From Anaeromyces robustus (Eukaryota; Neocallimastigomycota; Neocallimastigomycetes; Neocallimastigales; Neocallimastigaceae): 52,038 nucleotides of DNA. Both the position numbers and the translations under genes were made by a program. The stretch spans positions 1 to 52,038 of the forward strand of contig MCFG01000441.1 of assembly GCA_002104895.1 (NCBI GenBank), given 5' to 3'. The notes under the pieces were generated by a model. The model was given only the letters and a program-made list of their open reading frames with translations. It was not told the origin of the DNA and searched no databases. Below are positions 1-52,038 of this stretch, piece by piece (position 1 is the first letter of the stretch; every line of letters starts with the position of its first letter).

Positions 1-1140
1 ATATTCTGAAGAGTATTCTAAGATTTTGCTTAGAGGTTCAAATATTCCGTAGGGTAGACTAAAAATTTTACGGAGGGTATTTTATATTAGTACGTAGGGT
101 AGTATTAGAGAATTTATGTGGGTTATTCAGAATAGTACGGAGGGTGTTCCAACTATTTCCGTAGGGTAGTCTTTCATTACGTAGGGTGTTCTTAGATCTT
201 ACTTAGTGTGCCAATATTCCAAAAAGTAGTCTAAAATTTTGGTTAGAAGTTCAATATATTACGTAGAGTAGTCCAAAATAATTTACGGAGGGTAGTTTAT
301 ATTAGTCCGTAGGGTAGTCTTATATCTTAATTGAGTGATTAATATTCCAAAGAGTAGTCTAAGATTTTGCTTAGAGGTTCAGAATATGCCGTAGGGTAGT
401 CCAAATATTTTACGTAGGGTGGTTCATTAAATTCCGAAGGGTAGTCTAAGACCTTACTTAGTGTGACAATATTCTGAAGAGTAGTCTAAAATTTTGCTTA
501 GAGGTTAAGAATATTCCGCAGGGTAGTTTATTTTAGTCCGTAGGGTAGTCTTAAAGAATTTAAGTAAGGTAGTTTATAATAATACGGAGGGTAGTCTAAA
601 TTTTTAATTAGTGTAATTTAACAATATTCCGAAGAGTAGTCTAAAAATTTTTAGACTACTCTTCAAAATGTTACGTAGGGTAGTTCAATGTATTCCGAAG
701 GGTAGTCCAAATAACTTAGTCCGTAGGGTAGTTTAAAAGAATTTACGTGGGATAGTTCATTTTTAGTGTAGTTCATTTTAGGGTAGTATTAAAATATTAC
801 GTAGGGTAGTCTAATATTTTACTAAGAGTAATTCCAAAATTTTCCTTAGAGTGATTCAAAATTCCGTAGGGTAGTCTTATATTTCGTAGGGTAGTCTTCT
901 TTACGTAGGGTAGTTTTAGACCTTACTTAGGCTACTCTTTGGATATACTTTACACTAAGATTTTATTAGAGGTTCATATATTACGTAGGGTAGTCTAAAT
1001 AATTTACGGAGGGTAGTTCATTTTAATCCGTAGGGTAGTCTTAAAGAATTTAAGTAAGGTGGCTCATTTTTAAGGTGGTTCATATTAGGGTAGTTTATAG
1101 AAATACGGAGGGTAGTCCATATTATACGTAGGGTAGTCTA
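1..1140 (+). repeat. Satellite array, CGTAGGGTAGTC core
   Basis: Dozens of copies of a degenerate core (A/C)CGTAGGGTAGTC, also seen as CGGAGGGTAGT and GAAGAGTAGTC, recur roughly every 25-35 bases and are separated by short AT spacers such as TTTTGCTTAGAGGTTCA and CTTACTTAGTGTG. There is no open frame. The same satellite appears in reverse orientation at 22644-23632. The window begins inside the array, so its left end is not seen. Confidence 0.9.
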
Positions 1141-2510
1141 TGATATTAATAAATTCTTATATATTATATTCTTTTATTAATATCAAATATTATATTCTTA
1201 TCACCAATATATTAATATAAAATTTTATTAAAATTATTTTGTTATATATAATTTATTACAGTATTTTCAAACATTCAAAAATTATCAACAGGAATATTGT
1301 TATCTAAATTTTTTTTTAACTTTATAAATTATTATAATATATTAATAATAAATTAATAATATATTAATAAAAAAATTTTCATTGAAAATTTATATTGTTG
1401 AATCCGATAAAAATTATTAGTCAAGTAAATAGATAAAAATTTCAATTAGTATTAATAAGAGGTCATATTGATGAATATCAATAATTAATATATAAATCAA
1501 ATAGTTAATTAAAATGTTATAAAATATTATAAATTTACTAAACCACATAGACAATTGAAGTTTTATTACTGATATTTCTGTAAAATCTTCTAAAGATTTA
1601 CTTTTTATATATTAAAATTATAATTTTAATAAATTAACTGTAATTTAATAATGTACATATGTATTGTTTATAAATATTAGAAATAATAATATAATACTTA
1701 AAAATTAAAACATATTCTATAATATTCTTGAAAAGCAATCAACTATAAGGTTTTCAAAAAGTATAAATAGTGATAAATTTTCAAGAATAGAATAAATAGA
1801 ATACATATGGAAAAATAATATATAATAATATCAATCAATAAATAAATAAAGAAAATAAACATAAATTAGTATAGTCTTTTAGTTTAGATTTAGTATTGTG
1901 TTAAATAATTGAGACTTTACTACGCTTCGCTTTGATATTATGCTCATTGAAAAGCTCTGCTCGAGAGCTACAACATATCTGAATTTCAGCCTATTTGGAC
2001 CACTAGTTTGCGAGATATTCCAATTTAAAGAATTTGAATATATAAAAATATAATTTAATTATTTAGAAGGGTATAAATAGAAAATTATAATTTTTATATA
2101 GATAAAATCTTTAATTATAAAGAATTATAATCTAAGATTTTAGATTTTTAACTATTTTAACTTTTTAATTATTTAATTCTTTATCTATAATAATAATTAT
2201 TTTTATCTTTAGAATTTCATATTATTTTTTGTATAATAATTATAGATAAAATGGCTATTTTAATTAAAGATCTTAAAAGTAATTTTTAAATCTTTAGAGA
2301 TTTTTAGAATTCTAAGAAATTCTTTAAATTAATATAATATTCAACTATTCTAATAATTATAAAAAATAATTAATAATTATTATAATAAACTATCTAAAAC
2401 TATTCTAAATAATATTTAAAATATTACAATGGCATTTTCTGTAAATTCTGAATTATTATAAGTTATAATATAATTATTGAATTAAATTTATTAATAATTT
2501 TTATATAGTG
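1141..2510. other. AT-rich intergenic DNA, no gene seen
   Basis: Almost pure A/T with many short ATTAAT-type repeats. A slightly GC-richer island at about 1905-2020 (containing TACGCTTCGC and CTCTGCTCGAGAGCT) stands out, but it carries no open frame or family that I recognise. Confidence 0.6.
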
Positions 2511-2576
2511 TGAAAGATATTTAACGCCACAGCGTAAAATCTTTAAATGTAATTTAAGCCACTACACATACTGATT
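2511..2576 (+). repeat. Fragment of LTR family A end
   Basis: This stretch closely matches the end of the long LTR at 29957. Both read AAGATATTTAACGCCAC, then a spacer, then TGTAATTTAAGCCACTA. It is a short LTR remnant with no neighbouring retrotransposon gene. Confidence 0.6.
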
Positions 2577-2639
2577 AAAAAAATTCTAATATTTTAATAA
2601 AAATTCTAATAAAACATATTATTGAGTAAAAATAAAATT

Positions 2640-3093
2640 ATTATATAAGTTTGTTACTTTTAATAAAAAATTAAAACACTATCATAATAAAACTTTATTT
2701 ATATTAGTTATATTAATTAATTATTGTAATCTATGAATAAAAGAAAATAGTTTTTAACAAAATTTTACACCTTATTTATAGTATTTCAAAAAAAAAATAT
2801 TTTTAAAAAATTTATAGAAATTTAGATTTTTTTCTTTTTTAAAAAAAAGCATAGAAAACGGATAAATTTTTTAATGTAATTTTTCCCCATTGTTTCCAAT
2901 TTTATTTTGTAATAAAATACAGAAATAAAATATAAAAATTTATACTAAAATTTAAAAATATTTTATAACGTTAGAGATTTAATGATTATTTTATTAAATT
3001 TGGAATAGTGTTCGGTGAGGAAGAGTAATTCGAACCTAGAGTTTATTTCCCTGAAAGTTATGGTAACTAACCCACTAGAAATGATTACTAATT
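2640..3093 (-). repeat. tRNA-derived SINE-like copy
   Basis: Read on the minus strand, 3093-3003 starts with a tRNA-like head. A box-A-like TTCTAGTGGGTTAG is followed by the box-B-like GGTTCGAATTA. It is followed by an AT-rich body containing an ATTTCTGTATTTTATT-type motif. Head and body recur at 21060-21600 and 22496-22640, and the body alone at 23640-23840. The D- and T-stems do not form well, so this is a tRNA-derived repeat and not a working tRNA gene. Confidence 0.6.
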
Positions 3094-3736
3094 CTTAGTT
3101 TTTGTCATTTTCTTTTTGTTTCTTTTTTTTAAATTACTTTATATTTATAATTAATAAAAAAAAACTTTCTATTTTCACAATGTTTATTCTTTTTTAAATG
3201 AAAAGTTAAAAGAAGACAAATAAATAAAAAGGGAAGAAAAAAGTTTTAAAATTTAATTCCCAATAAAGATTTAAAAAAATTAAAGGAAAAAAAAAGAAAA
3301 AGGTAATGAATAGATAAATGAAATAATAAATAAATAAGTTATTTATATAATATTCATTCATTCCTTCATTCATTAATTAATTATTTATTTTTTCTATTGT
3401 GTAGGTTTTAATCTTTTTATTCAAAGGACTTTTTTCCTTTTATTTTTTTGGAACCTTTATTATTAAAAACTGAACAAATTTTCTTTTTTTTTTCTCTTTA
3501 AATGGTTGTTCATTTTTAAATAATAAAAAACCTTTATTTTTATGTACAGACCATAAAATAATATTGGAATACTTTCCAGTTAAAAAAAAAAGAAAATAAT
3601 AAAAATAAGAACCATTATTAAAATTAGTAATACTTAAATTTTATAATTGCTTAAGAACAATACCACGACCACAAGAATCACAAAAACCGTAATAAATAGG
3701 AAAAAAATAATTAACTAACTAAAAAAAAAAGAAAAA
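3094..3736 (+). promoter_or_regulatory. Upstream region of scaffoldin-like gene 1
   Basis: This non-coding stretch lies directly upstream of the spliced start at 3737. It contains long pyrimidine and purine tracts and a short CATT/TTCATTCATT repeat near 3350-3380. A small GC-richer patch with CCACGACCACAAGAATCAC lies at about 3662-3681. The start codon sits in an A-rich context (GAAAAAATG). No specific TATA element can be assigned because the whole stretch is AT-rich. Confidence 0.4.
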
Positions 3737-6700
3737 ATGTTAAAGTGTAAAAAACTAAAAAGGTAATGGAAAAAAGTTTTTTTATTATTAACTTATTATT
3801 TATTTTGTTTTTATTCTATTTCATTACAATTAATTCATTCAATTATTAAATAATAACCATCATTTTTTTAAAATTTTAGTATACGTATTTTAGAATTTTT
3901 ACTTTTCATACTTCTTATTCATCATGTACGGCTAGCAACAGCACACGACGATACAGCAGAAGAAGAAGAAACAATAGAAACACCAGCACAAGAAACAACA
4001 ACAGAAGCAACAGGTTAATAGAAAAATAATAAGAAAAATTTTATTTAAAATAATATAGAGATATATATTAATAAGAATAATTATTATTAATCTTTAAAAA
4101 TATTCCTTTTATTTATTTTATTATTTATAATTTCTAGGTATGACAGTATGTAGTAATAACCCCTCTAGTATTGAAGCTGCATGTAATGATAGTTCTAGTA
4201 ATACCTTAACTAGTGGTCATTATTGTATAAACGATGGAAAAATTTATTTATCAGCAGGTACTGTAACCGCTGCTGATACTACAGCAGAGTCTGAAACTAT
4301 ACAAGAACCTGAATCTAACGGAAGACGAGGAAATAGTGTAAGACGTGACGCTTCATGTTCATTAACATATGGTGGAACTGATTCAACTGCTGCTGTAGAA
4401 ATATTTACTGCACCAACTAGTAGTGATATAGGATATTCAAAAGGTACTATGGGTACTACATCTTCTGGTATTATTTATTCATGTACTACCAGTGAATGTA
4501 AACAACTTGTTTCCACTTATTATTATTATGTTAAAGATTCTACTAAAAAACTTTATAAATGTGATGACTCTGGTAATTGTACCTCACAAAACACTGTTAG
4601 TAAAGGTACTTATCTTACTGGACCAGGTGAAACAGCTACAGGTGAAACTATTAAAACATATACTTCTGCTGTAAGTTGTACAAGTACTGAACTTTCATCT
4701 TGTACTACAGTAGATATTAGTTCTCTTACTGCTGATACTTTTTACATCGATGCCGCTACTCCTGGAAATATTATTACTTGTTCTGCATCTAATGACAATT
4801 GTTCTTCGGATGCAACTAGTACAAATGAAGGAGAAGCTTATATTGGTGCTGGTGGAAAACAAGTAATTACTTATGATAGTACTGCTTCTTCATGTAGTCT
4901 CAGTACCGAAATTGCTTCCGGTGGTGCCGCTAAATATTATATTGATGCTACGGATCCAACTAAAATCATTACTTGTAAAGACGATTCCGGTAGTAAATGT
5001 ACTTCTGGTACCTCAGAAACAGGGGATGCCATGGTTTACTTTAATTCAGATTGGCCAGGTAAAGTTATTCAATGTACTACGGATGGAAGTACTGGTGCTA
5101 AAAGTTGTACCTTGATTGATGGTGCTACCTCACAAATTCCATTAGTTCATTATATAGAAGCTTCCGGAAAAAAAAATATTATTACTTGTGAATATAAATC
5201 TTCTAAAGTCGAATGTAGTCTTGGTGGTGAAGTTGATAAATTAATATCCGCTGGATATGCCTATATTGGTGCTGGTGAAAAACAAGTTATTACTTGTGAT
5301 AGTACTACTACTCTTTCATGTAGTCTCAGTGACAAAATTGATTCCGGTGATCCCGCCAAATATTATATTGATGCTACAAATCCAACTAAAATTATTACTT
5401 GTAAATATGACAGCGGAAGTAGTACATGTTCATCAGGTGATGGTAGTACAAATGCTGGACAAGCTTATGTAGCTGCTGGTGGAAAACAAGTAATTACTTG
5501 TGACAGTACTTCATGTAGTATCAGTATCGAAATTGCTTCCGGTGGTGCCGCTAAATATTATATTGATGCTACAAATACAAGTATAATCATTACTTGTCAA
5601 TATAATTCTTCTAGTAAAAAAAGTGAATGTGATTCTGGTGTAACCGTTGAAAATGCAGTAGTAGAGTATGCCACAGCTTACTTTAATTCAGATTGGAAAG
5701 ATAAAGTTATTCAGTGTACTGAAGGTGCTAGTGGTAGTAGTCCAAGTTGTGCCTTGATTGATAGTGCTACAGAAGAAATTCCATTAGTTCATTATATAGA
5801 AGCTGTCGGAAAGAAAAATATTATTACTTGTGAATATAAATCTTCTGAAGCCGAATGTAGTCTTGGTGGTGAAGTTGATAAATATACAACAGATGGCTAT
5901 GCCTATATTGATTATAAAAATAAAGGAAATATTATTGGATGTACTAATAATAGTGGAATTTGTACTTCTGCTCCTGGTAAAGATAATACAAAAGATAGTT
6001 ATATTAATGCAGTTGATTTATCTCAAGTTATAAATTGTACAGATGATGATTGTATTATTTATCTAAGTGGAGCTAAGGCAGGACGTTCTGAATACTTCCC
6101 AAGATCCACAAGTGCTGCATACGAACTTTTAGTTTGTAATTATGAAAATAGTAATATAAAATGTAAATTAGTTACTACTACAGCTAAAGATAAATTTAAG
6201 GTATTTATTAATGATTTTAACGATGAAGAAGATTATACCGAAAATAAACCTTTAATTATTTGTGACAAAGATGGAAAATGTACCCCTAAACTACCAACGG
6301 ATGATCAATTTAACAAAGCTAATGCTCTTTTTTATCCAAATTCAGATTCTTCAAATACTGAACCTCTTAAAAATGACTTAATTAAATGTGTTAAGGAAGG
6401 AGAAGAAACTGCTGCAAAAGTGGTATGTACAATCACTGATGGATCAAATAATGATGTCTATTTAAATAGCAACTATATTAAAACTGATAACGAAAAACCA
6501 ATTTTATTATGTAGTAGTGAAAATGGTTGTGTTGAAACTGCATCAAATTCCACTGATAAAAAATTGGAATACTTTGTTAATGCCGGAAGTACTAATACTA
6601 CCGTTCCTCTTAAAGATACTTTAATTGAATGTAATAATAAAGTATGTTCGGTATTAGAAGCAGAAGATGGTGATACTTATATTAATACTATTAACACTGC

Positions 6701-9700
6701 TCAAACCATTCAATGTACTACCGCAAAAGGATGTGTTGCTGTTAATAGTAAAGCTACCGCAAGTAAAAATGAAATATTCTTGAATTCCAGTGATCTTAAT
6801 GGAAAACCTGCTGCTGATGTCGCTCTTACCAGCGATTTAATTATTTGTTCTAATAGCCATAGTACTATTAGTTGTGAAGTTAAGGACGGTGTCGCCAATA
6901 ATATTTATATTAACTCTCATAACGTCACTGAAATAATTTATTGTACGAGTAAAGGATGTAAAACTAGAGAAAGTAAAGCAACTACTACTCAACCCGAATT
7001 CTTTATTAATGCTGATCCTATTAATAGTTCCGATGAAAAATTAGTCAATGATTTAATTAAATGTAAGAATACTGGTTCTAAGATTAGTTGTGAAATTATT
7101 AGTGCTAAAGATGGAGATGTTTACATGAATGGTAATGTTGATAATGATCCAACTATGCCATTAATTATTTGTACTGAAACAGATGGATGTAAAACCAACG
7201 GTAGTTTAGCTGCTGGTGATAAACCTCCAGCTTATTATGTTAATTCAGGAAGTGTTCTTTCCACTAAATTAAACGATACTTTAATTCAATGTAAATATGA
7301 ATCTTCAGTTACTTGTGCTATTTTACCAGCTTCCCTTAATGATGTCTATGTTAATTACGGTAATAATGCTGAAACCTTCCCATTAATTAAATGTGTTAAG
7401 AATGGTTGTAAAGTTTCTAGTAGTTCAGCTACCGAAGAAAGTAATGAATATTATTTAAATGCTGGTGATATTGATGATACTGCTCTTGTTAATGATATCA
7501 TTGAATGTACTAATTTAAAGGATGTCATTACCTGTAAAGAATTAGAAAAAACCGGACTTGGTGTTTATTTGAATTCTAATTATGCTGAATCTGGTGATAA
7601 TAATCAATTAATTCAATGTACTAATGATAATGGATGTGTTGGTATTAAGACAGGTTCCTCTTCCTCTAAAATAGAATATTATGTTAATGCTGAAAGCGTA
7701 GATCAAACTAATTCTATTATTTATTGTTCTAATAAGAAATGTGAAAAGCAAACCCCAGAAACTGTTCCATCCTATTATGTTGGCATTAATGAAGATATTA
7801 ATGGATTAATTGAATGTACTAATTCCACTGGTCCATGTAATTTAAAATCTGCTTTCACTTCAAGTGGTTATTTCTTAAATGCTGGTAGTAATAAAGCTGT
7901 TAATCAAACCATTATTTGTGATTCTATCGATGGATGTGAAACCGTAAAAGTTGATTTAGGTTATTATGTTAATGTTGGTGATGAAACTAAACCAATTATT
8001 AAGTGTGATAAAGAAGGAAGTGAATGTGTTGCGGAAGCTTCAAAAGCATGTCCAGAAACAGAAGAAGCTAAAGCCGGAAATTATTGTTATGAAGATGGTC
8101 AATTAAGATTCTATCCAAATAGTAATTCTACTTATGTTACTGCTTCTAAATCTGATGATTATTATACTTTTGCTACTATTCCTGCTAATGAATTCCCAGG
8201 CATTAAGACTGAAACTAATTCACTTTTCAAAGTTTCTTATGCTTACATTAATCGTTTCTATCAAAGTGGTATTGTCATGATTGATAAGAATGGTAAATTA
8301 GTTGACAGTTTATCCTCGGATCAAAATGACATTACTTTATATGATTGTAATGATAGTACTAAAATGTGTACCGAAAAGCCAGGATGTACTCATAACACCT
8401 ACATGTATGATTCAGAAAACAAGAAAGCTGTATTCTGTAATAATGGAGTATTAGAATATGCTTCATTTACAGGATATGTTGTTGATAGTAATCGTGCTAG
8501 TGGATCAAATCATCCCTACATTATTCAATGTGCTAGTAATGGTAAATGTGTCAGTATTAAACCAAAAGTAGCCTCATACTTTGAAAATAGTGGTTATGAT
8601 TCAGCTACTAATAGTCTTATTCAATGTCAAAGTAATAATTGTTCTACCGTTACTGCTGAAGTAGGCTATTATGTTGGACATGAGGGTGCTGGATATATTA
8701 GATGTACATCCGCAACAGCATGTACTTATTATCCATCTAAATCTAAAGTTAAATATGTTAATGCTGGTTCTAATAAATCCTCTTATGCTATTATTAGTTG
8801 TACTAAGAATGGAGGATGTAGTGCTGCCAAAGCTAAGACTGGTTATTATTTGACCTATGTTAGTACTTTACTTATTTATTGTTCTAGTTCATCTACATGT
8901 AGTGAATTTACACCAACAGTTAATTACTATGCTAATGCAGACTCTAGTGAAAGTAATAAAACTATTATTAATTGTGTACAAAATAGTCAAGTGGTTACAT
9001 GTGCAGCTGAAGCCACAGGAGATGGTTATTATCCATCCAGTGTTCCTAATGTTTTAATTCGTTGTAAGAGTGATACTGATTGTAAAACGGTTGTTGTCGT
9101 TACTGGTATCTTCCGTGCTGCTATTAAAGATATTGGTAGTAGTAGTGGTAGTAGTTTTACTAGACGTATTGGTGAAGATGAAGAAGAAGAAGCCGTTGTT
9201 GCAGAAAAGGTTCGTGATAACACTTCCGAAGTAGAATTAGAAGAAGATGGAAAGAGTGTTCACTTATCAAGAAGTAGTGATGATGCCTATGGTATTATTC
9301 GTTGTGTTAATGGAAAATGTCAATCCCTTTCTCCAAGTGAAATTGCTGCCATTCCAATTTGTGAATTTAATAATAATAAATGTTATATTACTCTTGAATA
9401 TGCCATGACTAAATCTGCTACTACTTCTATTTCTGCTGGTAATATATGTACTAATCTTGATCGTTCCGTGTTCTATTTTGCTACTGATACCGTTGTCGTT
9501 AAACCAAATGTCATTTCTGGTGTTACCGCTACTTACATTTACACTACTACCAATTCCAACTGTTTAGAAGTTAATGATTCCTACACAGACATGTACTTCA
9601 CTGTTGGATCTAATATTTACACTCTTGATCAAGGATGTGTTAATCAATTCTACGAAACTGGTTATTACTTTATTAATACAGCAAAGAATACTTTAGTTAC

Positions 9701-11069
9701 CGGAAATGATATTGATTTGTATAATGATGAAAATGTTAAATTATATCGCTGTAATGGAAGTAGTTGTAGTATTGTCGACAAACCAGAATCCATGACTTAT
9801 TATGCGGATATTAATAAACGTATTTTGAAATATAATGTTAATAGTGGTGCTTATTCCTTTGCCTATGAAAAGGATATTGTTTGTGCCTTTGCCAATAATA
9901 AATGTACACCAAATGCTGATTTAAAGAATCACGAATTCTGTATCACTTATAAGGGAGAATTAGTTCTTGCCAAGGCTGATATTAAGAATCGTGAAACTGG
10001 AGAATGTTATCGTGCTCCAAGTATCACTTCAACCATCTATGGTTATTCTCAATACCTTTACAATATGAATATGTTTGCGGCACAAATGGTGGATGAAACT
10101 GGTTATTATATTGTTAGTCTTTCCACCAATACTACCGTTGTTAGTAAGAATTACAAGACCAAGAATAATGGACTTATTGTTTATGGTTGTCAACTTTCAT
10201 CCTGTAAGGAATACACTCCAGAAGAAGATGTTTATTATTATGATGGTCGTGCTAAGACCATTTTAAGATATCGTGATGGTATTTGGAATACTCCATCTAC
10301 TTCTGGTTATGCCTACATTTCCATAAATCCAGCCGATACTTATATCTACAGATTTACCAAGAATGTCGATGAAATTAAGATTAACAGTATTGCTAATTAT
10401 GGTTATTACTACACGGTTGATCAAGAAATGTATCACTGTAATGAAGACGAAGGTAGTTCATGTACTCCAATTAAAGATACAGGTTATTACTTTACTAATA
10501 CAGGAGAAGTTTATTACTGTATCCATGATTCCGAAGGTTTAGAAGCTACTGAATGTACGAAACAAGCCTGTGTTAGTGGACAATACTATTACATTGAAGA
10601 TGCTTACTACCGCTGTGAATCTAGTTCTACTTTAGTTCCAGTCATGTCAAGATATTGTTCGTACAATGAAAATGTCATTGTTAACTTCCCATTAGCTTTA
10701 ACAGAAGAATACCCAGATAAGATTAAACAAGCTATGGAAGGTATTGAAAAGAATAATAATTCTACAGCTATTGTTAGTCGTCGTGGAAAGAACTACTTAG
10801 AATCAGTTAGTGGTATTTTCACCAACTGTACTTACAACGTAGAAGAAACTAAATCTACCTTTGACCTTGTTTGTGTTAATAATTATGTTAAGGTAGATGA
10901 AGACACTGATGACATTAAGATTTGTTCTATGGAACAATTAGGTTATGTAGAATGTGTAGAAAATGAAGAAAATCCAGAAAAATGTAATGTTAGTGGTATT
11001 GAATTACGTTATCAATTATCATTCTTTGCTATAGCTATTGCTACTTTAATTCACGTTTTTATGTTTTAA
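3737..11069 (+). CDS. Scaffoldin-like cell-surface protein, Cys-rich repeats
   Basis: Model: join(3737..3762, 3880..4013, 4138..11069), two GT-AG introns of 117 and 124 bases, 2363 residues. A frame open from 4140 alone would lack a secretion signal; splicing adds a basic start (MLKCKKLKS) and a hydrophobic stretch ending LATA at about residue 30, followed by an acidic Glu/Thr-rich segment. Residues ~60-1720 are tandem repeats of the type YY(V/I)NAG...LI.C....GC, each with two cysteines. An acidic linker (RRIGEDEEEE) starts at ~1729. A less regular Cys-containing region follows, and the last 19 residues are hydrophobic, as in a GPI or membrane anchor. Anaerobic fungal scaffoldins are known as very large secreted, anchored repeat proteins that bind dockerin-tagged enzymes. 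The assignment rests on that architecture; another repeat-rich surface protein is possible. Many N-glycosylation sequons are present. Confidence 0.75.
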
Positions 11070-11075
11070 AATAAA
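11070..11075 (+). terminator. AATAAA polyadenylation-type signal
   Basis: AATAAA directly follows the TAA stop of scaffoldin-like gene 1 and is kept in the inverted copy. In such AT-rich DNA the motif is common by chance, so the true poly(A) site is uncertain. Confidence 0.35.
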
Positions 11076-12420
11076 AATATATTACTATGAATAATATATT
11101 ATAAAACAAATTCAATAATATATCAAAAAAAAAATAAAAATAATAATAATAATAGTAGGTATTATTATTATTATAATTAAATTAATAATATATTTATAAA
11201 ATATATTATTTATTTTATTCAGACAATTCCAAAGGAATTAATAATTAATGATAATATCAAAAACAATAGATGATCTTTTAATGTTAAGATCAAAAACTAT
11301 TGCTATACCTAATTATATTGTTTTCTATTCTATTTAAAAAAAGAAAAAAGATTTTAACGATGAATAATTCATCTATAATATTCAATGTTTTCAAATAAAC
11401 ACATATTTAAAACATATACAAGCTTTTACAAAATAATTAATCCATAACTAAATGAATAAATATATTCATTTTTGTCTTTTTTTTCATTCTTAAAGAATCA
11501 TAAAATATGAACAATCAAATTTAAAAATAAATTTAACTCATTTATTTATTATTAGAAATAAATAAATAAATATATCTTTTATTACCTCAATGTAAAATTA
11601 TGTTATTTTATGTAAAAGTATAAAGTAATATCCTCTTTTTATTATAAAATTATATAAAAAAAGAGGAAAATATATCAATATCAATATAATACTATTAATT
11701 TCAATTATATCTACTTATTCAAATACTAAAAAAAACTTGATAAAGATATGTATTTTATAAAGACGTACATTTCTATTATCAAAACATTTATTATTCATTT
11801 TCATTTATTACAAGCTAAAATCTTATTTAGAATAAAATGGCAATGATAATGAAACAAGCAAAAATAAATCAACATCAAGTTTTTTGTACCATTCAAACAA
11901 TAAATAAATATTTATATACCAGTTTATTTTACCACAATATTTTCAAATCGTAGAAAATATTTATTTTATTTCATATAATCAATAACTTTTTTTAATATGA
12001 TACGTTATTACGTTACGTTAAATTACACAACGTTAAATTATGTTATATTAAATTACATTACGTTTAACATGAAATAATTTAACGTAACATAATTATATTA
12101 AGATAATTTAACGTAACATAACGTAACGAAATCTATTTAAAATATTCTCTTATTCATAAGTTATTTATAAAGGATACCTCTAATATAAAATAATATAATT
12201 CTATCTTTATGAAAAAAATTATAAAATACACCTATATTCTATATTTAATAATATTTAAATAACGCAAATACAATTAAAAAACAATTTTAAAAAAAAAAAC
12301 TAAAATATTTTACAATTAAAAATTATATTCTTTTTATTTTTACTTATTATTTATTTATTGATGGTAAAAGAAACAAAAGTCATACACTAATACTATTCGT
12401 AATTTTTCTTTTTTTATTCA
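11076..12420 (+). other. 3' flank of scaffoldin gene, duplicated at 24235
   Basis: Non-coding. Ordered blocks match the reverse complement of 24235-25410: TAGATGATCTTTTA, GATCAAAAACTATT, GATGAATAATTCATCT, TCAATGTTTTCAAA and TTCTTTTTATTTTTAC. This shows that the inverted scaffoldin copy was duplicated as genomic DNA including its 3' flank. Numerous indels separate the two copies. Confidence 0.7.
12000..12128. repeat. Imperfect inverted repeat
   Basis: ACGTTACGTTAAATTA on the left is mirrored by TAATTTAACGTAACATAACG on the right, with extra internal ACGTTAAATTA copies. The equivalent place in the duplicated flank (about 24549-24590) retains only a short hairpin, TTACGTTAT...ATAACGTAA. Confidence 0.6.
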
Positions 12421-13090
12421 AATAACTTTAATAATAATAATAATTATAATAGAGAAAAAACATTAACAATTATTATAGAGTCTATTTAAATAATATTTAT
12501 TAATATTAAAACATAAAAAAAAATAATATATGTTATATTATTATATAACTTTTATTTTTCGCTTTTTCAAATTCTTCATTCATTAGCAATTACAATTTTT
12601 TATTACTATTATTATTGCATTCAATTATTTTGCATAATTATTTTTATTAAAGTAACTCCAATAAAATAATCTAATAAATTCATAATAATAATATATAATA
12701 TATATATTATATATATTATAAAAAAAAAATAAATAAAAAAATATACAAATAAATAAATAAATAAATTTAAAAAAAAAAATTTTTTTTTTGTTTGAAGTAA
12801 TTTTTTTTATTTTTTTTTATTTAATGACAGTAGGTATAATAACTGTTTGAATCTTTATATTTTTGTATCAGTATTTTAGAATAATATGTTAATGTATATT
12901 ACATAATACATTGTCAGAAACAAAATGTATTAAAATACGTTATAGAAAACATATACAATGTCGTATACATTATTCTATATCATATGATTTAATACGTAAT
13001 GTTTATGAAAAGTTAAATATATTTATGTATTACATAAATATATTTAATCAATAGTATTAATAAGTAAAATTTTATTATATATTACATTAT
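12421..13090. other. AT-rich intergenic DNA, no gene seen
   Basis: Homopolymer runs and ATTATA-type simple sequence. No open frame with convincing protein character. Confidence 0.6.
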
Positions 13091-13326
13091 ACATTATTTT
13101 ATATTACATTATTCATTATTATACATTATATAATTTACTATTGTATATTATATAATTTACTATTGTACATTATATAATATGTTAATGTATATTACATAAT
13201 ACATTATTTTACATTACATTATTCATTATTATACATTATATAATTTACTATTGTATATTATATAATTTACTATTGTACATTATATAATATGTTAATGTAT
13301 ATTACATAATACATTATTTTACATTA
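13091..13326 (+). repeat. 110-bp tandem repeat
   Basis: ACATTATTTT(A)CATTACATTA begins at 13091, 13201 and 13311, giving a 110-bp period with two full units and a partial third. Each unit holds two AATTTACTATTGTA blocks. It abuts the left edge of the palindromic element split by the LINE. Confidence 0.85.
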
Positions 13327-13439
13327 CAGGTTAAAAGCCATATTTTGTTAATATATTTTATATCTTTTAGTTTTAATTTTTATATCTCATATAATATTTT
13401 ATAATAATTCTTGTATTTCTGTTATTATTATATTATTTT
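13326..13439 (+). mobile_element. Palindromic element family M, left part
   Basis: The sequence matches the left part of the copy at 31230-31785: TAAAAGCC.TATTTTGTTAA, then TATCTCATATAAT, then TAATAATTC.TGTATT. The right half of this copy resumes after the LINE poly(A) at 18712, so the LINE inserted into it. Confidence 0.6.
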
Positions 13440-13564
13440 TCCCTCTTCTGAGGTCCTGTACTTTCCAATTTATTGGAATGGTCGGAAGAGGAAGAATGCC
13501 TGTCGAGACATGGCGACGTCAATGGCATTGTTACAACTTATGATATTGTACTTGTATCTAAGTT

Positions 13565-13660
13565 GGGCATTATGCGCAATGATAATGCTTGGTGTAATGA
13601 TTATTTATATTCACTATTCGGTTAAAGAAGTAGGTAACATTATGCGCAATGATAATGTTA
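13565..13660 (+). other. Paired hairpins in LINE leader
   Basis: Stem 13565-13573/13582-13590 and stem 13635-13643/13652-13660 share the identical 8-base loop GCGCAATG. Their outer stem bases differ in a paired way (a G-C pair in one is A-T in the other, and G-U wobbles become T-A/A-T), as expected for conserved RNA structure. Confidence 0.6.
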
Positions 13661-14050
13661 GTAATAAAAAGTACGACTTTTTATTACAATCCATTTTTTT
13701 TTTTTTCTTTGAAATAATTACCTTACACTATTTATGTTATTTAGTTTATATTGCAGTTCTTTTTACAATTAAGTTTTTTATGTTTCTATCAATTCTACAC
13801 TATTATTCTTATATACAGCACAATCAATACAACACAATAAATACTATACAATACAATTTTTTACATACCAACAATAAAAGTTTTTTTATTCACTAATACA
13901 TCATTCACAACGTTAAATTATATATACAACTACACAGTTGAATCTCTTACTTTTTCTCTCAACAATATTTCTCAGTCATTTACTATAATTCTTTTCATTG
14001 CTAAGTTTTTTTTTATATACTTTTTTATTTTTTAATTATATATTAAAATC

Positions 14051-14082
<32 letters not shown>

Positions 14083-14163
14083 CTATTTTCTATTATAATA
14101 CATTTATATTTTTTTTATTTTATTATTTTTTTTTTTTATATAGATTCTTATCAGCCTTATCAA

Positions 14164-17100
14164 ATGGATCATACGAACTATACTAATAAGATTAACTATA
14201 TCAGACGGGGTATTAGGTGTCATGGTATTGATATCTCAGATACTTATGTTATTTTTATCCGTCGCATTCGTTCTTGGACTCTTCCAAAATTTAGAAATTT
14301 TCTTGAGAAGAATTTCCCTGAGTTTAATAATACCATCGTTGCTGTTAAACATTCCTCTCTTCTTAATGATAATTTATATCAAATTAAAACTACAGCTTCT
14401 GAGGAGAATATTAATAAATTTATTGATAGTTTCAAATTAATTATTAAAAAATGTTCCATTAACTTTCATCGATGTAGTAGGAAGAATCACAAGCCTTCCT
14501 TTGCTCTTATCAGGAGAAAACTTTGCCACTCTAAAAAGAACATTAAGGATATTACTGACTTTTCTGAAATCAACAATTCTTTTACTTCTAAGAACAATTT
14601 GAATGAATTTTCCTTTTGTCTTAGTTGGAACACTAACGGGTGGAATAACAAGAAAAGAGATGGTATTCTGTATTTCTTTAGTCTCTTTAAACCGCTATTT
14701 GTTTGTTTTCAAGAAACTGGTAATGGTACTAATTCTAATAATGTTATTCCTTGTAAAATCACTTTACCTAAATATAAATATTTCTGTAAGAGAGCAAATA
14801 ATACAATTCCTGGTTTGAGAGGTTTATATATCTTTTATAATAGGTCTTTACAGACTTCTATTGAAGATTTTTCTTTGAATTATATTATCTCAGTTACGAC
14901 ATATTCCTTGTGGAACTTCACTAAGTGTTCTATTGGAAATATTTATATACCTCAGAAAGGGCATAGTTTACACCATAAATCTGCTAAAGCAGAAGCTTGT
15001 ACATGGTTTTCTCTTCACTTACATCATCCTTCTATTCTCCTTGGCGATTTTAACATTAATCTTGAAGATATTCAAAATTGGGTTTCTAATATAAATGGCT
15101 GGTATTTATTTCAACTCAATGGTTCTCCTATCTCGTGGGTAAGTGGAAGTCGTTCCTCTGCTATTGACCATGCTATTATTAATGAACCCATGAAAAATCT
15201 TCTGTCTTCAGCTTCAATTATTGATTTCTCTCCTATCTCCGATCATAAGCCTCTTCTTGTTTTTGGAAATTATTTTGATGATAATAATACTTTCTCACTC
15301 CCTAAAAAACCAGCTCGTTGGAATAGAATCAAATGTCTGGACGAAAGTATTAAAATTGCTACTAGTAATAGATTTAGTATTCTTATGAAGGAATGTACAG
15401 ATAATTATTATTCTTCTAATGCTATATATGATATGTTTGTATCTACTGCTAATTCTATTGCTGATGAATTGGAAATTATATCTACTCCTGATATTCATGA
15501 ATCTATGTTTCATATGTCTCAAAAAATCTTTAACCTTCAGAAACTCAAAGTTAAGGCTTACAAAGATATTAAAAAATTGGGTTCTGTTCGTGCCCTTGAT
15601 GATTATATTAGACTTATCAATAATTATCAGAAGCTGTGTGATAATATCCACAAGATGTGTAATCACTTTCGTATGCTTGAATATCAACATTGGGTTTCAA
15701 TTGGGTGTCAGTTGGCTATTAATAAAGATTCTAGGAATTGGTGGAAATGGATCAAAAAGAATACTAAAATTGGTAAATCATCTAACTTTTCACTTCATCC
15801 TATTAAAGATAACGATGACAACATTGTTTATTCTTCTCGTGAACAACTTAACGTTTGGCATGACCATTATGAAAAGTTAGCTTCTGATTCTACTGGTCAT
15901 AGTTTATATAAACCTTTTTGGTCCAACCCTGCCAACCATAAGTTATATAACTTCAGCAATAATATAGAGTGGGATATTAATGGTGAAATTAGTATTGAGG
16001 AAATTCGATCAGCTATTTCTGATATCCCTAAATTTAAAGCTTCAGGTCCTGATGATGTTCCTATTGAATTTTTTAAAGCTATTTCTACTGATCTTGGAAA
16101 CTCCGATGACTCTTCTGATATTACTAATTATGGTCTCTCTTTTCTACATTTATTTTACAACCGTATTTGGGATGGTGACTTTCCGGATTTATGGAATACT
16201 GCTTGTATTGTTTCTATCCCTAAAAAAGGAGACTTATATGACTGTAATAATTATAGAGGTATATCCCTGATCAATAACTGTATTAAAATTATCTCAAAAA
16301 TTGTTACTACCAGAATCTCAACATATGCTTACAAGAATAATTTCATTAGACCTGAACAATTTGGTTTTCGTAATAAAGAAGAATGTATCAGTTTATTTGT
16401 CTCCATTCGTACTATATGTCAGACCAGACAGAATATGGGAAAAGATACTTATTTGGCTTTTTTAGACCTTAAAAAAGCTTATGATTCAGTTCCTATTTAT
16501 AATATTCTGAATAAACTTGAATGCTTAGGAATTAGAGGAAAATGTTATAATTTCCTTAAAAACTTATACTTATCTTCCAAAGCTTGTGTGAAACTTGACT
16601 CTCAATATTCGGATACTTTCAATATTGAGAAAGGTGTTAGACAGGGTTGTCCCCTCTCTCCTATCTTATTTAACCTTTTCATCAACGATATTTTTCGAGA
16701 TTGTAACGAATATGGAGTTTGTATTGATAACGAATACTGTTGTGGGGGCCTCTTTGCCGATGATATTGTCCTTTGTGCACCTACTAGAAGTAAACTAAAT
16801 AAGCTTTTGAAAAAAGTTAATGATTGGGCTAAATTTAACCTTATGGAATTCGGAATTGGTAAATGTGGAACTACGGTTGTAAAAGCAGAAAATTCTAAAG
16901 TTAAAGGTGACCCTACCTTTTACCTTGCTGGTCAAATTATTCCAAAAACTAATTGTTATACGTATTTGGGAATTCCTTTTGATAGTGATTTATCTCTTAA
17001 ACCGATAATTAAATCGACGAATAATAAAGTTAGGAAAGCGCTTTTTTCTGTTAGAGGATTTTTAATTAATCCTTATATGCCTATATCCTTCAAGAAATCA

Positions 17101-18156
17101 GTTTTTAATTCGGTTGTTGTCAGTCAAGTATCATACGTTGCACCTTTACTTGGATCTAATAAAACTAGAACAAACGGTGCTCAAAGGCTAATTAATAAAG
17201 GACTCTCTTGGATTGCAGGTCTTAGGAAGCGCTCTTCCTTCATATCTTTATATAATGTATCTAAAGATCTTAATATTCCTCCTCTTTCTGCCAAATGTGC
17301 CATTGCTCAAGATAAATGTTTTAAGAGATGGGCAGACTCTAATTGTATTATTTCCAAGTTAGTTACTATTATTCCGAAGATGAGAAAATACACATGGGCT
17401 AAAGAAAGCAGAACTTTATCAAAGAAACTTTCTAAAATTGGCTCTAGAGAAGATATCTTGACTTTTTATTGGAATAGAGATGTCAAAAAAGACTCCGTTA
17501 AAGCTGTTACCTATTGTGATAATCACCTTGAATTATCTCGTGATTATTTACATCTTGAACTTGAATACCCTAACTTGGCTTATGGCTTTAATTGGCTCCT
17601 CAAAATACGTAGTGGTTATAAATTCAATAGTGAAATTGCTAAAGCCGCTAAACTTGTATCCGACTCTTGCCCTGATTACTGTCCTTGTTGTAAAGGCGGT
17701 AGTCAAACCTTCGAACATTGGATTTTAGAATGCCCAACATTCGATCATTGGCGTTCTAAGTTATTTGGCAATCTTGAAACCATTTATTTGTATGTTAATC
17801 GAAAACCTTTAGTTAGTTCTGATAATATCAACTTTTCTAATAATTTTAATAATAACTACAATAATAATATTTATGATAATATCTATAATAATAATAGCAG
17901 TAGTAATAGTAATATTAATATTAATAGTAATAATAATGGTAATAGCAATGATAATAGTAATATTAATAATGTTAGTAATAGTAATAGTACTAGCTTATCT
18001 ACATATTTTCTATACAACTACTCTCAATTCATTAATAATTTAACTATCAACAACATTTTTTTTGGTTTTAATTACTTCAACAATTTCTCCTCCTTGGAGA
18101 ATTCTTCACGAAATAATACTTTCTTAGTTTCTAATAGTTTTATTCATTATTATTAA
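14164..18156 (+). CDS. LINE ORF: AP-type endonuclease and reverse transcriptase
   Basis: 1330 residues from ATG 14164. An in-frame ATG at 14080 lies in poly-T-encoded Phe/Tyr sequence and is less likely to be the start. Residues ~15-95 may form an RNA-binding fold. The endonuclease covers ~150-365: SWNTNGW, QETG, GDFNI and SDHKPL match the catalytic Asn, Glu, Asp-Asn and Asp-His sites. The RT covers ~620-940: KASGPDDVP, NNYRGISL, LAFLDLKKAYDS, GVRQGCPLSPILF, the catalytic LFADDIVL and TYLGIPF. A zinc-knuckle-like CPCC...H...C lies near 1173-1190. A ~55-residue Asn/Ser tract follows, so the C-terminus is unusual. The ORF nicks the target and primes reverse transcription there. It has no internal stop and may encode an active protein. 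Confidence 0.85.
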   Translation: MDHTNYTNKINYIRRGIRCHGIDISDTYVIFIRRIRSWTLPKFRNFLEKNFPEFNNTIVAVKHSSLLNDNLYQIKTTASEENINKFIDSFKLIIKKCSINFHRCSRKNHKPSFALIRRKLCHSKKNIKDITDFSEINNSFTSKNNLNEFSFCLSWNTNGWNNKKRDGILYFFSLFKPLFVCFQETGNGTNSNNVIPCKITLPKYKYFCKRANNTIPGLRGLYIFYNRSLQTSIEDFSLNYIISVTTYSLWNFTKCSIGNIYIPQKGHSLHHKSAKAEACTWFSLHLHHPSILLGDFNINLEDIQNWVSNINGWYLFQLNGSPISWVSGSRSSAIDHAIINEPMKNLLSSASIIDFSPISDHKPLLVFGNYFDDNNTFSLPKKPARWNRIKCLDESIKIATSNRFSILMKECTDNYYSSNAIYDMFVSTANSIADELEIISTPDIHESMFHMSQKIFNLQKLKVKAYKDIKKLGSVRALDDYIRLINNYQKLCDNIHKMCNHFRMLEYQHWVSIGCQLAINKDSRNWWKWIKKNTKIGKSSNFSLHPIKDNDDNIVYSSREQLNVWHDHYEKLASDSTGHSLYKPFWSNPANHKLYNFSNNIEWDINGEISIEEIRSAISDIPKFKASGPDDVPIEFFKAISTDLGNSDDSSDITNYGLSFLHLFYNRIWDGDFPDLWNTACIVSIPKKGDLYDCNNYRGISLINNCIKIISKIVTTRISTYAYKNNFIRPEQFGFRNKEECISLFVSIRTICQTRQNMGKDTYLAFLDLKKAYDSVPIYNILNKLECLGIRGKCYNFLKNLYLSSKACVKLDSQYSDTFNIEKGVRQGCPLSPILFNLFINDIFRDCNEYGVCIDNEYCCGGLFADDIVLCAPTRSKLNKLLKKVNDWAKFNLMEFGIGKCGTTVVKAENSKVKGDPTFYLAGQIIPKTNCYTYLGIPFDSDLSLKPIIKSTNNKVRKALFSVRGFLINPYMPISFKKSVFNSVVVSQVSYVAPLLGSNKTRTNGAQRLINKGLSWIAGLRKRSSFISLYNVSKDLNIPPLSAKCAIAQDKCFKRWADSNCIISKLVTIIPKMRKYTWAKESRTLSKKLSKIGSREDILTFYWNRDVKKDSVKAVTYCDNHLELSRDYLHLELEYPNLAYGFNWLLKIRSGYKFNSEIAKAAKLVSDSCPDYCPCCKGGSQTFEHWILECPTFDHWRSKLFGNLETIYLYVNRKPLVSSDNINFSNNFNNNYNNNIYDNIYNNNSSSNSNININSNNNGNSNDNSNINNVSNSNSTSLSTYFLYNYSQFINNLTINNIFFGFNYFNNFSSLENSSRNNTFLVSNSFIHYY

Positions 18157-18682
18157 TTATAATAATTTAGTTAGTAATGCTTCAAGTGGGGTAAATTTTC
18201 ATTCCAACTCGTTGGAATGGAGTAGGGTATATTATTTCCTTCTTGGTGGAAGAGTTAATCATTATAACTTGGGGAAAGAGGAGTGGAACAGTCTTTGTAA
18301 GGCGCAACTTAAACCTAGCACCTTTTCGGATGTTCCACTTTTGGTACGTACATCCGCACTTTTACTTAGAATTATGCCTACTGTTAGTGGCCAGATCTGG
18401 TCATTATTCAATAGGTATCCCAACAATCTAACCAAGAGCGTCGAAGCTGACAATTCAGTAGGACAAGACAGTAGGTCACACGCATCTAATAATGATAATA
18501 ACTTTCCAACTTGATTTAATTTAATAATATACACTATACCATATGAAGTAATTATAAATTATTACTATCTATTAAATAATAAATTATTATTCTTTATTAG
18601 ATTAAGTTTTAATATGTACAATTACTTTATAACATGTACTTTTTAAATTAAATTTAAATAAAATTTTCATTATTTTATTGCC
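18157..18682 (+). other. LINE 3' UTR
   Basis: Non-coding sequence between the ORF stop and the poly(A) tract. It contains a TTCCAACTCGTTGGAA hairpin near 18202. Short frames on both strands (18212-18514 plus, 18262-18534 minus) overlap each other and resemble nothing known, so I treat them as UTR. Confidence 0.6.
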
Positions 18683-18711
<29 letters not shown>

Positions 18712-18714
<3 letters not shown>

Positions 18715-18936
18715 TATTTTATTGTGTATTTCTATTATTATATTATTTTATTGTGTATTTCTATTATTATCATATTATTTTATTGTGTATTTCTGTTATT
18801 ATCATATTATTTTATTGTGTATTTCTATTATTATTTTATTGTGTATTTCTATTATTATTTTATTGTGTATTTCTATTATTATTTTATTGTGTACTTCTAT
18901 TATTATCATATTATTTTATTGTGCTATCTTTTTTGA
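18712..18936 (+). repeat. Minisatellite, TATTTTATTGTGTATTTCTA unit
   Basis: Around eight units of TTTTATTGTGTATTTCTATT occur at spacings of 24 and 32-33 bases, depending on whether an ATCATATTA spacer is present. They lie in the right half of the palindromic element, directly after the LINE tail. Confidence 0.85.
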
Positions 18937-19010
18937 GTTGTACAATGAAATTTTTTGATTATTTTATTATAAAATTTCGTTGTACTAGAATTTTAGACAA
19001 TTAGTTAAGT
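18937..19010 (+). mobile_element. Palindromic element family M, right part
   Basis: GTACAATGAAATTTTTTGA and TAAAATTTCGTTGTAC form the inverted core shared with copies near 31474-31575, 33550-33690 and 44830-44880. Confidence 0.6.
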
Positions 19011-19089
19011 AACGATGTGAATTAATAGCTATTTTAAGGATTTAATTATTTAAAAAATAAACTAAGTATAATTTTCTATTGAGTAGTAT

Positions 19090-19339
19090 CTACTGTTCAA
19101 ATAAAAAAATATATTTTAATATTTAATAAAAAATTAAAACGTTATTTTAATAATACTTAATTTAAAATTATATATGGAATATTAATTAATTATTGTAATA
19201 TTCTAATTTGCTTCTAAATTAATGATATAAATTAATATAAACATGAAGAAAAAGAAATATTTTTTTTAACAAAATTTTACATTTTATTAACAGTTTTTTT
19301 TTTTCTGAAAAATAGTTTTAAAAATTTTATAAAAATTTT
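19090..19339 (-). repeat. SINE-like body fragment
   Basis: AT-rich blocks (TTTAATAAAAAATTAAAAC, TTAACAAAATTTTACA) match the body of the copy at 2640-2780 but lack the tRNA-like head. Confidence 0.45.
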
Positions 19340-21000
19340 ATAAAAAAAAAGCATAAATTTTTTAATTTTATTTTGTTTTTGTGCTACTTTCTGTACCTTG
19401 ATGTAATATTGGAACCACCGTTCCCATTACATCAAGGTATAAAATGACTTGTAAAACTTTCCTACATTTTTCTATATTAAATTGAAAATTTCCAATAAAT
19501 ATTACAAATATAAATTTATTAATATTAAATTATATTATTAATATAAATATTAAATATATTATTATGAAAAATCAATATAAAACGTATTAATAACAATTTA
19601 AATATATATTATTATTAATACCAAAAATTCTATTATTAATATCAAAATAAAATTATTAATATCAATACAAAAATTATTAAAAATTATAAATTATATTATT
19701 AATACCAAATCAAATTTTATTAATATCACTAATTATTATTAGTATTAATTTTATTATTAATATCAAAATATTTTATTAAACTCAATTATAATAAATTATT
19801 AATAGGAATTGAAATTACTAATTTTTTATAATCTTTGTAAGATTATTAAACTACTAAATTAATAGCTTAATAATCTAATTACTTGTTTAAAATTTGCTTA
19901 ATTAAATATTAATTAAAATTATTTTATAAAACCTAATTATTTTAAAAAGTGTGTTTAATTAATTAATTCTTGTATACTAATAAAGCTATTTATTATAATA
20001 ATTACGAATTATTAATAATTTTTTATAATAAATATATATAATATCATTATTTAATATAACAATTATATATAATATTATTATTTATTATAATAATTATGAA
20101 TTATTAATAATTTTTTATAATAATTATATATAATATTATAATATTATTATTTATTATAATAATTATGAATTATTAATAATTTTTTATAATAATTATATAT
20201 AATATTATTATTTATTATAATAATTATGAATTATTAATAATTTTTATATAATTATATAATAATTATATATAATATTATTATTTAATATAATAATTATGAA
20301 TTATTAATAAATTTTTATAATAATATTACTATTTATTATAATAATTATACATAAATTATTATTTATTATAATAATTATATATAATACTATTATTTAATAT
20401 AATAATTATATATAATATTATTATTTTTTATAATAATTATATATAATATTATTATTTATTATAATAATTATTAATGTTTTATAATAATTATATATAATAT
20501 TATTATTTATTATAATAATTATTAATTTTTTATATTAATTATATATAATATTATTATTATAATATTTTATTTTAAATATCATAAGATTATTTAAATAATC
20601 TAATAATATATTCAATATATTGAATAATATTATTAATTTTATTATTATTTAATATCGATATTAATATCATATTATATTACAAATTATATATTGTATTATT
20701 CGTTAACATATCACATTAAATTAATGTATTAATATTTTATGTTTTATTTTATATTATTATTATCAAACTTACAAAGTATAAAAGAAAATAACATTAGGTT
20801 ATAATTAATATTCTTTGTAAGGTTATTAAGTTATATTAATATTATCAATATTATATTTTAAATAAAATTTATTATTAAAAAGTTAATATTAAAAGTGTTA
20901 TTTATTGTAACGGAACGGTAGTTCCAATATTACAATTGACACCAAAATCTGAAGTAAACACAAACAAAATAAAATTTAAAATAAAAGATACTTATTGCAA
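19340..21000. repeat. AT island bounded by inverted hairpins
   Basis: A perfect 14-bp stem lies at 19394-19407/19426-19439, enclosing GGAAC-CACC-GTTCC. A second hairpin at 20904-20936 (GGAAC-GGTA-GTTCC) is its near copy in the opposite orientation. Outside both, AATTTTATTTTGTTT is also mirrored. The interior (about 19500-20880) is almost only A and T, with ~60-bp degenerate repeats of ATAATTATATATAATATTATTA. It looks like a non-autonomous element with inverted ends, but no family is recognised. Confidence 0.5.
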
Positions 21001-21059
21001 TATCAGAACACCTTTCCTTTGTTAACCTGAAAGGTCGGTGTCGAGATATATATATTAGT

Positions 21060-21600
21060 AAGATTTAGTTTTAAGTTTTATTTTATTTTTATTTAAAATT
21101 TGTTTTATTAGAATATAGTTTTATTAATTATTAAAAATTAATAATAACTAATCTTTGTAGTATTTCAAACTACTTATGAATTAATTATTACTAATATATA
21201 TAAAGTTATAAAAGAATAAAAGCACAAAGAAAAATATTTTAACTAAAAGTTTTACACCTATTTATACTTTTTGCGGAAAAATAGTTTTAAAAATAAAAGT
21301 TCATAAAAAATAATAAAAATTGCTAGAAACTAAGATATTTTGTTATAAAATGAATCTCATAGAAAAATAAAGAAATATTATATAATTTTTTCTTAAAGTT
21401 TCTAATTTTATTCCATGTAATTCTATAAAGAAATACAGAAATAAAATACAGAAACAAATACAGAATAAAATACAGAAATTTATAATAAATAAATTTAAAA
21501 TAAAATTTTTATAAAATTTGGAACAAGGTGTGAGTCGAACCCAGAGTGTTCGCCCAGATAGTCATAGTTACTAACCACTAGACCATGGTTACTGTTTTAC
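21060..21600 (-). repeat. tRNA-derived SINE-like copy
   Basis: On the minus strand the head at 21596-21525 reads GTCTAGTGGTTAG (box A) and GGGTTCGACTC (box B), spaced as in a tRNA. It is followed by an ATTTCTGTATTTTATTTC body. This is the best-preserved copy of the family in the window. Confidence 0.65.
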
Positions 21601-22495
21601 TAATTTTAGTACAGGATTCAAATAAAAAGAGAAATTTTATGGATTTAAAATAAAAAAAATAACACAAATATTTTTATAAATAGTTAATTATTAGGAATAA
21701 TAAATAATAAATAATAATAGTGTAATAAATTACATTAAATGTAATATGTAAATTAAACAAAAATTTAATTATTTATAACCAATAAGATTAAAATAATAAT
21801 AAGTAAAAACAATTATATAAGAAATATATAAAATTAAGTAGAAAGGGGGGTTCTTTTATTATTAATAATTAGTTTTATAGGAATTAATTAGGAAAACTAA
21901 AATAAAACTTATAGGATTTAATAATATTTAGGAAATTGGTTATAAATTTTTTTATAATAGTTAGATATATTAAAGGATTATATCTAATTAATATTAATAA
22001 TTTTATATACGATATTTAAATAATAATACGACTTTTATAATAAATAAATAAATAAATAAAATACGACTATAAAATAAATAATCTTTATACATTTAATATT
22101 TAATATTCGAGTGTAAATTCTATTTATCTTCTTAATAGAATATATTATTTTATTAATAAATAATCTTGCTAACTCACACAAAATTGATACTTTATAAAAA
22201 ATACGTATCAATTTAGAGATTCGTTACATTTATTATAATTAAATAATTAGAGTGTTATTTACATTGCGATTCTTTAAAGATTATTTAATTATTATTTAAA
22301 TATTATTTAATATATTAATTATTATAAAATTATATATTTAGTTATTAGGCTTAGGAACATTTATTTAAATTAAAAGATAATTCACTCGGATACTTAATAT
22401 ATTAAATTAATATTTTTAATATTTAATTTAATATTGATAATTTTCAAAATCAGTTAAATTAGTATTTTATTATTAAAAATTTCATTCTTTATCAA
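21601..22495. other. AT-rich intergenic DNA, no gene seen
   Basis: Only simple AT-rich sequence was found, with short AAATAAAT runs. Confidence 0.6.
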
Positions 22496-22640
22496 TGTAA
22501 CCATTGTCTAGTGGTTAGTTACTATGACTATCAGGCCGAACACCTTAGGTTTGACTCATACTCTTTCCACTTTCAAAAATACATTTTTATTTAAAATTAT
22601 TATTATAAATTTCTGTGTTTTATTTCTGGATTTTATATAT
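22496..22640 (+). repeat. tRNA-derived SINE head, plus strand
   Basis: TTGTCTAGTGGTTAGTTACT (box A) and AGGTTTGACTC (degenerate box B) lead into ATAAATTTCTGTGTTTTATT. The copy is cut short where the satellite begins at about 22644. Confidence 0.65.
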
Positions 22641-22643
22641 AAC

Positions 22644-23632
22644 AGACTACCCTACGTAATATTTAAGACTACCCTCCGGAACAATATAAATTATCCTAAT
22701 AAGATTTTCAGACTACTCTACATAAATTATTTTAGCTACAATAAATCACCCTACATATCTTATTTAGACTACCCTCCGGAATAAAATGAACTACCCTACG
22801 TAATATTTAAGACTACCCTACGGCATTTTTGAATCACTCTAAGTAAAATCTTAGACTACTCTTCCGAATATTATGGAATAATTCTTAGTAAAATTTTGAC
22901 TACCCTACGTATATTATTTCAGACTACCCTCCGTATTACTATAACTACCCTACGTAAAATTTTAATACTAACCTAAAAATGAGCTATCCTAAAAACGAAC
23001 CACCTTACTTAAATTCTTTAAGACTACCCTACGTATTACAGGACTACCCTACGGTAATTTTTGAACTTCTAAATCTTAGACTACTCTTTGGAATATTGTC
23101 GAATCACTCAAGTATTATATAAGACTACCCTACGGACAAATATAAACTACCCTCCGTAAAAATTTATGACTACCCTCCTGATTAATATAAACTACCTACG
23201 TAATATTTTCAGTCTACCTTACATAAATTATTTTATCTAATATAAACCACCCTACGTAAATTGTATAAGACTACCCTACGTAAATTCTTTAAGACTACCC
23301 TCCAGATTATTATAAACCACCCTACGTAAATTTTACGTTTCTATTTTGCCTACTTCCGTTATATTGTTCTATCCGACTACCCTACGTAAATTATTTAAGA
23401 CTACCCTTCGGACTATTTTAAACCACCCTCCGTAAAATTTAAAATTACCCTATTAGACAACCCTACGTAAATTCATAAGGATTAACCTCTAGACAATTAT
23501 ATACCACCCTACGTAAATTATTTTAGACTACCCTACGTAAATTTTTGAATAACTCTAAACAAAATAACAGACTACTCTTAAGAATATTATTGAACCACTT
23601 TAAGTTAATACTAGACTACCCTACGGAAAACA
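22644..23632 (-). repeat. Satellite array, inverted copy
   Basis: Reverse complement of the array at 1-1140: GACTACCCTACGTAA and GACTACCCTCCG recur every 25-35 bases. It is flanked on both sides by SINE-like sequence. Confidence 0.9.
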
Positions 23633-23639
23633 CTGAAAA

Positions 23640-23840
23640 AAATTTTTTTTTTTTTAGCTTTAAATGAATCTCATAAAAGAAAAGAAAATATAATTTTTTT
23701 TAAAATTTCTTGTTTTATTCTACGTACTTCTATAATAAAATACAAAAAAGTACAAAAATAAATTATAGATATTTATAATAAATAATATTAAAATAAAATA
23801 TTTTTTTTATAAAATTTAAACCAAAAATAAAAATCAAATG
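23640..23840 (-). repeat. SINE-like body fragment
   Basis: ATGAATCTCATA...AAATTTCTTGTTTTATTC...TACTTCTATAATAAAATAC matches the body of the copy at 21340-21500. The tRNA-like head is missing. Confidence 0.5.
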
Positions 23841-24234
23841 AACTCAATGTAAACAAACTTTACTGATTTATTTATTTAATATTTTATAAATAATATTTTT
23901 TATATATTTTTATTTATTTATTTTTTTTAGTTATGTTAATACATTAATTATATGAGTAATAATTATTAATTATTATGGATTTATTAGATATTGGATTTTT
24001 TTTATAACAAAAATTATGAAAAATAATAAAATGCAATAATGAAAATAGTATTGGTTAATGAATTTATTATAAATGAAGTATTTGAAAAAGAGAAAGGAAA
24101 AGAAAAAAGTTATATAATAATATTACACATATTATTTTTATTTTGTTTTAATATTAATAAATATTATTTAAATAAATTCTATAATTATTGTGTTATTAAT
24201 GATTATTATTAATTAAAATTATTTGAAAAAAAAA
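23841..24234. other. AT-rich intergenic DNA, no gene seen
   Basis: Simple AT-rich sequence; no frame or family recognised. Confidence 0.6.
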
Positions 24235-25410
24235 AAACATTGCGAATAGTATAACTGTATGATTTTTGTTTTTTTGTTATTTCTACCACTAATAAATAAT
24301 GAGTAAAAATAAAAAGAATAAAATTTTTAACAATTGAAAAATAGTTTACTTTTTTTTTAAAATTGTTTTTTAATTGTATTTGCGTTATTTAAATATTATT
24401 AAATATAGAATATAGTTGCATTTTATAATTTTTTTCATAAAGATAGAAAAATATAAATGATATATAAAATATATTAAATAATATATTTTATATGAAGGTA
24501 TTCTTTCTATAAATAACTTATGAATTAATAAGAAAGTATTTTGAATGGATTACGTTATTAAAAATAACGTAATGTAATGTTACATAACAACGTATCATTT
24601 CAAAAAAAAATTGTATTGATTATATGAAATAAAATAAATATTAATTATGATTTGTAATAAAATCTTTTATTATGGTAAATAAACTGGTATATAAATATTT
24701 ATTTATTGTTTGAATGGTATAAGAAACTTGTTTTATTTTTAATTTCGTTTTTATCTAAATAACATTTTTAATTTGTTATAATTGAAAATGAGTAATAAAT
24801 ATTTTGATAATAGAAATATTTATTACTCATTTTTTTTTTTCTTTTCTTAACTTATAATTAAAAGGATTACTTTTTACTTTTATGTAAAATAATATAATTT
24901 TACATAAAAGTAAAAGATATATTTATTTATTCATTTATTTATTTCTAATACAAATAAATGTGTTAACTTTTGTTTTGATATTTGCTGAATGATGGTTCAT
25001 ATTTTATAATTCTTTACGAATGAAAAAAAGTAAAAATATGAATATAGAAAGATATGAGTATCTTTCTAACTATTTATTAATTATTTTATTTTTAAAAGTT
25101 TGAAGTTTTTTAAAATATGTGTTTTTGTTTGAAAACATTGAAAATGAACAGATGAATTATTCATCTTTAAAATGTGTATAGTCTTTTTCTTTTTTTTTAT
25201 AAAGGATAGAAAATAATAAGGTATTGCTAATAGTTTTTGATCTTACAATAAAAGATCATCTATTAATTATTAATTGCTTTGAAATAGACGAAATGAAATA
25301 AATAATATATTTTATAAATATATTATTTCATTCATTATTATTATTAATTTTTTTTGATTAATTATTGAATTTGTTTTATAATATATTATTCATAATAATA
25401 TATTTTTATT
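24235..25410 (-). other. Diverged duplicate of scaffoldin 3' flank
   Basis: Read on the minus strand it aligns in order with 11070-12420 but with many indels. It is clearly less similar than the adjoining coding copy. Confidence 0.7.
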
Positions 25411-26393
25411 TTAAAACATAAAAACGTGAATTAAAATAGCAATAGCTATAGCAAAGAATGATAATTGATAACGTAATTCAATACCACTAACATTACATTT
25501 TTCTGGATTTTCTTCATTTTCTACACATTCTACATAACCTAATTGTTCCATAGAACAAATCTTAATGTCATCAGTGTCTTCATCTACCTTAACATAATTA
25601 TTAACACAAACAAGGTCAAACGTAGATTTAGTTTCTTCTACGTTGTAAGTACAGTTGGTGAAAATACCACTAACTGATTCTAAGTAGTTCTTTCCACGAC
25701 GACTAACAATAGCTGTAGAATTGTTATTCTTCTTCTTCATCTTCACCAATACGTCTAGTAAAACTACTGCCACTACTACTACCAATATCTTTAATAGCAG
25801 CACGGAAGATACCAGTAACGACAACAACCGTTTTACAATCAGTATCACTCTTACAACGAATTAAAACATTAGGAACACTGGATGGATAATAACCATCTCC
25901 TGTGGCTTCAGCTGCACATGTAACCACTTGACTATTTTGTACACAATTAATAATAGTTTTATTACTTTCACTAGAGTCTGCATTAGCATAGTAATTAACT
26001 GTTGGTGTAAATTCACTACATGTAGATGAACTAGAACAATAAATAAGTAAAGTACTAACATAGGTCAAATAATAACCAGTCTTAGCTTTGGCAGCACTAC
26101 ATCCTCCATTCTTAGTACAACTAATAATAGCATAAGAGGATTTATTAGAACCAGCATTAACATATTTAACTTTAGATTTAGATGGATAATAAGTACATGC
26201 TGTTGCGGATGTACATCTAATATATCCAGCACCCTCATGTCCAACATAATAGCCTACTTCAGCAGTAACGGTAGAACAATTATTACTTTGACATTGAATA
26301 AGACTATTAGTAGCTGAATCATAACCACTATTTTCAAAGTATGAGGCTACTTTTGGTTTAATACTGACACATTTACCATTACTAGCACATTGA
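25411..26393 (-). pseudogene. Truncated scaffoldin copy
   Basis: On the minus strand this matches gene positions 8525-9191 and then 10751-11069 of scaffoldin-like gene 1. A 1562-bp stretch is missing between two GAA-ending runs at the acidic GEDEEEE segment, giving an immediate in-frame TAA (25724). The last ~120 residues (NNSTAIVSRRGKNY to LIHVFMF) therefore lie in another frame. The aligned coding parts are nearly identical to gene 1: the six repeats are the same at protein level, and the tail differs by a Thr-to-Ile change. It has no start or signal of its own, because its 5' end joins a gypsy gag-protease at 26393/26394. It is not expected to make a functional scaffoldin. Confidence 0.85.
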
Positions 26394-27398
26394 CCAGAAT
26401 CAATTAATACTCTAGCTTTGTGTTCATTTACTTCGTTAGTACTAATATAGAATTCGATTACATTACTCTTTTCAACTTCCTTTTTTATTTCAGTCACCTT
26501 TGACTCATGTAATTTCGAAGAAGCTCCTGGCATTAGTCCCTTTTCTCTGAGAATCTTTTTGATTACCTTCATTTGTTTTGGTCTTTTTCGATTTGGACAG
26601 TTGAATTGTAAATTACCCTTCTGTTTACAGAGAAAACATACTCCATCTTTTCTTTCTTTTTCGAAAGATTTTTTACTTTCAAGATATGGACTTCTGAAAT
26701 TTGGGCGGTAGTTAAGACTTCTTTCCCCTCTCTTGATACGGTAGAAATCAACTTCCATAGGGTCGTTACCATGTTGGTAGTAGTCTTCCAATCTCTCGTT
26801 TCTCTTGACTAGGTTTTCAACTGTGACTACTGTCCTATACAATCTTTCGAGAGAGTTTGGATTGGGGTTAACAATTGCAATTTTCTCTCTCAACTGTTGT
26901 TTTAGTCCCCTAATAAACATGTGGATCTTGGCGCTCTCATTAAAGTCAGAACTCTGACTTATTCTTTGAAATTCGGTTATGTACTCAAATACATGACCAT
27001 AACGCCTTTGTCTTAAGTTGCAAAGTTTTTCATTTGCAACCACCCCTTCGGTAGTGTAATCACCGAAGTTCGACTTTAATTCTCTTATAAATGCATCGTA
27101 ATTATTTAAGAGTGGACTATTGTTCCTTCGTAAAATTGATGCCCACTCTAAAGATCGTCCAAGTATATACGACATTTAAAAACCTTACTTTTGTGTCGTC
27201 ATGCAAAAATCTTTCTGGATTGGATTCCATGGCTTGCTCAGCGCGGGTTAGGAATCCATCCAGTTCTTCTCGTTTTCCGGTGAATAAAGGTGGTTCATTC
27301 ACCATTTTTATGTGTTGGTTATTGTTATCGCCCATCGTTTGATTTTCGTTTAAAGATAGGTTCTGAAGAGCGTTGTTTATTATCAATAATTCTGACAC
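26394..27398 (-). pseudogene. Ty3/gypsy gag and protease start, frameshifted
   Basis: On the minus strand the first frame starts at 27398 (MSELLIINNALQ) and shifts at about 27176-27180, where a run TTTTTAAATG seems to carry one extra base. The second frame (from 27175, MSYILGRSLEW) has the gag core, then the zinc knuckle CFLCKQKGNLQFNC near 26610, whose usual His is Asn. It then reaches the aspartic protease start RVLIDSG at 26394-26415. There the element stops and scaffoldin repeat coding continues in frame for 222 residues. The rest of pol (RT, RNase H, integrase) is absent. Gag packages element RNA in working copies; this one is broken. Confidence 0.8.
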
Positions 27399-27684
27399 TT
27401 TGGAACTTATAATTTGTTTAAGTATTCACGAAATATTCTTCGATTTAGATTTTTTTTTTTTTTTTATTAAATTATATTTTTTAGTGAAAGTCGACCAGGA
27501 CACTATCCCGATTGCAATGGGTGTCGGTCGAGTTTCTGATATAAAATAATAAAAATTTTTTTTTTTTTTTTAATTAGGTCCCCTAAATTGGTAACTTCTA
27601 AACTGATAGCCTCTAATCTGGTAGTGTCTAAACTAGTGTCTAAACTGGTAGCTTCTAATCTGGCGGTTGTTGTAACGTATTTAC
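27399..27684 (-). other. Leader of the gypsy element with 15-bp repeats
   Basis: This non-coding stretch upstream of the gag start has two poly-T tracts and a short GC-richer block (27488-27538, with GTCGACCAGGACAC). At 27586-27668 about six 15-bp units of the CCAGATTAGAAGCTA / CCAGTTTAGACACTA type are found on the minus strand. The LTR end of this element is not resolved. Confidence 0.5.
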
Positions 27685-28312
27685 TGTAAAAGATTGATGA
27701 AAATAGATTACAACAACAAATAAGAAACACTAACACAAAAATTAAAAAAATACATTAATAAAAATTTGTTTTATTAAAATATATGTTTTATTAATTTTTT
27801 TTAAGAATTAAAAAATATATATTAATAACAATTACATTTTTTCCAAATTACATAAAATTTTCTTGACTATTTAGATTTTTATTAATTATAATATAATATA
27901 TTTTCCCTATTTATTTATAATATATTTCTATATAAAACTATCCTAATAAATTTTATTTATTAATAAAATATAAACTATAACTAAATTTAGTAAACTAAAA
28001 TTGCTAATTAAAACTAAATACTATTTTATTTGAATTTATTCTATTTATTATTTATTTATTATTTTAATATTAATACTATATTTATTATATATTTTGAATT
28101 TAAAAACAATGGAAAATTTCATAAATTAAAAGTGAAAAAAGTAATATTTCACAAAATAAATTAATAATTTATTTTGTTTTGAACTTTATTTAATTGATTT
28201 AAATTATTGTTTCACAATAATTTTACAGAAATATTTCATGTAATTCAGTTACTTGCAAAGTGGCTGAATTTACAATTAAAGATATTATAATGTGGCGCAT
28301 AATATCTTTACA
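27685..28312. mobile_element. LTR, family A copy 2
   Basis: Begins TGTAAAAGATTGATGAAAA and ends ATAATATCTTTACA, the TG...CA ends of an LTR, and aligns over its whole length with the solo LTR at 39641-40277. The flanks (TTTAC and GTTCC) do not match. Its position after the copia RNase H remnant fits a 3' LTR of that minus-strand element, though no matching 5' LTR is seen. An 11-bp stem AAAGATATTAT/ATAATATCTTT encloses AATGTGGCGC near the end. Confidence 0.7.
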
Positions 28313-28377
28313 GTTCCAGTGTATGTTATTTTATAATTTTTAGTTGAATTTAAATATTTAAATATATTTATTACCTT

Positions 28378-29956
28378 ATACCAGTCGGAAATAGTAGGAT
28401 TTTCTGCAGTACGAGAAGCTTTGCTAACAGCAAAAGAAATATCGGGGCAACTACATTTTGCTAAATATGGTGTTTTTGTTTTACGAGTATTATTGCGTTG
28501 ATGACATGATTATCACGAGAAAAACAAATGAGATTGAAAAAACAATTAAAATGATAAAAAATAATTTTAAAATATCAAATTGTTAAGAAATTAATTATTT
28601 ACTAGGAATAAAAGTTGAGAAAAGGGGATATAATTATCCTATTTCTCAAACAAACTATATTGAAAATATATTATTAAAATTTAAAATCATATACCTACGA
28701 GACAGTTAGTATTTCCATTTCGAGTTCTTTTAAATATGCAAGGCTCAGAGATTAATTGTTCGAAATCATTGTTCTTTAGGAATGAAGTAATGGTATAATT
28801 CCATTGACGGCCTGATTGCTTTAAGCCGTACAAAGCTTTATTTAGTTTCCAAAAACCTTTACCGTAGTTTTTGTCACCCTGCGGAATTGTTACATATATG
28901 TTCTTGTCTAATTTTGCATTAAGATAGACGGCTTTAATGTCTAATTGGAATATCTGCCAGTGAAGACGTGTTGCTAAAGAAATGATTAAGTTTGATACTA
29001 TCAATACTAAGAATACGGGAGAACGTTAATTCATAGTCAATTCCTCTGATTTGACTATATCCTTTAGCGACTAATCTTGCTTTAAATTTAATTATATTGT
29101 TATTGCTATCACGTTTTATTGTAAAGATCTATTTAGTTTTAATTGGTTTTTTATTATTGAGTAATTCCGTAACTATAGTCATGATGTTGTTATTATATAA
29201 ATTTTCCAATTCTGCTTTCATAGCTTCAATCCATTTTTTTTTATATTAGTGATAACATCATAAAATGTAAGAGGGGCATCCAAACTTATATTTGCTATTT
29301 CAACGTTGGGTTCAAAAGTAGCAATTCTTTTTGTCCTACCATTTTCAATTATGCTTCTAGATCTTTTTTAGGCAAGTTATTGATTATTTCATTTACTCTA
29401 ATTTTCTTGTTATTCTTATCTTCGTTATTTTCTTCCAATTTTCTTTTGACAATACTATTAAAATATTCTTGATTTGTTCTTTTCTTCTTATTATAATAAA
29501 TTGAATCAAAGCTATGTCTTCTTAACTTTTTATTTTTAACTTCTATAATTTTTGGATTAAAACAATATTCATTTTCTGGAGAAATTTTGAAGGTTTTTAA
29601 ATTTTCAATTAAATCTTCTATAGTAAAACTAAGTTCGGGATCATTCTTTTGAATTTTATCGTGACTTTTATTTTCCGTAGTAACTTTTTATTCGTAGTGA
29701 CAGAATAATTGTTTTGTATATTTTCACTTGTTGTGACTTCATATATTTTTCGTATATTATTATTATTATTTTTATTTTGGGAAATGTTTGGTTGAGTACC
29801 ATCTTTAATTTCAGTACTGGATTCTATTTCTTATTCAGGTGTTGAATTATTTTTGTTATCGGATGTAGTTGTTTGCTCATTTACTGAAGTATCGTAAAGT
29901 TTATTACTTGTGAGCGTGTCATTATTATTAATGGTGGATGTTTTACATTCATCATC
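28378..29956 (-). pseudogene. Ty1/copia pol remnant: RT and RNase H
   Basis: On the minus strand a linker region (from 29956) leads to RT. The best open part, 29004-28687, reads FQLDIKAVYLNAKLD, WKLNKALYGLKQSGRQW and CIFKRTRNGN. RT similarity extends upstream through stops to about 29250 (KWIFTIKR- and FKARLVAKGY-like pieces). The next RT block, with the catalytic VDDMIITRK and INYLLGIKVEK, lies on the plus strand at 28494-28686. A minus-strand block with PDISFAVSKASRTAENPTIS (RNase H entry) follows at 28500-28378. So a ~190-bp piece has flipped in place. Frameshifts, stops and the inversion make it non-functional. Confidence 0.8.
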
Positions 29957-31051
29957 TGTAAAGATATTTAACGCCACAGCGTAAAATTCTTAAATGTAAT
30001 TTAAGCCACTATACGTAGTGATTAAAATTACATAAAATAATTCTGTAAAATTATTGTTTCACAATAATTTAAATCAATTAAATAAAGTTCGAAACAAAAT
30101 AATTATTAAATTTTAATTTTTAATTTATAAAATTTTTCATTGTTTTTAAATTTAAATTATATAATAAATATTTATTAATATTAGAATAATAAATAAATAA
30201 TAAATAAACTCAATTGAAATTATTTAGTCTTAGTTTTAATAGTTAATTTAAAATTTCTATTTTTAGAAATAATAAATAAATTTAATAAATTATAAAGTTT
30301 AGTTAGTTAGATAGTCCGTAAATAAATAGAAATTAAATATAAATAAATTAATATAATATATAATAAATATAATTATGAAAAAATATAAAAATACTTCAAA
30401 ATTTCTTAAATTTTGAAAGGTGTAATAGAATTCATCCTATTATAGTTTTATTTTTTTATTTTATTTTATTATTAATATTTTATATATATACTTAGTAATA
30501 AATTTTTATTAATTAGTTAGTTAAAAAATTTAAGTCACATGTAAAAATTTAGATAGTTCGAGAATAATCTAGATATTATAAAATTTATTCGGTTAAATTA
30601 TTTACTGAATTTACGGAATAATTTAAGTTAAATTTTAAAATTGATTGGATTATTAAATTTATTCTATTGTATTCTATTAAAAAAAAAATTAGTATAAATA
30701 AGAATGATTTTCTCTGTAAAAGTGAAAATCACTAAGTTGTTATTTTAATAAAAAATTAAAATTAAATAAAATTTAATTAATAAACACACCAACCCTTGGA
30801 CTTGGTGTTACAACAAAATTAGAATAAAATAAAAAATAAATAATAAAATTAAATATATATATTAATTAGTATTACAGTGTTGTAACAATCCGTTACAAAA
30901 GGTGTAATTGTTATTAAATTTAAATATAAAATTTTAATTATTTAAATATTAATAAAAAATTATTATAATAAAACAAATTTTTATTTCGTTATTTTATTTT
31001 TTTATTTTAGTGTTTGTGTTATTGTAATCTATTTCTTATCAATCTTTTACA
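29957..31051 (-). mobile_element. LTR, family A copy 3, interrupted
   Basis: On the minus strand it starts TGTAAAAGATTGATAAG at 31051 and ends TTAAATATCTTTACA at 29957. Without the nested LTR (30421-30897 plus one AAAGG) it would be 613 bp, similar to copies 1 and 2. Flanking pentamers on the minus strand are GATAA and GATGA, a target duplication with one mismatch. It therefore looks like a solo LTR inserted into the copia pol. Confidence 0.75.
30421..30897. mobile_element. Nested solo LTR, family B copy 1
   Basis: Begins TGTAATAGAATTCATCC and ends AATCCGTTACA. It is flanked by perfect AAAGG pentamers (30416-30420, 30898-30902). Removing it and one pentamer restores the family A sequence seen at 39641-40277 (TTTTGAAAGGTGTAATTGTT in reverse). 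The inverse-orientation copy is at 35344-35777. Confidence 0.85.
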
Positions 31052-31229
31052 TTATCTATATCGTTGGAAAACTATCAGCAGATGGTAGTCTGAAATCAAT
31101 TCCAAGATTTCTTCTACAAGGTTAAGTTTGATGGTAGATTCTCTTCGAATAAAGTTTCTCGGACAAGGTGTAGTTTAAAGTCTTCATAATCCATTATATG
31201 TAGCAGTCATACCTAAAATACATTAATGT

Positions 31230-31785
31230 AAGTGATTTAGTACGTTTTACGTAACTTTAAAAACCTTATTTTATTAACGTATTTTAGCTTAGTTTTATTT
31301 TTTTATATATCTCATATAATAATAATTTTTTAATAATTCATGTATTACTTTTGATTGTATGCGTTTAGCATTATTTTCTTTAGTATATATAGGTTTATTA
31401 TTATTTATTATTATATTATTTATCTCATTTTATTAAAAATTTTTACCGTGTTACATTTCTCAGAGTTTCACAATGAAAATTTTTTGATATTATTATCATT
31501 TTATTTTATTGTGCAACATTTCCAGTTCTCAATAAAATTTTTTGATTATTTTATCATAAATTTTTGTTGTACTACTCTTAAGATTGTTTCACAAGAAAAA
31601 TTTTTCTGATTCATATTTATATATATATCTTGCATGGATATACTTTGTTTTTCATAAATTTTTTCTATATATATAGTTTTATATATATAGTTTTTTTACT
31701 CTATTTTCATCTTTTTTCTCTTTTACTTTATTTTTAACGCATACAATTCCAAATAATTAATAAATTCATCATTAAAATCCTAAAG
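31230..31785 (+). repeat. Palindromic element family M, copy
   Basis: Longest copy in the window. From the left edge TTTAAAAACCTTATTTTATT it runs through TATCTCATATAATAATA to a core CTCAATAAAATTTTTTGATT / AAATTTTTGTTGTACTACTC. Its right edge contains GCATACAATTCCAAAT, also present at 33800-33820. No ORF. It resembles a miniature inverted-repeat type element. Confidence 0.5.
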
Positions 31786-32400
31786 CTAAGAAAACACCTT
31801 TTTTGCTGTTGTTAAATTTTCTTTGTAATGGGCTATACATCCAAACGTTTTTACGTATTTCAAATTAACTTTCTTTTTAAAAAATATTTCATTAGGAATA
31901 CCATTTCCAATTCCTTTATGGGGATTAATGTTGTATAAAAAATTTCCATAATTGACAGCGTAATCCCAGAATCTAGTATCTAATCTGCTAGAGGCTAACA
32001 TGGTTTTTGCACAATTGACAAGAGTTTGATTGAACCTTTCAGCCTTTCCATTGATTTTGGGAGTAGACTTTACTGATACCATTTTTTGAACAGAAATTTA
32101 TGATCTTTTTTTTTTAAATTCCTTTCCATTATCCTGTTTTAAAATATTTTATTTTAAGATCATATTTATTAGTAATAATTTTAAAAAATTTTAAAAAATT
32201 CAATAACAGTTTTTGAAACTTCCTTTTTATCTTTCAATAAGAATACTCATGATTTTCTGGAATATTCGTCAAAGTTAGAATGAATCTTTTACCAGTACTC
32301 GAGGTTAAGTTCATTGGTCCTTTTGGAAAATTTCAGAGAAGAAAAAATCACCATGAGTTGTGCCAACAACTCTCCCTGCGTTTTCGAAGGTTATTTCATG
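31786..32400 (-). pseudogene. Ty1/copia integrase remnant
   Basis: The minus-strand frame 32082-31786 reads STPKINGKAERFNQTLVNCA and FWDYAVNYGNFLYNINP, the typical copia integrase core end. Upstream, broken by stops, GPMNLTSSTGKRFILTLTN (near 32310-32260) matches the start of the core domain. It is probably part of the same element as the RT remnant at 28378-29956, separated from it by inserted elements. Confidence 0.7.
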
Positions 32401-32559
32401 GGAAGATTAATGGCTACTGGATAAAGTCCTTTATTCAAAAAACATTAACAAGAACTTGATCAGTAGTATAAAAATAACAAAAAATTGGTATATATTCAAA
32501 TATCAAAAAGATCAACAATAAAACTTACTTAAATTTAACCAATAAAATTAATACTATCA

Positions 32560-32735
32560 TTGCCCAAATTATACCAAACAGTTAAAACATAGCCATAATA
32601 AAATTTACTAGTTTAAATCCCAATATTAACTCCATAGAAATTAACTACAATCTAAAGACCACCGATAAAGAACTTCTGGCTGTTAAAGTTTCTTTTTCTA
32701 CTTAGTGTCACTTTCTATTAGGTGCAAAATAAAAA
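32560..32735 (+). pseudogene. Ty3/gypsy RNase H fragment
   Basis: A plus-strand frame reads EINYNLKTTDKELLAVKVS then CHFLLGAK with one internal stop. This is the conserved TDKELLAV region of gypsy RNase H. Nothing else of the element is recognised next to it. Confidence 0.5.
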
Positions 32736-32846
32736 AAAGTTTTATATATATTTAATATTTAATAAATGATAACATTTTATTTATATAGAAATTTTAATAT
32801 TTTATCTAAAAAAAAAAGATGTTATTGGTATTAAAAGAAAAAAATA

Positions 32847-33299
32847 AAATCATCCTGCATATTTTATTGCTTTATTGTTTTTTTATGTAATTTAAATTCA
32901 GTAATTTCAACTTTGGATAAAAATTTGGCAATAAAAAATATTGATAGTGATAAACCAGGGATATTATTTAGAAATAGCATAAAAGTCTCTAGTGATTGCA
33001 GATATAATCCAGCATATGAAAGTAATTTTGCAGAGTATTAGGATAATGACGTTTACAAAAGAATAAGAATAATGTCTGAAGCTTGTCCAATAAATGACAG
33101 AACAAAAATTATTTATGCTAATTATTGCGATAAAAGTAAATGGAAAAGAATGGATAATATGTTAGCCAAGGTTTATAAAAATGAAATCAAAGTTGATATA
33201 ATACACAAAGACTACAAATTAATATTGACATTCCTTACTAATGGAGATGAATGTACCACACAAGTAGAAATCATTAAAGGGAATAGTTATCAAGTTTAA
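32847..33299 (+). pseudogene. Broken small secreted protein, unknown
   Basis: I do not recognise this family. One frame runs from about 32847 to the TAA at 33297-33299. It has a hydrophobic, signal-like start (CIFYCFIVFLCNLNSVIS) but no in-frame ATG, then a Cys-containing body (SSDCRYNPAYESNFAEY). A single in-frame TAG follows near 33039, and the frame then continues as DNDVYKRIR and 75 residues from ATG 33072, with Cys-containing MSEACPINDR and NGDECTTQVEI. Base composition is richer than the surroundings, which supports former coding. It may be a decayed secreted protein, or a gene in which the ATG 33072 frame is only a fragment. Confidence 0.4.
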
Positions 33300-33479
33300 G
33301 AAATAAATAAATAATAAAATATAATAAAATAAAAATATAAAATGTATAGAATATTTTAATATATATATATTAAAAATTATATATCAAATTATTGAATAGT
33401 TTACAATATGTAAATAAATAAATATGTAAATTGGTAAATAAATAGATATACAAATAAATTAAACCAACAAACAAAATAT

Positions 33480-33850
33480 TATTTTTTAATTGTTTTTTTT
33501 ATAATAATATATTATATTACTTTTACTTTCTAATTTTTCTTTTCATAATAATTATTAGAGTTACACAACGAAATTTTTTGATATTATCAAAAAATTATTA
33601 TTATCAAAAAATTTCGTTTTATTTTATTGTATAACCTTTTTGAGTTTAACAATGAAATTTTTTGATTATTTTATTATAAAATTTTGTTGTACTACTCTTA
33701 TGATAAATTCACAGTTAAAAATTTTCTAATTATTATATATATGCAATAGTTTTTTACACTTTTTTACTTATTTTCTCCTTTTTTTTATTATAATTTTTAA
33801 TTCATACAATTCCAAATTTAATAAAATAATTATTAAAAAACCTAATCCTG
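33480..33850 (+). repeat. Palindromic element family M, copy
   Basis: Contains ACACAACGAAATTTTTTGA and AAAATTTCGTTTTATTTTAT arms, a second core TAACAATGAAATTTTTTGAT / AAAATTTTGTTGTACTACTC, and the shared right edge CATACAATTCCAAATT. Confidence 0.5.
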
Positions 33851-33899
33851 AATATCACGTGAATTTTAACATTATATTTAAGTAAATAATTTTTAGAAA

Positions 33900-34947
33900 A
33901 ATATTCTAAAAATTGTAGAAAATTATTATAATTTTTTTTTGGCAAATACTTTTTATTTTAATATAAATATCAAATATATATTTAGGGTTTATAAACGGTA
34001 AGTTCGAAATAGCTTTATAATAACTATATATCATTATTATTCTTCATTAAAACATAATATATTTTTTTGTTTTTCTAATGATCTTTTGTAATGCCAAACA
34101 CAATATTTAATATTTATTTCGGGAAAAACTTTTTTTGCGGTATTAGATATACTTTGTTCAAAATCACAATGTAAATTAATTGGAGTAATTAATGTATTAC
34201 TCCTAAATTTATTTGCATTTTTTTTTATTTCTTCAAATAATGCTTCATATGTTGCTTGTTTTTTATTTTTTAATATAGAAATGGAAGTAGTGTAAAACAT
34301 ATTAAATTGTTCAACATAAGTTCTTGTTATAAATAACTGATAACTAAATTTCGGTGCAACATAAAATGTACCATCGGCGAATATATTTTCATGATAATTC
34401 GAAAATAAATATGCTTGGAATGGTGATTGAAAAATTATTAGATCTGAATTTTTAAATGTCATAAAATTTTTCATTTCTTTTTTTTGTTTTATAATATTCT
34501 GATTCAATGGGAATATCATCGAAATTTTTTATGTCTGGAGGTAATTCTTTATTTATATTTCTTATTATTTGAGATTTAATTGTACTATATTCACATATAA
34601 GTCCCATTTCTTGAGAAACGTTATTATATATATGTTTAGGTTTTATATCCAAAAAAATAGAATTTTTCCTAATTTCTTCCTTAATTTTATGTTTTGTTAC
34701 TGATATAGATACATCAATTTCTTTTTCGAGATGGTTATGTAAACTTTCATATTTTAAAATCTCCTTTTTTATCATTTAAAATAATTAAAGATTTACATTT
34801 ATTTAAAGTCTTATATTCAGTGCATCTATAAATTTTTGATTTATCTTTCCTTTTATATAAAAAATTAAATTTGTATTTTTTATTAATAATAATTTGTTCA
34901 TTTCCTCTATTTGTTTCACTTATTTCAATTTCTATATTGTCCTCCAT
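33900..34947 (-). pseudogene. MULE-type transposase, broken copy 1
   Basis: Read on the minus strand over three frames. 34947-34747 holds an FLYWCH-like zinc finger (NFLYKRKDKSKIYRC, KC, then HNH in the next frame). 34775-34452 is a linker. 34519-34037 is the transposase core, with FADGTFYVAPK (first catalytic Asp), HCDFEQSISNTAKKVFP (second Asp region) and the CX2H motif in YCVWHYKRS. A later fragment, AISNLPFINPKYIFDI, is readable to about 33950. MULE transposases cut and paste DNA through a DDE site. Two frameshifts make this copy non-functional, but it is the best preserved of three. Confidence 0.8.
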
Positions 34948-35343
34948 TGGTAATTAAAATTTTTCAATTAAATATTATAATAAATATACTTTTAAATGCT
35001 TTGAAACTCTTTTTTTAATTAATCATATAATTATTTATATGATTATTTAATGATTCAGTTTTTTTTTTATTAACAAATAAATAAAATAATAAATTATATT
35101 TTTAATTATATATTTAATTAATTATTTAATTATTTTTAATATTTTATTTTTTATATATTAAAAAAATATTTAAAAAATGAACAATTTACTTATTTATTAT
35201 TTACTTATTTTTTATTTTTTCTTATTTTATATTTTAATGTTATGTTTAAAAAATAAAATGTCTAATTATTTTTTATTTTATTTTATTTTATTTTTATTTT
35301 ATTTTTGAATATTTAAAAAATAAAACATTTATTTAATTATTAA
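34948..35343. other. AT-rich flank of MULE copy 1
   Basis: Simple AT sequence with TTTTATTTTA runs, probably the degraded terminal region of the transposon. No gene seen. Confidence 0.5.
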
Positions 35344-35777
35344 TGTAACGGATTGTTAACAACACTGAAATATTAATTAATATATATTTTTTAATTTTAT
35401 TATTTATTTTTTTTTAATTTAATTTTTTATTAAAATAACAACTTAGTGATTTCCACTTTTACAGTGAAAATCATTCTTACTTATACTAATTTTATTTTTA
35501 ATAGAATACAATAGAATAAATTTAATAATCCAATCAATTTTAAAATTTAACTTAAATTATTCCGTAAATTCAGTAAATAATTTAACCGAATAAATTTTAT
35601 AATATCTAGATTATTCTCGAACTATCTAAATTTTTACATGTGACTTTTAATTTTTACATGTGACTTAAATTTTTTAAGTAATTAATTAATAAAAATTTAT
35701 TGCTAAGTATATATATAAAATATTAATAATAAAATAAAATAAAAAAATAAAACTATAATAGGATGAATTCTATTACA
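35344..35777. mobile_element. Solo LTR, family B copy 2
   Basis: Begins TGTAACGGATTGTTAAC and ends GAATTCTATTACA; the target duplication ATTAA is exact (35339-35343, 35778-35782). It aligns with the reverse complement of 30421-30897. A TACATGTGACTTTTAATTTT duplication inside it is absent from copy 1. Confidence 0.85.
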
Positions 35778-35782
35778 ATTAA

Positions 35783-36459
35783 TTATTTATTATTTCTTTA
35801 TTTATTATTTTATTTATTTATTTTAGAATAATTTTTTTTTTATTTTTTATTTTGGTTTATTTTATTTTTTAATGCTTAAAAATAAAATGTTTACTTATTT
35901 TTATTTTATTTTTTAATGTTTAAAAAAAAAATATATTTTCTTTTTTTTTATATTTAAAAAAATAGAACATTTATTTAATTATTAATTATTTATTATTTCT
36001 TTAATTATTATTTTATTTATTATTAATTTTTTTTAAAAAAAATGCTTTTTTATTTTTTATTTTCTTTTAATTTATTCGCCAATTTTTTGGTGGCTTTTAT
36101 TTTCATAAAATATCAACACCATTATTATTAACGCCATAAATATATGGCTTTAAAAAAATTGTAGAAATAAGCCACAAAACAATGACACAATTGCATATAC
36201 GCCCCACGTAATTATACATGACTTAAAAATTTTTGCAAATTGCAACTTTATTTATTTAATTAATTATTATTTATTTATTAAATTTTTAATGAAATTAAGT
36301 GGCTTTAAATAAAAAATATTCAAGCCATCTTACGAAATACAAGTTTTTTAAATACAAATTTCGAAATGCAACTCTCCCTTTTTTAGAGTTTATATAAATT
36401 TTTTTTGAATAAATATTCTTTTAAAAATATTGAAATATTGAAATATATGTTTAATACTT
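35783..36459. other. AT-rich MULE-related non-coding DNA
   Basis: Contains GCCAC/GTGGC-type words and CGCCCCACGTAATTATAC at about 36191. These resemble the GCGCCCCAT motifs near the MULE copies at 38338 and 42580-42778. No open frame. Confidence 0.4.
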
Positions 36460-37362
36460 GAATTATTAATATAAATTTTAAATTTTACTTAAATTAATAT
36501 TTTATTTATTTCATAATTTAAATAAAAAAAAAAAAGAAATATTAATAAAAAGATGTCACTAATAAATTGGTTTCATGTTTAGCAATACTTTATACTTTAA
36601 TGTTAATGAAATATAATATAAATTTTAGATTAGTTTTTGAATATTTAAATTCATATAATTTATTTTGACTCTTTGAATCAATAAAATTTTTATTAATTTA
36701 ATTTATAAGCCACAATTTAATACATTTAAATAATACGTTATTTTCTGAGTGTAGCATTTCGGCAATGTACATGAAATTTTTTGCATTGACAGGTCCTTTA
36801 CGCCACATTTCATATTTTAAATTTATATAAATATTTTTTGACGCCACATTTATATAAAAATTTTTTAAGAGAGTTTATATACTAGTACTTGTATATTAAA
36901 ACATTTTTTATTTATTTCATAATTTAAAGAATTATAAATATAAATTTTAAATTTCACTTAATATTTTATTTATTTCATAATTTAAAGAATTATAAATATA
37001 AATTTTAAATTTCACTTAATATTTTTTTTATTTCATAATTTAAAGAATTATAAATATAAATTTTAAATTTCACATAATATTTTATTTATTTCATAAGTTA
37101 AATAAAAAAAAAAGAAATATTAATAAAAAGAAGATACCACTAATAAATTGGTTTCATAAATCAATAATAAATAAAATATTGATTTTAATAATATAATAAA
37201 TTTTTTATTTATTTATTTTATAAGCCACAATATAATACATTTAAATAATACGTTATTTTAATGCGCGATACATTTACGAAATACATTGCCGAAATGCACA
37301 CTTCCCCGTTATTTTAATGCGCGATACATTTACGAAATACATTGCCGAAGTGCACAATTCCC
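36460..37362 (+). repeat. Direct duplication with internal tandem repeats
   Basis: The blocks TTCATAATTTAAATAAAAAA...AATAAATTGGTTTCAT and ATAAGCCACAAT.TAATACAT occur in order at 36500-36750 and 37090-37260. Between them a 58-bp unit starting CATAATTTAAAG repeats at 36918, 36976 and 37034. At the end, a 56-bp unit (37251-37306, 37307-37362) with GCGCGATACATTTACGAAAT is duplicated almost exactly. Confidence 0.75.
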
Positions 37363-37689
37363 TAAAATAATATATAATTTAAAAAAATAAAATAAAAAAT
37401 ATATATAAATAAATGAATAGAAAATAAACAAATAAATAAATATTTCTTTTTATTAATTACTTAATTACTAAAAAAAAAAAAAAAAAAATAAAAATTCATT
37501 ATAAAATTAAATATATTTATTTTATTTTTTTGATAAATGAATAATAATAAATAAAAGAATAAATAGTAAATAATATAACAATATTATATATTTTATGATA
37601 ATAAATAATAAATAAAAAAGCAATAAACTTTAGACACTTTAAAATTAAATCTATTAAATTTTTTTGATTTGAAAAATTTTTAATATAAA

Positions 37690-38405
37690 ATGAAAGAAAT
37701 TTTAAAACTGGAATTCTAGCTCATTAAAAGTGGTTAAAAAAAATTGAATTATGGTTTAATTGTTTATTTGATTTAAATAAATATAAATTATAACAAATGA
37801 AGATGATCACTAAAATTATAAATTATAATTAATTGTTTGTTATAATTATTCTAAAAATATAAATCTAATTTAATGATTATTAAAGAATTTTAATTTTCAT
37901 TGAATTGGGTTAGTTTGAAAAATATCAATATATATTTATTAATAAATAATAATATTATTATTTAAATAAAAAAAGAATATTAAATGTTATTAAAATATTA
38001 ATAATAAAAGTAAAGTTTAATAGAACAAAACAAATATAAAATATAAAATATAAAAAATATATATAATTTATATATTATTTACATTTAAAAAAATACTAAA
38101 ACTTTAAAAAAAAACTAATAATAAATAAAAAAAATATTCAAAAAATATTCAATATTATTAAAATATTAAATAAAAAATAATCAGAAATATTCAATATTAT
38201 TAAAATATTAAGAAAAAAAGAATATTAAATATTATTAAATAAAAAAATATAAAAAAAATATTAAATAATTTTATAATTTTTTATTATTTATTTATTGATA
38301 TATTATATTTTTATTTATTTAATTATTTATATAATTATGCGCCCCATTACAAAATGTAACCTACAAACCTTTGTCATGCGCCCCATTGCGAAATGCAACT
38401 CTCCC
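37690..38405 (+). repeat. Inverted repeat partner of 42715-43390
   Basis: ACTGGAATTCTAGCTC, TTATGGTTTAATTGTTTATT, AAGATGATCACTAAAAT and, at the inner end, TATATAATTATGCGCCCCAT all recur in reverse in 43390-42715. This is probably the terminal region of the MULE family, since it follows transposase C-terminal coding in the copy at 43391-43800. Confidence 0.7.
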
Positions 38406-39370
38406 AAAATATAAATATAATTTTTCAACTCTTAAAAAAGATAATACAAAAGTATGTACTGAATATAGAACGTTAAATAAATGTAAACCTTTCATTATTT
38501 TAAATAATAAGGAGGTTTTAAAATATGAAAATTCACATAATCATCTTAAGAAAGAATTTAGTAAATCTATTTCAATTACAAAACATAAAATTAAAAATGA
38601 AATAAGAAAGAGTTCAATTCCTTTATATATGAATCCTAAACGAATATTTGATGAAAATTATCAAAAAATGGGATTTATATGTCCTTAATATAATTCAATT
38701 AAATCCCAATTATCAAGAAGTAGAAATAAACAATTATTTCCTGATATTAAAACTTTCAAAGAAATTCTTGATGAATCAGAAAATTACAGAACAACAAAAA
38801 ATTAAAATTTTATGATTTTCAAAAATTCTAATTTAGTATTTTTCAATCTCCATTCCAAACAAAGTTATTCTCTAAATATGATAAAGATATATTTGTAGAT
38901 GGAACATTTTTTATTGCTCCTTTAATTATTACCAGAACATATGTTACAGAATTAAATGGTTTTTATACTACTTCTTTTTATATTAAAATATAAAAAGCAA
39001 TTAACTTATGAAATATTATTTGAAGAAATTAAAAAAAATGTTATTAAATATAATAATAATATTGAAATCATAACAAAAAATTTCCACTGTGATTTTGAAA
39101 AAGGTATATCAAATACAGTAAAAAAAGTTTTCCGGATATAAATATTAAATATTGTATTTGGCATTATAAAAGATCATTAGAAATTAGCAAAAATGCATTA
39201 TGTTATAAAGAAGTGGAAGATAATAATATTTTATATATTTATTATAAAGCTATTTCTAACTTACCCTTTATAAACCCTGAATACATATTTGATATTTAAA
39301 ATAAAATAAAAAGTTCATGCGAAGCATGTGATCGTTTCCAATTTTTGAAATTCTTAGAATACTTTAAGTA
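38400..39370 (+). pseudogene. MULE-type transposase, broken copy 2
   Basis: A plus-strand relative of the copy at 33900-34947: VCTEYRTLNKCKPFIILNNK and YENSHNHLKKE (zinc finger), then NFHCDFEKGISNTVKKVF, ILNIVFGIIKDH (shifted CX2H region), ISNLPFINPEYIFDI and RFQFLKFLEYFK. Stops and frameshifts occur throughout, and the DGTF catalytic block at about 38895 is shifted out of frame. Three GCGCCCCAT-type motifs and the shared terminal repeat precede it. Confidence 0.75.
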
Positions 39371-39640
39371 ACTAGTTTTTGTAAGTTAAGAAACTATAGT
39401 CAATTAGCTACTGAGGTATTGATAAAAGTGGGTAGTGTGAAAAGCACGCTTTCTTGGGGAAAGGAATTGTAGTGTGATAAAAAGCACGCAATATCGGATG
39501 TTCAAGTTCAATACTTTCGTAAGTTCTAGCAAATAAGGAACTTCAGTCACAGAAGGCTGAAGGTTGGTCGTGAAGGTGAAGCGACTTTAATTATTTAATT
39601 TTAATATTTATTTTGAGGTCTAGTATATTCCTCTAGTTAG
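39371..39640 (+). other. Probable gypsy leader region
   Basis: GC-richer non-coding sequence with a repeated word GTGTGAAAAGCACGC / GTGTGATAAAAAGCACGC (39437 and 39472). It lies between a MULE remnant and a solo LTR and resumes after it toward a gypsy gag, so it may be that element's leader. No ORF. Confidence 0.35.
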
Positions 39641-40277
39641 TGTAAAGGATTGTTGAAAAATAGATTACAACAACAATTTGAAAACACTAACACGAAAATT
39701 AAAAAAATATGCTAATAAAAAATTTGTTTTGTTAAAATATATGTTTTATTAATTTTTTGAGAATTAAAAAATTTAAAATAATAACAATTACACCTTTCAA
39801 AATTTCTTAAATTTTGAAGTATTTTTATATTTTTTAATAATTATATTTATTATATATTATACTAATTTATTTATATTTAATTTCTATTTATTTACGGACT
39901 ATCTAACTAACTAAACTTTATTATTTAATAAATTTATTTATTATTTCTAAAAATAGAAATTTTAAATTAATTATTAAAACTAAGACTAAATAATTTCAAT
40001 TGAGTTCATTTATTCTTTATTTATTATTCTAATATTAATAATATATTTATTATATATTTTAAATTTAAAAACAATGAAAAATTTTATAAAATAAAAGTGA
40101 AAAAATTAATATTTCACAAAATAAATTAATAATTTATTTTGTTTTGAACTTTATTTAATTGATTTAAATTATTGTTTCACAATAATTTTACAGAAATATT
40201 TTTTGTAATTAAGTTACTTGCAGAGTGGCTGAATTTACAATTAAAGATATTATAATGTGGCGCATGATATCTTTACA
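39641..40277. mobile_element. Solo LTR, family A copy 1
   Basis: Starts TGTAAAGGATTGTTGAAAA and ends CATGATATCTTTACA. The flanking pentamer GTTAG is exact on both sides (39636-39640, 40278-40282). No coding region is attached, so it arose by LTR-LTR recombination or an equivalent loss. It is the reference copy for 27685-28312 and 29957-31051. Confidence 0.85.
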
Positions 40278-40383
40278 GTTAGTAGCTTTTGTCGGTATAT
40301 TTTTAGTTGTAAGGCATAAAAAGCGAAATTAAAATTAAATTTTACCTTAAACAAAAAAATCATCCAAATTCAATTTCTTAGTC

Positions 40384-41930
40384 GAGATCAAGAATAAATT
40401 AAAAAAATGGAAGAAGATAACCTACAAAGATGAATTCGCTGGAGATCGTCGTTATTTTAAGGGATTTCTTGCCAAGATGAACCTTATATTCATGTTGCAA
40501 CCAAAAAGATTTGCCGAAGATCCAATCAAGGTTGTATATATCATTTCCAGACTTTACGGTTCAGCCATGAATTGGGCCGCAACTTTAATCGAAAATATCG
40601 ACCAATGTTTAGATGACTAAGAAGCGTTTATATCCAAGTTTAAAGCTACTTTTGGAAACTACGTGTAAAAATAACGTGATCAAAATTTCGAAATTAATTT
40701 TCATATTTCAATATTTTTCAACAATAATTAAATAAATATTTTTTTATAAAACAATACTATTTAAAAATTAAATCTTCATGCTTCACGTGAATAAATAAAA
40801 CAGATATTATATAAAAAAAATTTTCCAAAAATTAGTTATGATTTTAAATTGTCATATCTTGATAGCCAATTACGATTTTTGCATAAAAGTAACTGGATTG
40901 AAAATATGTACAACCTTTCGGTTGCACTCCGAAAAATTTAGTCGTGTAATAATTATTTCGATATCTCTACTAGATCAGGAAATATTGCATTTAAAGTTGC
41001 ACACTATAAAATAATAGAAAATTTTCAGTGAAACAAAATTAGGAATTTTCCGTATAATAAATTTAATTAAATATTAAAATTAAAAATATTAATAATATAA
41101 ATTATAAAAAATATAAAATAATTATTAAAATATTTAATTACTAACTATTCTATTTTATAATAATTAAATTTAATGAAACAATAACTCGTGAAGAAAAAGA
41201 AAGAAGAAGAAAAAAACATCTTTGTTTCTATTGTGGATCAAAAAACCATCAAGTTAATAATTGCCATTTAAGGAATCAAGTAAATCAAGATAATTATAAA
41301 CCCTCTTCCAGTAATGCTTTTATTTCAAATCCAGAATCCAAACAAAAACCTTGATTTTTGTTTGGATTCAAGACCTAGATTTTCTGATGACCCATCTTTG
41401 AATGCTCCAGTTGCCGAATTCAATTTACAAACTTCAACCTCATCTTGCAATATTAAATTACTTATTGACTCAGGTTCTCAATTAAATCTTATGGATATCC
41501 ACTTTGCTAAAGAAAACAACACTCCTTTTAATTCAAATTGTACTTTCCCTGCTGTTTCTGAAGTAGCTAGAAATCAAACAGTTTTTGGTAAAACTTTCCC
41601 TATTTCGTTAAAATATAAAAATCACCTTTTTAAAACAGAACTCTATATTGTTGACCTTCTTTCATATTGTGGTATTCTTGGAATAGATTGGCTCACAACT
41701 CACAATCCTTCTATTAATTTTTCAACAAGTTTCAATTCAAATTACTGTCTTACAAATTGTTTAATACTTCTAAACTCATTCATTGTAAATTCTCAGAATA
41801 CAAAATAAAATACAACTATTAAATCTCGTTCTAAAGTTAATAATAATCTTGAAAATCCTAGTAATTCTCAGTCATTGAAATGTAATAATAAATCATCTCA
41901 TGCTTTTAATTAATAGATTAAATGATAATT
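40384..41930 (+). pseudogene. Ty3/gypsy gag and protease, broken
   Basis: 40384-40670 is gag (DEFAGDRRYFKGFLAKMN, RLYGSAMNWAATLIEN, one internal stop). It is interrupted by about 500 bases of unrelated AT-rich sequence. From 41172 the zinc knuckle CFYCGSKNHQVNNC appears with all CCHC ligands intact. After a frameshift near 41350, the 164-residue frame 41314-41808 carries the aspartic protease LLIDSGSQLNLMD and GILGIDWLTTHNPS. No RT follows. It is a relative of the gag-protease fused to scaffoldin at 26394 and shows what sequence that element should have had after IDSG. Confidence 0.8.
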
Positions 41931-42714
41931 ATAATTGTTCTGAAGAATTCCTATAAATTTTTAACAAAAAATATTTTTTTTAAGATGATTTTAAATATTC
42001 AGAATAATTATTTTATAGATATTTAAATATGGAAATTATAATATAAAAAATTAAAGATATAAATAATTATTATATATATAGTATAATTAATTAGTATACT
42101 AAATAATTAATTATAATTATGATTATAAATATTTTAATGTATCATGAATAAATAATTCAATAAATAGAAATATAAAATATAAATAAATAAAGTAGTAAAA
42201 AATTATTTAATAATATTTTTTTTATTTTTTTATTTAATATTTTAATAATACTTAATATTCTTTTTTTTAATATTTCGATAATATTATCATTTTTAGTTTT
42301 TTTTAATAAAAATATTCATATATAATATCGTTATATTATTCATTATTTATTATATTTATTATTATTCAATTATCAAAAAAAATAAAATAAATATATTTAA
42401 TTTTATAATGAATTTTTATTTTTTTTTTAATTTTTTTTAGTAATTAATTAAAAAAGAAATATTTATTTATTTGTTTATTTTCTATTCATTTATTTATATA
42501 TATATATTATTTAATTTTTTTTAATTATATATTATTTTATTTTTATAACGTGGCTTTCATAATTTGTTTTTATTTTTTATGCGCCTCATTACAAAAATTT
42601 ACTATGCGCCCCATATCATATTATTTATTTCATAAAGTGGCTTTTATAATATTTGTTAAAAAGTTTTATTTTTCTTATTTAATATGCGCCTCATATCTAA
42701 TTACTTAATGGAGA
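41931..42714. other. AT-rich DNA with GCGCC-type motifs
   Basis: 42240-42550 resembles the reverse complement of about 37370-37640 (AAATATTTATTTATTTGTTTA, TTCTATTCATTTATTTATAT). 42580-42700 holds three ATGCGCC(C/T)CAT motifs and two GTGGCTTTTATAAT words. No gene. Confidence 0.5.
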
Positions 42715-43390
42715 GTGGGGCGCATGACAAGATTTATGGCTTGAATTTCTCATTTTGCAATGGGGCGCATAATTATATAAATAATGAAATAAATAAAAAT
42801 ATAATATAAAAATTATTTAATAATATTTTTTATATAATATTTTAATAATATTAAATATTTTTTTTGAATATTTTTTTAATATTTTTATAAAATTAAATAT
42901 TTTTTTTGAATATTTTTTTTAATATTTAATAATATTAAATATTTTTTTTGAATTTTTTTTTTAATATTAAATAATATTTTTTTATTTAATAATATTTAAT
43001 AATATTGAATTTTTTTTTTAATATTTAATAATATTGAATATTTTTTTTATTTAATAATATTTAATAATATGGAATATTTTTTTGTTTAATATTTTTATAA
43101 TATTGAATATTATTAAAATATTAAGCATAAATATTTTTATTTAATAATATTTAATAATATTATTATTTATTAATAAATATATTAATATTTTTCAAACTAA
43201 CTCAATTCAATGATAATTAAAATTCTTTAGTCATTATTGAATTAGATTTATATTTTTTAGAATAATTTTGACAGTAAATTAATTATAATTTATAATTTTA
43301 GTAATCATCTTCATTTATTATTATTTATATTTAATTAAATCAAATAAACAATTAAACCATAATTCAGCTCGTATTCCAGTTTTTCGTAGT
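42715..43390 (-). repeat. Inverted repeat partner of 37690-38405
   Basis: On the minus strand it reads TATGGTTTAATTGTTTATTTG and AAGATGATTACTAAAATTAT, then ends at GCGCCCCATTGCAAAATGAG and GTCATGCGCCCCAC. It continues directly from MULE transposase C-terminal coding. Confidence 0.7.
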
Positions 43391-43800
43391 GTCTAATTAA
43401 ATATCAATTTCGTCCGTTCTTCCTAATATTCATTTCATTTTATTTCATATTCCTCCAATTCTTCTTTCGAAATCACTATATAAAATAATAATACTTTTTG
43501 TAATGTATATATTAATTTATATAAAGAAGGTTTTTTTGAAAATAAATTATTTAAATAATTATTAAAAAATTATGATGTATTATTTTTAATGTGTTCTATA
43601 TAATTCCAAGATTTTATATCATAATTATTTAATTATGATTTTTATATAAGATTTTAAGTGTTCTTAAAATCTTTTAAGAATTTCAAAAAATGGAAACGAT
43701 CACATGCTTCTCATAATTTATTATAAATAACAAATATGTATTCAGGGTTTATAAATGGTAAATTAGAAATAACTTTAGAAAATCGACACTCAAATGTCAA
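43391..43800 (-). pseudogene. MULE-type transposase, C-terminal remnant
   Basis: The minus strand reads VISNLPFINPEYIFVIYN and EACDRFHFLKFLKDFKNT, then a broken tail (KPSLYKLIYTLQK). It lacks the zinc finger and catalytic core. Together with the terminal repeat at 42715-43390 it defines the 3' end of the transposon family. Confidence 0.65.
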
Positions 43801-44559
43801 AATTTTTTTACTCTACCACAAATAACTTTAATAATTTTTTTTTAGACTTCGAATTTTGAAATTTTCAACTAAACGAATGTAATTTACATTAAATTGGGAA
43901 ATTGAAATTTAAAAGACTTTTTTCAAACATTTTATTAATTAAATATCAAATCAAATTTAAATCAGTCTTCTTATCAATTTGGAATAATAATTATATTTAA
44001 AAAAGTTTCATAAATTTAAAGAAAATTTTGAAATTACTATTTTTAACATTTTAATAAAAATAAATCATAAATTTACATATAAAATTATTATTATTATTAT
44101 TTAATTCTTCACTAGTGATTTTCATTACTAAATTTTAATTTCAAATCTATTTGATTATTTTCAAAATTTCGAAATAATCGGTAAAAAGTGCACTTATAAA
44201 ATAAAAAAAATATTTTTTTTAAGAAAAATTTACAAAAATTAAAAATTTTTATGAATTTAATTTTTATTTTATTCATTTTTAACAAAAAAAAATATCTAAT
44301 TTTCTCTTTTATTTTGTTATAATTTAATGTGTACATTTACAAATTTTATTGAGAAATAATTATAAAAAGTATTCTTGATAAAATCTATTTATTATTTATT
44401 TATTTAAATTATTAGAGGCAAAATAAAAATTAAAAATAAAAAAGAAATTGAAATTATTATAATAAACTAATATAAAAAAAATAAAATAAAATGAAAAAAA
44501 AATTTATTAGTTATTATTTTTTATCAAGAATATTTTTTATAATTATTTCTTAATAAAAT
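43801..44559. other. AT-rich intergenic DNA, no gene seen
   Basis: Simple AT sequence. The words GTGTACATTTACAAATTTTAT and ATTTGTAAATGTATACATTA (44330, 44560, 44650) recur in both orientations. A Lys/Phe-rich minus-strand frame at 44112-44336 is compositional. Confidence 0.5.
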
Positions 44560-44900
44560 TTGTAAATGTATACATTAAATTATAATAAAATAAAAGAAAA
44601 AATAAGTAAAATATCAAAAATACTTTTTATAATTATTACTCAATAAAATTTGTAAATGTATACATTAAATTATAATAAAATAAAAGAAAAAATAAGTAAA
44701 AAACAGAGTAAAAAAAACTATATATTTCAAAATATATATATAGAAAAAAGTTGATAAAAAATTGAGTATATATTATAATAATAATAATAATAATAATAAA
44801 AATAAGAAAAATTATTACAGTGAAACAATAAATTTTTTAATAAAATTTCATTGTGAAACTCAAAAAAAGTTTCACGATAAAATAAAATTGATACGTTATT
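44560..44900 (-). repeat. Palindromic element family M, copy with local duplication
   Basis: AAATTTGTAAATGTATACAT is present twice in direct orientation (44559, 44648). It is followed by the family core AATAAAATTTCATTGTGAAAC in reverse. Confidence 0.45.
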
Positions 44901-45010
44901 TTTATAATACGCATCTTTTATTTATTTGGAACATGACAGTAAGGAATTATGACAAAATAATATATTCTAATAACACATAATAATATTTATTTATTTATAT
45001 ATAATAATGT

Positions 45011-45049
<39 letters not shown>

Positions 45050-45339
45050 TTTTATATTTATTATTACATCTTATTTATTTTACACTCCTTATAATTAGAT
45101 TAATAACTAAATATATTAAAATAATATTCCTTATATAATCTCATCTATTATTCTAGGAATTAAACATAATAATTAAACTAAACTCATTATAACTTTCTTG
45201 GATGAACACTTTCTTCCCTAGAAAGGTTATCCATTAAACTATTAATAATATTTCTTATTTTTATATCTAATTAATTATTTAAACCAATCATATTATATTT
45301 TATTTCAATCTTCATCACCTTTGACTACTAATAATTTCC
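44901..45339. other. AT-rich intergenic DNA, no gene seen
   Basis: Contains a (TTTA)n run at about 45010-45050 and a slightly GC-richer stretch (45190-45360) without a frame. Confidence 0.5.
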
Positions 45340-45590
45340 TCTATATTAGTGCGTCACGTATCAAAATAATAAAAATATTAAAAATTTCACTGTGTAACTC
45401 TAAGAAATGTAGCACAGAAAAATTGGTTATAAAACTGATTAATATAATAAAAAACTGAGTAATATAATAAATAAATTATAAATTTATATGCTAAAAAAAA
45501 AGTAATGTTAAACTCATGAATTATTAAGAGATATTATTACATGAGATATAAATAAATTTCAATTTTAAATTCTTATATTTGTAACGTTTT
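45340..45590 (-). repeat. Palindromic element family M, partial copy
   Basis: AAAAATTTCACTGTGTAACTC and, further right, ATGAATTATTAAGAGAT...TGAGATATAAA are reverse-strand equivalents of the family's core and left edge (TATCTCA, AATAATTCATG). Confidence 0.4.
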
Positions 45591-45607
45591 CTTCCGACTA
45601 TTAATAA

Positions 45608-45758
45608 CATAGAATTATATTATTTAATTATTAATTCTTTATTCACTTAGTATAATAATTTAATTATCAATTTAATTAAATAAATATAATATTATGAACT
45701 AGATAAATTATTATACTAAGTGAATAAAGAATTAATAATTAAATAATATAATTCTATG
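45608..45758. repeat. Perfect 55-bp inverted repeat
   Basis: Arms 45608-45662 and 45704-45758 are exact reverse complements over 55 bases, separated by 41 bases. The outer arm ends are CATAGAATTATATTATTTAA and its complement. The right arm's last bases, AATTCTATG, run straight into the first minisatellite unit. Confidence 0.95.
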
Positions 45759-46660
45759 AATATATATTATTAAATTAAATAAATAAATAATTAAGAATTC
45801 TATGAATATAAATTATTAATTTAAATAAATAATTAATTAATAATTGAATGAATATATATTATTATTTAAATAAATAATTAATTAATAATTGATTGAATAT
45901 ATATTCCTAATTTAAATAAATAATTAATTAATAATTGAATGAATATATATTATTAATTTAAATAAATAATTAACTAATAATTCTATGAATATATATTATT
46001 AATTTAAATAAATAATTAATTAGTAATTGATTGAATATATATTATTAATTTAAATAAATAATTAATTAATAACTGAATGAATATATATTATTAATTTAAA
46101 TAAATAATTTATTAATAATTCTATGAATATATATTATTAATTTAAATAAATAATTTATTAATAATTGTATGAATATATATTATTAATTTAAATAAATAAT
46201 TAACTAATAATTGTATGAATATATATTATCAATTTAAATAAATAATTAACTAATAAATCTATGAATATATATTATTAATTTAAATAAATAATTTATTAAT
46301 AATTGTATGAATATATATTATTAATTTAAATAAATAATTAACTAATAATTCTATGAATATATATTATCAATTTAAATAAATAATTAACTAATAATTCTAT
46401 GAATATATATTATTAATTTAAATAAATAATTAATTAATAATTTTATGAATATATATTATTAATTTAAATAAATAATTAATTAATAATTTTATGAATATAT
46501 ATTATTAATTTAAATAAATAATTAACTAATAATTCTATGAATATATATTATTAATTTAAATAAATAATTAATTAATAATTCTATGAATATATATTAAATT
46601 TGAATAAATTATTAATTAATAATTGAATGGACGTATATATTATTAATTAAATAAATAATA
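45759..46660 (+). repeat. 46-bp minisatellite, about 19 units
   Basis: The unit is ATGAATATATATTATTAATT followed by TAAATAAATAATTAACTAAT and AATTCT. Spacing is 46 bases (for example CTATG at 45983 and 46121, three units apart). Units vary mainly at the ATTCTATG/ATTGAATG/ATTGTATG junction, in a mixed order. Confidence 0.9.
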
Positions 46661-46672
46661 TTATTCCAACAG

Positions 46673-46736
46673 GTTAATAGAATCAGGTAGAACTGACCAT
46701 GATGGATCAATATCATTACAACATTTACGAAAGTAA
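46673..46736 (+). other. Possible orphan terminal exon
   Basis: After TTCCAACAG (46664-46672), a good 3' splice site, a GC-richer 64-base stretch reads LIESGRTDHDGSISLQHLRK and then TAA. Unspliced, the stretch has no start codon in frame. It could be the last exon of a gene whose upstream part is lost or lies beyond the minisatellite, or a pseudogene scrap. I do not recognise the protein. Confidence 0.3.
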
Positions 46737-46789
46737 AAAACTAAAAAAGAAAAACAAAAAGTTTTGTTTTTCATTGAAATAAAAAAATA

Positions 46790-47145
46790 AAATTGAAAAT
46801 AGAAAAAAAGAATAAAAATAATAAAAAAAAGAATAAAAAAATAGAAAAAAGAATAAAAAAAAATAGAAAAAAAGATAAAAAAAATAGAAAAAAGGATAAA
46901 AGAATAAAAAAAATAGAAAAAAGGATAAAAAATAATAAAAAAAAGAATAAAAAAAATAGAAAAAAAGGATAAAAAAAATAGAAAAAAGGATAAAAAATAA
47001 TAAAAAAAAGAATAAAAAAAATAGAAAAAAAGGATAAAAAAAATAGAAAAAAGGATAAAAAATAATAAAAAAAAGAATAAAAAAAATAGAAAAAAAGAAT
47101 AAAAAAAATAGAAAAAAGAATAAAAAAAAATAGAAAAAAGATATC
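46790..47145 (+). repeat. A-rich tandem repeat
   Basis: Units of AATAGAAAAAAGGATAAAAA and AATAATAAAAAAAAGAATAA alternate in a higher-order pattern. The long minus-strand Phe/Leu frame over it is a consequence of this composition. Confidence 0.85.
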
Positions 47146-47958
47146 CAAGTTATTTATTTACTTTTAACAAAAATATTATTATAAATTTAGAAAAAAAAGA
47201 AAAAAAAATATTATTAAAATTAAAAATTTATAGAAAACCTTACCTTAATATTATTAAAAAAAAATTATAACAAAAATTAATAAATAAAACTCTTTTTTAA
47301 ATATTAAATTGTAAAATTAATTAATAATTAATAATAATTTTATCTTTTTATTCATTTTATCTAAACTTAACTCAACTTTATTCCTTCTTATTTTTTTTTT
47401 TTTTAAATGAATTTAAATTCATTTCAATTCATCTCAACTCATTTTCTATTCATCTTTTTTAAATTCATTTCAATTCATTCCTTTTCATCTTATTTCAATT
47501 CATTTCAATTCATTTCAATTTATTTAAAATTCATCTATTTTTTTTTTTTTTTTTTCGTTTCTGAGTTTAAAAAGACTTTCCTTTACGTTTGCTTTAATTC
47601 TTTTTAACCCTTTTTAACTTGAATTTTGTAGGAAAATCCAATTATTAAAAAAAAAAATTTTTTTTTTATAAATTTCGAATGAGATTTCAAAATTTTTACT
47701 TTTTTATCTCAGATCCCTTTCAAAACGAATTTTTCTATTATTATAGAAGCTGAGGAATTCAATGAAAGTGTTTTTTTGTAAGGGATTATTATAAAAAAAA
47801 TTGATTTTATAAAGGAAAAGAAAAAAGAAATCTACTATTCTATAACGTAATTTTTTTTTACTTTTACTAAAAGAAATTTACCAACAAAAATGTTTGGTAA
47901 AAATTTTTTATTTAGGTATGTAAAAAAAAAAAAAAAAAAGAGAAAATAATTTACTTAC
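47146..47958. other. Low-complexity DNA, no gene seen
   Basis: Includes a TTCATTTCAATTCATTT-type repeat (about 47405-47535) and long A and T tracts. No convincing frame. Confidence 0.6.
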
Positions 47959-48235
47959 TTATATATTGAAATTAAGATTGAGATGACTTTTGAAATTAAG
48001 ATTTTAAGATTACTTTTGAAATTTATTTTTAAATTGAAATTAAGATTTTGAGATTAGTTTTGAAATTTATTTTAAAATTGAAATTAAGATTTTGAGATTA
48101 GTTTTGAAATTTTTTTTTAAAATTGAAATTAAGATTTTGAGATTAGTTTTGAAATTTATTTTTAATTTGAAATTAAGATTTTAAGATTATTTTTGAAATT
48201 TATTTATCAAATGGAAATTAAGCTTTACTTTTTAA
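47959..48235 (+). repeat. Tandem repeat, about 44-bp units
   Basis: About six units containing TTGAAATTAAGATTTTGAGA and TTAGTTTTGAAATTTATTTT. Confidence 0.85.
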
Positions 48236-48309
48236 AATAAAAATAAACTTAAATATTATTCTTTTATATAATTTAAAGAATAAATTCAAACATACTAAAA
48301 TATCTATAA

Positions 48310-48392
48310 TACTAATATTTTATTTTATTTTATTTTATTTTATTTTATTTTATTTTATTTTATTTTATTTTATTTTATTTTATTTTATTTTT
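48310..48392 (+). repeat. (TTTTA)n pentanucleotide microsatellite
   Basis: Uninterrupted TTTTA units over about 80 bases, followed by T tracts. Confidence 0.95.
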
Positions 48393-48801
48393 TTTTTTAT
48401 GTTTTTTTTTTTTTTTTTTGACTAATTTAATTGGTTAAATATATATTAAATATTTATATTTAATATTCTTCTTTAACAAATTAAAAATGTCAAAAAATTT
48501 TTCACATGTTTTTATCCTTTTTATTAAATTATTTTATGTAAATACATTATATGTAATTTACAACGTATTTTATTTAATGTTTTGTGTAACCTTTCTATAA
48601 AATGTGTGACCAATAAAATGTTATACATACAATTTTTTATTATAAAATTGTGAAAATATTTATTTTTAAAAAAAAATTTTTTTATTTACTTAATTAATAA
48701 TTATTTATTTAAAATATCTACTTAATTATTAATTATTGTAATATTAATATTAATAATATTTAAATATATAAAATATATTTTTTAATGAATTAATAAAAAA
48801 G
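48393..48801 (+). promoter_or_regulatory. Upstream region of scaffoldin-like gene 2
   Basis: AT-rich DNA that should contain the promoter and a short first coding exon. An ATG at 48488 (MSKNFSHVFIL) is a candidate, but its usable donor sites do not match the phase of the next exon, so the first exon is unresolved. Confidence 0.35.
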
Positions 48802-51800
48802 TACTTTAGGTCTGTTTTTTCTTAGTACTAAATTAGTTCTTGTAAACGCAGGTAGATTTTTCTTTAAATAAAAAATAAAAAAAAAAAAACATTAAATTAT
48901 TAATTATTTAAATTTAAATTTATTTAAAGTTTAAGATATATAATAAAAAATAAATAATAAAAAATAAATAAATAATTAATTAATTAATTAATAATATATA
49001 AAAAATATAATAAATATTTTAATTATATTCTTTAGTAAAATTAAAAAAAATTAAAAATATTAATAAAAAATAATATTAGAAAGAATTTAAAAAAAATCTT
49101 ATAATTACATAAAGTTTAAAAATATTAATTTTTATATATTAATTATTTAGTTTTACTAAAGAAAATATATAAAATATTTTTAAATTTTAAGAATAAATAA
49201 ATAAATAAATAAATACATATAAATTTATATTTATTAAATTTAATTTTATCTTTTATTAATAAATATTATTATACAGATTGTACAGTTACTGGTACAAAAG
49301 GCGGCACTTTAACTTTTACTGCTGATTGTAAAAATTTTCTTTTATCTTTATACCATAATTTTATTAATATATATAAATTTAATAAAAACTTTAAAAGAAA
49401 AAAAGATCTGTTTCATTTTTATTAATAAATGTAATATATACTTTTTTATTTAAAAGGTAAGCAAGGATACTATACTTCAGATACTGATTGTTCAAGTTCA
49501 TGTGAAAGCCAAACTCTTTCCTCATTAGCAGCTGGCAGCGCTACATATTTATACTATTGTTCTGCAGCAACGACTTGTGAAATTAAAAGTGCGGGTGCTT
49601 ATTATAGTAGTAATTTATTAATTAAATGTGATGCTAATTCTTGTAAAGTAACTTCTCATAGTGATGAAGGTATAAAGGGTTATTATATTAATAAAGGAAC
49701 AGAAAAAGATGCAAAACCATTAATTTATTGTTCTGGAAATAGCACTAATAATTGCAAAGTACAAGAAGGTACAAGTGGTGGTTATTATGTAAATGCTGGT
49801 TTTGATAAATCTACTAATAAATTAATTCATTGTACTGGAACTACTTCATGTGAATCTATACAAGGTTCTACTGGATATTATGAGAATTCAGGTGCTGACA
49901 ATGCTTCTAATCAATTAATTAATTGTGGAAATACATGTGATACAAAAGCAGCTTCTATTGGTTATTATTTAAATATGGGTGATACTACAAAAAGAATAAT
50001 CACTTGTACAGCAGGTACTACATGTAGTACTGGTGCTGCTGAAACATCCTGTACTGCCAATGAAATAGGTAAAATTTATGAATCTGATTCAAAATTTTAT
50101 TTATGTGTTTCCACAACAACAGCATCGGATAATATTGAAATTAAAGTGGGAGCTACAGCTAGTACTAAAGTAATTACAAAAGCTAAATTCCCAGGAACTA
50201 CTAATTCTGTAGTAGATAATACAGTAAATATAAATGCGGATGGTAGTGTTACTTATCAAAAATGTACTTCTGATGGAAGTGGTAGTTGGTCTGGATGTAA
50301 ATATTTTATAATTTATTATATATAAATATAAATTTGTTAAGAAATATTATACTTTTTTTTTTTCGAAATTAATACATATATATCTAAATTGCTATGTTTT
50401 ATACATTTTTTTATTTTAAAATTGATATATAAGGTACTGCTGGTGCATATTATCTTTCTGTTACAGATTGCTCTAATACTGCTTGTTTTACAGACTTATC
50501 TTTAAATAATTCAGCATCAAGTTCACCATCTTTGTTTTATTGTACTAGCTCAACTAGTTGTAGTAAAGAAGAAAATATAACTGGTCTTTCATATTTAAAT
50601 AATGACACTATTATTACATGTTCCGCTTCAGCATGTACTTCAACAGCATTTTCTTCTGCTAATTCTGGTTATTATGTCAATGGTGGAAAAGATAAATCTA
50701 CAAAACCATTAATTTATTGTAATGGAAGTTCATCATGTGAAACAAAAGCAGCTTCTATTGGTTATTATTTAAGTGGATCAGATAAAGACGCTGATGCAGA
50801 TGAAGATACTTATAGTAATGTAATTAAATGTGACAATGATGTCTGTTCTGTTTCTGACCATGCACCTACTAAAGTAGGTGCTTATGTTAATGGAGATGGA
50901 GCTATTACAAATAATAGTGAAATAATTTATAAAAAGTTAATAAACCTTGCTACTAGTAAATTTAGTGAAAAAAATATTGCTGAAATAGACGCTGGGGTAT
51001 ACTTAGATGCTGGCGATGGAAAGAATGTCATTATTTGTACTTATGATGATACAAATAAAGGTGCTTGTACTTCAAAGGTAGGAAATAAAAATAAAGGATA
51101 TGGTTATATTGATGCAAATACCTCTGGAAATATTATTGTTTGTACAGAAAGTTCATGTTCAAGTTTACCAAATGGTAACGCTCAAGCAGCAGCTAATAAT
51201 AAACCAGTACAAAATGCCAGTTATATTGATGCTTCAGTTACTGGTGATGCAACTATAATTACTTGTACAAAAGATACAGAAGGTACTACTTGTACTTCTA
51301 CATCATTCCCATCTACTTCTACAAAATATGCTTTCTTGGATGGTTCAACTTACGATTCCGGTTTTAAAAATCTTTTGGTATATGATTCAAGTGATAAAAA
51401 AATTAAACAATTATCGCCAAATAGCATTTACACCGATGGTATTGCTTATATTGATGGAAGCGATACGGAACATAAAAGAATTATTAAATGTTCATCTGCT
51501 ACATCTTGTGAAGCTTCAGCTAATGGATCTGACGTAACTACTAATATATTCTTTATTAATGGTGTAGATCAAAAGGAATATGTTGTTTGTACTTCTACCG
51601 AAGGTTGTGTATCAAAACCAGGTACGGCAACTACTTCCAATTCAGATAATTATTATCCTGATAGCTTAAATTCTGGTAAAATTATTAAATGTTTATCTAA
51701 AAATGGAAATTGTTCTCAAGAAAGCCATAATGGAGTAGCAGCAGATTATACCTATTATCTTGATGGTTTTAATCCTAGCAAAGTATTAGAATGTCAAAAT

Positions 51801-52038
51801 GATAAAATATGTACTGAAAATGAAGGTTTATCTACAAACGGTTATGCTTATATTGATGCAGTCACTAAAGGAAATGTCATTATTTGCAAATCAAATGCTG
51901 GATCAGCTACTCCTTCAACTAAAAGCAGCAAAAGAGATGGAAATAATTCATCATCTACTACTACTTGTTCATCACAAAGTAGTGGTGCAAAACCAGCTGA
52001 TACAACGGCTAAAACTACTGTAGCTCAAAATCCTGGAT
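48802..52038 (+). CDS. Scaffoldin-like protein 2, partial (3' end beyond window)
   Basis: Proposed exons: 48802..48851, 49277..49327, 49457..50296 and 50434..beyond 52038. The first encodes a signal-like GLFFLSTKLVLVNA followed by DCTVTG, but exon 1 with the ATG is not identified and this first exon is the least certain. The two later introns (129 and 137 bases) both split a Cys codon as T|GT and give ADCKQGYY and GCTAGAYY, continuing the repeat register. The protein is a run of two-Cys repeats (GYYVNAG....LIHC....SCES) like gene 1; the last exon stays open for 1605 bases to the window edge. Expected role: secreted scaffold for dockerin-bearing enzymes. A frame beginning at ATG 49975 is only the end of exon 49457-50296 read into the intron. 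Confidence 0.7.

Follow-up and report, generated by a model that had tools for sequence, protein, structure and literature searches.

A gag–scaffoldin open reading frame in Anaeromyces robustus, probably a pseudogene formed by recent break repair

In the genome of Anaeromyces robustus, one open reading frame runs from the gag gene of a gypsy retrotransposon into a series of scaffoldin repeats. Does this frame encode a new chimeric protein, or were its two halves brought together by a chance rearrangement or by the assembly itself? These three readings had been raised in a first-pass annotation made from the DNA letters. The stretch of DNA analysed here (the window, 52,038 nucleotides) is the entire contig C381 of a 70.2-Mb, 769-contig genome. 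With a probability of about 0.8, we consider the fusion to be a recent product of DNA-level break repair, a pseudogene whose frame is open by accident.

A decayed gag in front of scaffoldin repeats

The 483-codon minus-strand frame is present where it was first reported, and the gag/scaffoldin junction at 26394|26393, with its reading frame preserved, is borne out in the assembly (Table 1). The six repeats can be seen by eye, together with a partial seventh. A scan for C-X(3-7)-C retrieved six Cys pairs past the join and skipped one pair with wider spacing.

Table 1. Coordinates of the features of the gag–scaffoldin locus in the window.
Feature	Position	Strand	Remark
Chimeric open frame, most probably open by chance, 483 codons (truncated gag, six scaffoldin repeats, frameshift stop)	25724–27175	−	
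Segment common to C56:7213–4899 (pre-LTR flank, gypsy LTR, leader, decayed gag to the first protease residues)	26394–28711	−	
Gypsy-type LTR region	27685–28312	−	Approximate boundaries, drawn from repeat matches
Join 1, gag | scaffoldin, blunt, frame kept	26393–26394	−	0 bp common to nearest parents
667-bp scaffoldin block	25727–26393	−	666/667 identical to 8525–9191 (+) of the window
Join 2, block | tail, frameshift leading to stop codon 25726–25724	25724–25735	−	5-bp microhomology
Coding sequence of a scaffoldin C-terminal tail, in a different frame from the fusion	25407–25727	−	
Scaffoldin 3′ flank	23866–25406	−	BLAST pieces against the window gene flank
Scaffoldin-like ORF of 2309 aa, from which the 667-bp block was probably taken	4140–11069	+	
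Third scaffoldin-like frame, 502 codons, running off the right contig end; region collinear with a long C56 ORF	50532–52037	+	

The gag origin of the N-terminal part is supported by two Pfam matches above their curated cut-offs, Retrotrans_gag at residues 6–92 (E 2.3e-11) and Ty3_capsid at residues 4–126 (E 6.5e-9). Further matches of the frame, to DUF4939 and Gln-synt_C, are both under their cut-offs. The zinc knuckle that had been read downstream stands in part: a CX2CX4NX4C motif is present, but Asn replaces the His of the canonical motif and no Pfam knuckle was found at E≤0.01. The protease start IDSG is there as described, but it comprises just the first residues of the protease.

The beginning of the frame is broken. 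Immediately before the ATG at 27175 there is an in-frame stop, and upstream of it gag lies in a different frame, likewise in contig C56. Around this ATG the gag frame is broken in the window copy, C56 and C249, whereas it is open in C442 and C422. Since C56 has the same frame break and C442 and C422 are open across the site, we take the ATG to be, most probably, an internal methionine with a stop in front of it by chance, rather than the start of gag. The fusion locus thus holds no uninterrupted gag frame with its own start. Nor is there a gag-pol flanked by two LTRs: an LTR is found upstream only, with the scaffoldin tail and its homologous 3′ flank lying downstream.

The nearest relative of this left part is C56. 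Positions 28711–26394 align with C56:7213–4899 at 99.7% identity, and the match ends exactly at 26394. Seven of the 2318 columns differ, corresponding to four substitutions and one 3-base gap; all four substitutions are clustered in 51 bases (26747–26797). Because the match includes DNA outside the LTR, we interpret it as a copied genomic segment and not as a new transposition. The gypsy copy of C56 is itself decayed, with several short open stretches and LTR-like ends that are 78.8% alike.

Collinearity with C56 resumes further along the window in six pieces, all in order and 89.7–99.2% identical, up to position 52036 (40844–41696, 41692–42500, 44438–45603, 45657–47011, 47412–49731 and 50667–52036). 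About 12 kb of window DNA (28711–40844) stands where C56 has a dispersed element of about 700 bp. The window has a copy of this dispersed element elsewhere, at 20906–21605, 98.6–99.4% identical to copies in C422, C249 and C56. The copies in C422 and C249 end in TGTAACG...CGTTACA, and those of the window and C56 seem different at one end. The plus strand of the window also carries a probable non-LTR retrotransposon, a 1358-aa open frame (14080–18156) in which domains for endonuclease/exonuclease/phosphatase and reverse transcriptase were matched.

C56 and C381 could be local alleles; we prefer to regard them as segmental duplicates in a mostly haploid assembly. RPB2-type matches number 11 on seven contigs (C155, C512, C149, C320, C223, C212 and C113) and would sort into Pol I, II and III types, with two strong ones, on C149 and C320, left unexplained. 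Chaperonin/CCT matches number 49 on 11 contigs, of which C721 and C253 are a possible pair. One haploid set is expected to have 9–10 chaperonin/CCT loci. The count of CCT contigs being near one haploid set and short of two, a mostly haploid assembly is preferred; the two copy numbers point to it without settling it.

The scaffoldin block, the tail and the two joins

The 2309-aa ORF of the window has no Pfam or PDB match, and we take its repeats to be scaffoldin from their pattern, from the label given in the first-pass annotation and from the genome context. As to the latter, the genome has at least 150 matches to CBM_10, the fungal dockerin type (150 of 150 candidates scored; 683 at first look), and none were found in 14 control genomes. 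Such a CBM_10-rich genome fits an anaerobic gut fungus. Large repeat-rich scaffoldins, with many scaffoldin homologs per strain, are described for anaerobic fungi in two studies (PMC8262932, PMC10978972).

The scaffoldin part of the frame is a 667-bp block whose nearest relative is the long ORF of the same window. The block is 99.85% identical to 8525–9191; seven other copies are 91.5–97.4% identical to it, and an eighth, in C229, is shorter and distant (71.5%). Ks between block and window gene is 0.007, as compared to 0.097–0.221 when the window gene is set against the six other paralogs over which Ks was computed (C415 and C229 were left out). The tail that follows is 318/321 identical to 10753–11073 (+), with three differences. 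Its Ks against the window gene, 0.033, falls within the range of the six paralogs (0.033–0.104), so the tail is not unusually close to this gene. Beyond the tail, the 3′ flank is near-identical to that of the window gene for about 85 bases past the stop and much more diverged further on; tail and flank together align in BLAST pieces of 82.7% (941 columns, tail included), 78.2% (271) and 80.8% (609). The rates of difference of block and tail, 1/667 versus 3/321, give a p of 0.10, or of 0.02 when the comparison is set against C56. The histories of block and tail may therefore differ, although these values are suggestive only, and one conversion tract could have extended over the block, the tail and the first 85 or so bases of flank.

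Two breaks delimit the block. At the first, TCAA had been proposed as a shared microhomology. This sequence is present in a gypsy fragment near 41460, but at the point of the join it is absent from the four closer gag copies examined: C56, C442, C249 and C422 all continue there with GGCAGAC instead of scaffoldin. Counted base by base against C56 and the window gene, the nearest parents, the overlaps are 0 bp at the first join and 5 bp at the second. The GGCAGAC found in all four copies and the 0-bp overlap speak against a TCAA microhomology with the nearest relatives. The second join, at about 25727, is a break absent from the first-pass annotation. Relative to the window gene, a net 1562 bp is missing there, and the join creates the stop codon at 25726–25724.

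Among 27 matches to the fusion region in the fungus's own genome, only that of the window itself spans the join; the remaining 26 are one-sided. We also simulated random joins of the two open frames, and the frame was open in 6652 of 20000. Retention of the frame is thus unremarkable; most probably chance preserved it at the first join, and the second join broke it. The N-terminus of the fusion is gag and the C-terminal tail of scaffoldin is out of frame past the stop at 25724, so that the repeats do not share one frame with both a secretion signal and a C-terminal anchor. The predicted fusion protein would presumably be without a secretion signal. If the LTR transcribes the frame, the product would best be described as a Gag fragment minus its own N-terminus, followed by repeats of the secreted type minus their anchor-like C-terminal end.

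Several features of the surrounding scaffoldin genes can be noted. With 8525–9191, the block forms an inverted repeat of 667 bp with one difference, the arms being 16.5 kb apart, and recombination between these arms could flip 9192–25726. At 5961–5965, the window gene is without about 0.9–1.5 kb carried by its paralogs in C422, C41 and C518. In contrast to the mosaic seen at the fusion, the duplicates C518 and C41 align over genes and flanks in one alignment of 14,823 columns (95.2% identity; pieces of at least 300 columns and at least 95% identity were listed). Some scaffoldin contigs are broken within genes, C286 starting inside one and C381 ending inside one, and a closer parent of the fusion parts may therefore be missing from the assembly.

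Origin of the fusion

The order of events and the repair pathway that we infer are as follows. The setting would be a recent rearrangement within a duplicated scaffoldin cluster. In the segment common to C56, an already defunct gypsy copy would have been broken at the start of its protease, and the broken end fused to what was left of a scaffoldin paralog; this paralog and the long scaffoldin gene of the window face each other tail-to-tail. The long gene would have supplied the intervening 667 bp, through templated insertion in break repair or through gene conversion between inverted neighbours. Should C56 represent the older arrangement, the fusion would postdate the 0.3% divergence between the two segments, and an intact frame then says nothing on selection. 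The resulting frame would be without function. A chance rearrangement product, listed as an alternative in the first-pass annotation, is thus the better reading.

The same events could have been separate, a variant that we count within the main reading and to which we give rather less than an even chance. An inverted scaffoldin gene, once complete, would have undergone two ordinary deletions, one from the gypsy protease to mid-gene and one of 1562 bp within the gene, with conversion at another time. The long homologous 3′ flank indicates that a scaffoldin gene once stood at the locus, and near-identity covers the block, the tail and the first bases beyond the stop. Inverted neighbours are able to convert each other, which makes gene conversion between them plausible on general grounds. 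However, the block is relatively closer to the window gene than the tail is, by the weak statistics given above, and the conversion tract would have to stop, coincidentally, close to the second join. An assembly artefact is unlikely. The inverted 667-bp block could have misled the assembler, or a chimeric read could have made the gag join; in one version the paths into and out of the block were exchanged, which would invert 9192–25726. The near-perfect inverted repeat and the scaffoldin contigs that break within genes (C286, C381) are in line with such an error. Nevertheless, the gag|block join lacks any nearest-parent overlap on which an overlap assembler could join, and the tail copy differs by substitutions of its own and in its far 3′ flank. 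In addition, the window gene (4140–11069) aligns collinearly, block included, with other paralogs, and an exchange would make both copies abnormal. The assembly join envisaged in the first-pass annotation thus keeps a small share of the probability, lowered by the blunt join and by a 99.7% identical sister copy that reaches to the exact breakpoint.

Two further explanations appear very improbable. A reverse transcriptase might have switched from gypsy RNA to scaffoldin mRNA, the cDNA being then inserted, and the gag and scaffoldin parts do have the same sense, 5′ to 3′. However, C56 shares the left flank past the LTR, and the right side runs about 1.5 kb into the homologous 3′ flank, with no new insertion ends seen there. 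RNA template switching was rejected, both flanks being common genomic DNA. Insertion of a gypsy element into a scaffoldin gene was rejected as well: the outer flank of the LTR matches C56, without a scaffoldin match there. Alternatively, the LTR might drive a Gag–scaffoldin protein maintained by selection, in which case the 483 open codons and the upstream LTR would be the parts of a functional chimeric gene. Going by the sequence, we think this hardly credible: the gag start was lost through a lesion common to C56, the parent segment is 0.3% from C56, leaving little time for decay or selection to show, an in-frame join has a one-in-three chance, and the fusion occurs once among the 27 own-genome matches. 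The same very low probability is given to transcription of the frame from the LTR into a cytoplasmic Gag capsid fragment with six dockerin-binding-type repeats, which would be a chimera caught soon after its birth. The proposal of a chimeric Gag-repeat protein therefore finds no support in a gag copy that was already broken, a frameshift stop after the repeats and a frame that one third of random joins would keep.

Comparison with known systems and meaning of the locus

The fusion resembles the gag of Ty3/gypsy elements (PF03732, PF19259) in its capsid domain, in the LTR-like repeat upstream and in the IDSG downstream of gag; it differs in being truncated after IDSG, with a broken start and without pol. 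Some host genes, of the Arc type, have captured a retrotransposon gag. As in these, a Gag capsid lies in an open frame with other sequence, but the fusion is without a start of its own. With scaffoldins of the ScaA type from Neocallimastigomycota (PMC8262932, PMC10978972), it has in common Cys-pair repeats like those of the long ORF of the window, and a host genome rich in CBM_10 dockerin-type domains. Unlike them, it has only six repeats, gag in front and a frameshift end. PMC11724301 and PMC8421209 deal with templated insertions and with template switching mediated by microhomology. A piece copied from elsewhere between overlaps of 0 and 5 bp is like such MMBIR and end-joining junctions, although the inverted insertions named in the abstract of PMC11724301 are mostly 5–34 bp, and the 667 bp of the fusion are far longer. 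A literature search returned no paper title on a gag–scaffoldin fusion, a result of little weight, as the hits were mostly off-topic.

If a chimeric protein were made after all, this would be a very young fusion of gag to a host gene; nothing that we saw points there. Annotation pipelines could call the frame a ‘gag-scaffoldin protein’, for which pseudogene is the better label. At this single locus one can read how gut fungi come to have duplicated scaffoldin genes that hold stretches in common with inverted neighbours and fall into decay among transposons.
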